Positions 1-64,000 of a stretch of DNA of 64,000 bases are shown here, one piece after another. The stretch's first letter is position 1, and the number at the start of each line of letters is the position of its first letter. A program made the translations under genes and the position numbers. The notes beneath the pieces are model-generated. The model worked only from the letters and a program-made list of their open reading frames with translations, did no database searches and was not told the DNA's origin. The DNA is from Owenia fusiformis (lineage: Eukaryota; Annelida; Polychaeta; Sabellida; Oweniidae). The stretch covers positions 34,199,524 to 34,263,523 of the forward strand of contig CAIIXF020000006.1 in the NCBI GenBank assembly GCA_903813345.2, written 5' to 3'.

Positions 1-3000
1 ATATATTTTCCAGAATAATTGTTCAACCACGAAGTAGCAAATCCCACTCAACAAAATATATTCAAATCGGCAGCCATTCTGGAGAAGCCCATTGTATCCT
101 CTTTGAATATTACTCGGGTCAAGTGATGGCCATTTTTACATGATAGCAGCCATATTTAAACAATCCAAATCTCAGGGTCCCACCAGTAATAGCATTATTG
201 CTATAATGAGGGAACAGTTGAAGGAACGTACAGATGCTATATCTGTAATAAAACTCCATCGTTGAGAAAATTAACAATACACATTATTTCTAAGATACAA
301 TAAATACATAATGAGCTTTATTTAGATAATATACATAGATTATAACTAATATTATTGATTTGAAAGATGACTTATATTTTTAAAATCCAGCACCATGGTG
401 ACGATAGGTCTAATTTAAACAAAACATGTTCATTGGATTAGTGACATTCTTGAATAAACCAGTTTTACTTTCACATGTTTTAATTAATTATCCACCCACT
501 CCTAACAGGAGAATAGCAAGATGAAGAGCTTTGTAAATGAATGAATTGCAATTTGTTATAGAACATTTCAAGTAAGCGGCCATGTAAAATAACTCTTCTG
601 GGTTGAAAGTTTGAAATTAACATCACCTGCAAATAGGTTCCAAAGTTCATCAACTCTACTCACAATCACAAAGTTAAACACCTTCCTACTAATTATGTTA
701 TACGAGGGGTGATCAATAAGTTCTATATTTATAACATAAGCACCTTTTGAGATCAATTACTTCTTCCTTCAACATAAAGCATGTGTACAGAACAGGGAAT
801 ACATATATACATGTATTTGAATGCATTAGCATTTTACTTTGAATTGAATATAACCCCCTTCATTGCCAAACTATAATTTTGTATTAATATAATCAAATGA
901 TATATCTGAATATTCCAATCAACTATTCAAGGCTGGTTCTTTTTTCTTTTTTGACTTTTGTTAAAAAATATTTATATGTCATTGATGATGACAGAACTTT
1001 TCAAACTGCATATATGGCTTCAACAGTTCAAAACCATTAGATGCATTCATCAGAATTTCTTGTCTTACATATGCTAAACTAAAACATCCATTTATGGGCA
1101 CTTTACACAAATATATAATCTAATTATACAATCTAGTTCTATTCTCCGACTATTTCAGACAGTGAAGGCATTGTTATTTAAATGACATTTTAAGCAAGTT
1201 CTTCCATACCTAAAAGCTAATAGCCAAATATGTAAACTCTTTATTGAACTCAATTTCATAAATGTGCTTTAAGGAATAATCAAAATACCAGTCAGGATCA
1301 CATCCATTGTTCACGAGGCAGTTACATGACAAAATGTTGCCACTTAGTAAGTTATTGCAAATGGTTAAAAAGATGTTACAATTCACTGTATGCAAACATC
1401 CAACCAATGAATGTCAGTATCACAAAATGGTGATGAAATTAAAATGGTGATGACATACAAATAGAGAATTTTCATTCAGGTCGAGCCAACTTAAAAATTA
1501 ATTATTTGTATGATAATTGGTAAACAGCTTTGTTTCACAAACAGCTGAGACAAGCTTGAATAATACATGTTGATTAAAATAAAATTAGTTGTAATAAGCA
1601 GAATCAAATATTTTCTTTTATCAGACACTTCATTGAAATTCTGCATCCTGATTGGCCGAAGGCTGACCAATATCATTTTACCCAACCATTTTAATTATTG
1701 TAGATTGCCATAGAGCACCAAAGCATAACAGTGAGCAAATATCAATATCATTTATTTGAAACTTTGCATGAAAATTAATTTCAATGTTTGTAAATTATTG
1801 GCAAAAATGAAGAATGAGCTATAAATCAGACATTCTTACTGGGCATATGATTTTGCAATTCACAAATTAACTAAAATATGCAAGTCCTGTTATATTCTCC
1901 ATTGGCAAAATTTGGAGATTGTTTGTAGGCCTATATCTATATATGACAAACCTTATATGACAGTCCCACAATATTTGTTGCTATCGAAATACTGCAGAAT
2001 CAATAGAATAATTCCTTTTACATGGTATTCATTCAGCTGTTATATGTATATGAATATTTAAAATCTAACTCTTAATCAGATCATGTGAGCAATATGACTC
2101 CATCGCATGGCATTCATATCTGAAAATATTTATTTCTGCAGCCCTATTGATTAGGTTTTTATGATATGTAGCAAATGTACGTATGCGTTAATAAACTAAA
2201 ATTCTTCATTCTAATGAACCTTTTCTCTGGGGAATTTCTGGGAAATCTGATCATCAACACCAACATGGCTTTTCATCATATGACAATACATTACAAATAT
2301 AAAGCATTCTTTACAAGCACGTATATATCAGCAGTACACCAGACAACAATACTGTATTCAATCTAAAAGTAAGTATTTCTGGAATACTGAGCAGGGTGTG
2401 TCATAAGAATTTCAGACAACATGTTATTTGTGAGAATTGAAATTTAGCCCAGTTGTCATGTTATTTTCCTTTGTAATGCTGAAAAATTATCTGGTCCAAA
2501 TCAAAATTAACAGGCTCTGGGTCAATCTGTACACCACACCTTTCCTGTTAATTCTCTATACTTATTGAAACTATCAGAGTATCCATAGTATTTCATTTGT
2601 CTATAGACAAGTACCAAGACCTGCACCCTAATGCCAAATAAGGCATATACATATACTTAGGCAAATTATAGCTGACTAGAACTCTAAGCTGAACTGGATA
2701 AAATGTTTAACCCCTTGAATACCCACGGTGCCAACTATATTAGTCACAGAATTTCTCCCTAAAATGCTTCTAACTTTAACAAGTTTTGTTTTTACACAAA
2801 ACATTTATTAAAGTGGATGTTATTTAATTATTTCCAAAATGAACATGGAACATTGTATATTTTAGATAAGCAAGCAAAAAATGACAAAAGGTATTCAAGA
2901 GGTTAGGCCTAATGTAAATATTCTTTGGTCCCTCTCCCAACCTGATTTATTGATACTTTGAGTTAAGCTGTTCATCATTCAAATAAGATTGAATAAAGAA

Positions 3001-3340
3001 AACTGGTACATATGGAAATCTGTATTGAACAAATATAGGTTGATCTTCATTTTTGGTATTAACTGAAATTCAGCACTGTTCCTCAAAACTTCAACTGTGA
3101 GTTTAGCCCATTTGCAAAGTTAAACAACTTTTGGAATCTGAAAGTATTTTAATATTCTATCGTTCCAAAAGATGTTAAACTTAGTAAGGATATAATGTTT
3201 TGGTTAGTCTACTTTTGGCATGATAAACTAGCTATACTAACAGACTAGACTACTTAACAGTTTAATGCAGTCACATAAAATTCCTCGGATATAGTTTCAT
3301 TTAAATGGGCGAACCGATTTGGCCAAACTTTCTTCAGTTT
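1..3340. other. Downstream of QSOX: 3' UTR and flank, no gene seen
   Basis: Holds the QSOX 3' UTR (end not determined). Bases 20-60 show a terminus of the TCCCAACGAAC-type family (GTAGCAAATCCCACTCAAC). At 698-724 a TACGAGGGGTGATCAATAAG block resembles a mariner terminal repeat, without a partner found. The short open frames are not supported by any recognisable protein. Confidence 0.6.
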
Positions 3341-4032
3341 CTACCTTTTGGGACAGCCCAGTCTCATTTTTCTATTAACACTAAAATGGTAGTAGATAAG
3401 CATTAAAATAAAAGCAGAAATGACATAGAAACCGATGCATATTCCAATGTCATAACCGTCCATGATCCAGCCCTTAGATGTATTAATGCTGGACAAATAA
3501 CGCAAATCATTTTCATATTTTTTTCTTCCTTTAGGATTTCTTTCTGTCCTTTCTTTTTGGAAATGTCTTGCAAATTTTGGATTTACTCTCTCATTTGGTC
3601 CGTTTTCTCTTCTGGGATCATTGGGTTTATTTTTGATAAATTTTTTCGCGATTTGATAATTTTCAACGTCCATTATTATTTTTTCAGGTGAGTAGAAATC
3701 TTCTAAAAAATCTAGTATTTCTTCCTCGTCGTTCCATTTTGGAACATCTGACTGTTCGATTGTGGATTTCCGACAATGTGGACAATCTTTGACTGATGGA
3801 AACTGGATTTTTGGAAACACTGGATCTTCTGATGGATCACCATGGAGACGTTTGTTTGCTTTGTTGTGGGATCTCCAGAGCCATAATACTGCATCATCTA
3901 ATGAGTGGATTTCTTTTTCAATGGTAACTGCCATGTACTTAAAGTTTTTCGCACATTCTTTACAGCCGAAAAAGTTGGTGATGTAACCTTTCATTGCCAT
4001 GGCAACCTCTCTTGAGTCAGGATTCTCGTCAT
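3341..4032 (-). CDS. QSOX1: QSOX exon 10: Erv/ALR redox centre, tail, TM segment, stop
   Basis: Residues 423-652 and TAG. It holds both Erv CxxC motifs (CKEC 446-449, CPHC 506-509), the WLWRSHNKANKRL segment, a polar Lys/Glu/Asn-rich tail and a hydrophobic membrane span (IGICIGFYVISAFILMLIYY) followed by a basic cytosolic end. Acceptor tttcag|ATGACG. The 3' UTR lies below 3341 and its end could not be placed. Confidence 0.95.
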
Positions 4033-7000
4033 CTGAAAGTGAAATTATTGTTTCAAAACATACAATTATCATATATTGTAAGTCATTTTAAAACTCCTAT
4101 GGCTAACATACAGATAATGTACTACAATAAATGCATTTCAGATGATACATTATAATCAAACAATTTTAGTTTTTTAGGTTTCTTTATTTTACTTTACAAA
4201 TCGCTAGTAAACACTTAAAAAATAAGGGTAGTTTGTGAAAATGCTAATGCTATACTCCAGGTGCCACCCCTGCTGCCCTGCCCCATTTACCTTTACTTCA
4301 CCCCCCCCCTCCTTACCTTCTTGTTGTATCATAGCTGAGACAGTCAGTGTGTGGAATAGGGTCCACAAACCACAATTATATCCCCTCAAGTTTGGCTTGC
4401 TACCTTGACAACATGTCCATTTAATGACAGTCGGGAAATGTGTATGTGTTGTCTAAAATAAAAATAACAATATTTTGGATCATTATTAGTATTATATTAG
4501 GATGACTGGGCGATATTTATAACCAAAAATGGTGCCATGGGAAATATAAATAAAAATAAAATCAGATTGTTTAATCCTCAGAGAAAATTGTGAGCAATAT
4601 TATCAAACATGAGCAGACGGATATTGAGACCCCATAGCAACATCACAAGTACTCACAATGTCATTGTTGTAATCTATAAACTGGAGCCACTCTTGACCAG
4701 AAACACTTATCTCCTTAGTCGCCAGCCAGTTCCGTAGTTTCATCAAAAAATTAATTGTTTCCTCACTTCCAGGGAAAAACTACAATGGAGATTTTTAGTC
4801 TTATTAAAATTATTCAACAGGATATGGTAAACGATACAACATTAATACAGTATACATAATACATACAGTAAAACCTGTATATTTGAACATATCTCTAATT
4901 TAAACACCTCTCAATATGAACACTTTGTTTTCTCCAAATCTGGTCGAGGACAAAGAAATTACCCTATTTTGACCTTAAGCGACAGAGAAATAGAGAGAGT
5001 AAAACACCATAAACACCTTGGCGTTATCTTAGATAACCACCTTGATTTCAAAGAACATATAGAACAGCTTAAATTTAAAATAGACAAAATGCTAAATCCT
5101 TTAATCGCTTTAAAAAATAGAATCTCATCCAAACATCTTGAAAGAATACACCTATCTTTTATTTTGCCTAAACTAGAATTCGGCTCTATTTTCTACAACT
5201 GCGCACCAAACTTTGCCTTAATCACACTCGACAGGCTGCATTATAGAGCAGCCTTAGTAGTGTCTGGGGCCATAAAGGGTTCCTCAGAGATCAAATTTCT
5301 ATCCGCTTTAAATTGGAAATCTTTAAGTGAAAGAAGACAAGAAAAATGGCAACTCTTATGTACAAGATTAGCCAAAACAAAGTCCCTAGTTAATAAGTAG
5401 CTATGTTCATGACATATACAGAAATCTTCAAAATCCTGGGGTAGAGCGTTCTCTTCGTGCCCGACACGAATACAACATATCTGCTAAATCATCCACAAAA
5501 TTCACAAATTCCCCAGCCATTGCACCAATAAAAACATGGAAAACTATCTCTTGTGATGTCAAGAACAGTCCCTCATTATGAGCCTTTAAGTCACGTTACA
5601 ATAAATGGAAATATAACCCCAACCCCCGTTCAGTGCTGACCACAAAACTAAACCTCAAAAGATCTATCGAAATTAAATTGAATCGTATCCGAGTTGACCT
5701 GGCATCCAGAGCAGATTTTTGCAGACATAATTTTAAAGAGTTTACAGACCCCAGTTGCCCCTGTGGATATCAACAACAAACTAGATAATGGCAACTCCGC
5801 GGAGTAGCAAATCCCAACGAACAAAATATCAATTACTGAATTCCAATCAATTATACTCATTACTTTGGTTAAAATTGAAAAATTTAGATTTTAGAATTGC
5901 GAATTCCTGCAAAGCAGCCATTTTGAATTTTCTGAGGTACAAATCTGAAAAATAATAGCATGATTGTGATCTACTCCAAAATCCCTTCAACTTTGAAGGG
6001 ATCGAAAAATGATTGCGAAATCGTACATTAGATGGCCATTTTGAATTTAACGAGGCTCGAATCAGAAAAAAGATACAATATTTGCAATCTACTCTTAATT
6101 GCCTTTCATTTGAGAATAATAAAGCTATACTTCAGAAAGATCTAAAAATTAGCGAAAATTTCTGTTTTCCTGACCCCCATACACAGCCCCTGGGGCTCAG
6201 GATGAAAAACACGGAATATATGTGAAATAGATAGGTGTTGCGAATATACTACCAAAATTTCAAACAATAATATTAATTACTTTGGTTTAGAATGAAAAAT
6301 TTATGATTTTTGCGAAAAAGTCCCGTCATTTTTAAAGCGGCGGCCATCTTGAAAAGATTTTTTTGCGTAAAACTATTCATCAATATACATCTTTCCACCA
6401 AATATGAAGAAAATCCGTCTACTAATATTTGAGTTATCTTCCGGACGGACGGACGGATGGACTGACTGACTGACGGACGGACGGACGGAGGGCTTCACTA
6501 TATCCCTACCGAACTTCGTTCGTTGGGATAACTAAGTCTCATTTACTCCTTGATTGCCCTCTATCGAATGGAGCCAGAGAAGTTTTTACCCAAAACCTGA
6601 AGGAGCTGCCTAGTTTTAATTATAACAACTTTGCCACTTTAACAAAGGCTAGTGAAATCAAGATTATGCTTTTTGGAGATTGCAAACTTTCAGATGAATG
6701 TAACAAAGAAATTATTGACAAAATCATCTGATACTTTATACAAATCCATGATCGTAAGGACAAAGTTCAACCCATCTTCCATCAATCATTAAAAAAAACG
6801 TTATCTCCCATTGACTCAAATGCTAAAAACCTTTGAATATGAACACCTGATAATCCAGATACTTTATCAGACTGTAGTGCTTTTACTGTAAAATAATTAT
6901 TCAGCAAATTTACAATCATCATATTGTTGAACATCATATTTACTGTTTATACAAATAATATATAACATTATTATATCACTATCTAGCTAGCGACAGTATG

Positions 7001-10000
7001 ATTGGTCAAAACCGGGTCACATGTCGTGGGATATCTGGCGATATTCAATGGCAATGCTAATCAGATAAGACAACCGTGAGATATCTAGCGATATCCCACA
7101 CTCCTGGGAATTTTCAAAGAATTTGTTTTCGTTCAGTGTAAATAATTTAGTTCAGTGTAAGTCAAAATGGCAGACGAACCGAGTAGATTCAATGTATTTC
7201 AATGTTAACCTATGACTTAATAATATTAGGGATGTTTAGCTAGACAGTGATATAATAAAACAAATATTTCACTCTATTTTCGGTGAATACCTGTAGCACT
7301 TTCACAAGGTGATATTCCACTTGCCCTTTGGGCTTCGCGGAATATCACGTGTGAAAGATGTACAGGTATTCACCTCAATAGAGTGAAATATTTGTTCAAT
7401 ACATTAACATTAACCTAATTTTAAAATACCCCCTCCTGGTTGCAATCAGTAAAGTGTATCCAATTGTTACAAAAGACAAAATTAAAAAAACTAGGTGTCC
7501 AATATCACAATAGTGTCACAATATCACAATAATATCATAATAATATTACGATAATATCACAATATCATAATACTATCACAATATCACAATAATATCAAAA
7601 TAATATCACCATATCATGATAATATCACAATAATATCATACAAATATTACAATAATATCACAATATCATAACAATATCACAATATCTTACCTTGCACAGT
7701 ACAACTATGTAATCTTTTAGTGCAGAAAGATGTTCACCCATGATGTTTTGGTGATGTGCAATTTCCTGTCGGAGGGAGTATGCCAATGTTGATAGAAGAT
7801 CTTGCATGTGAGCGCCCATTGTCTTACTATAAATATATTTAGATTTGTTTCATAGATTTCATATCTTCACCACAGTGCTACTTGGGAAAGACAATATGGT
7901 GGCACACAGACTTCAAACTTGAAGAAATAGATACAGTGGATAAATTGTGGTCAAATATTTTTAAAATTCTAATTGTTTTGTATTAAGCCAGTGGCTCTAG
8001 AAGACATGATAATGTGAAAAATATCCATGTGCACATGATGCAGCAAGCAGTTTATCCATTTTGATATGGAATGTCTTACCTTGTTGCTATGGGCTTCTGT
8101 TTGAAGTGGACTAGTTGTCTTTGAGACTCAGATTCTGTGTGTTTAACACCTATCAGATCTTTTAAAGTAACTACTATGTCTTGCCTCTCAGTATCATCTC
8201 TGAAAGATAAACCAGAACAATATATCAATTTAAAGAAAGGGGAAAGAGTGGGAGGGCACAATTTCTATATTAATAGATAAGTAGATAAAGGCAGGTGCAT
8301 GTCAGGTACTATTATATAAGTGTTCACTATCAGCAAATAAAATACAATAATAACTGTTTTCAAGAAGGGTAATTCAAGTGATCCTGGAAATTATCGTGGA
8401 CTATTTATATCAGACTGCTTGTCAAAATTGTTCTCCATAATAATGAATAATCGTTTATATAACTATGTTCAAGAAAATCAAATGTTACAGGAAAACCAAA
8501 TTGGCTTCAAGAAAAAGTCACGAACCACAGACCATATGTTTATTATTCGTACGCTAATTGACAGATTTATACACTTTGAGAAAAAGAAAATGTATATTTG
8601 CTTTGTAGATCTAAGAAAAGCATTCGACACGATATGGCATAAGGGACTGTATCTCAAACTTCTCCAAGCAGGAATTCGAGGTCATTTTTATCACATGGTA
8701 AAACACATGTATACTAATTCAATGGCATCAGTTAGAATTAACAGTAACGGTGACCATACTGATATCTTTAAATGTGAGAGGGGGGTTAAACAGGGGGACC
8801 CACTCAGTCCATTAATGTTTAATATTTACATCAATGATGTTGTTGAAGAATTAACACTTGAATCAGACTTAAAATTACAAAAAAAAAATAAGTTGCCTGC
8901 TATTTGCAGATGATTTAGCCATAATTACTGCAAATAAAACTGATATGGACATAAAATTGAAAAAATTAAACAATTATTGTAAACAATGGAACTTAGATAT
9001 CAATACTGATAAAACTAAAATTGTAATGTTTAATAAAAGTGGTAAACGATGTAATGATATATTCTACATTGGGGACCAGGTAATTGAAAACGTATCAAAG
9101 TATACTTATTTGGGTATGGAATTCCATGCCAACGGATCGATGAAACAAGCTGCAATCTTTATTAAAGAAAAAGCAGAAAAGGCGAAATTCAGTATGCTTA
9201 CACATGGTGATATTAACCTAACTTTGTGCCTGAAATTATTTGACATATTAGTAAAACCAATTTTATTATATGGATGTGAAATCTGGGGTGCTGGTCTAAT
9301 AACTATAATAAAGATCTTCTGAAAAATAAAGATTTTGGCCTTGAAATGAAATATGACAAGTCACTTCCACCGGAATTACTACATCTATCTTTTTTGAAGT
9401 TTCTATTAGGGGTGCATAGAAAAACGAGTAATTTAGCTACGATGGGTGAGTTAGGTAGATTCCCTCTGTTTATCAATATATTTTACCAACAAGTTAAATA
9501 CTTAGATCATATAGAAAATGAAGGAACGAGTTCATTACTAATTAATGCATATGCAGATAGTATTGAACTATCAAAAGTTCATAATCAACCATCATGGTAC
9601 TATGACATTGATAAAATAATGGCATATGTTCAACCACAAGATAAAAATTACATTAAAAGTAAACCGCTTGATATTAAGAAAATCCTTGAAAAAAGATATA
9701 TAAAATTTTGGGAAAAAACTGTCAATGATAATAAAGGGAAATTAGAATTTTTGAATAATATCAAACAACGATGGGGAAAAGAACCATATTTGAATGTAAT
9801 AAAGAACGCCGAACATAGGAAATCTATGACGCGATTAAGAATAAGTGCACACAATTTAGAAATAGAGCGAGGAAGGTATACAAGACCAATAGTCCCGAGA
9901 GATCAAAGAAAATGCAAATTATGTAAAATCACCACTGGTACGGAAATTCATTTTATTTTTGAGTGCCAAAAATTGGAAAAAATGAGATATGAATACTTTG

Positions 10001-13000
10001 ATACGTTTAACTCGATTTGCCCAAATCTAACTGTATTGACTACCGAAGAAAAGGCTAATTATATGTTTAATGCTGAGGGTAACATGTGTATCACCTTTGC
10101 AAAATACCTTTATGAAATAATTGAAAAGAGATCAACAACTATATTATCAATATAAATATATACATGTAGGTGTAGGGCTGTAGGCTAATAGTAGTTGTTG
10201 GTATATATCTAATGATCAGTCAATCACATTATATTGTCATTATATGCCATGTAAAATTTGCATTGTATGTTATTGTAATTGTATGTATAGTTTTAGTTTT
10301 ATTTTATCATGTTTATTTGCTGTACACTCACCCGAAAGGGATTTTTAGTACAATAAAGCATTGAATAATAAAAAAATAAAAATAAAAAAAAAAAACATGT
10401 AAAGATTGTAATGCTCTAATGCTGAAAAGTAGGAGACCAGACCATGTTGCTGTGTAGTATATTCATATTAGATAAGAGTAAATAGAAAAAAGACAACTTA
10501 CTCTCCCATACGTTTCCAATTACCCTGCCTTGATATAGCAAATATTGCAGGATAGTCCTCAATCTGGAGTTTCAAGTCAGGTCTGGTGTCTTCCAGCATA
10601 CGTCTCACATGTAGAGTTTTGAACTGAGACAAGTCTAGCATTACCTGTAATGGAACAATAAGTCCTGTATTAAAATAACCAGTTCAATGGAATATCTCAC
10701 ATGTAGGGATTTGTGCCGAGACAAGTCTAGCATCACCTGTAATGGAACAATAAGTCCTGTAATAAAATAACCAGTTCAATGGAATATCTCACATGTAGGG
10801 ATTTGTACTGAGACAAGTCTAGCATCACCTGTAATGGAACAATAAGTCCTGTATTAAAATAACCAATTCAATGGAATATCTCACATGTAGGGATCTGTGC
10901 CGAGACAAGTCTAGCATCACCTGTAATGGAACAATAAGTCCTGTATTAAAATAACCAGTTCAATGGAATATCTCACATGTAGGGATTTGTGCTGAGACAA
11001 GTCTAGCATCACCTGTAATGGAACAATAAGTCCTGTATTAAAATAACCAGTTCAATGGAATATCTCACATGTAGGGATTTGTACTGAGACAAGTCTGCAT
11101 CATCTGTAATGGAACAATGAGTGCTGTATTAAAATAACCAGTTCAATGGAATATCTCACATGTAGGGATTTGTACTGAGACAAGTCTCGCATCACCTGTA
11201 ATGGAACAATAAGTCCTGTATTAAAATAACCAATTCAATGGAATATCTCACATGTAGGGATTTGTGCTGAGACAAGTCTAGCATCACCTGTAATGGAACA
11301 ATAAGTCCTGTATTAAAATAACCAGTTCAATGGAATATCTCACATGTAGGGATTTGTACTGAGACAAGTCTAGCATCACCTGTAATGGAACAATAAGTCC
11401 TGTATTAAAATAACCAATTCAATGGAATATCTCACATGTAGGGATCTGTGCCGAGACAAGTCTAGCATCACCTGTAATGGAACAATAAGTCCTGTATTAA
11501 AATAACCAGTTCAATGGAATATCTCACATGTAGGGATTTGTGCTGAGACAAGTCTAGCATCACCTGTAATGGAACAATAAGTCCTGTATTAAAATAACCA
11601 GTTCAATGGAATATCTCACATGTAGGGATTTGTACTGAGACAAGTCTAGCATCACCTGTAATGGAACAATGAGTGCTGTATTAAAATAACCAGTTCAATG
11701 GAATATCTCACATGTAGGGATTTGTACTGAGACAAGTCTCGCATCACCTGTAATGGAACAATAAGTCCTGTATTAAAATAACCAATTCAATGGAATATCT
11801 CACATGTAGGGATTTGTGCTGAGACAAGTCTACCATCACCTGTAATGGAACAATAAGTCCTGTATTAAAATAACCAGTTCAATGGAATATCTCACATGTA
11901 GGGATTTGTACTGAGACAAGTCTAGCATCACCTGTTATGGATCAATAAGTCCTGTATTAAAATAACCAGTTCAATGGAATATCTCACATGTAGGGATTTG
12001 TGCTGAGACAAGTCTAGCATCACCTGTAATGGAACAATAAGTCCTGTATCAAAATAACCAGTTCAATGGAATATCTCACATGTAGGGATTTGTGCTGAGA
12101 CAAGTCTAGCATCACCTGTAATGGAACAATAAGTCCTGTATAAAAATAAACAATTCAATGGAATATCTCACATGTAGGGATTTGTACTGAGACAAGTCTA
12201 GCATCACCTGTAATGGAAAAATAAGTTCTGTATTAAAATAACCAGTTCAATGGAATATCTCACATGTAGGGATCTGTGCCGAGACAAGTCTAGCATCACC
12301 TGTAATGGAACAATAAGTCCTGTATTAAAATAACCAATTCAATGGAATATCTCACATGAAGGGATCTGTGCCGAGACAAGTCTAGCATCACCTGTAATGG
12401 AACAATAAGTCCTGTATTAAAATAACCAATTCAATGGAATATCTCACATGTAGGGATTTGTGCCGAGACAAGTCTAGCATCACCTGTAATGGAACAATAA
12501 GTCCTGTATCAAAATAACCAATTCAATGGAATATCTCACATGTAGGGATCTGTGCCGAGACAAGTCTAGCATCACCTGTAATGGAACAATGAGTGCTGTA
12601 TTAAAATAACCAGTTCAATGGAATATCTCTCATGTAGGGATTTGTACTGAGACAAGTCTAGCATCACCTGTAATGGAACAATAAGTCCTGTATTAAAATA
12701 ACCAGTTCAATGGAATATCTCACATGTAGGGATTTGTACTGAGACAAGTCTAGCATCACCTGTAATGGAACAATAAGTCCTGTATTAAAATAACCAGTTC
12801 AATGGAATATCTCACATGTAGGGATTTGTACTGAGACAAGTCTAGTGTAAGTAATATAACATTGGTTAAAATACATTGATGAAATATCAAGGGCAGGTTT
12901 AGTAATGAATAAAGTAATGTTGTTCAGTTTTAAATTGGCTCAGTATAGCGAATACGGTATGTTAGTATACTTTAAGGAAAAGAGAGCTTGAGCGACTTTC

Positions 13001-16000
13001 AATTATCATTTGGCATAAGCGTGTCTGATTTTGGCATACTCATGTCGCATTCTGGCATAATCGTTCATATCATAAGGAAAAGCAAGTTTGCTTCCACACA
13101 AGGTACTTGTTCCTTGTCTTGAATGTTATTGTACCCATGTAATCGTGTATCTTAAGAAGTATGATGGGATGTGTCGGGCTCGTTCCAGACATTATGTAAA
13201 CAATCTTCTCACAGAATCTCTTCCACATTGCATTCCAAAGGAGGTTGATTTATGCAATGTAATTCTTAGTAGTTTGTGTGTAATCTATTTGGGAAACCTT
13301 CTACAGAAGTGGGAAAGTACCTCTTGTGGAATTCGGCTGTAAATGGTGAGGCAAAACGTCTTGAGAAACAGAATCTATTACCTTAGAGGCAAAGCGGAGT
13401 TTGAAAGTCAATATCAGTGTAGTAGACTAAATGTCTGGGTATAAAATGTGTACAAATGAGACAGTGGGACACATAATGGACTGCGGGTTTTAGGAAAGAT
13501 AAGAGCAGGTTAGAGAGGGCAAGATAGAAAAGTAAGATGGGTTTGGAAAGTGGAGGAAAGTTTACGATCTGAAGAAATGGAATTGTGTAGAACTTTGTAC
13601 AATTGGAAATTAGAAAATAAAGTGAAGAAGAAAATTATATAAAGTCTCGGCCTTAATGTTTAGGAACTTTAGATCCGTTTACCAATAAGGGACACCAATG
13701 ACATTGATCATAAAAGACTTTAAGTAAAAATGGACATTGGTCAAGAAGAACATTGGTGGTCATTTTAAATTAACGGACACTAGCATCACCTGTAATGGAA
13801 CAATAAGTCCTGTATTAAAATAACCATTTCAATGGAATATCTCACATGAAGGGATTTGTACCGAGACAAGTCTAGCATCACCTGTAATGGAACAATAAGT
13901 CCTGTATTAAAATAACCAGTTCAATGGAATATCTCTCATGTAGGGATTTGTACTGAGACAAGTCTAGTATCACCTGTAATGGAACAATAAGTCCTGTATT
14001 AAAATAACCAGTTCAATGGAATATCTCTCATGTAGGGATTTGTACTGAGACAAGTCTAGCATCACCTGTAATGGAACAATAAGTCCTGTATTAAAATAAC
14101 CAGTTCAATGGAATATCTCTCATGTAGGGATTTGTACTGAGACAAGTCTAGAATCACCTGTAATGGAACAATAAGTCCTGTATTAAAATAACCAGTTCAA
14201 TGGAATATCTCACATGTAGGGATTTGTGCTGAGACAAGTCTAGAATCACCTGTAATGGAACAATAAGTCCTGTATTAAAATAACCAGTTCAATGGAATAT
14301 CTCACATGTAGGGATTTGTACTGAGACAAGTCTAGCATCACCTGTAATGGAACAATAAGTCCTGTATTAAAATAACCAGTTCAATGGAATATCTCACATG
14401 TAGGGATTTGTACTGAGACAAGTCTAGCATCACCTGTAATGGAACAATAAGTCCTGTATTAAAATAACCAGTTCAATGGAATATCTCACATGTAGGGATT
14501 TGTGCTGAGACAAGTCTAGAATCACCTGTAATGGAACAATAAGTCCTGTATTAAAATAACCAGTTCAATGGAATATCTCTCATGAAGGGATTTGTGCTGA
14601 GACAAGTCTAGCATCACCTGTAATGGAACAATAAGTCCTGTATTAAAATAACCAGTTCAATGGAATATCTCTCATGTAGGGATTTGTACTGAGACAAGTC
14701 TAGCATCACCTGTAATGGAACAATAAGTCCTGTATTAAAATAACCAGTTCAATGGAATATCTCTCATGTAGGGATTTGTGCTGAGACAAGTCTAGCATCA
14801 CCTGTAATGGAACAATAAGTCCTGTATTAAAATAACCAGTTCAATGGAATATCTCTCATGTAGGGATTTGTACTGAGACAAGTCTAGCATCACCTGTAAT
14901 GGAACAATAAGTCCTGTATTAAAATAACCAGTTCAATGGAATATCTCTCATGTTGGGATTTGTACTGAGACAAGTCTAGCATCACCTGTAATGGAACAAT
15001 AAGTCCTGTATTAAAATAACCAGTTCAATGGAATATCTCTCATGTAGGGATTTGTACTGAGACAAGTCTAGCATCACCTGTAATGGAACAATAAGTCCTG
15101 TATTAAAATAACCAGTTCAATGGAATATCTCTCATGTAGGGATTTGTTCCGAGACAAGTCTAGCATCACCTGTAATGGAACAATAAGTCCTGTATTAAAA
15201 TAACCAATTCAATGGAATATCTCACATGTAGGGATCTGTGCCGAGACAAATCTAGCATCACCTGTAATGGAACAATGAGTCCTGTATTAAAATAACCAGT
15301 TCAATGGAATATCTCTCATGTAGGGATTTGTGCTGAGACAAGTCTAGCATCACCTGTAATGGAACAATGAGTCCTGTATTAAAATAACCAATTCAATGGA
15401 ATATCTCACATGTAGGGATTTGTACTGAGACAAGTCTAGCATCACCTGTAATGGAACAATAAGTGCTGTATTAAAATAACCAGTTCAATGGAATATCTCA
15501 CATGTAGGGATTTGTACTGAGACAAGTCTAGCATCACCTGTAATGGAATGGAACAATAAGTCCTGTATTAAAATAACCAGTTCAATGGAATATCTCTCAT
15601 GTTGGGATTTGTACTGAGACAAGTCTAGCATCACCTGTAATGGAACAATAAGTCCTGTATTAAAATAACCAGTTCAATGGAATATCTCTCATGTAGGGAT
15701 TTGTACTGAGACAAGTCTAGCATCACCTGTAATGGAACAATAAGTCCTGTATTAAAATAACCAGTTCAATGGAATATCTCTCATGTAGGGATTTGTGCTG
15801 AGACAAGTCTAGCATCACCTGTAATGGAACAATAAGTCCTGTATTAAAATAACCAATTCAACGGAATATCTCTCATGTAGGGATTTGTGCTGAGACAAGT
15901 CTAGCATCACCTGTAATGGAACAATAAGTCCTGTATTAAAATAACCAGTTCAATGGAATATCTCACATGTAGGGATTTGTGCCGAGACAAGTCTAGCATC

Positions 16001-19000
16001 ACCTGTAATGGAACAATGAGTCCTGTATTAAAATAACCAATTCAATGGAATATCTCACATGTAGGGATTTGTGCTGAGACAAGTCTAGCATCACCTGTAA
16101 TGGAACAATGAGTCCTGTATTAAAATAACCAATTCAATGGAATATCTCACATGTAGGGATCTGTGCGGAGACAAATCTAGCATCACCTGTAATGGAACAA
16201 TGAGTCCTGTATTAAAATAACCAGTTCAATGGAATATCTCTCATGTAGGGATTTGTGCTGAGACAAGTCTAGCATCACCTGTAATGGAACAATGAGTCCT
16301 GTATTAAAATAACCAATTCAATGGAATATCTCACATGTAGGGATTTGTGCCGAGACAAGTCTAGCATCACCTGTAATGGAACAATAAGTCCTGTATTAAA
16401 ATAACCAATTCAATGGAATATCTCTCATGTAGGGATTTGTGCCGAGACAAGTCTAGCATCACCTGTAATGGAACAATAAGTCCTGTATTAAAATAACCAG
16501 TTCAATGGAATATCTCACATGTAGGGATTTGTTCCGAGACAAGTCTAGCATCACCTGTAATGGAACAATAAGTCCTGTATTAAAATAACCAATTCAATGG
16601 AATATCTCTCATGTAGGGATTTGTGCCGAGACAAGTCTAGCATCACCTGTAATGGAACAATAAGTCCTGTATTAAAATAACCAGTTCAATGGAATATCTC
16701 ACATGTAGGGATTTGTGCCGAGACAAGTCTAGCATCACCTGTAATGGAACAATGAGTCCTGTATTAAAATAACCAGTTCAATGGAATATCTCACATGTAG
16801 GGATTTGTGGGGAGACAAGTCTAGCATCACCTGTAATGGAACAATAAGTCCTGTATTAAAACAATAACCAGTTCAATGGAATATCTTTCATGTAGGGATT
16901 TGTGCTGAGACAAGTCTAGCATCACCTGTAATGGAACAATAAGTCCTGTATTAAAATAACCAGTTCAATGGAATATCTCACATGTAGGGATTTGTGCCGA
17001 GACAAGTCTAGCATCACCTGTAATGGAACAATGAGTCCTGTATTAAAATAACCAATTCAATGGAATATCTCACATGTAGGGATTTGTGCTGAGACAAGTC
17101 TAGCATCACCTGTAATGGAACAATGAGTCTTGTATTATAATAACCAATTCAATGGAATATCTCACATGTAGGGATCTGTGCGGAGACAAATCTAGCATCA
17201 CCTGTAATGGAACAATGAGTCCTGTATTAAAATAACCAGTTCAATGGAATATCTCTCATGTAGGGATTTGTGCTGAGACAAGTCTAGCATCACCTGTAAT
17301 GGAACAATGAGTCCTGTATTAAAATAACCAATTCAATGGAATATCTCACATGTAGGGATTTGTGCTGAGACAAGTCTAGCATCACCTGTAATGGAACAAT
17401 GAGTCCTGTATTAAAATAACCAATTCAATGGAATATCTCACATGTAGGGATTTGTGCCGAGACAAGTCTAGCATCACCTGTAATGGAACAATAAGTCCTG
17501 TATTAAAATAACCAATTCAATGGAATATCTCTCATGTAGGGATTTGTGCCGAGACAAGTCTAGCATCACCTGTAATGGAACAATAAGTCCTGTATTAAAA
17601 TAACCAGTTCAATGGAATATCTCACATGTAGGGATTTGTGCTGAGACAAGTCTAGCATCACCTGTAATGGAACAATAAGTCCTGTATTAAAATAACCAGT
17701 TCAATGGAATATCTCTCATGTAGGGATTTGTACTGAGACAAGTCTAGCATCACCTGTAATGGAACAATAAGCCCTGTATTAAAATAACCAGTTCAATGGA
17801 ATATCTCACATGTAGGCATTTGTGCCGAGACAAGTCTAGCATCACCTATAATGGAACAATAAGTCCTGTATTAAAATAACCAGTTCAATGGAATATCTCT
17901 CATGTAGGGATTTGTACTGAGACAAGTCTAGCATCACCTGTAATGGAACAATAAGTCCTGTAATTAAATAACCAATTCAATGGAATATCTCACATGTAGG
18001 GATCTGTGCCGAGACAAATCTAGCATCACCTGTAATGGAACAATGAGTCCTGTATTAAAATAACCAGTTCAATGAAATATCTCTCATGTAGGGATTTGTG
18101 CTGAGACAAGTCTAGCATCACCTGTAATGGAACAATGAGTCCTGTATTAAAATAACCAATTCAATGGAATATCTCACATGTAGGGATTTGTGCCGAGACA
18201 AGTCTAGCATCACCTGTAATGGAACAATAAGTCCTGTATTAAAATAACCAATTCAATGGAATATCTCTCATGTAGGGATTTGTGCCGAGACAAGTCTAGC
18301 ATCACCTGTAATGGAACAATAAGTCCTGTATTAAAATAACCAGTTCAATGGAATATCTCACATGTAGGGATTTGTGCCGAGACAAGTCTAGCATCACCTG
18401 TAATGGAACAATAAGTCCTGTATTAAAATAACCAATTCAATGGAATATCTCTCATGTAGGGATTTGTGCCGAGACAAGTCTAGCATCACCTGTAATGGAA
18501 CAATAAGTCCTGTATTAAAATAACCAGTTCAATGGAATATCTCACATGTAGGGATTTGTGCCGAGACAAGTCTAGCATCACCTGTAATGGAACAATAAGT
18601 CCTGTATTAAAATAACCAGTTCAATGGAATATCTCACATGTAGGGATTTGTGCGGAGACAAGTCTAGCATCACCTGTAATGGAACAATAAGTCCTGTATT
18701 AAAACAATAACCAGTTCAATGGAATATCTCACATGTAGGGATTTGTGCCGAGACAAGTCTAGCATCACCTGTAATGGAACAATAAGTCCTGTATTAAAAT
18801 AACCAGTTCAATGGAATATCTCACATGTAGGGATTTGTGCCGAGACAAGTCTAGCATCACCTGTAATGGAACAATAAGTCCTGTATTAAAATAACCAATT
18901 CAATGGAATATCTCTCATGTAGGGATTTGTGCCGAGACAAGTCTAGCATCACCTGTAATGGAACAATAAGTCCTGTATTAAAATAACCAGTTCAATGGAA

Positions 19001-22000
19001 TATCTCACATGTAGGGATTTGTGCTGAGACAAGTCTAGCATCACCTGTAATGGAACAATAAGTCCTGTATTAAAATAACCAGTTCAATGGAATATCTCTC
19101 ATGTAGGGATTTGTACTGAGACAAGTCTAGCATCACCTGTAATGGAACAATAAGCCCTGTATTAAAATAACCAGTTCAATGGAATATCTCACATGTAGGC
19201 ATTTGTGCCGAGACAAGTCTAGCATCACCTGTAATGGAACAATAAGTCCTGTATTAAAATAACCAGTTCAATGGAATATCTCTCATGTAGGGATTTGTAC
19301 TGAGACAAGTCTAGCATCACCTGTAATGAAACAATAAGTCCTGTATTAAAATAACCAGTTCAATGGAATATCTCACATGTAGGGATTTGTGCCGAGACAA
19401 GTCTAGCATCACCTGTAATGGAACAATAAGTCCTGTATTAAAATAACCAGTTCAATGGAATATCTCACATGTAGGGATTTGTGCGGAGACAAGTCTAGCA
19501 TCACCTGTAATGGAACAATAAGTCCTGTATTAAAACAATAACCAGTTCAATGGAATATCTCACATGTAGGGATTTGTGCCGAGACAAGTCTAGCATCACC
19601 TGTAATGGAACAATAAGTCCTGTATTAAAATAACCAGTTCAATGGAATATCTCACATGTAGGCATTTGTGCTGAGACAAGTCTAGCATCACCTGTAATGG
19701 AACAATAAGTCCTGTATTAAAATAACCAGTTCAATGGAATATCTCACATGTAGGCATTTGTGCCGAGACAAGTCTAGCATCACCTGTAATGGAACAATAA
19801 GTCCTGTATTAAAATAACCAGTTCAATGGAATATCTCTCATGTAGGGATTTGTACTGAGACAAGTCTAGCATCACCTGTAATGGAACAATAAGTCCTGTA
19901 TTAAAATAACCAGTTCAATGGAATATCTCACATGTAGGGATTTGTGCCGAGACAAGTCTAGCATCACCTGTAATGGAACAATAAGTCCTGTATTAAAATA
20001 ACCAGTTCAATGGAATATCTCACATGTAGGGATTTGTGCCGAGACAAGTCTAGCATCACCTGTAATGGAACAATAAGTCCTGTATTAAAATAACCAATTC
20101 AATGGAATATCTCACATGTAGGGATTTGTGCCGAGACAAGTCTAGCATCACCTGTAATGGAACAATAAGTCCTGTATTAAAATAACCAGTTCAATGGAAT
20201 ATCTCACATGTAGGCATTTGTGCTGAGACAAGTCTAGCATCACCTGTAATGGAACAATAAGTCCTGTATTAAAATAACCAGTTCAATGGAATATCTCTCA
20301 TGTAGGGATTTGTGCTGAGACAAGTCTAGCATCACCTGTAATGGAACAATGAGTCCTGTATTAAAATAACCAATTCAATGGAATATCTCACATGTAGGGA
20401 TTTGTGCCGAGACAAGTCTAGCATCACCTGTAATGGAACAATAAGTCCTGTATTAAAATAATAACCAGTTCAATGGAATATCTCACATGTAGGGATTTGT
20501 ACTGAGACAAGTCTAGCATCACCTGTAATGGAACAATAAGTCCTGTAATAAAATAACCAATTCAATGGAATATCTCACATGTAGGGATTTGTGCTGAGAC
20601 AAGTCTAGCATCACCTGTAATGGAACAATGAGTGCTGTATTAAAATAACCAGTTCAATGGAATATCTCTCATGTAGGGATTTGTGCTGAGACAAGTCTAG
20701 CATCACCTGTAATGGAACAATAAGTCCTGTATTAAAATAACCAGTTCAATGGAATATCTCTCATGTAGGGATTTGTGCTGAGACAAGTCTAGCATCACCT
20801 GTAATGGAACAATAAGTCCTGTATTAAAATAACCAGTTCAATGGAATATCTCACATGTAGGCATTTGTGCTGAGACAAGTCTAGCATCACCTGTAATGGA
20901 ACAATAAGTCCTGTATTAAAATAACCAGTTCAATGGAATATCTCACATGTAGGGATTTGTGCTGAGACAAGTCTAGCATCACCTGTAATGGAACAATAAG
21001 TCCTGTATTAAAATAACCAGTTCAATGGAATATCTCACATGTAGGCATTTGTGCTGAGACAAGTCTAGCATCACCTGTAATGGAACAATAAGTCCTGTAT
21101 TAAAATAACCAGTTCAATGGAATATCTCACATGTAGGGATTTGTGCCGAGACAAGTCTAGCATCACCTGTAATGGAACAATAAGTCCTGTATTAAAATAA
21201 CCAGTTCAATGGAATATCTCACATGTAGGGATTTGTGCTGAGACAAGTCTAGCATCACCTGTAATTGAACAATAAGTCCTGTATTAAAATAACCAGTTCA
21301 ATGGAATATCTCTCATGTAGGGATTTGTGCTGAGACAAGTCTAGCATCACCTGTAATGGAACAATGAGTCCTGTATTAAAATAACCAATTCAATGGAATA
21401 TCTCACATGTAGGGATTTGTGCTGAGACAAGTCTAGCATCACCTGTAATGGAACAATGAGTCCTGTATTAAAATAACCAATTCAATGGAATATCTCACAT
21501 GTAGGGATTTGTGCCGAGACAAGTCTAGCATCACCTGTAATGGAACAATAAGTCCTGTATTAAAATAACCAGTTCAATGGAATATCTCACATGTAGGGAT
21601 TTGTACTGAGACAAGTCTAGCATCACCTGTAATGGAACAATAAGTCCTGTAATAAAATAACCAATTCAATGGAATATCTCACATGTAGGGATTTGTGCCG
21701 AGACAAGTCTAGCATCACCTGTAATGGAACAATAAGTCCTGTATTAAAATAATAACCAGTTCAATTGAATATCTCTCATGTAGGCATTTGTGCTGAGACA
21801 AGTCTAGCATCACCTGTAATGGAACAATAAGTCCTGTATTAAAATAACCAGTTCAATGGAATATCTCACATGTAGGGATTTGTACTGAGACAAGTCTAGC
21901 ATCACCTGTAATGGAACAATAAGTCCTGTATTAAAATAATAACCAGTTCAATGGAATATCTCACATGTAGGGATTTGTGCGGAGACAAGTCTAGCATCAC

Positions 22001-25000
22001 CTGTAATGGAACAATAAGTCCTGTATTAAAATAATAACCAGTTCAATGGAATATCTCTCATGTAGGCATTTGTGCTGAGACAAGTCTAGCATCACCTGTA
22101 ATGGAACAATAAGTCCTGTATTAAAATAACCAATTCAATGGAATATCTCACATGTAGGGATTTGTGCTGAGACAAGTCTAGCATCACCTGTAATGGAACA
22201 ATAAGTCCTGTATTAAAATAACCAGTTCAATGGAATATCTCACATGTAGGCATTTGTGCTGAGACAAGTCTAGCATCACCTGTAATGGAACAAGAAGTCC
22301 TGTATTAAAATAACCAGTTCAATGGAATATCTCTCTGTGTATGGGGCACTCTCTATGGAATAGTCCCATTGAACTGTATGTTAATGAACCAACTCTGTAA
22401 GTAACACATGTACAAAAGGAACTTGTTTAACCATGGCAGTGGGTGTTTCATTTACTGAGTTTCTACTGTAATAGTAAATGCAAAGAGGGGGGGGGGGGGG
22501 GACTTTTCCTTTTTTTAATAGCATATTTGAATTCAGTGAAACATTTTTTACAATAAAACTTTGATATATACTCTAATGTTATTTAAATCATTTTCCATGA
22601 CTTTTCAACTTTTCTAAAAAAAAAGCTTTTGTTTTTTTTTGGCGATCACCCCCCCTGACTGAAAGCTGACTACGCTCTTGTATATTATATTTAATGAATA
22701 TAGACCGAAGAGCAGGGGCAATATTGTCAAATACACCCGCAGGGCTAGGCACAAACATTTTCTGTAAGCTTTCGAAAGCTTTTGTGCCTAGCCCTAAGGG
22801 GTGTATTTGACGATATTAAACCTGCTCTGAGGTCTATATTACGATTCGAGCATGAACTCACCAAAATGTTTCGAATATTCATTATGGTCCGCCATTACTA
22901 CGACCCAACGTTATGACATCAAACATTATACGTATTACCAGAGGTATTCTTCAAGAATTTACCCCGGGTAAAATGTTGACTTTGTTCACAATTTATAGAA
23001 TGTGTGAATACAGTCATGTTCGAATTATTTATATTTTTGTTTCCAATTTAATCAAAAATATCATTTTCCTTCATACTTCGGGCCCAGAAATTTTAATTGT
23101 AAAATATTTAGGCACATAACTGACGTAACGGTTAGCCCCTAAGGCAATACATACCTGTCGTCCAGTAAGTGACACAGGAGATTTTTCTTCCACAATCACA
23201 ACAGCAAATTCTGTGCCTTTAGGAGCTGTCTTCCAAATATCCTCATCTTTTCTGAAAATAGTTAGGTATTCCATAAATGGTACCAAAGATTACATTTTTT
23301 TACGAAAATGGCAGCTACATAATCCAGAAGGCATAACGCTATAAAATTTGAACTTAATCTGAACAGATGGACGAATGGACGGATGGCTTCTCTATATCCC
23401 TACCGGACTTCATTTGGTGGGATAATTAGACTCAAGATACACTGTAAGAATAAAACTGGGTAGAGGGTATTGATGCCATTTATTTTACCTCAACTTGCGA
23501 AGGACTGGCCATTCTGGAGGATCTTGCTTGTACTCTGTGGAGTTCTGATACCTTTCAATGAGGTCAAGTATATGTTCCCTTATGGTGTCAGCATCTGTGA
23601 ACTTCTGGTCAATTATGAATCCGTTCATGTTGGTTTTTGTGTGTGGTTTGAAATACTGAAAATAAGTGAAGAGTTAATGTATACTCAGGTAAATTCTTTC
23701 TTTAATGTAAATTTTAGTCCTTCTATGATTCACCTTTTAAACCTACATGTATGGTGAAGTTGGTAACTTCTCACCTTTTTAGAATTTTAAGTTTAAAATG
23801 TTTATATTAAATTTTCATAATCTTGAGACTTTGTGGCATAATTTAAAAATGTTAGTCCTAAGACATGCACAATATGTCAAGTGAAGTGGTTATTAATAAT
23901 AATTTTCTTTATTATTGCAGTTCAGTCCACAAAAATTCAGATAATGGTAAAATGATTATTTGTGAAAATGTTCAAGATAAAAATATGTATGTATGATTAA
24001 TTTCGGTGTGTCATGGTCATGATCTGTATACTGCGTGCATCATGAAAAATTTCCAAATTTTCTCTGCTTGAGACATCATTGCTGAAGATACAGAAGTCAC
24101 ATTTTCAAAAGTTAAAAATTAACAAAATGACAAATGCCAAAAATAAACAATCAATAATTTAATTAATTACTCAACCACTAAATCAATTACTCAGATGCGA
24201 GTAGGTAGTTACCAGTTTCGCCACCAGGTGGCTGATTCGGGGGAAATAACATGGCAGGGTATTACAAAATTCCCTTAAACTTGAATATGCATCAGTTTTA
24301 GTGGTTCACTTTTCAAATTACCCTAATGTATGTGATAGTTATACAAAATATGTCCGGTAAAAGAAAATATTATCTGCCCAACACAAAAAAAGATATTTCA
24401 CTTTTTGTAGTTTTACAACATTGGGTCTATGGGGAATCTCCCCGACCTAGAAGTCACATTTTTAAAGAAAATTAAATTTTCAAAGTTGATAAACTCTTTT
24501 CAAAACCACATTTTTAGATGTAATTTTATATGTAGATTCCAAATATGACATCAGTTTGACTGAATTGTGAATTTATTTATTATTTCTACTCGCATCTCGG
24601 ATATTGAAATTCCAGAAATATACTTGTGACTTATACTCGTTCATTTGTCTAAAGGGGATATTGATTCCATTTAAATAATTGAAGTGAAATTCAGTCAAAA
24701 CATTCTTCAGAAATACAACAATGTATCACAATATGCTGATGCCTCATTGGAAACATGATAAGTACATTTTACGCTTAATTGCACATTAAAATAAATGCTC
24801 CTCTTCATCTATTGTATCAAAATTAAACATTTATATTCAGTTTTCATAAATGATCAACTGTATAAATATTTGAAGTAAAACAGTAAAAGTACTTTACAAT
24901 AACACATCAAAAGTTATTTCTAGTTAACTATTCAACTGATATTCTATATCATGAGTTATTAAGTACATTTATTCAATAGCATTAGAACAATACATCATGA

Positions 25001-28000
25001 TACATGTCATTTTGCATGTCTCATATGAAGAGAAAAATCTATAAATGAGTAATAAAGATTAAAAATCAACAAATGGAAGTAATTTATGCATCAGTATTGT
25101 GAAATTTCTACACAATCCAAAATAAGTATGATAAAATCTGTATATTAAATGGAATACCTTTCATTCTTCAAAATAATATTTTATGTGGAAGGTGTTCCAT
25201 TTATAAAGAGATATTATACGTTAAGTTTTTATTTATTTTTTATTTATTTATTCATTTATTTATTTCCAATAGTAAGATTAGAATAATACATTTTCAAGTG
25301 GATGACACCCTCACCCCGGAATAGCCTGACAACGGTAAAGTCAGATACTGTTGTCACAAATGGCGGACATAACCGTCACTTCAATCAGATTTTCATGAAC
25401 TGTATGTTTAATAGAGCACCTAGACTAAATTTCTTTGGAACAACAATCAATCAAAGTGTTTTTATACTCATTGTACAGTTAATAATGTTCTTCCATCGAA
25501 ATAAAGTCTTTAATTTAACCGATCAAAATGAGATACGGGACAAGGGACACTGTAATTACCATATGCCGTTGTCTTTCTTAATTACTCAAATTCAGATTCC
25601 GTTGTCATTGACGATATCGAAGACGCTATATTCTGGCCCAATTTGATCGAAATTGGGATTTCATATGAAACATCATCACAAGAGCTTAATACATGCACAG
25701 AATTAGCGACGATAAAATCCCATGAAATGAGGACCAAGTGATTAAACAGTTGAAGCGACGGTTATGTCCGCCATTTGTGACAACGGTATCTGACTTTACC
25801 GTAGTCAGGCTATTCCGGTGTGACCCTACTTGGCATATTATCCACGCAGTTTGAAAAATTCTTAATTGGTAACTGAACTTTGTGTTCTTTTCTTTTGAAG
25901 TCATGCCACTTGAAAGGGTTTCCTCTCTGAGGTTTTCTACCTTAGAGATTTCGCTGTACATGTTCGTATATTTTCAAACAATATAAACAAGTTTATGCTT
26001 TATTTCAATTAAACAAATCTTTCTATGTAATTTTTCTGTTTTTTGACAAGCCAGTCTTCTGCACAGATCTAATGAATTATGAGAAATTGAGCAACAGAGG
26101 GGTTGATTCAAGGAATTGACTTAACCAAGTAACATAGTGGCATACTCAGATAAATAGACTTATTCAAAAAAATGAGAAGACTCGTCCATAATGATTGATC
26201 TAAACAGAGGGATGGGTGTCTGTCTCAATTGTGGATGTTTTGACCACAAAAATCAAACTTTCACAAATGTAGCTCTAACCAGAATCCTTTAAAGATCTAT
26301 TAACCCTTTTACTAAAACATTAATTCTTTATTCATATTCAAATAAATAAGACAAATTAAAAATATGTGCTTATACCTTGATCGTTGGGAATGCCTTGATG
26401 TCATGCTCATAGCATATTTTGGTATTGTACTCCTGGGCACAATCTACTGCAGCAATGTTTATAACACTGTGCCAACCTAAAAAATATTTGAATATAACAT
26501 ATATTAGAATGTGATGTGGAACAACATGGAAAATACCAATTTCACTCTTTTTCAACAGGATCTCAATTAGATGACAGCTTTAAAAATATTTTGGGACAGA
26601 TTTTATGTAACTAATTTAAATCTTGTGATTACCTAATACCAATTGTATTCATTCAAGTTAGATGAGTTCTAAATATAGTATTATATCCAAACATTATGCT
26701 TCTTCAGTTTGGGCAATAAATAACTAGGCCTAGTCATGGATTTGCTGAAGTGAGGATTTTCCATGTTAAAAATATGAGAATTTTAGAGAGACCATACATC
26801 AATGGAAGGGATTATCCAAAATGTAAAATAAGCAAATTTTAGGGGATATGTATCCAGACATTATTGGAAACTATGGGCTTTCAAAACACCATGATTTGGA
26901 AATAGTGATAGAAAGTTGACTACTCATTTAGGGGCTCCCAGGCCTCGCGCTTAACTTTTTTTTATCAGGTAGTTGTTTCACTACTTGGTGAATTTTCCAG
27001 GTAGCTAATTCAGAGAAGCAGGTAGTGATAATTTTGATGAGAGTTTATCTTTAGTCTTATGACCTAGCAGTGCAATAATAACATATTACATTGTAAATGG
27101 TTTAAGGCAATTTGCATACAAATTTCATTGACCGTTAAAGACTGAAGTCAACTATGATTGGTCTGCCTTCGCGCAATTGTAAAAGTTGTGATTCAGCTCG
27201 AACAAGAATTAACAAAGATCAGCTGATTGGCAAATCAATCGAAAATCTGTATATTTTCACATGGAGAGTAGTTAGTTGAGGTATTAGTGAAATTAGCTAG
27301 TTGGAGGAATTGACAAGTAGTGTTTTTGGAAAAACAGGTAGCAAATCACTACCTTAGCAATGCTAATTTCGAGGCCTGGCTCCCCAAGGAGAATGTGATG
27401 AGGCGACCTGGCCTCTAAAAATGTGACTAAATGGGACTTTGGGGTACTTAAAAACAAACAAATGTGACAAATCAATCCTTGCAAGTGACAATTTTGTACA
27501 TATTTTATTGGACTGACAAGTGTTTTGAGAGTGACAAAAATAGATAATTCATTCTGGATGTAAATTGATGCAAGTTAAGATGACTTATTCTAACCAGCAA
27601 CAGACTATAACAGACTATTTAGTGCATTAAATACTTTGACTGACTAAAATGGAACGAATCTGACAAAATATGACAAGTAAATTTTAACAGTGACAAAGTG
27701 AGAATTTTGAAGTTTTAAAAGTGACAAAAGCGACCCCACTGCCCGCTCTTTGAGAGCTCCCATTTATTTATAGCCCAAACTGTATATTAATAGTTATATA
27801 AACTCTTGTGGCTTACTTTGTTCTAGAATATGTATTTTTATGTTTCTTCATTTCCCTTTCTCACTGTCAGGTTGACATCATTCATCAATAATCTCTCAAA
27901 GAAGGTACGAAATATTTTGAGGAAAATATGTGACATTAATACACCATATACGGTATCCGCGTGAAATGTCAATGCGTTTATTTTTTCGGCGTTAGTTTTT

Positions 28001-29336
28001 TTGCTGTATTGGCAATCCCTTTTTGAAGTTTTTCTCCAGAATATTTTTGCTTGACAATAATCAGGTAAAATACGTATTTGCGTGACATATTCAGTCACGC
28101 AAACAAAACTTTTGTGACTTCAAATTTTCCAGCAAATGCGTGACAAATACCCAAATGGCCTATTACTAAGTTATTTCGTAGTAGATCTAAGGAACTAAGA
28201 TTTTCGACATCTAAAAAGTCACTCGACTTTTTTGTGATCTGAATCACAGAAAGCATTCTGAAGTTTCAAATTGGCTCCACGTTTAATTTTTGGCATCCGC
28301 CTAATGTATAACACTTACATTTTATTGATTCTTTCATAAGTTTCGTCATAAACTCAGTTTGACCAGAAGTATCTTTGTTGCCGCTCGATTTTTTTAAAAA
28401 ATGTCCCTTTTCAAATCACCCAGATGTGCGGTTTACTTGGACTCACCCAAACGAGGGGTGTCAAACGCAAAATGGTAGAGATGAAGACATGTCCCCACTC
28501 TCAGAGAATCTATTTCATAATTTTAACATTACTACGCGGTTTTACAAGCGAAAAAAGATAAGGGCTATATATAGGACTGGGCAAGATGAAAATAAATATT
28601 CTAAATAGATGACACCCCTTTCGAAATAAGATGAACTGAACCTATCACGTCACTGACGTCACCTATTTTTTGGAAAAATTACGTCAATAAAACAAAAGCT
28701 CCGTAGAGAATTTTCGCTTGAAATGTTGAAAAGCAAGCCCAGTTTTCTATGGGAATATACCGTAATTATAGTTATGTGTACAATATTACCGAGTTCAATG
28801 GTGCATAAGTTAGGCGGTGGATCATTTTGTAAGTACGACAATGTAAATTCATGCGACTGTTACTTTTTGGAAGTTTTTTTTGCAAAAAAGTCGTGTGACT
28901 TTTTAGATGTCGAAAATCTTAGTAGTTTGTAGGCATGTAATTTGTCATGTCTCCAATGAATGATTATTTTTGAAGGACATGGCCATCATGTCATATAAGC
29001 CAAAACAATGGGATCACAATCATGAATAAGTCTCAGTATATGAAAATATATTCAAGTTATCATCCATTCCAAACTAACTAAACGTATCTTACCTTTGATG
29101 TCATTTGCAAGTTCCTTCCAAGTTGGAGCATATCTGATACAATGCCCACACCAGCTGGAGTAGAACTCCACCAACCACAGATTTGAAGACTTTGATATGG
29201 TTTGGTTGAAGTCATTTGATTTCAGACATGTTATTAGATCCGATTTGTCATAAAGGCCTTCTACAGTTTCTGATACTACACTAGAAATTGTAAATAAAAA
29301 GAAGATAAAAAATATAACTCGCACGTCAGCTTCCAT
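3341..29336 (-). CDS. QSOX1: Quiescin sulfhydryl oxidase (QSOX1-type), complete, 10 exons
   Basis: FAD-dependent sulfhydryl oxidase of the secretory pathway, which introduces disulfides into client proteins and passes electrons to O2. Coding exons (minus strand order): 29336-29093, 26476-26376, 23655-23489, 23251-23155, 10644-10502, 8199-8080, 7826-7691, 4779-4657, 4452-4317, 4032-3341. All junctions are GT-AG and phases join exactly to 1959 nt, 652 residues plus TAG. Visible parts: hydrophobic signal peptide at residues 1-22, thioredoxin domain with W-CGHC at 62-66, a second thioredoxin-like region without CxxC (exons 3-5), a helix-rich linker (exons 6-8), and an Erv/ALR domain with LRGYNCGLW, CKEC at 446-449, a WLWRSHNKAN FAD-type motif and CPHC at 506-509. 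A transmembrane segment follows near 615-640. Length and CxxC spacing match animal QSOX1. An extra Cys (C391) precedes the family Cys at 392. The gene diverges from the PNPLA gene 208 bp upstream. Confidence 0.96.
4317..4452 (-). CDS. QSOX1: QSOX exon 9: start of Erv/ALR domain
   Basis: Residues 378-422 plus one base. It contains KWTCCQGSKPNLRGYNCGLW and LFHTLTVSA, the N-terminal FAD-contacting part of the Erv/ALR fold. Acceptor tattttag|ACAACA, donor AGAAG|gtaagg. Confidence 0.94.
4657..4779 (-). CDS. QSOX1: QSOX exon 8
   Basis: Residues 337-377, 41 whole codons: FFPGSEETINFLMKLRNWL then SGQEWLQFIDYNND. This continues the KYFPG...VNEWL-type segment of the family. Acceptor ccattgtag|TTTTTC, donor GACATT|gtgagt. 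Confidence 0.92.
4960..6735 (+). pseudogene. LINE reverse transcriptase fragment split by a later insertion
   Basis: 4969-5400 encodes HKHLGVILDNHLDFKEHIEQ, KMLNPLIALKNRI and LHYRAALVVSGAIKGSS, matching segment by segment the C-terminal half of the LINE at 37569-39274. Decayed continuation reaches PSCPCGYQQQT at 5782. The frame resumes after the nested element at 6531 with TKSHLLLDCPLS, completing the CxC...H....C tail. It ends near 6732. The copy has internal stops. Confidence 0.85.
5784..6529 (+). mobile_element. Non-autonomous element with TCCCAACGAAC termini, nested in the LINE
   Basis: About 746 bp inserted between codons of the LINE tail, flanked by AACTA on both sides (5779-5783 and 6530-6534). 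Inner ends carry TCCCAACGAAC at 5812 and its reverse complement GTTCGTTGGGA at about 6518. Contains a GGAC/GACT tetranucleotide run (6441-6488). No transposase. Related termini occur at 20-60, 23340-23440, 43495-44240 and 51395-52000, so this is a multicopy family here. Confidence 0.75.
7255..7402. mobile_element. Fold-back MITE (QSOX intron 7)
   Basis: Near-palindrome: arm ACAAATATTTCACTCTATTT near 7260 pairs with AATAGAGTGAAATATTTGTT near 7378, and inner parts (GGTGAATACCTGTA / TACAGGTATTCACC, GGTGATATTCC / GGAATATCAC) pair across a loop at about 7320-7335. No coding content. Confidence 0.8.
7496..7690. repeat. AATATCACAAT-type simple repeat abutting QSOX exon 7 donor
   Basis: Imperfect tandem repeats of AATATCACAATA and variants, about 195 bp. 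In QSOX sense the repeat begins within the splice donor itself: GTAAGATATTGTGATATTG. Length change here would sit only a few bases from the exon 7 splice site. Confidence 0.85.
7691..7826 (-). CDS. QSOX1: QSOX exon 7: helix-rich region
   Basis: Residues 291-336, with MQDLLSTLAYSLRQEI and LSALKDYIVVLCK matching the helix-rich region of QSOX. Acceptor tttatag|TAAGAC, donor TGCAAG|gtaaga. The intron side of the donor runs straight into an AT-rich simple repeat. Confidence 0.9.
8080..8199 (-). CDS. QSOX1: QSOX exon 6
   Basis: Completes residue 251 and encodes up to 290 (DDTERQDIVVTLKDLIGVKH and onward). This is a poorly conserved linker between the thioredoxin-like and helix-rich regions. Acceptor atctttcag|AGATGA, donor ACAAG|gtaaga. 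Reading frame and phase agree with both neighbours. Confidence 0.85.
8350..10155 (+). pseudogene. Reverse transcriptase ORF, frameshifted
   Basis: Three open segments (8350-8913, about 8890-9322, about 9306-10155) read consecutively as one LINE ORF2-like protein lacking its endonuclease. The first shift sits in a homopolymer A tract. The second falls in the thumb region after YGCEIWGAG. The third segment includes LKFLLGVHRKTSNLATMGEL and ends with the zinc-knuckle-like tail. No role in QSOX is implied. Confidence 0.85.
8350..10396 (+). mobile_element. 5'-truncated non-LTR retrotransposon in QSOX intron 5
   Basis: Begins inside the reverse transcriptase domain (TVFKKGNSSDPGNYRGLFI from 8353) and continues with FVDLRKAFDTIWH, GVKQGDPLSPLMFNIYINDV, LLFADDLAI, the YTYLGMEF region, PILLYGCEIWG and a Cys/His tail (CKLCKITTGTEIHFIFEC). 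The 3' UTR and an A-rich tail end at about 10396, only 106 bp from QSOX exon 5. The reading frame is broken at an A-run at about 8879-8888, just before FADD, and again near 9310-9345, so the copy is dead. The YxDD-type motif is FADD. No clear target duplication found. Confidence 0.9.
10502..10644 (-). CDS. QSOX1: QSOX exon 5: source exon of the 92-bp repeat
   Basis: Residues 204-250 plus two bases. It starts VMLDLSQFKTLHVRRMLED, matching the LDLSQxK...VRR segment of QSOX. Acceptor ttccattacag|GTAATG, donor GGAGA|gtaagt. The first 42 nt (10603-10644) with 50 nt of upstream intron are the likely source of the tandem array that follows at higher coordinates. A GTGAGA donor-like site lies 36 nt into the exon. 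Confidence 0.94.
10603..12845 (-). repeat. 92-bp tandem array, block 1 (about 24 units), derived from QSOX exon 5 acceptor
   Basis: Unit length is 92 bp by stepping from one unit to the next (10695, 10787, 10879). The first unit overlaps exon 5 itself (10603-10644). Acceptor positions from 10645 to 12760 differ by 2115 = 23 x 92 - 1, the missing base being a deletion near 11093. In QSOX sense each unit carries ATACAG and CCATTACAG acceptors, then 42 nt homologous to the start of exon 5 (5 mismatches of 42 between native and consensus). Units differ mainly at a few diagnostic sites (SQH/SQY/SRH codons, caGttc/caAttc, aataAg/aatgAg). Confidence 0.97.
12846..13780 (+). mobile_element. 935-bp insertion splitting the 92-bp array, possible retroelement remnant
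   Basis: Non-repeat DNA placed inside one repeat unit. The array stops at ...AGTCTAG and resumes at ...CTAGCATCACC, so CTAG is present on both sides, as for a 4-bp target duplication. Inside, near 13449, a short open stretch reads MCTNETVGHIMDC, resembling the C-terminal Cys/His knuckle (CxxC...H....C) of non-LTR retrotransposon proteins. No reverse transcriptase domain remains, and the class is uncertain. Confidence 0.45.
13781..22334 (-). repeat. 92-bp tandem array, block 2 (about 93 units)
   Basis: Same unit as block 1, continuing after a 935-bp interruption. Acceptor positions run from 13790 to 22280, a distance of 8490, equal to 92 x 92 plus 26. The surplus matches the visible small insertions: one +5 near 15545 and seven +3 of the type aaaaCAAtaacc or aaaaTAAtaacc. 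Variant combinations recur at multiples of the unit: the rare gccctg variant at 17771 and 19154 (15 units plus 3), and the gcggagacaaat variant near 16165 and 17177 (11 units). This implies multi-unit duplications. Confidence 0.97.
22335..23154. other. End of QSOX intron 4 next to exon 4; includes a fold-back MITE at 22703-22842
   Basis: After the array ends at about 22334 there is a G14 tract (22487-22500). A 140-bp fold-back follows: AGAGCAGGGGCAATATTGTC and GTCAAATACACCC at 22703-22737 pair with GGGTGTATTTGAC and ATATTAAACCTGCTCT at 22800-22830, with GGCTAGGCACAAA / TTTGTGCCTAGCC inside. The rest shows nothing recognisable. Confidence 0.7.
23155..23251 (-). CDS. QSOX1: QSOX exon 4
   Basis: Encodes residues 171-203 (KDEDIWKTAPKGTEFAVVIV and SLTGRQ), the start of the redox-inactive second thioredoxin-like domain. 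Acceptor tattttcag|A, donor CGACAG|gtatgt. It ends in phase 0, so the next intron (over 12 kb) is a phase-0 intron. This matters for the repeat array inside it. Confidence 0.92.
23290..23440 (+). mobile_element. 3' terminal fragment of the TCCCAACGAAC family (QSOX intron 3)
   Basis: Sequence GGACGGATGGCTTCTCTATA followed by TCCCTACCGGACTTCATTTG and GTGGGATAA parallels the 3' end of the element at 5784-6529. It fills much of the small intron between QSOX exons 4 and 3. No coding content. Confidence 0.65.
23489..23655 (-). CDS. QSOX1: QSOX exon 3
   Basis: Residues 116-170 plus two bases. It starts YFKPHTKTN and ends PPEWPVLRKL, like the end of Trx1 and its link to Trx2 in QSOX proteins. Acceptor ttttcag|TATTTC, donor TTGAG|gtaaaa. 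Confidence 0.92.
25302..25830. mobile_element. MITE with about 75-bp terminal inverted repeats (QSOX intron 2)
   Basis: Left arm GGAATAGCCTGACAACGGTA, GTCACAAATGGCGGACATAA (25318-25375) pairs with right arm TTATGTCCGCCATTTGTGAC, TACCGTAGTCAGGCTATTCC (25758-25818). The interior is about 370 bp with no recognised transposase, so a non-autonomous DNA element. The remainder of the intron (23656-25300, 25830-26375) shows AT-rich DNA and no supported gene. Confidence 0.85.
26376..26476 (-). CDS. QSOX1: QSOX exon 2: thioredoxin 1 continuation
   Basis: Completes residue 82 and encodes up to 115, including AAVDCAQEYN, CYEHDIKAFPT and the cis-proline region of the thioredoxin fold. Acceptor ttttttag|GTTGGC, donor ATCAAG|gtataa. 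It ends in phase 0. Confidence 0.93.
26931..27387. mobile_element. Possible inverted-repeat element (QSOX intron 1)
   Basis: GGGGCTCCCAGGCCTCGCG at 26932 is mirrored by CGAGGCCTGGCTCCCC at about 27370, giving a 457-bp unit with short inverted ends. Just after it, 27400-27750 repeats GTGACAAA-type words many times. No protein recognised in either part. Confidence 0.45.
28196..28924. mobile_element. MITE with about 40-bp terminal inverted repeats (QSOX intron 1)
   Basis: ACTAAGATTTTCGACATCTA with AAAAGTCACTCGACTTTTTT (from 28196) is the inverse of AAAAAAGTCGTGTGACTTTT with TAGATGTCGAAAATCTTAGT (to 28924). The 730-bp interior has short open frames only and no transposase signature. Confidence 0.85.
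29093..29336 (-). CDS. QSOX1: QSOX exon 1: signal peptide and thioredoxin CGHC
   Basis: Residues 1-81 plus one base. The first Met starts a hydrophobic leader (VIFFIFFLFTISSVV), which supports this start. The catalytic motif is in the context LVEFYSSWCGHC, then the family-typical APTWKELA. The donor is AAAG|gtaaga. Confidence 0.95.
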
Positions 29337-29544
29337 ATTGATGTGTACCTAATACACATTCTATTTATTTTTGTAAGGTTTTGTCACTTTCAGAAAGTGA
29401 TCTGGCAATATTTCATTTCTCATTACCACAGATAAATGAATTTGAGTTGTTAGTTTATATGATTCAATCAAATTGCTTTGATAAAAGTTTCATTTCTACC
29501 GATTGTTTTTGATAAAATTTGGACGGTGTTCCAAAACATCCAAC
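29337..29544. promoter_or_regulatory. Head-to-head intergenic region, candidate bidirectional promoter
   Basis: Only 208 bp separate the QSOX and PNPLA start codons, so this interval must hold both 5' UTRs or part of the core promoters. It contains an 8-bp perfect dyad with 1-bp spacer (TCACTTTC-a-GAAAGTGA, 29384-29400) and three GATAAA-type motifs. No TATA box could be assigned. Promoter function is inferred from geometry alone. Confidence 0.6.
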
Positions 29545-29622
29545 ATGGCGGACGTCCAGGAAAAAATCCGTGAAAAGTTGGAACAAATTCCTGAAACTCT
29601 GTCCGCTCTTGAGATAACTGTT
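29545..29622 (+). CDS. PNPLA6: PNPLA exon 1
   Basis: 26 codons from [22 protein letters not shown] then SALEITV. Donor ACTGTT|gtaagt. Placed as exon 1 because it joins in phase to exon 2, which supplies the rest of the N-terminal membrane helix. The N-terminus is not conserved enough to identify alone. Confidence 0.82.
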
Positions 29623-32600
29623 GTAAGTATACGCATATAACTTTATCGGAATATACGATGTGCTAGTTCTGCCGATGTTTTATTCATAATCTGCCACGAA
29701 AGCCTTGTGAAATGTGAAAACGTTAATTTTTTAGCCAAGTTATCACATTCTTCCTTACAATATCCTTGACAATTTTGTGACTGAAAATTAATATATCTAT
29801 GTAATGTTCACCACATGTCTGCTAACAAGTATGCGATAGGTCCTTTGACACCCAAGGTTACATTTACCCTGCGCGCAGAGTCTAGTTATGAACTACCCTC
29901 TGCCTAGTATAGGGCAAAGGGGTGTAATGTCGATGTGTGGGGTTATGTCGACATAATAGACGGGGTAACTTCGACACTTACGTATTAGAAGTAGAATTTC
30001 CATTTTCCTCCATGTTTGATTTCTGGAAAAATTAAAATCTCGCGAGATCTCGATCCATGCGAAAAAAAACATGGCTTCCCCCTAGATCGGAAATTAGATC
30101 AAATAAACAACAAGGAGTCGAAGTTACCCCACATGTCGAAGTTACCCCAAAATGGTGTCGACGTTACACCCCTTCGCCCTAGACTAAATTACTGTTTAAC
30201 TAGATTTTTTTTCATGGCCTGAGTTCGTCGCTAACATGCTAAATATAAGAGTTAGCTGACGTTTGGGAGTCTGGCATGTGAAAGGACAAATAGTTGCCCA
30301 TTTCTCGATTTCCAAGCAGTAATCAGTACGAGTCCTACGATTGGCCGCTAGCTGAAGACTTGATTTAAACCATTTTCTATTGGTCAAGTGCGATCACCAG
30401 ATCATTATTTAAGAATGCGCATGCGCAAGAAACTGAACTAAAAAATTGAACCTCACGCTGATTGCCCCTAAACTATTTTGCAAAATCAGTCCCTAATTGC
30501 TTCGAAATTCGCAAAGAAAATGTGTTTCTAATGGTTGAATATAAGTTATACCTCACAAATGATGGTATCTGTATCATTCAATGACATACTAGACTTGCTA
30601 GAACACTGATTTAGACCGATAAATAGCAAAAGTGATACAAAATTTCATCAATTTTATTTCGTCCAGTGTAAAAGCGTGACTTTGAATTCCCGGGAACATT
30701 TTTTCAAGGGACGCAGTTTTTTGAGGGGAGACGCAGTTTTTGAAAATTGTTACGTCCCAGGGACGCAATCTTGGACAAACCTACTGAAAATACTGGTTAC
30801 ATTGTGAAACTCTATCAAACAAGATAATGAAGGTAGCAATATAGCCAAAGCTTCCTGGTCATGTCAACCCCAAGTCAACTCAACCCCTGTAATTAAAACT
30901 CAACCCCAAGTCAACTCAACCACTGGAAAACTCAACCCCCAGTCAACTCATCCCCTGTAAAACTCAACCCCGATATATTTTAGCACTGACAAATTCGGAT
31001 TTTATGTGATATTCAAGTTTGTTGAATAAAATAATTTTTTTCAAATTTTGATTTCTGATCTAAGACCTGCCTTATATATATAGTTAATAATGAGCGTGAT
31101 CTCCAAAGCTCCAAACTGTCAGCATGGTCATGCTAGGATTAATATGTGGGACTAATAGAATAACAGCAACTGCAAAACACTGAATGATTAGCGAGGGGTT
31201 ATTACAGGGAATAAGAGTGATTTAATTTTATTTCACATCATCATGTCATTTTTCATATTTTATATTTGAATCTTATTAATAAGATTGTTTTGTTTTAATA
31301 TCTTTCAGGTTGATACTATTGATCTTTAATAATTCTGTTAATACATTAACATTGGTAAATATCATATTTGTATTTCCTAAAACTTGATTTTAAAAGATGT
31401 TTGTCTCTCTGCCAAATATTTCAACAAAGTATCATTTATTAAAACATGTAAAAAGCTAGATTATTATAGTAAATGAACAAGAGAACTAAAGACATTGGAG
31501 AAATGAATGAGGTTGAGTTTTACTGGGATTGAGTTTTATAGGGTTGAGTTGACTTGGGGTTGAGTTGACTTGGGTTTGAGATGACCTGTCACCGCCTATT
31601 GATGTATGATCAGAAAGGTTTTTTACAGAGGCCCCCCATGGGCGGTGACCTTTTCTTACTATGGAATGGCTTTGAAACATTCATGAGACCTAAGTCCAAC
31701 CCTTACAAGCTTTTATGGCAAATCTTCAAGGCAACTAACACATCATCATATGAAGTGATTGTGATTCAAAGAGGTGACATACATGTATCATATAAACTAT
31801 GACATCACATTTTTAAGTGAAATTCATCGGAATCTTATTTTCACAGTTTACCTACATTTACCTACATTTATTTTTCATGATATTTTTCATGGGTGTAAAT
31901 TGATTTTCAGGTGGGTGCAAGCCTTTTAATTTTAAATTCAAGTGGGTGCAGCATCCACTTGCCTGAACTGTTTAATGCTGGATAGATCTCTGCATTTAGA
32001 ATAGCAGTGCTATCTTTGAATGAAGTCTTTTTATTTATACATGTACAGTATACACATGGGCAATAAAAGCAAATCTGAAAATTAAAAATGGGCAGATTGT
32101 GCCAACTCAACAAGATAATCCAGTGAAAAAATCACTGAAAAACTACAAAGACCCGAAGTTAGGTATAAGGGGCGGAAAAGATGGAGTGATAGTGAAATGT
32201 TGCTTTTAGTGGAATCTATTAAGTAAATGGTTATATTGTCACAGAAGTATGTAGCGCCACTTATACTATTAGGCTACTGGTATACTGTGACTGGTATAGG
32301 GTATACTGGTATAGGGTGACTTACAAGTAAGGAACTCTATTGTTATTTTTGTAAATGACTTTTTTACCAAGAACAATATAGATAGCGCTTCGTGCTCTTT
32401 TACGTTATGTTTCATTTTGCAAGGAGTTTTAAATCAGATTTTCAAACTGTGAACACAATTTCTATATCTGTTTTTTTTTTGTGTTTTGATGCAGTGTTGC
32501 ATTACCAAGAAAAAGTTTAAATATACGAATAAACTCTAACAAACTTCATTATGTCACCATCTCTACACGGTGACATAAAACAATCATGTAACTTAAGCAC

Positions 32601-35600
32601 ATATTTCAGTATATTGTGGCGTCTTATAGCCCAAAAATATACAACAAATCTCAAAAAGTCCAATTAAATCCCTAGTGAATGACATCTGGACCCTGATTGA
32701 AACTCATTGGATCTTGTCGTGACATCATTTGGACTCTGTGGAAAGTTCTAATGTACATCATCCTTCTTGACCTTTGTTATTATTACCGTGCCCTGGAAAT
32801 ATGAGATAAAAGCATATCTTATATGTGTGGCCTTAGTCAATACATTTCCTGCCTGTCTTTGTACAACATTTATACCTTTGGATGTAGATATTTCATGTAT
32901 TCATACAGTTCATACTAATAGTTTTTTAAATACAATATTATTGTATTAGTACTTCTTGCAACATAAACCGCGGCTTGGAAGGGTCGAAACACTCTTATTA
33001 CTTTGTCATAAATAGAAAATAAAACAGAGACCACTAGCAAAAAGGAATAAACCAGTTTTAAGTTTAAGACCTACAAATTACGTTTCCTCCGTTTTTAAAG
33101 TAGCACGTTCACAGAACGAAAACGGTAATGTATAAATTTACGTTTGTGGTTCATGTAATAAAAATGGTATTGCTTTACCTCTCTATTGTTACAAAATATA
33201 CATTAGCTTTTAGTCTTTTGATCTCTTGATTTGATACATACCTTGACACCTTAGCATGTACACTTCTACAGTAAACTTTTTTATTGTCTACTGAGCCCAA
33301 GTTTTGCTGATTTCACATCTGATTTGTAATATAATGTCTTTGTTGACATAACCTTTATAATTGTTTGCGTTATTTGTTGTTGCACTTGTTGTTGGTGTGC
33401 GTGGTCGTATGCATAGGATCTTGTTGTTGTTGGTGTTCTTCTGAAAAAGAAATGAATTGGGGCAGTCTATATTCATTTGAGTTCCGACCTTGAACCTTAG
33501 ATGCCCAAGTTTTGCCGATTTCACATCTGATTTGTAATATAATGTCTTTGTTGACATAACCTTTATAATTGTTTGCGTTATTTGTTGTTGCACTTGTTGT
33601 TGGTGTGCGTGGTCGTATGCATAGGATCTTGTTGTTGTTGGCGTTCTTCTGAAAAAGAAATGAATTGGGGCAGTCTATATTCATTTGAGTTCCGACCTTG
33701 ACCTTCCAGTTTAAAAAACTATCGTTCACTTCTTATGTAGATGGTAATAGCCAGTCTCGTGACATAAGTCTGGCGGGAGGCATCTAAGGTTCAATATCGA
33801 CGGATAAGCCTATAAAACTAAATAAATCTAGAAGGGGGGTGGGGGTCAAAGCCATTTCAGTTTGCTATCAGACAAATTTTAACATTTCAATTTTTGTGCA
33901 ATTTTGACTCGGATCAGAATTCCTTTGAATGGTTTTAAAATAAAGAGTTTATTTGATGTTTTCTGCAAATGCTGTTTACTGTTGTTGTCACATGTTTTAA
34001 GAATTCTAAATTGTAGCCTACATACGTTATGGTAATATCCCAATGAAAATCCAAAATCCACGAAAGTCCACACGCGAAAAGTCCGCGATGATCACGTTTT
34101 TTGGGGGGAGGGGGTCAAACGCAAAACTAGATTAATTTAGCTTCCTATCAGACATTGAACTTTTGATACCTCTCCTTGCGACCAGCATAGCATCATACTA
34201 ACCATTTACAGAACATTAGGAATCAGTGTTGACTATTTGAACCATCTGAAAAACTCGTTGAACCATGAGTAACTAAATTTCTTCAAGTTCATAAATTGAT
34301 TTTGGGCCACTTCTGACTCGAATAATGATTCAGTAAAATAAGAAGTTACAATTCTATTCATTTCTACAATCAAGTTGAAGTGAAATTCGATTATAAATAC
34401 TGAAAACCAGGCTTTAAATGACAGAAATGTTAAAATACGCTTACCCGTTCAGACAAAATTGAGAGCAATGGCGGACAATGCGTTCTACGTCACATGACGA
34501 CATTACTTGGAAACACAATCGATCCGTAATCGCGTCATATGACGACTTAGTAGTTCCCTTGACAATTTGCCATATAAGGTAATAAAGGCGGTCTTTAGGT
34601 CACTTGACCGATCCACTGGTCCATGTCCGGAATAAGGTACAAAGAACCGCACTTCGTGGGGGGTCTTTGTAAAAACGAAAAATTGAAAAATGATTAACAT
34701 TTATTTCAACAAAATGAAATTGGAACATCACAACAGTTCACCTTTTTGTGCAATACCAGAAATTGACAAATGGTGATATCTTTTTGATTTGATTTGATTT
34801 CCCATGAATTTATAATGTCTTCACTTTGGTCAGTGTTTGGCAGTTTCATAAGCTTATAGCTAGTGTTTTCAAGATAAAAAAGATGATTCTACCAATGATG
34901 TAATTAAAACTTTCGTCTTCAATGCCAAAGCTATTCTTTTTAAAAGTTAAGAATTCAAAATGCTTTTGGACCTGTAGAAAGACCTGGTGATTTGTATATT
35001 TCCATGCATCTCGAAGAGATTTGACAATCATTAGCCAGTATCATTGAGTATCTCTTTCATCATGGTAGGTCTCAATCTTATCGAAGGCTGCAAATGTTTA
35101 GCTTTAAGAAATGAGAATGATGAAAGTATCAAACAATGCCCCTGTCATCCACTTGCATTCTGTTCCATCTAAGAGATTAACATGTTTAATAAGATAATGG
35201 CTGTAGCTAGAGCTTCAATTTTTTTTCTAGCAACTTGGCTAGAGAGCCAATAGCCATATAGCAAATCTGGATATCAAACTGTTGTTACATAGAATAAAAT
35301 GAAGTCTGAGGGTTTTCACCTATTTTACATTTTATGTTAATAATTTTCTTTTTCTTTCAGAATATTATGATTACCTTGGCTATAGGTGGCCTAGTCATTG
35401 TGCTGTTCCTTTATCTGGCAGCCAAGAAAATCAAATCAAAAGGTATGGACAACACATTAACATAAATATACGAGGGTTGTCCCAGAAGTAATGCACTATA
35501 TGCTCTAACTTTCTTTAATATACTTCAATTCAGCTGAAATTTTATGTATATAACAATTGAATTTTTATCTATACTGTCCTGAAGTTTCAGCATCAAACAT

Positions 35601-38600
35601 TAGTATTAAGTCTTAATATGGTTGCTATAGCAACATGGGGGTAGGGGTGGGCGGGGCAGGTACCAATTTTTCTAATTATGAAAAGATTCAAAGTGTTATT
35701 TTATTAATATTTCTTTCATCTAAATGATCAAAATGTTTGAGAAATTGTTAAATTTATTCAACATGATGCTTACCGAGTACAAATAATGACATTTAGCACT
35801 GTGATGTCATAATACAACAGTTCAATGGTCACAAATTCTAATACAGTCAAGGTCAAGAAATTGCAAAAATGGCTGCAATTCTCACCTGATAACAGAAGGA
35901 TTTGCGTTTAGTGGCCTAATTTCATACTTTACTTGGACTCAAAGCCACGCAAAACTTATGCCACCATGAAAAGATTATTTTAAGAGTATAAACCAGATAG
36001 AACTACAATTATGAGGTGGCAGAAGAGATTTAAAAGAGATGACTGGGCCCTGGATGACAACTCCAAACATGGGAGACAAAAACTCCACAAGTCAAAGTGG
36101 AAGAATTTGCCAAGAGTGTTTGACCTGACAGGCATCAAAAGTACATAACATGCAAAGGGCAATATTTTGAGAAAATATGAAATGGGACACTGTGCAATAT
36201 TCATCAATTAAATCTAAGATGTGCTCATAGAAATTTAGTATCTTACAATATATTTTTGAGCCAACTTCTTATAGCTACACAAAATGGTATTGTTGATTAA
36301 TTATTTCATATTTTCAATTTTTTTTATTCCATTTGACGTGATTGTATAACCTGCCCCGCCCTACCCAAACACACCAACTTGATTTTATTATAACATCAAT
36401 ATAGTTTTATCAGTCAACATGAAAATTTGTAGAATAATCAAAATGTATCTAAGGAAGATTTACTGAAAATTTCATGGAAAAATATCAATTATTGATTAAG
36501 TTAGAGCATATAGTGCATTACTTCTGGGACAACCCTCGTATATATAACAATTGTAGAAACTATTTCTCATTCATCAATTATCATGTAATTAGAAAGTGTT
36601 ACAATGCTTAAACTTGTAGATGATTTGAGAGTTACTTTTTGAAAATTGGCATTACAGCATATCTTGCCATGCTTATATCTTTCTTTCAACATGTCATTAG
36701 ATGTGATTATTATGTCACCATTGACATATTGGTATAGTTTCCAACTTTAATGTGGATGGTGGTAGGCGGTCGGTGGTTGGTGTTCAGCGGTTGGCATCTG
36801 TAACAAATGGCAAATTTTGCAGATTAATGCCTAATGTTTGATTTGATTTGATTTGAAAACTATATTGTTAAACCTATTGGAGATTAAACTTAAGTGTTGA
36901 CATGGGTATTTAGAAATAAGTCATTAAGCAAGGAGATGGGATACAACTGTGTTCTACTTATACAAGACCAACCATAAATTGATTGAAAAAGTATATATTT
37001 TATGATTTTTGGGAAACCATTTAGTAACTACATGTAGTGTAAAGATTACAGTTCCAGTGAATATGTTCCGCATATATATTGGATTTTATATAATCCTGTT
37101 TGTCATATACATGTACATGTACAGGTCCAAGGCCAAGGGGGAGCTGAGGGAGCGGTAGCTCTACCCCTGGCTGGAAATTCTTCCAAAATCATGCAGTTTT
37201 TTGAGCATTTTTCCCATGATTTTTTAGCCAAAACTGTAACCCCCCTTGAAAAAAGCTTCCCCCTTAGTAAAAGCTGGCTACAGCCAAGCATGTACTACCT
37301 GGAAGTGTTCTCAAATTTATTCCAATTTGGATATAAAATTACTTCAAATCACCTCATTTGCCAAAGAAGTCTTTGAGCACCATCCAATGTCAATTTTATA
37401 TTAAAAAGGCAGGTTTGTTATTGCAAGCTCTTTTAGACAGCTCTTACTTAAGTTTTAATAATCATTTGACCACAAAAACAAATGCGTTTGCTTGGCCAAT
37501 ATGTTATCTTCAATAAGAGGCAATAGAATGAAAGTAAAGTCGAACGGATTATCTCTTAAGCTGTCATTGTTGTTGTTTTGTTGTTTTGTTTTTTATTATC
37601 ATGGTAATTTTTTTTACAAAGATTTTTCAAAAAGTTGCCGAAGCAAACATTATTGGCAACTATACAAATAAACACACTACAATAAAATTATACAAAAATA
37701 GACAGATTTTGACAATACAAAAATGGGCTGCTGGTGGTTGGTTGGTAGTTTGGTTGGAGTAGGTGAAAAGAATAGGTAGCATGATCTTATTCAACAAGTT
37801 TGATAGATTCATTAATAAAGGTACTTGTGATAGACAAAACTTCTCTATTTGTTTCAATATTTAAAAAGTTAATTCCATACAAAAGAGTTTCAATTTATCA
37901 TCTTGTTTTAAATTGTTAAAGGAGAAATTTATGTCATGCATGGTAAATAATCCATTTAGCCTGTCAAGCATTTGGCGTCTTATATCATTGTTGAGGCGAC
38001 AGTGTAAGAGGAAATGCTTTGTGGTTTGTTTTAAACCACATCTACATACATCAGAATCGATAGTTGTAAAAGAGTGGGCCATTTTATGTGCATTTAACAA
38101 GAGGCCAACACGTAATTGGTTCAGTTTGATTTCTAAATTACGGGGAAGAGATAAATTTTGTGAATTTGTCTGAATATTTTGAAAATTTTGGAAGTGCTTT
38201 TTGATTTGGCCTTTGAAAGAAGAGATAGTAGGCACCTGCCTGAGCTGTAATGGTAAGGAGTCCCAAATTTTAGAAAAAAGGATAGCTCCACTATCCTTGA
38301 ACCTGGTAGAAATATGTAATGGGATGTGATAGGTTGGCCTATCCCTTAACTCTATTCCTATTGGTACAGGTGTCAAAAGTCTAAAAATAAGTCTGATATA
38401 TGAAGGGCACATATTATGTTTTACCTTGAACATTAACACACCTATGTGTGATAATCGTCTGGCTTCTAAAGTTGGCCAGTTTAGAATTTTCAAAAGTTTG
38501 TCGCCATTTGATCCATGCAGAGCTCCAGATACTAAGATTGCAGCTGTATAGTGCAAGGTATCTAGCAATTTTAAGGTTGTTTTGTTACTGCCGTGGTATA

Positions 38601-41600
38601 AAATGTCACAGTTATCGAAGTGTGGAGAAATATAAGAATTGTAAATAAGATCAAGGTGAGCTGACTTTACTTTATTTTTAATGGCCTTTAAGGGATTTAA
38701 CATTTTCTGGACCTTTGCAGTTAGTTCTCTTACATGAACTTCATACGAAAGTGTGTCGTCCAAGTGAAAACCTATGTGTTTGTGGCTATCAACTATAGGA
38801 ATGTTTTGATTTGAGAGGGTCAAAGGCTGGTGAACTGGCTTTGGAGTTCCTATTGTTCTAAAGGTCAAATCTCTGCTCTTCTCAGCTTTAAAGTGCATTT
38901 TCCATAACTGAGACCATTGTTCAAGGGTGTTTAAGTCATTTTGAAGAAGTCTGCTGTTATTTGGAGAATGTTTCATATAGGTGAAGTAAATGGACGTATC
39001 GTCGGCATAAATGTAGCTTCTTGAGTTTAAATTGTCTGGCAAATCATTAATGTATAAGAGAAAGAGCAAAGGTCCCAGGATTGATCCCTGGGGAACACCT
39101 GCATTTATATCATCATGATTTGAATATTCAGTTGAGGAGCCGTTGATAGAAACTCTAATTTTTCTATTTGTGAGGTAAGAACTAATCAATTTTATAAGAT
39201 TATTGCAAAAACCATAACTTCTGAGCTTATGAATAAGTAGTTTATGCGGAACAGTATCAAACGCAGCCGCGAGATAAGCTGTCATTAATCCACCAATCAT
39301 CACCAATTTTCACCAACTTAATTGAAATGTACATGTACTGTAAGTCATGATTTACCTCTGAAAAGGAAAAGTGAGTCCCCTTGGGATTAGGATAATCTGA
39401 AAACAATGGAAACTTGAGGTCCAATATTACATAATTGATCTCCAAAATAACAAAATAGGTAAGGTCAGAGGTAAATCATGACTTATAGTACATTTCTATT
39501 TAGTAGTAAAAATTGACATTTTTGGTGAAAATCGGCTCATAATTGTGGAAAATTGGTGATGATGGGTGGATTAGTGACAGCTAATGAGACAATCCATTTG
39601 ACTTTACTTTCATTCCATTGCCTCTTATTGAAGATAACATATTGGCCAAACACATTTGTTTTTGTGGTCAAATTATTATTAGAACTAAGAAAGAGCTGTC
39701 TAGAAAAGCTTGAAATAACGTACCTGCCCCTTTGGGATATTTTGAATAGACCTTGTGAAATATGTTTTTAACTTTTTAAAGAATTATCATTGTTTAAAAA
39801 GTAAATTTTAAGGAAAACATTTCATACATCTAAGATGCATTGGTATTCTATACATAGCACTGCTAACAATCTATAATTTTCGAATTTACTAAGCTTGTAT
39901 TTGCGAATGCAACCAATGGCTGTTAGCTACCGTATTAACCTAATACTTTATTGCTAATTCATTTGAATATCAATGGAATAGTGGCAGGTATTATTTGTAT
40001 TTAAATGAGTTAAAATCATAAAATAGTTGGTTAATCTGGTAGCTGTTATTTGCATTTGATTATAGTTCAAAAATGTGTTGAAATGCATATTAATAACAAC
40101 CCAAAGATTTTTTTTAAATATTTATTACAGTTCCACAATATGTTATTAATTGGTGAAGTTATTAAGGATTTAAATTTCCGAAATGGGAAAAAATTGTTTA
40201 AATTCTCCCAAATAATATAACCATAAAATAGAAAACTTTATGTTCACAATACTAAACCTGCATATTTGCAGCGAAAATGAACCAGAACATGCAATGACAT
40301 CTCAAACATGCTTTGCAAGAAAGTCAGAAGCCTATTACAATAAGAAATTATTGAATAAAATGAATTGGAATAATCAATTTTAACGATTTAACATATCTAA
40401 ACGAAGGCTTATAATTATTGTTAGCTAACATGGATGAGCTATTGTTATCACCCACTTGTCTGTGCATCTGTCTATTTCCTAAATGAAGTAAAACTATGGA
40501 AGAAAAAATAACAAAAATAAACATGGATAAAGACAAAAGGGAAGGGAAGGTTTACTGGTATAAAAAGCTTTCAATTAATCCACTAATGCGTAATTACAAG
40601 CCTAAAGACCTAAATAAAGCAAGACCAAGGAAAAGAGTACAGGAAGTAAGAAGACCAAGAAAGAAGAAACTAAAAAGAGAAAGAAAGAAAAAGAGGACAA
40701 AGAAAATAACAACATTGACAACAACAGAAATAAATATCCAAGCACAAGGGCCAAATTCCTCCAAAAGTATAATCAATTTGAATTGAAATATTAAAGCCAA
40801 CTACTTTGATTTTATAAGATATCCATAATGTCTAAAATTTTCGCAATGATACAAAATTGCCATCATTTTAATTGTTGAATCATCATTTTTATACATTGTT
40901 GATATCCCTCCATACCTTGCAACTAATGTGAAATTGTGGATAAAGTACAACATTTATGAAAGTATAATGTACACAACATCAGAAATTAGCTTTTCCAGCT
41001 TACTTATGGCCACTGTTTCTCATGATTTACACCGTTTGGATCTTGTATTGACATGACTTTTGACTCTCCTTTTAATACCCTTATAATGCTTAAGCAAAGT
41101 ATGAAAACCTCAGCAATGGTAATTATAGACACTCCAATAAATATTCCAAGACTTCCACCAATCTCTGATATCATAGACCCAAGTTCAAAATCAGGTTCCT
41201 GTTTAATTATTTTTGTCTCTAAATCCTTAAAATACACATTTAAGCGGATAAAATTTTCTCGTAGCCGATCTCCAACTTCTTGTTTCATTTCATTCCACTT
41301 TGTTGTAGTAGCATTGGAATACATGTTTGTGCACAGTGGTTCTATTTGGTCATCGAAAGCTTTATAAACACTGGAGTTGTTATAATTTGGGAGGTGTATA
41401 ATCTTGCGGCAATAAAAGTCAAGTTCTACCCCCTTTTTTGGCCATTGAGATTGCGAGAGTGTCATGTCATACGTGTGGAAGCTGCAGTTGTCTTGGCATT
41501 GACAGTCATCCTGGTCAAGTACAACATCCCAATTGTATTCTGTCATGCCACACTGTAGCTTCTCTATGTCGTAGAGTAGTGTTGTTCTATTTGGATTTTT

Positions 41601-44600
41601 ATCTAACCATTCGTTATATTGAATTTTGTTACAGAATTGTACATTTTCAATATCAGGGTACATTGGTAATGATCCACGTTTACATCCACATGATTTATAA
41701 ACCATCTTCTGGAGACATCTCATTTGACAAACCCGTGTGTTGAATGTGAACCCATCTTCATCTAATTGAGGGTGCTCAGTGCACTCGCCCCAAGGTGGTT
41801 TCATCAATTCACGTCGAGTAACAGACAATGCTACATTAGCTGAATGGCCCTGTTCAATATCAAATCCTTCATTTTCTGGATCTGGTAGTGTCCCTTTCTC
41901 ATGTACGACAACTCTCACGCCTTGACTCCCAGAAGTTGGGTATTCTGGGTTGTATATGGCATATAAATTTTCATCTGTATCTAGGAATATTTGCAGTGAA
42001 AGGCCACCTGTTGGGCCAGTTGTATTGCTATAAGGGTTAGAAAGTGTAGTATTGATGTCATTAAATGTAAAACAGTTGTAATAATGACTATGTATAACTG
42101 AATGCACATCTTCATCAGAACAGGATTTTCCTTGATACATACAGGATGAGATAAAGTCATGTTTCTTATAGCCATATTTTGTGACTGTTGGTACATTTTC
42201 ATAAAATCCATTATAGGTGTACAGTCTGCTGAAGAATTTTTCATATAATTGTTGTCTTTCTGAGGATAACTCCATTAACAATGTTGAATTCTGCTCTATT
42301 TTAACCATATCCGCAAGTAATGTTTGTAATGCAAATATAGATAAATAAGTATCTTCACCGTTGATGGAATCTTGAGTTAGTTCCAAAATACCTTGTTTAG
42401 ACATCTGGGTCAGTGGACATATTGTCACTGAGGGAAATAAAAGATCTTGGCGTTGAACTAACACTCTGTCCTTTGTCTCAAAGAGACTGTACCTGTAGAT
42501 GATTGATGTGACATGGCCCACAGAGGCAAGTGTACTTGCTATACAGAAAATTAACCATGCTACTTTTGTACACATAGATTTTCTTTCATGAATATTTCCC
42601 CAGCCATGGCCAGTCGTAGTTTTTGCAAAGTCACTTAGTAAACTTTTTACTGTCATCTCTTGAATAGTTTCAGTGTTCTTTGTGATTGTTCTTTAAAATT
42701 GAAAAGTACCCTTATTCCAATAATTGTGCTTTAAAGTCACCTGAGTATTGTGATTATGATCCACAAATCCTTGTAGATTATTGATCGTCTTCAATAAGTA
42801 TCACTATGAGAAACCAATGTCACACAGTTGTTGTTTCTGCTGTCAGGTGATACTAACTTTGCTTCTATTGTCAAAGCAAATGAGTTTCACTTATAACAAA
42901 GAAATATTTCCTCATCCAAGTCCTTTGGTTCTGCTTTGGAATTCCAATAATTTCAATTCATATATTTTCCTGTTTGCTTTTTGCAAAGTCACTTATGATT
43001 CTTTCACCATCACATGATTTTGTGTTCACTTCACTTTTCCTTTAATGTTTATTGTAAATATTAAGTCAACTCAATCTCTAATGAAAATACAATAATTCCT
43101 GAAAATCTGATATCTCAATACTTCTCAAATTTTTGAATATATGGCCATTCTTGTTTCAGATTAAATCCCTTTAGGTTAGAGTGAGTTCATAAAAACATGA
43201 TAACTTGTGTATTGATTAAACTGTTGTTAAGTTACATTAGTTTATACTTGATGCATATAATAGGTTGCTATTAGTGAAAGGTACTTTGTTATATTTCTAC
43301 CAAAGCTTTTGAATAATAGCTCACTTCTTACTTATATTTCATTAATTAGCTATTAAATGATTATTAGTCAGTTGGTTCTGAATAAATGGACTAAAAGGTT
43401 TCTATGACGCACAGGACAGGAACATTCTACAATGATTCCACCATTTTACATGTCTTGATGGCTTTGTATTGATACTAGATTATTTATTAATATCTTAATT
43501 GACTAAGTCATGTAGGGATATAGTGAAGCGTTCTGTCCATCTGTCCACCAGTCCTTGATTTAGACTTAATGGTGATACCAAGAGCAACCACTCAAAACAA
43601 GATGTCTGTCTGTTCAGTCAATAGCTGATCATGAAATACTACATGTATAAGACCAGTTCCCTCATGTTTCGTTAAAAGTTGGGAATTGTGTAATTTCTAC
43701 CAACCAACCTACCATACAGGATCTGATTTTAATTGTTGCATGTTTAAATTTCAGATGTATTGTCACAATTTTAGATTTTTTCAATTTGGCGCCACATCCG
43801 AGCAATTTAAAATTTTTGCTTTATTTGTTCTAATTCAAGGTAATGTGAGATGTATATTATACATAAAACAAATGAGGAATAAGTTCATTTTGAAAGCTCT
43901 CAAAGTATATCTTCATTATTCTCAAATAAAAGATATCCAAGAAAAGTAGATTGCAGATATTATGCCTATATTATACGCATGTCAAGGGTATTTTTGACAG
44001 ATTAGCACTCTTGTATAGATCCATGCTTTGTAAAATACAAGATTACTGTTCAAATGCAAAACTCAACCTTTTCTTCCTTGTATGAAAGGTTTCAAGAGTG
44101 TATCCCAAAAATGGTATTGACTATATATTAAGAAATCATTTGGAAATTACCTTATTTGGAATCTTATTTTATTTGTTGGGATATGGGATTTGCTACTCAG
44201 TGGAGCTTCTGTCCAAGGAAGCTATTAAACAGCTTAAAGTTATGTCATCGCAATTATTTAACAAACACATTTAACTATGATTTAGAATATTAAGTATTGC
44301 TACAACTTTCACAATAGGTGATCAATATAAAGTGGGGCATGTGATTAATAAATTCATTAAGATTTTATTTCAGCTGGTAAACACTTACAGTCTTGCACAG
44401 ATGTATGATTGATCATATTGTGTTCCTAAAAGCAGGTGTCCAGAATCCTTACCTCCTTACCGCAGAACTGGCCTGCTTCTAGGGTGTGAGATCTATTTAA
44501 AAAAGCACAATATCAACAGCTTGCAATGAAGGAGTCAACATGATTGAACTTTTCTCGATATTGGATAATTATATTTTATACATACACTAGTATTCTATTA

Positions 44601-47600
44601 TTATGCGTTACCACAGAAAAATCTCAAAATTTTGCTGTCCAAAATTTTTGCAGAATTTGATTTTGTTTAAATCTGATTGAAATCTGTTAAATTCTCAAAC
44701 TTCCACCAAACCTCATCTGGAAAAACAACATTTTATTAACATGAAAATGGATGTAGACACAATCACGAAGATACCTAGGGCCACTGTTTCTCATGATTTA
44801 CACCATTTGGATCTTGTATTGACATGACTTTTGACTTTTTTCCTAATACCCTTATAATACTTAAGCAAAGTATGAAAACCTCAGCAATGGTAATTATAGA
44901 CACTCCAATAAATATTCCAAGACTTCCACCAATCTCTGATATCATAGATCCAAGTGCAAAATCAGGTTCCTGTCTAATTATTTTTGTCTCTAAATCTTTG
45001 AAGTACACATTTAAGCGGATAAAATTTTCTCGTAGCCGATCTCCAACTTCTTGTTTCACTTCATTCCACTTTGTATACGTAGAATTAGAATACATGTTTG
45101 TGCACAATGGTTCCATTTGATCATGGAAAGCTTTATAAACACTGGAGTTGTTATAATTTGGGAGGTGTATAATCTTGCGGCAATAAAAGTCAAGTTCTAC
45201 CCCCTGTTTTGGCCATTGGGATTGTGAGAGTGTCATGTCATATGTGTTGTAGCTGCAGTTGTCCTTACATTGACAGTGATCTTGGCCAAGTACAACATCC
45301 CAATCGTATTCTGTCATGCTACACTGGAGCTTCTCCAAGTCATTGAGTAGTGCTGTTGTATTAGGATTTTCATCTAACCATTCGTTAATCTGAATTTTGT
45401 CACAAAATTGTACATTTTCAACATCTGGATACATGGGTAATGATCCACGTTTACATCCACATGATTTATAAACCATCTTTTGGAGACATCTCATTTGACA
45501 AGCCCGTGTGTTGAATGTGAACCCATCTTCATCTAATAGAGGATGCTCAGTGCAATCACCCCAAGGTGGTTTCATCAATTCACGTCGAGTAACAGACAAT
45601 GCTACATTAGCAGAATGGCCCTGTTCAATTTCAAATCCTTCGTTTTCTGGATCTGGTAGTGTCCCTTTCTCGTGTATAACAACTCTAACCCCTTGACTCC
45701 CAGAAGTTGGGTATTCTGGGTTGTAAATCGCATATATATTCTCGTCAATGTCTAGAAATAATTGCAGGGAAAGGCCACCTGTTGGGCCAGTTGTATTGCT
45801 GTAAGGGTTCGAAAGTGTGGTATTGATGTCGTTAAATGTAAAACAGTTATAATAATGACTATGTATAACTGAATGGATATCTCCATCAGAACAGTATTTT
45901 CCTTGATACATGCAGGATGAGATAAAGTCATGTTTCTTATGGCCATATTTTGTGATTGTTGGTATGTTCTCATAAAAACCCTCGTAGGTATACAGCCTGT
46001 TGTAGAACTTTTCGTAAAATTGCTGTCTTTCTGAGGATACCTCATTTAATAAGGACAAGTTCTTGTCTATTTGAACCATGTCTATAAGAAACAATTGTAA
46101 AGCAGATATAGATAAAACTGTTTCATCTTCATCTGTGGTATCTTGAGCAAATTTCACGACACCTTGCTTAGACATCTGGGTCAGTGGACATATTGTCACT
46201 GAGGGAAATAAAAGATCTTGGCGTTGAACTAACACTCTGTCCTTTGTCTCAAAGAGACTGTACCTGTAGATGATTGATGTGACATGGCCCACAGAGGCAA
46301 GTGTACTTGCTATACAGAAAATTAACCATGCTACTTTTGTACACATAGATTTTCTTTCATGAACATTTCCCCAGCCATGGCCAGTTGTAGTTTTTGCAAA
46401 GTCACTCAGTAAACTTTTTACTGTCATCTCTTGAGTGTTTTTAATGTTTTTTTGTTCCAATTGTTTTTAACTTGAAGGTACCTATATTCCAGTTATTGTG
46501 CTTTTTTAAGTCAACTTAGTATTGTGATCATGATAATCATATACTTGTAAATTTTAGTCATCAATAAGTATCACTTGTGATTCCATTGTCAAGCCACTTT
46601 ATGGGTTTCACTTATCCTTTAATATTTCCTCATCTAAGTCTCTTGGTCCTTCTTGCGAAATAAAATAATTTATTTTCTATATTCCCTGTTTTTTGTTCTT
46701 GTAGCACTTCTCTCAAAGTCACTTATGATTCATCATAAGATGGTTTTTATTCTTCACTTTGCTTTTCCTCTAATGTTTATTGTAAATCTTTTTCTTAGAA
46801 ATCTGAAATCTCAATATTTCTCAAATCTTTAAATATGTGGCCAATTTTGATTAAGATTAACTTCCTGTAGCTTTTGTGTAAAATATGATCACACTGTTAT
46901 TTGTATTGATTAAGTCATCACTATGTTCATATCACTAAGTTTATATTTAATGCACGTAATAAGTCGATATTAGAGAGAAGGCACTGTAGTATTTGTACCA
47001 TTTGGCTTTTGAATAATAGCCACACTTTCTTATTCAATGGTCCCTGTGCTTGTGTTCAACTGAAATATATCTGTATTCTAGTCATTGTGCTTTAAAGTCA
47101 CTTATATGACTACAATCAATAAATACATTATTGTCTTGAACAAGTAAATTATCCTAGAAACCATGGCTAGGCAGGTTCAGGTTTCTGACACATCATAATG
47201 TTAATTTTGATTCTGTTTAGTTGTCAAAGTGTGTGGATTTCACTTTTGAATTTTTTGCTCATCCAAGTCCTTTGGTGCTGTTTGGAATTTCCAATTATTT
47301 ATTTTCTTTATTTCACAGATTTGTGGTGCTTCTTGTATATAGTCCCTTATGATGCTTTCAGCATCAAATAATTTTGTATTCTTCCCTGCACATCCCCTCT
47401 AATGCTTATTGTAAATCTTTATTCATATCAATCTCTACAGATACTAAAATTGTTTTTAGAAATCTGAAATCTTAGTATTTCTCAAATCTTTGAATAAATG
47501 CCCATTCTTGTGTCAGGTAAAATCTCTTAAAGCTTTTGAGTTCTTAAAACACATCACTTTGAATTGATTATATCAGCATAAGCTTAACACTTATATTATA

Positions 47601-50600
47601 TGGACTGAAATGTGGCTGTTATATATTGAGTTTGTTTCTGACTCTCCATTACTGATATTGAATTGTAACTCTTTACTACTAAGTATTTGACTTAAAGGTT
47701 TTCATGATTCACAGGAGTGCAACAATAAAATTCCACCATTTTATATTTCTTGATGGCTTTTTATTGATATTAGATCAATTATTAATATCTTAATGAACAA
47801 TGTTCTATAGGGATATTATGAAGCCTTGCATCCATCCATTCAGCGGAATTAAGACAAAATGTTTCTCTATCCAGGCAATGAGCTAAAATACCTGGTATCA
47901 GGTGATTGAATCTATCAATCAGTTTTAGTCTCAAAACAGCTTGTCTGTATGTCAGGTTTATTGATTTGTTTCATTATTTTTGGTTTCCAAAATATGATCT
48001 GTCCCGAAATTTCAGTTTTGAGGGATAAACAATGTCATTGAGTGATAAGGGATAAGGCTACTATTGAAAACTGTTCCAAGATGAAAGGTTTGGTCTGAAG
48101 ATCAATCATAAAGGAATTGAGGGCAAGAGTTAGAGTCATGCTACTGTCAATAAACGTTTGAACAAAAATGCAGTACATCCAACATACATTAAGGAATAAG
48201 ATAATTATGTTATTGGAGGTGATATCTATGGAAAAATACACAAAGGCATTTCTGCTTGGAAAAACAGCTACTTTCAGACTGAAATAAGTGTTTTTTCCAT
48301 TGATATTGGTTTTTTATATCCATTTTTAAATTGTTTATTCTCACATAATATCTTTGATCTCTTTTATATTTTTACAAATTACTTATGATACCCTAAGGCT
48401 ACTCCAGAAACTTTTTCGATGAATTTGAGCTATCAGTGGCTGAGAAAACACTTGTCAAAAGGCGATTCATTTTTTGGAACACCAGATATACACTGTGTAT
48501 ATATATATCATTGATAAAGGCAAAATTTGTATTATTGGAAAGCTGACATGACAGGCTTGCATTCCCCTGATATTACACCATTAGAACATTTTTATCATTC
48601 TAATGTTATTTTTACAAGAACAAAATTGGTCATGTAAGAGCCATGTAATCAAACAACGAACATCATAAATTATAATTTAAAAATACAATTTTACAAACCT
48701 ATTCATTTTGGTCCAATACTATGGTAAATGCCTGTTTTAAACTTAATATTAGAAAGTTACTACATGTATTTCCATCTTACATGTCCTTTTAACAGATGAC
48801 ATTGGTTTTCAAACCACTGAGAAATCAAACCCTTGTGTGTATTTCATGTAAACCTTTAAAATATGACAAAACAAGTTTTTTGAAACAGTCCCAAACATCA
48901 TTATTAAACTTTATTACACATATATTAAACATTTTTACCCTGAATGGATGTCACTCACCACATCTAATACCCAATGCCTTTCCTCAAATCAATGTGGATA
49001 AATTACAACATTTATTAACATGAGAATGTTATGTACTCATAATCATAATATTAGCGTTCAGCTTAACTATGGCCACTGTTTTACACCTTTTGGATCTGGT
49101 GTTGACATGACTTTTGACTTTTCGCCTAATACCCTTATAATACTTAAGCAAAGTATGAAAACCTCAGCAATGGTAATTATAGACACTCCTATAAATATTC
49201 CAAGACTTCCACCAATCTCTGATATCATAGATCCAAGTGCAAAATCAGGTTCCTGTTTAATTATTTTTGTCTCTAAATCTTTGAAGTATACATTTAAGCG
49301 GATAAAATTTTCTCGTAGCTGATCTCCAACTTCTTGTTTCACTCCATTCCAGTTTGTGAAATTAGAATTAGAATCAGAATATATGTTTGTGCACAGTGGT
49401 TCCATTTGGTCATGAAAAGCTTTATAAACACTGGAGTTGTTATAATTTGGGAGGTGTATAATCTTACGGCAATAAAAGTCAAGTTCTACCCCCTTTTTTG
49501 GCCATTGGGATTGTGAGAGTGTCATGTCATATGTGTTGTAGCTGCAATTGTCCTTCCATTGACAGTCATCTTGGCCAAGTACAACATCCAAGTTGTATTC
49601 TGTCATGCCACATTGTAGCTTCTCCAAATCGTAGAGTAGTGATGTTATATTTGGATTTTTCTTTATCCATTCGTTATACTGAATTTTGTTACAGAATTGT
49701 ACATTTTCAACATCTGGGTACATTGGTAATGATCCACGTTTACATCCACATGATTTATAAACCATCTTTTGGAGACATCTCATTTGACAAACCCGTGTGT
49801 TGAATGTGTATCCATCTTCATCTAATAGAGGGTGTTCAGTGCACTCGCCCCAAGGTGGTTTCATCAATTCACGTCGAGTAACAGACAATGCCACATTAAC
49901 TGAATGACTCTGTTCAATTTCAAATCCCTCATTTTCTGGATCTGGTAGTGTCCCTTTCTCATGTATGACAACTCTCACACCTTGATTTCCAGAAGTTGGG
50001 TGTTCTGGGTTATATATTGCATATATATTCTCGTCAGTGTCTAGGAATAATTGCAGTGAAAGGCCACCTGTCGGTCCAGTTGTATTGCTATAAGGGTTAG
50101 AAAGTGTGGTATTGATGTCATTAAATGTAAAACATTTGTAATAATGACTATGTATTAGTGAATGCACATCTTCATCAGAACAGGGTTTTCCCTGATACGT
50201 ACAGGATGAGATAAAATCATGTTTATTATGGCCATATTTTGTGACTGTTGGTACATTTTCATAAAATCCATTATAGGTATACAGTCTGTTGAAGAATTTT
50301 TCATAGAATTGTTGTCTTTCGGAAGATACCTCACTTAATAAGGTTTTGTTGTGATCTATTTCACCCATATCTGCAAGTAATTTTTGTAATGCAGTCATAG
50401 ATGATATTGTTTCATCTTCTTCAATGCTGACATCTTCAAAATATTTCAAAATACCTTGTTTAGACATCTGGGTCAGTGGACATATTGTCACCGAGGGAAA
50501 TAAAAGATCTTGGCGTTGAACTAACACTCTGTCCTTTGTCTCAAAGAGACTGTACCTGTAGATGATTGATGTGACATGGCCCACAGAGGCAAGTGTACTT

Positions 50601-53600
50601 GCTATACAGAAAATTAACCATGCTACTTTTGTACACATAGATTTTCTCTCATGAATATTTCCCCAGCCATGGCCAGTTGTAGTTTTTGCAAAGTCACTCA
50701 GTAAGCTTTTTACTGTCATCTCTTGAATATTTTTGATGTTCTTTGTCCTTATTGTTAAAGTTTGAAGTTGCCTAAATTCCAATTATAGCGCTTTTAAGTC
50801 ATCTGAGTATTGTATTTGTGATAACCATATACACGAAATTATTATCTTCACTATGATTCCATTGTTGAAACACTTTATGGGTTTTCTGTATTATCAAATA
50901 TTTGCTCATCTAAGTCCCTTGGTGCTGCTTTCCCTGTTTTCGGTTCTTGTGGCACTTCTTGCAAATATTATTCACCCTCAAATTATTTTGTAGTCTTCAC
51001 TTTACTTTTCCTCTAATGTATAATATAAATCTTTATACATATCAATCTCTAAAGAAATAATTCTTCGAAAAGTGAAATCTCAATATTTATCAAATCTTTG
51101 AATATTAATGGCCAATTTTGGTTCAGATGAAATTCCTTTAGCTTTTTTTGAAAAGAATTTGAGGAAGAAAAGCCAAAGATATTACATGATTCTTAAGTAG
51201 CTGTCCGGAGTTCTATTACTATGTTAAGGTAAAATTGGTTCAGGATGATTTAATCCATGGACTAAAAGGTTTCTATGACGCACAAGTGGTTTACATTCTC
51301 AAATTCCATCAATTTACAAGTCTTGATGGCTTCTTGTTGATTGATATCTGATTATCGATATTTGATTAATTATTAGTGTCTTAATGAACAAAGTTCTGTT
51401 GGGATATTGTGAAGCTTCCATCCAACTGTCCATCTGTCCTCAATGTCGACTTTGTGAAGATACCAAGAGCCAAATTAAAACTTTTCATTCTTGAACAAAG
51501 TAATATAAGATTGAATATAAGATATTTGAAAAATTAGGAATTTAGGCTCAATTTGAAAGCTCTCAATGTATATCAAGATTATTTTATAGCAGATTACCAC
51601 TCTTATATTATACAACCTTTTAGATGCTTGCTTTGAGAAATTCAAGGTGCTGGCTGTCCAAATACAAAAATGTACTATTGTACATTCTTATGAGATTTCA
51701 AAATTATATCTCTAAAATGGCAATATATGGCTAATATCTTTATACCTTTTTGGGAATCATAATAATGGTATTAATAATGTGATAAAGGATTTGCTACTTA
51801 GTGAAGTTCAAATCTGGTATAGCAGACAAGTCAAATATCTATGCCAAGGCCTGGATTTGAACCCAAGATCTTGCCATTAGAAGTTAGACGCCTCATCCAT
51901 AGATATAAGAAATTATGAAATAAATGAATTTAATTGAATTGAATAATTTGTTTGTTGGTATATGGAATTTGCTACTCGGTTGAGTTTTTGTTTAAGTAAT
52001 TAAAAGTTTGAAGTTAATTAGTTATCGCAATTATTCAACAAATACTTTTAAGTATGATCAATAATATTGAGTATTGCTATGGAGTGGCTTTACACAATAG
52101 GTGATCAATATTTTGTTGGAATGGCTTAATTCACTAAGATTTTATTTCAGCTGGTAATTAACACAAGCAATCTTGTGCAAGATCATAATTCTGTTAAAAG
52201 CTAGATGAATTAAACACTGATGGGCTGTTGACCCAATTCATTTCCAGATTGTTGCTCTTTAGAGAAGCTGGTTGATTACATAACCTCAATCCATTCCTCC
52301 CATGGGACAGATTGTTCTACTAAGAAGGCACACCTCTTGGCATCTGATCTAATGACATTACAATGTCTGCTCATAATATAGTAGTAGCTATGTCTTGGGA
52401 GAACAGTAGCTTTTGGCCGAGTTTAATTCTGATTTCTTAGAAAACATATCCACTGTGTTCATTCCTTAGCAAGGAGGTAGGTTTTGAAAACAGTCCTGAT
52501 ATCTATTTGTCTGACATCTTCTTTCAAGACCTAATCATGCCTCCAGATTGATGCTCTATAGAGAAGCTGGTTGATCTTTGCAACAAGTACATGTTGGGTC
52601 ATCGATCAAACCCCAGAGTGAAAGATTAGTTGGTGTGGGAAGTGTTTCGCTTAGGGATTTTGGGAGAAAAGCAAGCAGTGTTTTAAGGGGACTCATCTCT
52701 AACCTAGCCGATTTTGGGATACCCTGCACGCACTGTTTATGTTTCTTTTTTCTGAAGGGTATCATATATGCTTTCATTTGATGTAAAAAACATTGGATGT
52801 TAGCCATCAAAATATTTCAATACATCGTCTGAAAGATGGGTGTGACGTTACGGAAAAAAGCGCCTCAATTTACCCGCTTCACTAGAATACGCTTGCTTTA
52901 AAAGCAACACGTTCTCAATTTATCGATGATTGATAGGAAAATCGTCACACGGCCACCAAGATTGTTTTTAATTTACGGCATTTGATAAGCTGAAGACTTT
53001 TGATGCCAATTATTTTTCATGGGTACTAATAAAGCATAATAAGAACAGCTTTAGATAAAGGGTTTTGACCCCTTACCCAAGTTCGGCAGTGCAATTGACG
53101 CCATATAAAATTTTAATTGTATTCCAATTTTCATAAACTTTGACATTTTTTGAGGAAAAAACTAAAACATTGACATATTGTTTTTATTGTTTCAAACAAT
53201 AGTTCACGTACCCCTCAATGACATTTGAAAATATCAAAAGGTTCCACCGTCGATTTTTTCTGTTATTTAGATTCAAAATTTCGGCGTTTTCTGATATCTT
53301 TAAGAATTTCATCAATTATCTCCAACAAGAAATGTTTATATTGCTCACCGGTATAGTTTCGCCATACGCATATAAGAGATGTGAATTATTATACAACCGC
53401 TTAACATGTCTTTGATTAACTTCACTTTGATTATCTGAAAAGTTTGAATTCCAAGAAAATTTGATTCGGGGTAAATAAAGCATTATTATATCAATCTTTG
53501 TAAAGGCCTCTTACCCCTTACCCAAATTCGGCAGTACAATTGACGTCATATCAAATTTTAATTGACTTTCAATTTTCATAAACTTTGACATTCTTTGAGG

Positions 53601-56600
53601 AAAAAACTAAAACATTGACATATTGTTTTTATTGTTTTAAACAATAGTTCATGTACCCCTAAATAACATTTGAAAATATAAAAAGGTTCCACCGTCGATT
53701 TTTTCTGTTATTCATTTTCGGAATTTCGGCTTTTTCTTATATTTTCAAGAATTTCATCGATTATCACCAGCAAAAAATGTTTTTAGTGCGAAACGGTATG
53801 ATCTCGCTATACGTGTTATTGGGCATGCGAATCATTTTACAATCGCTTTAGATGATATAAATGCAATGCCTTTTATTATCTGAATAGTTTGAATGTCAAG
53901 AAAATGAAAATTAGGGTAAATAAAGCATCATAAAACCAACCTTTGTAAAGGGCTGTGACCCCTCACCCAAGTTCGGCAATAAAAATTACGCCATGTCGAA
54001 CTTAAATCACCTTATTACCATAAACTTTGACATTCTTTGAGGAGAAAAATAAAACATTGACATATTGTTTTTATTGTTTTAAACAACAGTTCACGTACCC
54101 CTAAATGACATTTGAAAATATAAAAAAAGTTCCACCGTCGATTTTTTCTGTTATTTAGATTCAAAATTTCGGCTTTCTCTGATATTTCTAAGAATTTCAT
54201 CAATCATCTCCAACAAGAAATGTTTACATTGCTCACCGGTATAGTATCGCCATACGCGTATAAGACATGTGAATCATTATACAATTGCTAAAAATGTCTT
54301 TGATTAACTTCAGTTTGATTATCTGAAGAGTTTGAGTTCCAAGATAATTCGATTCGAGGTAAATAAAGCATTATTATGCCAATCTTTGTAAAGGCCTGTG
54401 ACCCCTTACCCAAAGTCGACAGTACAATTGACGCCATATCAGATTTTAATTGACTTTCATTTTTCATAAACTTTGACATTCTTTGAGGAAAAAACTAAAA
54501 CATTGACATATTGTTTTTATTGTTTTAAACAATAGTTCACATACCCCTAAATAACATTTGGAAATATAAAAAGGTTCCACCGTCGATTTTTTCTGTTATT
54601 TATTTTCGGAGTTTCGGCTTTTTCTTATATTTTCAAGAATTTCATCGATTATCACGAACAATTTTTTTGTTGTTCGAAACGGTATGATCTCGCTATACGT
54701 GTTATTGGGCATGCGAATTATTTTATAATCGCTTAAAATGATACAAATGCAATGCCTTTTATCATCTGAATAGTTTGAATTTCAAGAAAATTCAAATGAG
54801 GGTAAATAAATTAAAGCCTTATGTAAGACTAACATTTGTAAATGGTTCTTGACGCCATGTTGAATTTCAATCGCCTCTTTATTTCAATAAACTTTGATGT
54901 TATTTGAAGTAAAAAATCAATGGTGAAACTTTTTTTTATTTTAGATGTTATTAAGAGGCACACAACTCGGTGGCTATACCGTCGGCTAAAACGATTTTCT
55001 TATACATCAGTAATATATGGGATACTTATCATTTTGATTTCAAAGGTAATATATGATGAAACCTTATATAAATTGCTCACACAAATGGCATTTAGCGGAA
55101 AAAAGAAAAAAACAAGTTACATGCTGGTTTGCCATGTCTGTAAAACATTTGCACGCTTGTTATACTGCTGGAATATAGCGAACTAAGCTTGAACGAATAC
55201 AAGAAAACATAGCAAACACCCAAATTATGCAATTATTTGGGAAATCAGTGACGTATAGATCATTTGTTTGTTTAATTGTTGATGGGGCAATGTGTCACTG
55301 ACGTCACAGATGATTGTACCATATTCCAAGAATTCGTGAACAAGAGTGTTATATGACGTCATGATAAAACACTGCTTCGAGTGAGGAGCTCATAGTTGCT
55401 ATGAGTTACTATGTCGTAAAGTGTCACATACCGTCATTCAGCGTCATTAACATTTAATTATAGAACACTTGTCAAACGTGAAGTTAACAAACAAGCTTTT
55501 CCTGGAGATGTTTATTTTCTGTTCTGTAATTGGCAGGTGTATCACCATTGTCGTAAGGGTTAGAGATGAGTCCCCTTAAGTGTCTGTATCAGATCTCTCC
55601 CAGTCAGCCTTCTGCTCTCTTATGCTTCCCAGGTGAGCTATGTATCCTGGTTGCTCATTTCTGTTCTGCTTTGACTAGTCTGGCCTTCTCAGTCTTTCTT
55701 ATTCCCCAGCTACCATCTTCGTTTTTGTTCTCAGATCTGCTCTTGACCATGGGTCCCTCCCTTAATTTCCAAGTTCTTTCCAGCCTTCTGCTGCATTTCT
55801 CACAATGTTGTTCTGTCTGAGTCTGCTTTCTACATAAGTGGTAGGAACTTTGGTAGACCATTTTCTCCCTTTAGGACTCATGGCTTCAGTTGATTTTGCT
55901 GTTGGATCTTTGGAATCTTTGAGTTGCTAAGGTGTTCGCACTTTGGTTGCTTTGAACTTTTCAACTATGGATGAGGTTGAAAGTTCAGCTGGAGATTAAG
56001 TGTTATGCAGGTTGACTGAGCTAAAAGATACAGAAACTCCTAACCATTTCCGATGAAACTTCCTAGCCTTCCTTTCTAAAGCAGTTGTGGTCAGAGGAAT
56101 TAGAAGTTACAAAATTGCAATCAATATCCATGATTTTTGAACTTAGATGCCTTACACAATAATCCCAAATATAACATCTATAAAATAATCAATTATATTT
56201 CATCAAATGAGTCATCAAAAGTGATTAAGAAATATATAACACTCAGACGTTTGATCTCAGACTTTTATTACTATTTGTCGAACATTGAAGTAAACATGAG
56301 GTTTGGGCAAAATAGGTTCAATTCTTATGCCCAGCATACCAATGTTGTCAGATAAAGTCAATGAAATGATTTGGAACGATTCATTTTCGATGTAATGAGG
56401 ATGAATATTGGTGAAAAAAATTGGCAGATTAGTAGTACCAATATTTGTTATAGATTTTGTGGATCATTCCTCGTATATTTTGAAAAATAATTGCCTGTAA
56501 TTGTATACATGTTTTCATGATGCTGTATATTCTATAACAAATGGAACATCGATAGAAACTAATGACTTATTCATGTTATGGCATAACCAGTAGACTATTC

Positions 56601-59600
56601 CATAAAATAAGGGTCCATTAGGCTATAGATCTATTTTAAGTGGTTGTGTTATTGAAACAAAAATACAACTCAATTCTCCCTTTCGCGGTTCGCTCTTTGA
56701 ATCAAAACGTTCGCAAATATGTTCTAAAAAAGCACTCAAAAAGGACAAAATTTGATTGGTCAATATTTTCCCACTATGCATTTCGCGTAGCTATTTGCGT
56801 GACCCGAAAGTTCTAAATCAAACTAATTACGCAATTTTGTTTTTACACCCGCACGCTAAATAAAACAATGACACCATCGGAAGTATTCTTCTTTGTCATT
56901 GCTTTAATAGTCAGTATACCGAGTTTAATCAATAAAAGATTGTACAATGAACAACAAAATTCGGAAACGAGTACTATAGATTTGCTTTCGGACCACAGAA
57001 CAGATTGACCTAGATATTAGCGACGCGTCTTCTTTGGTCAACTGCTCAGTTGTCTGTGGGTTTTTAACGTAACTCTATAATATGATTTGAAGATGAATAC
57101 TTTTATTCAGTTGTTGCATCGATGTTGCAGTTTGTAATGCGGTAAGATTGGCATGAAAGTATTGAAAGTCGAATGGAATTGTTTTTTCCAATATGGCGAC
57201 TTGTCAACTGATCACGTGACCTTCTCTTCCGGAATATTTTCTCACTTTTCAATCGTCGTTTTATACCACGCTATGAATCAATACAATGAAAAAAATAGCT
57301 GTTATATTAAGATTAATAAGAGATCAATCGTTTCTAATAATTTTTTCTGTACTCTCGTACGGGAATATGAACGAATATATCGTTTGAAAAATAGGTGTGA
57401 AAATCCCCATGTTAAACCTATGAAGGAAAACAAGGAAGTATAAATTTGTTCCTCCGCGAACTGCATCATGGGAAATAGTTTGACCTTATAAGGAAAGATT
57501 TTCGCGTCTCCTCTTTTGAAGAGGGAACAACGATTTCGAGAATTACAATTACAGTGAAAGTAATTACTTTCGATCTACTGTGTATTTTTGGCTCACATGG
57601 TGACCTTTTGTATTTCATAGCAAGAAATTATAGTTCTAAAATTGACAAGGTTTTTCCAAGTTTATAAATCTGCATATTTCTCTATTAATTTATAGTTAGA
57701 GCCTGAAATATATGATAATTAATAAGTCATTAGTATAAAATTAATAGTTATTGTTAGGTTAAATAATTGCTCCCATTTGAGCTAACGGTGCTACATGTAT
57801 TTACTAAACAAAATATATTGATTGGACCTGTAAAAGCATTCTATTATCTATAGTATAAAAAAATGAGTGGGTAGGGGCGGCAATAAGTAGAAAATCATGG
57901 AATTAAAATTAAACAAATGGAATGTTTTCCTAAAAATGCCAAAAGGTATCAATTTCTCTTGTACTGAAGTACAAACAGAATAATATAGTAGCTTTAGTAT
58001 TTGACTGTATACATTGCATTGGCATAGCCAAGGGGGGGGGGGGGGGGGTGATGGGTGTGACCCACAAATGCTTAGAATGTACCATATACAATGTAAATAT
58101 TTAAAAAATTTCAGGGATGAAAAAAATCACACACACCCTTGACAGTGTTGCCAGCTACGCTTATGCATTGTAATTGCTTGGACATGAAAAGTAACCAAAA
58201 ATTACAGTTAGAACTAGAGAGAGGAGAGATGGGGTTGTTTTGAAAGAATGACTTGTGACCAAATCCTAAGTTATGACGGTTCCAAAAAACGGACTCCTGT
58301 TACATTGTACTTTATGGTGAATATTTATGTCATTTCATTTTTAATCTTATTTTCTTTTGCAGTAAAACCTAGTACTGTAGGGGACAAACTTGGCTTCAAA
58401 TACAGATTCAGAAAAAGGGACAAAGTAATGTTCTATGGAAGGAAGATATTTAGAAAGGTACATTTTAAAATAATATATTTATCATTTTTAGTACTTTATT
58501 TCGATGTACATTATGAACTGGAAAATAAGATTGATTGCATAGATGTGAGAGAAATTATATAACAGTTTTTGTATATTGTACTCATATTTCAAAAACCATT
58601 GGGCAACTAGTTGATTTATATATCTGCAACATTTTTTCTCGTTTGCCACATTGATCTCTATCAGTTTGCCATGATTACCCTTTTGCCACATTTTCACTTT
58701 TGCCACATTTCTATCTTTTCTATCTTTCAGTTTATGTTATTCTACCTTTTGCCATGATTACACTTTTGCCACATTTTCACTTTTGCCACATTTCTGTCTT
58801 TGCTCTCTTTCAGTTATCTCTTGTTATAATTTTGCCATGCTTATAAAGGATAGGTATCGATATGGAGAACTGAATTCAACAATGTTTTTCTCTTAAACCA
58901 ATCATTGAAAACATTCTGTAAAAGAACATGGTATTTTATGTAATGTTGACTGATTGGCAACAATTTAATGCGAAAATTATTTAGAAATATTTTATATAAC
59001 TGTTTTTGTTAACATTTTTTGTTTTTTTAGTGCAATTGTTTTTGCTCCTTTCTACCAATTCTTGAGAATGAAATAAAATGTCTTTCCGAACCTTGTTGGA
59101 ACAAAATAGCATGTACAACATGTTTTTAGACCTCTCAACATTAAAGTTATACAAAGGAATTTTTGGTTAATTTTAAAAAAGTATTCAAAAAATTAAAACA
59201 AAATCCCCTCAAAATAGATAAAAAGATTAACAAGATACTTTTTTAAAATCAACCAAAATTTCCTTTGTACAATTACAATATTGAAAGACCTAAACATGTT
59301 GTGTTTATGTCGTTTGGTTCCAATGAGGTTCGGAAAGATGTTTCATTTCACTCTGGAAACATGATACCAAGAACAAAACAAGTGTTTGATGTGTTTTTTA
59401 AAACAATATAGATGAAAGTATGTATATCTATTTCAAATTATATTGTTACTGTTCAAAAGATGACCATTAAATTGTTAGATTTTCAGAAATTTTTGATGTC
59501 TGGTTTAAGAGAAACGTGTGTTCAAAAAGTTCGCCATATCAATACCCATTCTTTGCCACATTCTCACATGTGACATGTTTTTAGGTGAGGTCCATTACAA

Positions 59601-62600
59601 AAAATACAATAAAGGAAGTAGATCCTAGAAGAAGCACAATTCGAGCTAAAAGGAAAAAACTAGTATCATTTGCTAAAAAGTAAGTATTGTTCATTAAATT
59701 AGACCCACTCTTAAAAAGTCAATGCAAAAATAATTAAAATCAACATAAACACACAAAAAGCCTCTCTTAAAGCTGCATAGAAACTGCTTAAAGACTAAGA
59801 TCTCTGGATATCAAAATGATTAAGAATACAAAGTGTTAAATATTGATCACAACCTTGAAGTGCTAGTATTACATTTCTTGTTCCATAAAGCTTATGCATT
59901 AATCATCTCAAGAACTTTCTTGAGAATGTTAATATTAATTCAGGATATAAACAAATAGATATTGTAATGGATGAATGTTTGATCAGCATGTTAAATAAAT
60001 GGTTATTATACATATAGGGTGTTTCATAATGACCATTCCCTCATTAACCACCAATCCTAAATAGCATACCCCCATATGTTATATATCATATGAAAGCTTG
60101 TTCAAATCTGGATTTAACAAAACAAAGATTGGGCTCAACAGTTTAACAACTTGCTGCATTTCTCTACAAAAGATTCCCAGTCGTGCCAATATTTGGCACA
60201 TAAGACCAGAATTGAAAAAGCTTTATGATTATGGTATATATAAACTATGGGGTCAAGTGATCTAGAATTGATTGTTGATTAGGGCCTTTTCATCATGAAT
60301 CACTCTATATATGTATATAAAGAGAATAGAACTTTTCCAAATAAAGCCCATTCTTTAATTTTCAGATTGCTATGTATAAAATATTTCCAAAATAACCCAT
60401 TCTTTAATTTTCAGATTGTTACGTAAAGAATCTTCCCCACAATTAGTTTACAAGGAACCTCCCCCAGCTTTCCTGGAAGCTGATTGGCCAGAATTCCATG
60501 AGAGTGACTATAGGCTACCATTGGAGGTGTTATATATGTTGAAAAGCGTCAGGTATAACATAGATGTGGTACATGCTAAATACAACAGTAGTTCATGATA
60601 TGAAATTCATTCAAACTCATTCAAACAATTTACCACTATCCTGTATTATGAATTGAAGTCTTCTTTTTCCCTCTTGCTAACCAAACGTTTGAAAAAATAC
60701 AAACGTAATTAGATTAGAAGTATTTGTACAGGGTGATTCATAAAATTTAGTTGTATAATTTTAATTCATTTTTAGAGTGTTTGGACACTTTGAGAGACCT
60801 CTCTTCCTTGAGTTATGCAAACATATGGACTCCAAATTCATACATGCGGGGAGCTTTCTATTCAAGGTCGGTGACGTGGATGACTCCATATATGTGGTGC
60901 AGAATGGGAACGTCAATGTATTCATTACAGAACCAGTGAGTTTCCTTGGATAAATTAAATAGGGTGTTTGGATTTATACATAGCCAGCAGGAGATAACTT
61001 ATGTTCAAGTGTGTTGTTATGAAGTGAATGTGAATTATCATAGAATTCTCGAAATCGTTGTTCCCTCTTCAAAGGAGAAGACGCAAAAATCTTTCCTTAT
61101 AAGGGCAAAATATTTCCCATGATGCAGTTCGCGGAGGAACAAATTTATACTTCCTTATTTTCCCTCATAGGTTTAACATGGGGATTTTCACACCTATTTT
61201 TCAAACGATATATTCGTTCATATTCCCGTACGAGAGTACAGAAAAAATTGTTAGAAACGATTGATCTCTCATTAATCTTAATATAACAGCTATTTTTCAT
61301 TGTATTAATTCATAGCGTGGTGAAAATGATGATTGAAAAGTGAGAAAATATTTCTGAGGAGAAGGTCACGTGATCAGTAAACTAGTCGCCATATTGGAAA
61401 AAACAATTCCATTCGACTTTCAATACTTTCATGCCAATCTTACCGCACTACAAACTGCGACATCGATGCAACAACTGAATAAAAGTATTCATCTTCAAAT
61501 TACATTATAGAGTTACGTTGAAAACCCACAAACACCTGAGCAGTAGACCAAAGAAGACACGTCGCTATTATCGAGGTCAATCTGTTCAGTGGTCCGAAAG
61601 CAAATCTATAGTACTCGTTTCCGAATTTCGTTGTTCATTGTACAATCTTTTATTGATTAAACTCGGTATACTGACTGTTAAAGCAATGACAAAGAAGAAT
61701 ACTTACGATGGTGTCATTGTTTTATTTAGCGTGCGGGTGTAAAAACAAAATTGAGTAATTAGTTTGATTTAGAACTTTCGTGTCACGCAAATAGCTACGC
61801 GAAATGCATAGTGGGAAAATATTGACCAATCAAATTTTGTCCTTTTTGAGTGCTTTTTGAGTGCATATTTGCGAACGTTCTGATTCAAAGAGCGAACCGC
61901 GAAAAGGAGAATTGAAATGCTTGTGAACAAGTAATAATTTGTTAATCTTACTAGATAGAGCATAAAAACCTTTTAAATTATAGTTTAACCTGTGTATCTG
62001 AACACCTTAAAAAGTGAACACTTAATTTCCTTTCACTTTGTCCAGTCCCAAATGTAGCTAACATTGATTTTAGACTCTTATCCTCATAAAAGCCTATGAA
62101 AACCTGTATTTGAGTCTGTTTGATATCATATCAGCATTAAAACTGCAAGGTCATATGTTATAGTAAGAGGATAATGTGGCATGCTGATAGGATTGCAGGG
62201 TATATATGCAGTACTTGCTTATCATTGTTATTTTTATTCAGGATGGCTCAGAGCATATAGTGAAGGAGGTCTGTCAGGGAGATAGCATTCAGAGTTTGCT
62301 GAGTATTCTTGATGCCCTAACTGGCCACCCTGCCCCTTATAAAACTGTGTCTGCAGTGGCTGTAACTGATACTACTGTACTAAGGTATGTATATGACCTA
62401 TATGCCAATACTCTACTGAGTATTCTTGATGCACTAACTGGCCACCCTGCCCCTTATAAAACAGTGTCTGCAGTGGCTGTAACTGATACTACTGTGCTAA
62501 GATATGTATATGACCTATAGGCCAATACTCTATTGAGTATTCTTGATGCCCTAACTGACCACCCTGCCCCTTATAAAACTGTGTCTATAGTGGCTGCAAC

Positions 62601-64000
62601 TGACACCACTGTACTAAGGTATATAATGTGAAATATGTGGCATTCTTTACCAGGATATTTGTCACTATGATTTGTGAGATAATGAATGTATGTATTGATA
62701 AATTAATTGTAATGGGTGGTTGTGATATTGTCATGGTTATTAAAGAAATCGAATATCAAAACAAGGTTAAAGTGGGCTATATCGGGGTAATCGTCCAATA
62801 TCGGTGGATGTAGCCCGCTAACTTTCCTATTGATTTCAATACAAATTCTTCGCTAGGTATGTAATACATACTCGTATATATCTCAGGATAAACTCATTTA
62901 TCCCATACTTATTATGACATAAGGTGAATAAATCAGGTTGAATAATAGATATATCTTGTAAATTCTTGTTGTTATTGTAGATTGCCAGCAGCAGCCTTTG
63001 CAACACTTTTTGACAGATTTCCAGAGTCTCTGGTTAGAGTTGTTCAGGTACTTAAGGCACATATTAGAAATATGTATAGTTTATGAATAAATAACCTTTG
63101 TTATATTTTCAATAAGATAAGGATGTAACACCACAAAGCAGTTTTAAACATTCTTGCAAAAACACAATGGTCAAGAAGAAACAGTTATTATAAAATGCAC
63201 AAAACAGATAAAAATAAAGCATTAATCATGTATGTAATGTCCTAATCATCTAAAATATTTTAAGAAGATAAGATCTGAAGTAAAATTGAAAGCAATTTTC
63301 AGTTATTAAGTAACATCTTAATACATGCCACACTGACTATTTAGCGCAGTTCAGTTATTTTAATAATTATTCCTGGGATTGATATCTTGAATGTGATATT
63401 ATATGAGCTGATTTGAATGAATTACAAATTCCCATTTTAGATCATTATGGTTCGACTGCAGAGGGTAACATTTATGGCCTTACACAACTATCTTGGTCTC
63501 ACCCATGAGCTTATTAACCCAGTAAGTATGGTGAATTCAAAACAAATAGTTTCAGTGCAAGGAAAGTAACAACAATCATGTTTCTCGCTTTTCAAACCAT
63601 TTCAGTAGATATGAATTTGTTTTCTTGAGTCAAAACTTTCCCAATCACAATATACAATACAATATAGTCTAGCATTTAGTTAATAGTTTAGTATTGTCTT
63701 GAGTCTAGTCTAGTTTGTACATAGACTAGTGTATCATGTTTTGATACAATTGTCAATAAAAGAAATATATACAAGTACTGTTTGCATAATTTTTTTTCAA
63801 AATTAATTTGAATTATTATTTTCAGCACAATTTAAGTGATCGTACATTCTCAGTTCACACCATCGGAGCGAAGCAAAGCCCTGTGAAGCAGTACAGTAAG
63901 GACTCTAAAGATGGCAGCACTGAGAAAGTGCTCAATGTTGTAGACTACACCACGGAGGATTCTTTCAATGCTCGGGGTATTGACATCCCTGTGATCGATA
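29545..64000 (+). CDS. PNPLA6: PNPLA6/PNPLA7-type lysophospholipase (NTE / swiss cheese), 5' part, exons 1-10
   Basis: ER-anchored patatin-like phospholipase (neuropathy target esterase family) that deacylates lysophosphatidylcholine and phosphatidylcholine. Exons: 29545-29622, 35361-35442, 58363-58457, 59585-59679, 60415-60552, 60776-60935, 62242-62384, 62981-63047, 63441-63521, 63826-64000 (cut by the window edge). All junctions are GT-AG and phases join to 371 codons plus one base. Visible: N-terminal TM helix (about 24-48), the family signature [32 protein letters not shown], then the first CNB-like domain (about 163-290) with [27 protein letters not shown] and [20 protein letters not shown]. 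The catalytic GXSXG patatin domain is not in the window. PNPLA6 and PNPLA7 are vertebrate duplicates, so the symbol means the common type. Intron 2 contains the channel gene cluster. Confidence 0.95.
29905..30185. mobile_element. Fold-back MITE (PNPLA intron 1)
   Basis: CTAGTATAGGGCAAAGGGGT with GTAATGTCGA at the left pairs with TCGACGTTACACCCCTTCGC and CCTAGAC at the right. Inner GGGGTAACTTCGAC / GTCGAAGTTACCCC also pair. About 280 bp. It starts only 280 bp after PNPLA exon 1. Confidence 0.75.
30858..31592. mobile_element. Inverted-repeat element built of CAACCCCAAGTCAACT motifs (PNPLA intron 1)
   Basis: Left end GGTCATGTCAACCCCAAGTC and several AAACTCAACCCC / CAAGTCAACTCAACC repeats. The right end carries the reverse complement (GGTTGAGTTGACTTGGGGTT, then TTGAGATGACC). 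The 735-bp unit has internally repeated subterminal motifs, as in non-autonomous DNA transposons. No coding content. Confidence 0.7.
33288..33715. repeat. 210-bp tandem duplication (PNPLA intron 1)
   Basis: Two almost identical copies offset by 210 bp: CCCAAGTTTTGCTGATTTCA at 33296 and CCCAAGTTTTGCCGATTTCA at 33506, continuing through TTGTTGTTGCACTTG-type stretches. Overlapping open frames on the minus strand exist only because of the duplication, and their protein is unrecognised. Other parts of the intron (31600-33280, 33720-35360) show nothing supportable. Confidence 0.85.
35361..35442 (+). CDS. PNPLA6: PNPLA exon 2: transmembrane anchor
   Basis: Encodes [20 protein letters not shown] then IKSK. 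This is a single hydrophobic span followed by basic residues, typical of the NTE N-terminus. Acceptor tttctttcag|AATATT, donor AAAAG|gtatgg. Confidence 0.9.
35469..36540. mobile_element. Mariner-like element with long inverted ends (PNPLA intron 2)
   Basis: Ends CGAGGGTTGTCCCAGAAGTA with ATGCACTATATGCTCTAACT at 35471 and the inverse ending ...GGGACAACCCTCG at 36538, each next to TA. Further inner pairing (GGGTGGGCGGGGCAGG near 35646, CCTGCCCCGCCCTACCC near 36351) shows long arms. A decayed stretch near 36010-36110 reads [20 protein letters not shown], like the N-terminal DNA-binding part of mariner transposases. Dead copy. Confidence 0.75.
36541..37399. other. PNPLA intron 2 segment, no gene seen
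   Basis: AT-rich intronic DNA between the mariner-like and fold-back elements. Short frames around 37103-37376 overlap each other on both strands and resemble no known protein. Confidence 0.5.
37569..39274 (-). mobile_element. 5'-truncated LINE with 12-bp target duplication
   Basis: TAAGCTGTCATT occurs at 37557-37568 and 39275-39286 as target-site duplication. The element lies in minus orientation. Its 3' end has an AACA/AAC-rich tail (37569-37600 complement) and its 5' end is truncated inside the reverse transcriptase domain. The only ORF remains open throughout, suggesting a fairly young insertion. It lies antisense to the PNPLA transcript. Confidence 0.93.
37861..39274 (-). CDS. LINE reverse transcriptase, truncated but open ORF
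   Basis: Open from the 5' truncation point ([20 protein letters not shown]) to a stop at 37861. RT motifs: [31 protein letters not shown] (catalytic YADD intact), an [10 protein letters not shown] region, and a C-terminal [16 protein letters not shown] Cys/His knuckle. The endonuclease and N-terminal fingers are missing. The nominal N-terminal residues before AAFD come from flanking DNA and are not part of the protein. The style is that of the Jockey/CR1-like non-LTR group, and the family was not determined. Confidence 0.9.
39766..41003. other. PNPLA intron 2 segment before channel paralog 1
   Basis: No supported gene. A purine-rich stretch at 40600-40720 yields a Lys/Arg-rich frame on one strand and a Leu/Phe-rich frame on the other, as expected from composition alone. 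The 3' flank of the channel gene begins at 41003 downward, and no polyadenylation signal was assigned. Confidence 0.5.
41004..42656 (-). CDS. DEG/ENaC sodium channel paralog 1, intronless
   Basis: 550-residue trimeric cation channel subunit of the degenerin/ENaC/ASIC superfamily. Visible: N-terminal gating motif H17-G18 (TTTGHGWGN), TM1 (about 28-55), post-TM1 [11 protein letters not shown], a large Cys-rich ectodomain including [16 protein letters not shown] and DDCQCQDNC, several NxS/T sites, and TM2 (about 500-528) with the G-I-F-I-G-V-S selectivity-filter region. The start at MTVKSLLSD is chosen because it is shared by all three paralogs and an upstream in-frame stop lies 13 codons before it. 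No introns. It lies antisense inside PNPLA intron 2. Resemblance to peptide- or acid-gated invertebrate channels is general, and the ligand cannot be inferred. Confidence 0.94.
   Translation of the reverse strand: MTVKSLLSDFAKTTTGHGWGNIHERKSMCTKVAWLIFCIASTLASVGHVTSIIYRYSLFETKDRVLVQRQDLLFPSVTICPLTQMSKQGILELTQDSINGEDTYLSIFALQTLLADMVKIEQNSTLLMELSSERQQLYEKFFSRLYTYNGFYENVPTVTKYGYKKHDFISSCMYQGKSCSDEDVHSVIHSHYYNCFTFNDINTTLSNPYSNTTGPTGGLSLQIFLDTDENLYAIYNPEYPTSGSQGVRVVVHEKGTLPDPENEGFDIEQGHSANVALSVTRRELMKPPWGECTEHPQLDEDGFTFNTRVCQMRCLQKMVYKSCGCKRGSLPMYPDIENVQFCNKIQYNEWLDKNPNRTTLLYDIEKLQCGMTEYNWDVVLDQDDCQCQDNCSFHTYDMTLSQSQWPKKGVELDFYCRKIIHLPNYNNSSVYKAFDDQIEPLCTNMYSNATTTKWNEMKQEVGDRLRENFIRLNVYFKDLETKIIKQEPDFELGSMISEIGGSLGIFIGVSIITIAEVFILCLSIIRVLKGESKVMSIQDPNGVNHEKQWP
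42657..43480 (-). repeat. Duplicated 5' flank of channel paralog 1
   Basis: Upstream sequence of the paralog at 41004-42656 shares blocks with 46461-47000, 47030-47800 and 50783-51340: an ATTGTGCTTTAAAGTCA-like block, the TATTGTGATCATGAT-like block, a TCATCCAAGTCCTTTGG-like block, and GACTAAAAGGTTTCTATGAC (43388 and 51257). This shows the duplicated unit extends several hundred bp beyond the coding region. Candidate promoters lie here, but no core element was assigned. Confidence 0.7.
43495..44240 (-). mobile_element. Old copy of the TCCCAACGAAC-terminus element
   Basis: Starts near TAGGGATATAGTGAAGC with CCATCTGTCCACC and ends near TTGTTGGGATATGGGATTTGCTAC. These are reverse-complement versions of the termini of the element at 5784-6529. 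It is about 740 bp, with no transposase recognised. Similar terminal pieces occur at 47815-47870 and 51395-52000, in matching positions relative to the channel genes, so they seem to have been duplicated with them. Confidence 0.55.
44775..46460 (-). CDS. DEG/ENaC sodium channel paralog 2, intronless
   Basis: 561 residues from the first Met, or 550 if translation starts at the conserved internal MTVKSLLSD (46427), which I favour. It has the same architecture as the neighbour at 41004: HG motif, TM1, FPSVTICPL, Cys-rich ectodomain with DHCQCKDNC, and TM2 with GxS filter. Nearly all substitutions relative to paralog 1 fall in the ectodomain stretch after [10 protein letters not shown] and around the [10 protein letters not shown] segment. 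The 5' flank is homologous to those of the other paralogs, so the duplication unit includes upstream DNA. Confidence 0.94.
   Translation of the reverse strand: MEQKNIKNTQEMTVKSLLSDFAKTTTGHGWGNVHERKSMCTKVAWLIFCIASTLASVGHVTSIIYRYSLFETKDRVLVQRQDLLFPSVTICPLTQMSKQGVVKFAQDTTDEDETVLSISALQLFLIDMVQIDKNLSLLNEVSSERQQFYEKFYNRLYTYEGFYENIPTITKYGHKKHDFISSCMYQGKYCSDGDIHSVIHSHYYNCFTFNDINTTLSNPYSNTTGPTGGLSLQLFLDIDENIYAIYNPEYPTSGSQGVRVVIHEKGTLPDPENEGFEIEQGHSANVALSVTRRELMKPPWGDCTEHPLLDEDGFTFNTRACQMRCLQKMVYKSCGCKRGSLPMYPDVENVQFCDKIQINEWLDENPNTTALLNDLEKLQCSMTEYDWDVVLGQDHCQCKDNCSYNTYDMTLSQSQWPKQGVELDFYCRKIIHLPNYNNSSVYKAFHDQMEPLCTNMYSNSTYTKWNEVKQEVGDRLRENFIRLNVYFKDLETKIIRQEPDFALGSMISEIGGSLGIFIGVSIITIAEVFILCLSIIRVLGKKSKVMSIQDPNGVNHEKQWP
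47030..47900 (-). repeat. Orphan fourth copy of the channel 5' flank
   Basis: Repeats the pattern of the channel upstream regions: CTAGTCATTGTGCTTTAAAGT (21 nt at about 47079-47099), the CATCCAAGTCCTTTGGTGCTG block near 47260, ATTTCTCAAATCTTTGAATA near 47478 and a GACTTAAAGGTTTTCATGATTC block near 47691. No channel coding sequence adjoins it. It lies immediately upstream of the copy that belongs to paralog 2. Confidence 0.6.
47901..49066. other. Spacer between orphan flank and channel paralog 3
   Basis: AT-rich DNA downstream of paralog 3 on its own strand. No recognisable gene or strong repeat. A small frame at 48035-48241 has no support. Confidence 0.45.
49067..50782 (-). CDS. DEG/ENaC sodium channel paralog 3, intronless
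   Basis: 571 residues from the first in-frame Met. The conserved MTVKSLLSD start is 21 codons in (50719) and is the more likely start. Full-length channel with HG motif, two TM segments and Cys-rich ectodomain. Oddity: the conserved Cys-x-Cys near the palm domain (DDCQC / DHCQC in the paralogs) reads DDCQWKDNC, so one conserved Cys is Trp. The C-terminus is also shorter (DPKGVKQWP rather than [12 protein letters not shown]). The frame is intact, so it is probably a functional or recently functional gene. Confidence 0.93.
   Translation of the reverse strand: MEFRQLQTLTIRTKNIKNIQEMTVKSLLSDFAKTTTGHGWGNIHERKSMCTKVAWLIFCIASTLASVGHVTSIIYRYSLFETKDRVLVQRQDLLFPSVTICPLTQMSKQGILKYFEDVSIEEDETISSMTALQKLLADMGEIDHNKTLLSEVSSERQQFYEKFFNRLYTYNGFYENVPTVTKYGHNKHDFISSCTYQGKPCSDEDVHSLIHSHYYKCFTFNDINTTLSNPYSNTTGPTGGLSLQLFLDTDENIYAIYNPEHPTSGNQGVRVVIHEKGTLPDPENEGFEIEQSHSVNVALSVTRRELMKPPWGECTEHPLLDEDGYTFNTRVCQMRCLQKMVYKSCGCKRGSLPMYPDVENVQFCNKIQYNEWIKKNPNITSLLYDLEKLQCGMTEYNLDVVLGQDDCQWKDNCSYNTYDMTLSQSQWPKKGVELDFYCRKIIHLPNYNNSSVYKAFHDQMEPLCTNIYSDSNSNFTNWNGVKQEVGDQLRENFIRLNVYFKDLETKIIKQEPDFALGSMISEIGGSLGIFIGVSIITIAEVFILCLSIIRVLGEKSKVMSTPDPKGVKQWP
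50783..52200 (-). repeat. Duplicated 5' flank of channel paralog 3
   Basis: Shares with 42657-44400 the blocks listed for that flank, including the mobile-element-like TTGGGATATTGTGAAGC (51400) and the ATTTTATTTCAGCTGGTAA block (52139, also near 44366). The order of blocks is preserved. Contains candidate promoter DNA of the channel gene, unresolved. Confidence 0.65.
52556..52682 (-). pseudogene. Retroelement protein fragment (LPTPTNLxxWGL...C..C type)
   Basis: Minus-strand reading [20 protein letters not shown] then [20 protein letters not shown] ends in a stop. The LPTPTNL-x-WGL-x-DPTC-x-x-C arrangement recalls the Cys-rich tail found in many retroelement polyproteins of marine animals. 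Upstream coding (higher coordinates) would continue past the inserted element into about 55580-55870, where weakly open but unrecognised frames occur. Low-certainty assignment. Confidence 0.45.
52687..55575. mobile_element. piggyBac-like TTAA-flanked element carrying a satellite
   Basis: Perfect 18-bp terminal inverted repeats GGGGACTCATCTCTAACC (52687-52704) and its inverse (55558-55575), each directly bordered by TTAA (52683-52686, 55576-55579), the target site of piggyBac-type transposons. Length 2889 bp. No transposase recognised. Most of the interior is a 444-bp tandem satellite. An 88-residue open frame at 54920-55186 is unrecognised. Confidence 0.85.
53020..54925. repeat. 444-bp satellite, alternating A-B-A-B dimers
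   Basis: The landmark CCCTTACCCAAGTTCGGCAG recurs at about 53070, 53514, 53960 and 54402 (steps 444, 446, 442), with partial units at both ends. The second halves alternate. Units 1 and 3 share CAACAAGAAATGTTTA and TTGCTCACCGGTATAGT. Units 2 and 4 share GAAACGGTATGATCTCGCTA and CGTGTTATTGGGCATGCGAA. The higher-order period is therefore near 888 bp. Confidence 0.92.
55580..56670. other. PNPLA intron 2 segment, unidentified
   Basis: Right flank of the piggyBac-like element. Less AT-rich around 55600-55900, with overlapping frames on both strands that I cannot identify; the minus frame may be the continuation of the retroelement fragment at 52556-52682. From 56130 on, AT-rich DNA with nothing recognisable. 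Confidence 0.4.
56671..57544 (+). mobile_element. Left copy of an 870-bp inverted pair
   Basis: About 874 bp that recurs, inverted and highly similar, at 61044-61914. Ends AATTCTCCCTTTCGCGGTTC and ...CGATTTCGAGAATT give a short AATTCTC / GAGAATT terminal inversion. No transposase. The 96-residue frame at 57153-57443 is not intact in the other copy in an obvious way. Likely a non-autonomous DNA element. Confidence 0.85.
57545..58362. other. End of PNPLA intron 2
   Basis: AT-rich, with a G-run of about 17 at 58031-58047. No gene seen. Ends at the exon 3 acceptor (TTTTCTTTTGCAG). Confidence 0.5.
58363..58457 (+). CDS. PNPLA6: PNPLA exon 3: FRKRDKV...YGRK signature
   Basis: Encodes [15 protein letters not shown] then [16 protein letters not shown], the strongly conserved segment after the membrane anchor. 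Acceptor cttttgcag|TAAAAC, donor AGAAAG|gtacat. The splice from exon 2 across 22.9 kb is supported by phase only. Confidence 0.95.
58660..58820. repeat. Short tandem duplication with TTTGCCACATTT words
   Basis: The segment TTGCCATGATTACCCTTTTG through CACATTTCTATC repeats about 85 bp later as TTGCCATGATTACACTTTTG through CACATTTCTGTC. Intronic, between PNPLA exons 3 and 4. Confidence 0.75.
58848..59556. mobile_element. Fold-back element in PNPLA intron 3
   Basis: Long imperfect palindrome of about 700 bp: GTATCGATATGGAGAACT and TTTCTCTTAAACCA (left) pair with TGGTTTAAGAGAAA and AGTTCGCCATATCAATAC (right). Centrally, CAACATGTTTTTAGACCT and ACAAAGGAATTTTTGGTTAA pair with their inverses at 59230-59310. 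No coding content. Confidence 0.8.
59585..59679 (+). CDS. PNPLA6: PNPLA exon 4
   Basis: Encodes a basic stretch [19 protein letters not shown] then [13 protein letters not shown], ending in phase 2. Acceptor tttttag|GTGAGG, donor AAAAA|gtaagt. The composition and ending match the RKKLKML..AKKIL-like stretch of the family. Confidence 0.88.
60011..60322. mobile_element. MITE in PNPLA intron 4
   Basis: Ends TACATATAGGGTGTTTCATA at 60011 and TCATGAATCACTCTATATAT at about 60294 are imperfect inverses (GGTGTTTCAT versus AGTGATTCAT). About 310 bp, no coding content. A related GGGTGATTCATAAAAT appears singly near 60731. Confidence 0.55.
60341..60420 (+). repeat. PNPLA6: Duplicated acceptor region of PNPLA exon 5
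   Basis: The string CCCATTCTTTAATTTTCAG followed by ATTG(C/T)TA(T/C)GTA occurs twice, with exon-side starts at 60366 and 60415 (49 bp apart). Only the downstream copy keeps the PNPLA frame. The upstream copy carries decayed exon-like sequence. Confidence 0.88.
60415..60552 (+). CDS. PNPLA6: PNPLA exon 5: [12 protein letters not shown]
   Basis: Encodes [20 protein letters not shown] then [20 protein letters not shown] and MLKSVR. KEPPPAxLEAD and LYMLKxVR are NTE hallmarks. The acceptor at 60414 (ttttcag) keeps the frame. A near-copy of the acceptor 49 bp upstream would shift it. Confidence 0.95.
60776..60935 (+). CDS. PNPLA6: PNPLA exon 6: start of first CNB-like domain
   Basis: Encodes [40 protein letters not shown] and [10 protein letters not shown]: the first strands of a cyclic-nucleotide-binding-like beta-roll. 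Acceptor tttttag|AGTGTT, donor GAACCA|gtgagt, ending in phase 0. Confidence 0.95.
61044..61914 (-). mobile_element. Right copy of the 870-bp inverted pair
   Basis: Inverse of 56671-57544, e.g. CGAAATCGTTGTTCCCTCTT at the left and GAGCGAACCGCGAAAAGGAG at the right end. A few small indels distinguish the copies. It lies in PNPLA intron 6, whereas its partner is in intron 2, so exons 3-6 are bracketed. Confidence 0.85.
62242..62384 (+). CDS. PNPLA6: PNPLA exon 7: phosphate-binding-cassette equivalent
   Basis: Encodes [40 protein letters not shown] and VTDTTVLR. It corresponds to the CNB phosphate-binding cassette, with Lys where related NTE proteins usually have Arg. Acceptor ttattcag|GATGGC, donor CTAAG|gtatgt. 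The 3' part of this exon and its donor are tandemly copied twice more just downstream. Confidence 0.94.
62301..62640 (+). repeat. PNPLA6: 117-bp triplication of the 3' part and donor of PNPLA exon 7
   Basis: GAGTATTCTTGATG(C) starts at 62301, 62418 and 62535 (exact 117-bp steps). Each copy spans [20 protein letters not shown] through VTDTTVLR and then the donor. The donors read gtatgt (62385, intact), atatgt (62502, G lost) and gtatat (62619). Copy 2 stays in frame with copy 1 through a YVYDLYANT linker, then meets a TAG. Confidence 0.93.
62641..62980. other. Rest of PNPLA intron 7
   Basis: A short inverted segment GGGCTATATCGGGGTAATCG / CCAATATCGGTGGATGTAGC CC lies at 62773-62817. Otherwise AT-rich intron to the exon 8 acceptor. 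No gene seen. Confidence 0.4.
62981..63047 (+). CDS. PNPLA6: PNPLA exon 8
   Basis: Encodes [20 protein letters not shown] then VQ, the C-terminal helices of CNB domain 1. Acceptor gttattgtag|ATTGCC, donor TTCAG|gtactt. Confidence 0.94.
63441..63521 (+). CDS. PNPLA6: PNPLA exon 9
   Basis: 27 codons: [20 protein letters not shown] then THELINP, almost invariant in NTE proteins. Acceptor cccattttag|ATCATT, donor AACCCA|gtaagt. Confidence 0.96.
63826..64000 (+). CDS. PNPLA6: PNPLA exon 10, cut by window end
   Basis: Opens after attttcag with CACAATTTAAGT and stays open to the last base ([16 protein letters not shown] and onward). This is the variable linker between CNB-like domains 1 and 2. The true 3' end is outside the window. 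Confidence 0.85.

Follow-up and report, generated by a model that had tools for sequence, protein, structure and literature searches.

Intron 4 of the QSOX gene of Owenia fusiformis is filled over most of its length by a tandem array of 116 units of about 92 bp, each carrying a copy of the boundary between that intron and exon 5. We consider it quite probable that the array is an exon-boundary minisatellite of the 'mirage' type, that it is neutral, and that it is spliced out with intron 4 while the real exon is selected by exon definition. The novelty lies in the copy number, with 117 near-identical competing acceptors within one intron.

The QSOX gene and its intron 4

The window, by which we mean the whole 64,000-nucleotide stretch of DNA that was analysed, sits in a 40.8-Mb contig (C6); the genome searched comprised 498 Mb in 525 contigs. 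A gene on the minus strand of the window, running from about 29.3 to about 3.3 kb, had been named QSOX in a preliminary description of the sequence. Protein alignment to solved structures confirmed this identity, with the peptides of exons 1-5 matching QSOX1 (sulfhydryl oxidase 1) at a best E of 7.4e-44. The gene product carries thioredoxin and QSOX_Trx1 domains, with an Erv1/Alr domain in its last part. The features of the QSOX locus were as follows (minus strand unless stated; / marks an exon-intron boundary).

23155-23251: QSOX exon 4, ending ...ACTGGACGACAG/GTATGT, phase 0 (sequence; QSOX1 protein alignment)
10645-23154: QSOX intron 4, 12,510 bp, 86% array
10603-22333: tandem array with 116 units of about 92 bp and a terminal partial unit formed by the first 42 nt of real exon 5 (TRF; acceptor counting)
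22280-22345: distal array edge; the first intron piece differs from the consensus at 1 of 50 positions and the outer flank ends AGAGAGA
12843-13779, no strand assigned: dispersed repeat of about 0.94 kb splitting the array (genome sequence search)
10645-10694: intron tail, 50 nt, upstream of exon 5, with 0 of 50 differences from the array consensus
10502-10644: QSOX exon 5, authentic copy, 143 nt, of which the first 42 nt (10603-10644) match the array unit
7500-7686: intronic array of 11-30 bp, 4 nt into QSOX intron 7 and adjoining the exon 7 donor (exon ends at 7691)

Joining exon 4 to exon 5, whose own donor is GTAAGT, gave a protein that aligns to the QSOX1 structures without an insertion at the join, which suggests that the array units are dispensable in the mRNA. 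A genome search for a second exon-5 peptide, which can miss copies, returned one match, QSOX exon 5 itself. Searching the genome with the QSOX_Trx1 profile found QSOX exon 5 and one sub-cut-off match with two stops on contig C10, which was not used.

Anatomy of the 92-bp array

A tandem-repeat analysis, recommended in the preliminary description, was run on the window with TRF and recovered one array of period 92 (90% matches) at 10603-22333. The '127 copies' that TRF gives for this array include the non-array insert. Motif counting found 117 acceptors on the minus strand, namely that of real exon 5 and 116 array copies, in line with the earlier estimate of about 116. Consecutive acceptors were spaced by 92 nt (106 times), 95 nt (7 times), 97 nt (once), 91 nt (once) and, across the insert, 1030 nt (once). 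Along the gene, each unit has the exon head first (42 nt) and then the intron tail (50 nt), which ends TTCCATTACAG. Comparison with the consensus thus upheld the composition first proposed for the unit: real exon 5 differs from it at 5 of 42 exonic positions and at 0 of 50 in the last intron bases. All 116 units differ from real exon 5 at the same four exonic positions (3, 23, 28 and 30).

As had also been suggested, the real exon closes the array as its last unit and runs on without a break into the other 101 nt of exon 5. The homology between exon and array is well beyond chance, since 10603-10689, including the head of real exon 5, and one of the array units agree at 92% along 87 bases (E 5.4e-28). 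The unit was not found elsewhere in the 498-Mb genome by a search that can miss copies, each of its 118 matches falling in the QSOX locus.

The insert divides the array into 23 units next to the exon and 93 beyond it, the latter including the split unit. The preliminary figures of 23 and 92 steps come close to these counts. Without the insert, the array makes up 10,752 of the 12,510 bp of intron 4. The insert itself is a dispersed repeat, with 11 further genomic sites that align along more than 860 of the 951 bases of the query (92-96%), and additional sites that match in part. It has imperfect GTGT... inverted ends and appears to be flanked by a TA or CTAG duplication.

Variation among units and splice signals

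Units differ from one another at a mean of 3.3 of 92 positions and fall into 54 distinct types. Higher-order repeats within the array are weak and local. The acceptor that had been predicted in every unit is indeed there, with AG intact in all 116 units and 112 of them identical to the real acceptor over the final 11 nucleotides of the intron. The GT that starts the exon directly follows this AG in 115 of 116 units. An internal donor-like GTGAGA, also contained in real exon 5, is kept in 79 of the 116 units and lost in 37.

Variable columns made up 14 of 42 exonic and 20 of 50 intronic positions (Fisher p = 0.52). Variants in the would-be 12 codons mostly change the amino acid, giving 15 peptide types among the 115 gap-free units. 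Because exon and intron columns vary alike and the variants are mostly amino-acid changing, we see no sign of coding or splice-site constraint. The copies are not complete exons, holding 42 of 143 nt each, and the array is thus not a cluster of tandem cassette or mutually exclusive exons.

Donors were scored with a small matrix built on 16 real donors. The internal GTGAGA donor scores 6.8, at least as high as 5 of the 16 real donors scored leave-one-out; among the 127 GT sites of a 2,400-nt part of intron 2, only 2 reach this value. The donor that would be regenerated at the unit boundary, CAG/GTGATG, scores 4.0, which is below 13 of the 16 real donors scored leave-one-out and is also attained by 8 of the 127 intron 2 sites. 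Translation continued past a decoy exon of the consensus unit runs into a stop after 31 codons. No RNA structure that might hide the decoys was found in the one unit folded (z 0.10).

The identity of the intron beside the real exon (0/50 differences), set against the divergence of the exon (5/42), together with a like contrast at the kinase locus L046, was considered as evidence of gene conversion stopped by selection at the splice junction. We rejected it as proof, since a unit phased as exon copy plus intron makes the adjoining intron simply part of the array. Codon 8 could not be polarised: the exon has F, the array mainly H or Y, and all three residues occur among the QSOX1 sequences compared, which we take to be those of rat, mouse and human.

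Probable origin and splicing of the array

The end of the outer flank (AGAGAGA) and the exon-side end of the unit (GTGAGA) have GAGA in common, which suggests a single tandem duplication at short homology followed by amplification. Judging from the junctions, one breakpoint would have lain in exon 5, 42 nt from its start, and the other in intron 4, 50 nt before the exon, each at a GAGA motif, and the duplication would have created a second boundary. The duplicated copy would then have been free to drift before being amplified to 116 units by unequal exchange or slippage, the dispersed repeat probably entering during amplification. As one breakpoint is intronic, the authentic exon would have been left intact as the last unit.

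The array would be transcribed and then removed with intron 4, exon 4 joining the exon-proximal acceptor. We propose that this acceptor is chosen by exon definition, because only that copy runs into the 143-nt exon and its GTAAGT donor; this step is drawn from protein homology and from the mirages of amphioxus. The conserved protein implies that exon 4 usually skips 116 equal or near-equal, earlier-transcribed acceptors, all decoys preceding the real acceptor in the transcript. A survey of alternative sites found that in large introns the closest sites across the exon preferentially pair (PMC9225289). Exon definition does not plainly exclude the decoy exons, however, since the decoys have acceptors as good as the real one, and a donor scoring 6.8 persists in 79 of the 116 units.

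Other readings would give the decoys some use. One, which we think unlikely, is that copy number acts as a dial: the 116 equal acceptors, which mostly come with a plausible in-frame donor, would compete with exon 5, and decoy use, leading to degraded transcripts or 12-residue insertions, would follow array length and vary by individual and tissue. Many such arrays in the genome would then amount to a general regulatory layer or a load. Another, a dosage brake in which partly used decoys yield early-stop transcripts that are degraded, so that copy number sets QSOX output, also seems rather improbable. The match of the decoys to the real acceptor over the last 11 intron nucleotides, their earlier place in the transcript and the stop after 31 codons are all consistent with such a brake. 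Against it, the decoy signals are conserved no more than the rest of the unit, and the mirages of amphioxus reportedly leave splicing undisturbed (PMC3087553, PMC3902484).

A productive use of the decoys is very doubtful. Splicing from the acceptor to the internal GTGAGA would create 36-nt in-frame mini-exons adding VMLDLSQHKSLH repeats to QSOX, and indeed 36 is divisible by 3, both ends are in phase 0, and the retained donor scores inside the range of the 16 real ones. Such exons would, however, be only 36 nt long with intervening introns of only 56 nt, and their variants mostly change amino acids while the donor is missing from 37 units. The identical GTGAGA within real exon 5 also argues against them, and the QSOX alignment requires no insertion.

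An assembly artefact, accounting for the whole array or for most of its length, seems to us similarly improbable. Assemblies easily mis-size tandem arrays, but the window sequence contains no N, and the 54 unit types, the inserted dispersed repeat and the 40.8-Mb contig all speak for a genuine array, as do the independent smaller mirages elsewhere in the genome. Less likely than the mini-exons, and to us very improbable, is recursive splicing, with each unit a ratchet point (CAG/GTGATG) for stepwise removal of intron 4: AG directly precedes GT in nearly all units, but the regenerated donor is weak, 8 of 127 intron 2 sites score as high, and the GT is simply exon 5's own first bases.

Comparison with known systems

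The term 'mirage', for a minisatellite-like tandem duplication of an intron-exon boundary, was given to repeats in amphioxus Adh3, as related in PMC3087553. The QSOX array shares with this class a boundary-spanning unit, the authentic boundary at one end and splice signals in the copies. The amphioxus repeats likewise span a boundary, on the acceptor or donor side, carry AG or GT in many copies and include the authentic boundary as one unit (PMC3087553). They differ in scale: BflGb6 has 6 or 3 units of 150-160 bp depending on haplotype, against 116 of 92 bp in QSOX. In these mirages, known from the globin genes BflGb6 and BflGb9 and from Adh3, regular splicing is reportedly undisturbed, and a role in intron gain was proposed. 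Normal splicing and length instability are both described there, whereas the QSOX array is known from the sequence of one haplotype (PMC3087553). Tandem repeats of 60/108 bp in lancelet PGBD5 resemble the QSOX array in that they take in splice sites, 5' as well as 3', of a protein-coding gene, but they are few-copy and imperfect (PMC3902484).

Further parallels are known. Human internal tandem repeats also lie on exon-intron boundaries, where they alter gene structure and can form novel introns, whereas the QSOX protein appears unchanged (PMC2812944). In intron 1 of earthworm metallothionein, large minisatellite arrays fill an invertebrate intron as in QSOX, but the extract of that paper places them within the intron and mentions no exon sequence in the unit (PMC12783039). 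Intron gain by AGGT tandem duplication places AG/GT in the unit at a duplicated boundary, as in the QSOX array; the QSOX copies, however, lie in an existing intron, with no sign of a new intron in coding sequence (PMC4974935).

In searches of openly licensed papers we found no exon-boundary array of the size of that in QSOX, and the name mirage was applied there to lancelets only. The QSOX array is most likely a very large mirage, and neutral. The choice between duplicated, equal acceptors was long ago probed with artificial constructs. QSOX intron 4 is a natural case of splice-site competition in cis, and could show how far exon definition overrides order and proximity.

Other mirages in the genome

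The preliminary description had called a boundary array unusual. This goes too far, as the class already has a name, a second case lies in the same window, and 3 of 95 sampled exons elsewhere have one.

62299-62622, plus strand: second mirage, donor side, 117 bp x 2.8, formed of the exon tail (62299-62384) and 31 nt of intron (TRF)
L046, kinase exon: 86 bp x 3.8, acceptor; also 71 bp x 2.0, donor
L056, kinase exon: 54 bp x 3.9, donor
L070, kinase exon: 51 bp x 4.8, acceptor

The coding exon of the second mirage spans 62242-62384, and the donor of its copy 2 is broken. We take its gene to be PNPLA6/7-like. The exon matched the cNMP-binding domain weakly (E 0.052, below cut-off), as did a segment lying 1.3 kb upstream (E 2.9e-4, likewise below cut-off), and no match to solved structures was found for the exon.

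The boundary-straddling repeats among the 95 exons comprised 3 of 55 kinase and 0 of 40 helicase exons; the identical test on block-shuffled loci gave 0 of 475. For the kinase sample, 139 matches yielded 30 with automatic loci, followed by 55 mostly short exons picked by hand, leaving out many-stop rows, some paralogs and most long open frames. The helicase sample took 40 of 85 matches in order, skipping several-stop rows, very long frames, a paralog, small contigs and one overlap. Sampled exon ends are those of the profile matches, and the true exons may extend further. The counts exclude L039 and L136, which were chosen for their duplicated look. L136 was considered as a tandem helicase exon and dropped, as it looks like a broken copy, with stops in all three forward frames.

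In L046, the two inner copies show 0 of 26 intron differences versus 11 of 60 in the exon, and the outermost copy differs at 10 of 26. These copies read VAIN where the real exon reads VAIK, whose lysine is presumably the catalytic one.

Mirages and the placement of arrays

The array had further been described as seeded on an exon boundary. Arrays with a period of at least 20 cover 3.2% of the 107,346 sampled bases. When arrays were randomly relocated within the 95 loci, 6.9 covered boundaries were expected and 4 observed (P of at most 4, 0.12). Of 16 arrays in the window, 3 touch one of the 19 boundaries, where 1.3 would be expected (P of at least 3, 0.10). For this test, arrays and boundaries were entered manually, rows of short period or lying within the big array were dropped, and the other gene's exons are mostly missing. 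Neither the 95 loci nor the window thus departs clearly from chance or supports an enrichment of arrays at splice sites, and seeding by the boundary is not required. Since boundaries are not enriched over random placement, the mirages here look like those arrays that happen to fall on splice sites where minisatellites abound. Their tolerance probably stems from the intact exon that always remains at the array's edge after a duplication with one intronic end.

The QSOX array hints that mirages may occur genome-wide, and probably beyond the lancelets. That they recur in an apparently non-lancelet genome suggests that genomes rich in minisatellites may routinely produce them as a by-product, and they may be a standing source of new introns and alternative exons.

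The window has a GC content of about 33%. A further array was seen at L025, which we take to be LATS-like and which, being among the 30 automatic loci, is outside the 95 exons. Here a donor is followed by an intronic array of 23 bp x 35, whose consensus starts GTAAGT, a motif that is exact in 12 of about 35 units.

A second mirage in the window

One further minisatellite-like duplication across an intron-exon boundary lies in the window:

62299-62622, plus strand: 117-bp repeat, 2.8 copies, each unit made up of the tail of an exon and 31 intronic nt

This repeat is a donor-side mirage. The donor of its second copy is broken (AGATATGT). The gene that bears it, which gave a weak cNMP-binding match, is presumably PNPLA6/7-like.

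Boundary repeats and exon duplication at kinase exons

Three kinase-exon loci elsewhere in the genome carry tandem repeats or a duplicated exon:

L046, C5:68921-70277: kinase exon with tandem repeats at both boundaries
L025, C11:19328197-19331646, 667-1472: kinase exon donor followed by a 23-bp intronic array of 35 copies
L039, C10:2255000-2259500, about 1900-2210: kinase exon with the entire exon in two copies

At L046, which we take to be PAK-like, the repeat is 86 bp x 3.8 on the acceptor side and 71 bp x 2.0 on the donor side of the exon. The consensus of the array at L025 (assumed to be LATS-like) starts with GTAAGT, matched exactly in 12 of about 35 units. Both exon copies at L039, a presumed GSK3-like gene, are open, and about 47 nt of intronic sequence separates them; they are perhaps mutually exclusive exons.

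Other repeats in QSOX introns

Three further features were found within QSOX introns:

7500-7686, minus strand: 11/19/30-bp array, intron 7
8341-10395, plus strand: LINE-like fragment that has an A-rich tail and contains a reverse transcriptase domain (E 2.3e-23), intron 5
12843-13779: dispersed repeat, about 0.94 kb long and with GTGT... ends, intron 4

The intron 7 array begins at the exon 7 donor, 4 nt inside the intron, and the LINE-like fragment ends 106 bp away from exon 5. The dispersed repeat has matches at 11 further places in the genome; each is 92-96% and covers over 860 of the 951 bases in the query.

Remaining features of the window

Three tandem long open frames belong, with E values from 2.8e-69 to 2.4e-72, to the amiloride-sensitive sodium channel (ASC) family:

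41004-42692, minus strand
44775-46466, minus strand
49067-50782, minus strand

A further RVT_1 fragment, the second in the window, lies at 37861-39309 (minus strand), and a 445-bp tandem repeat of 3.9 copies at 53066-54810.
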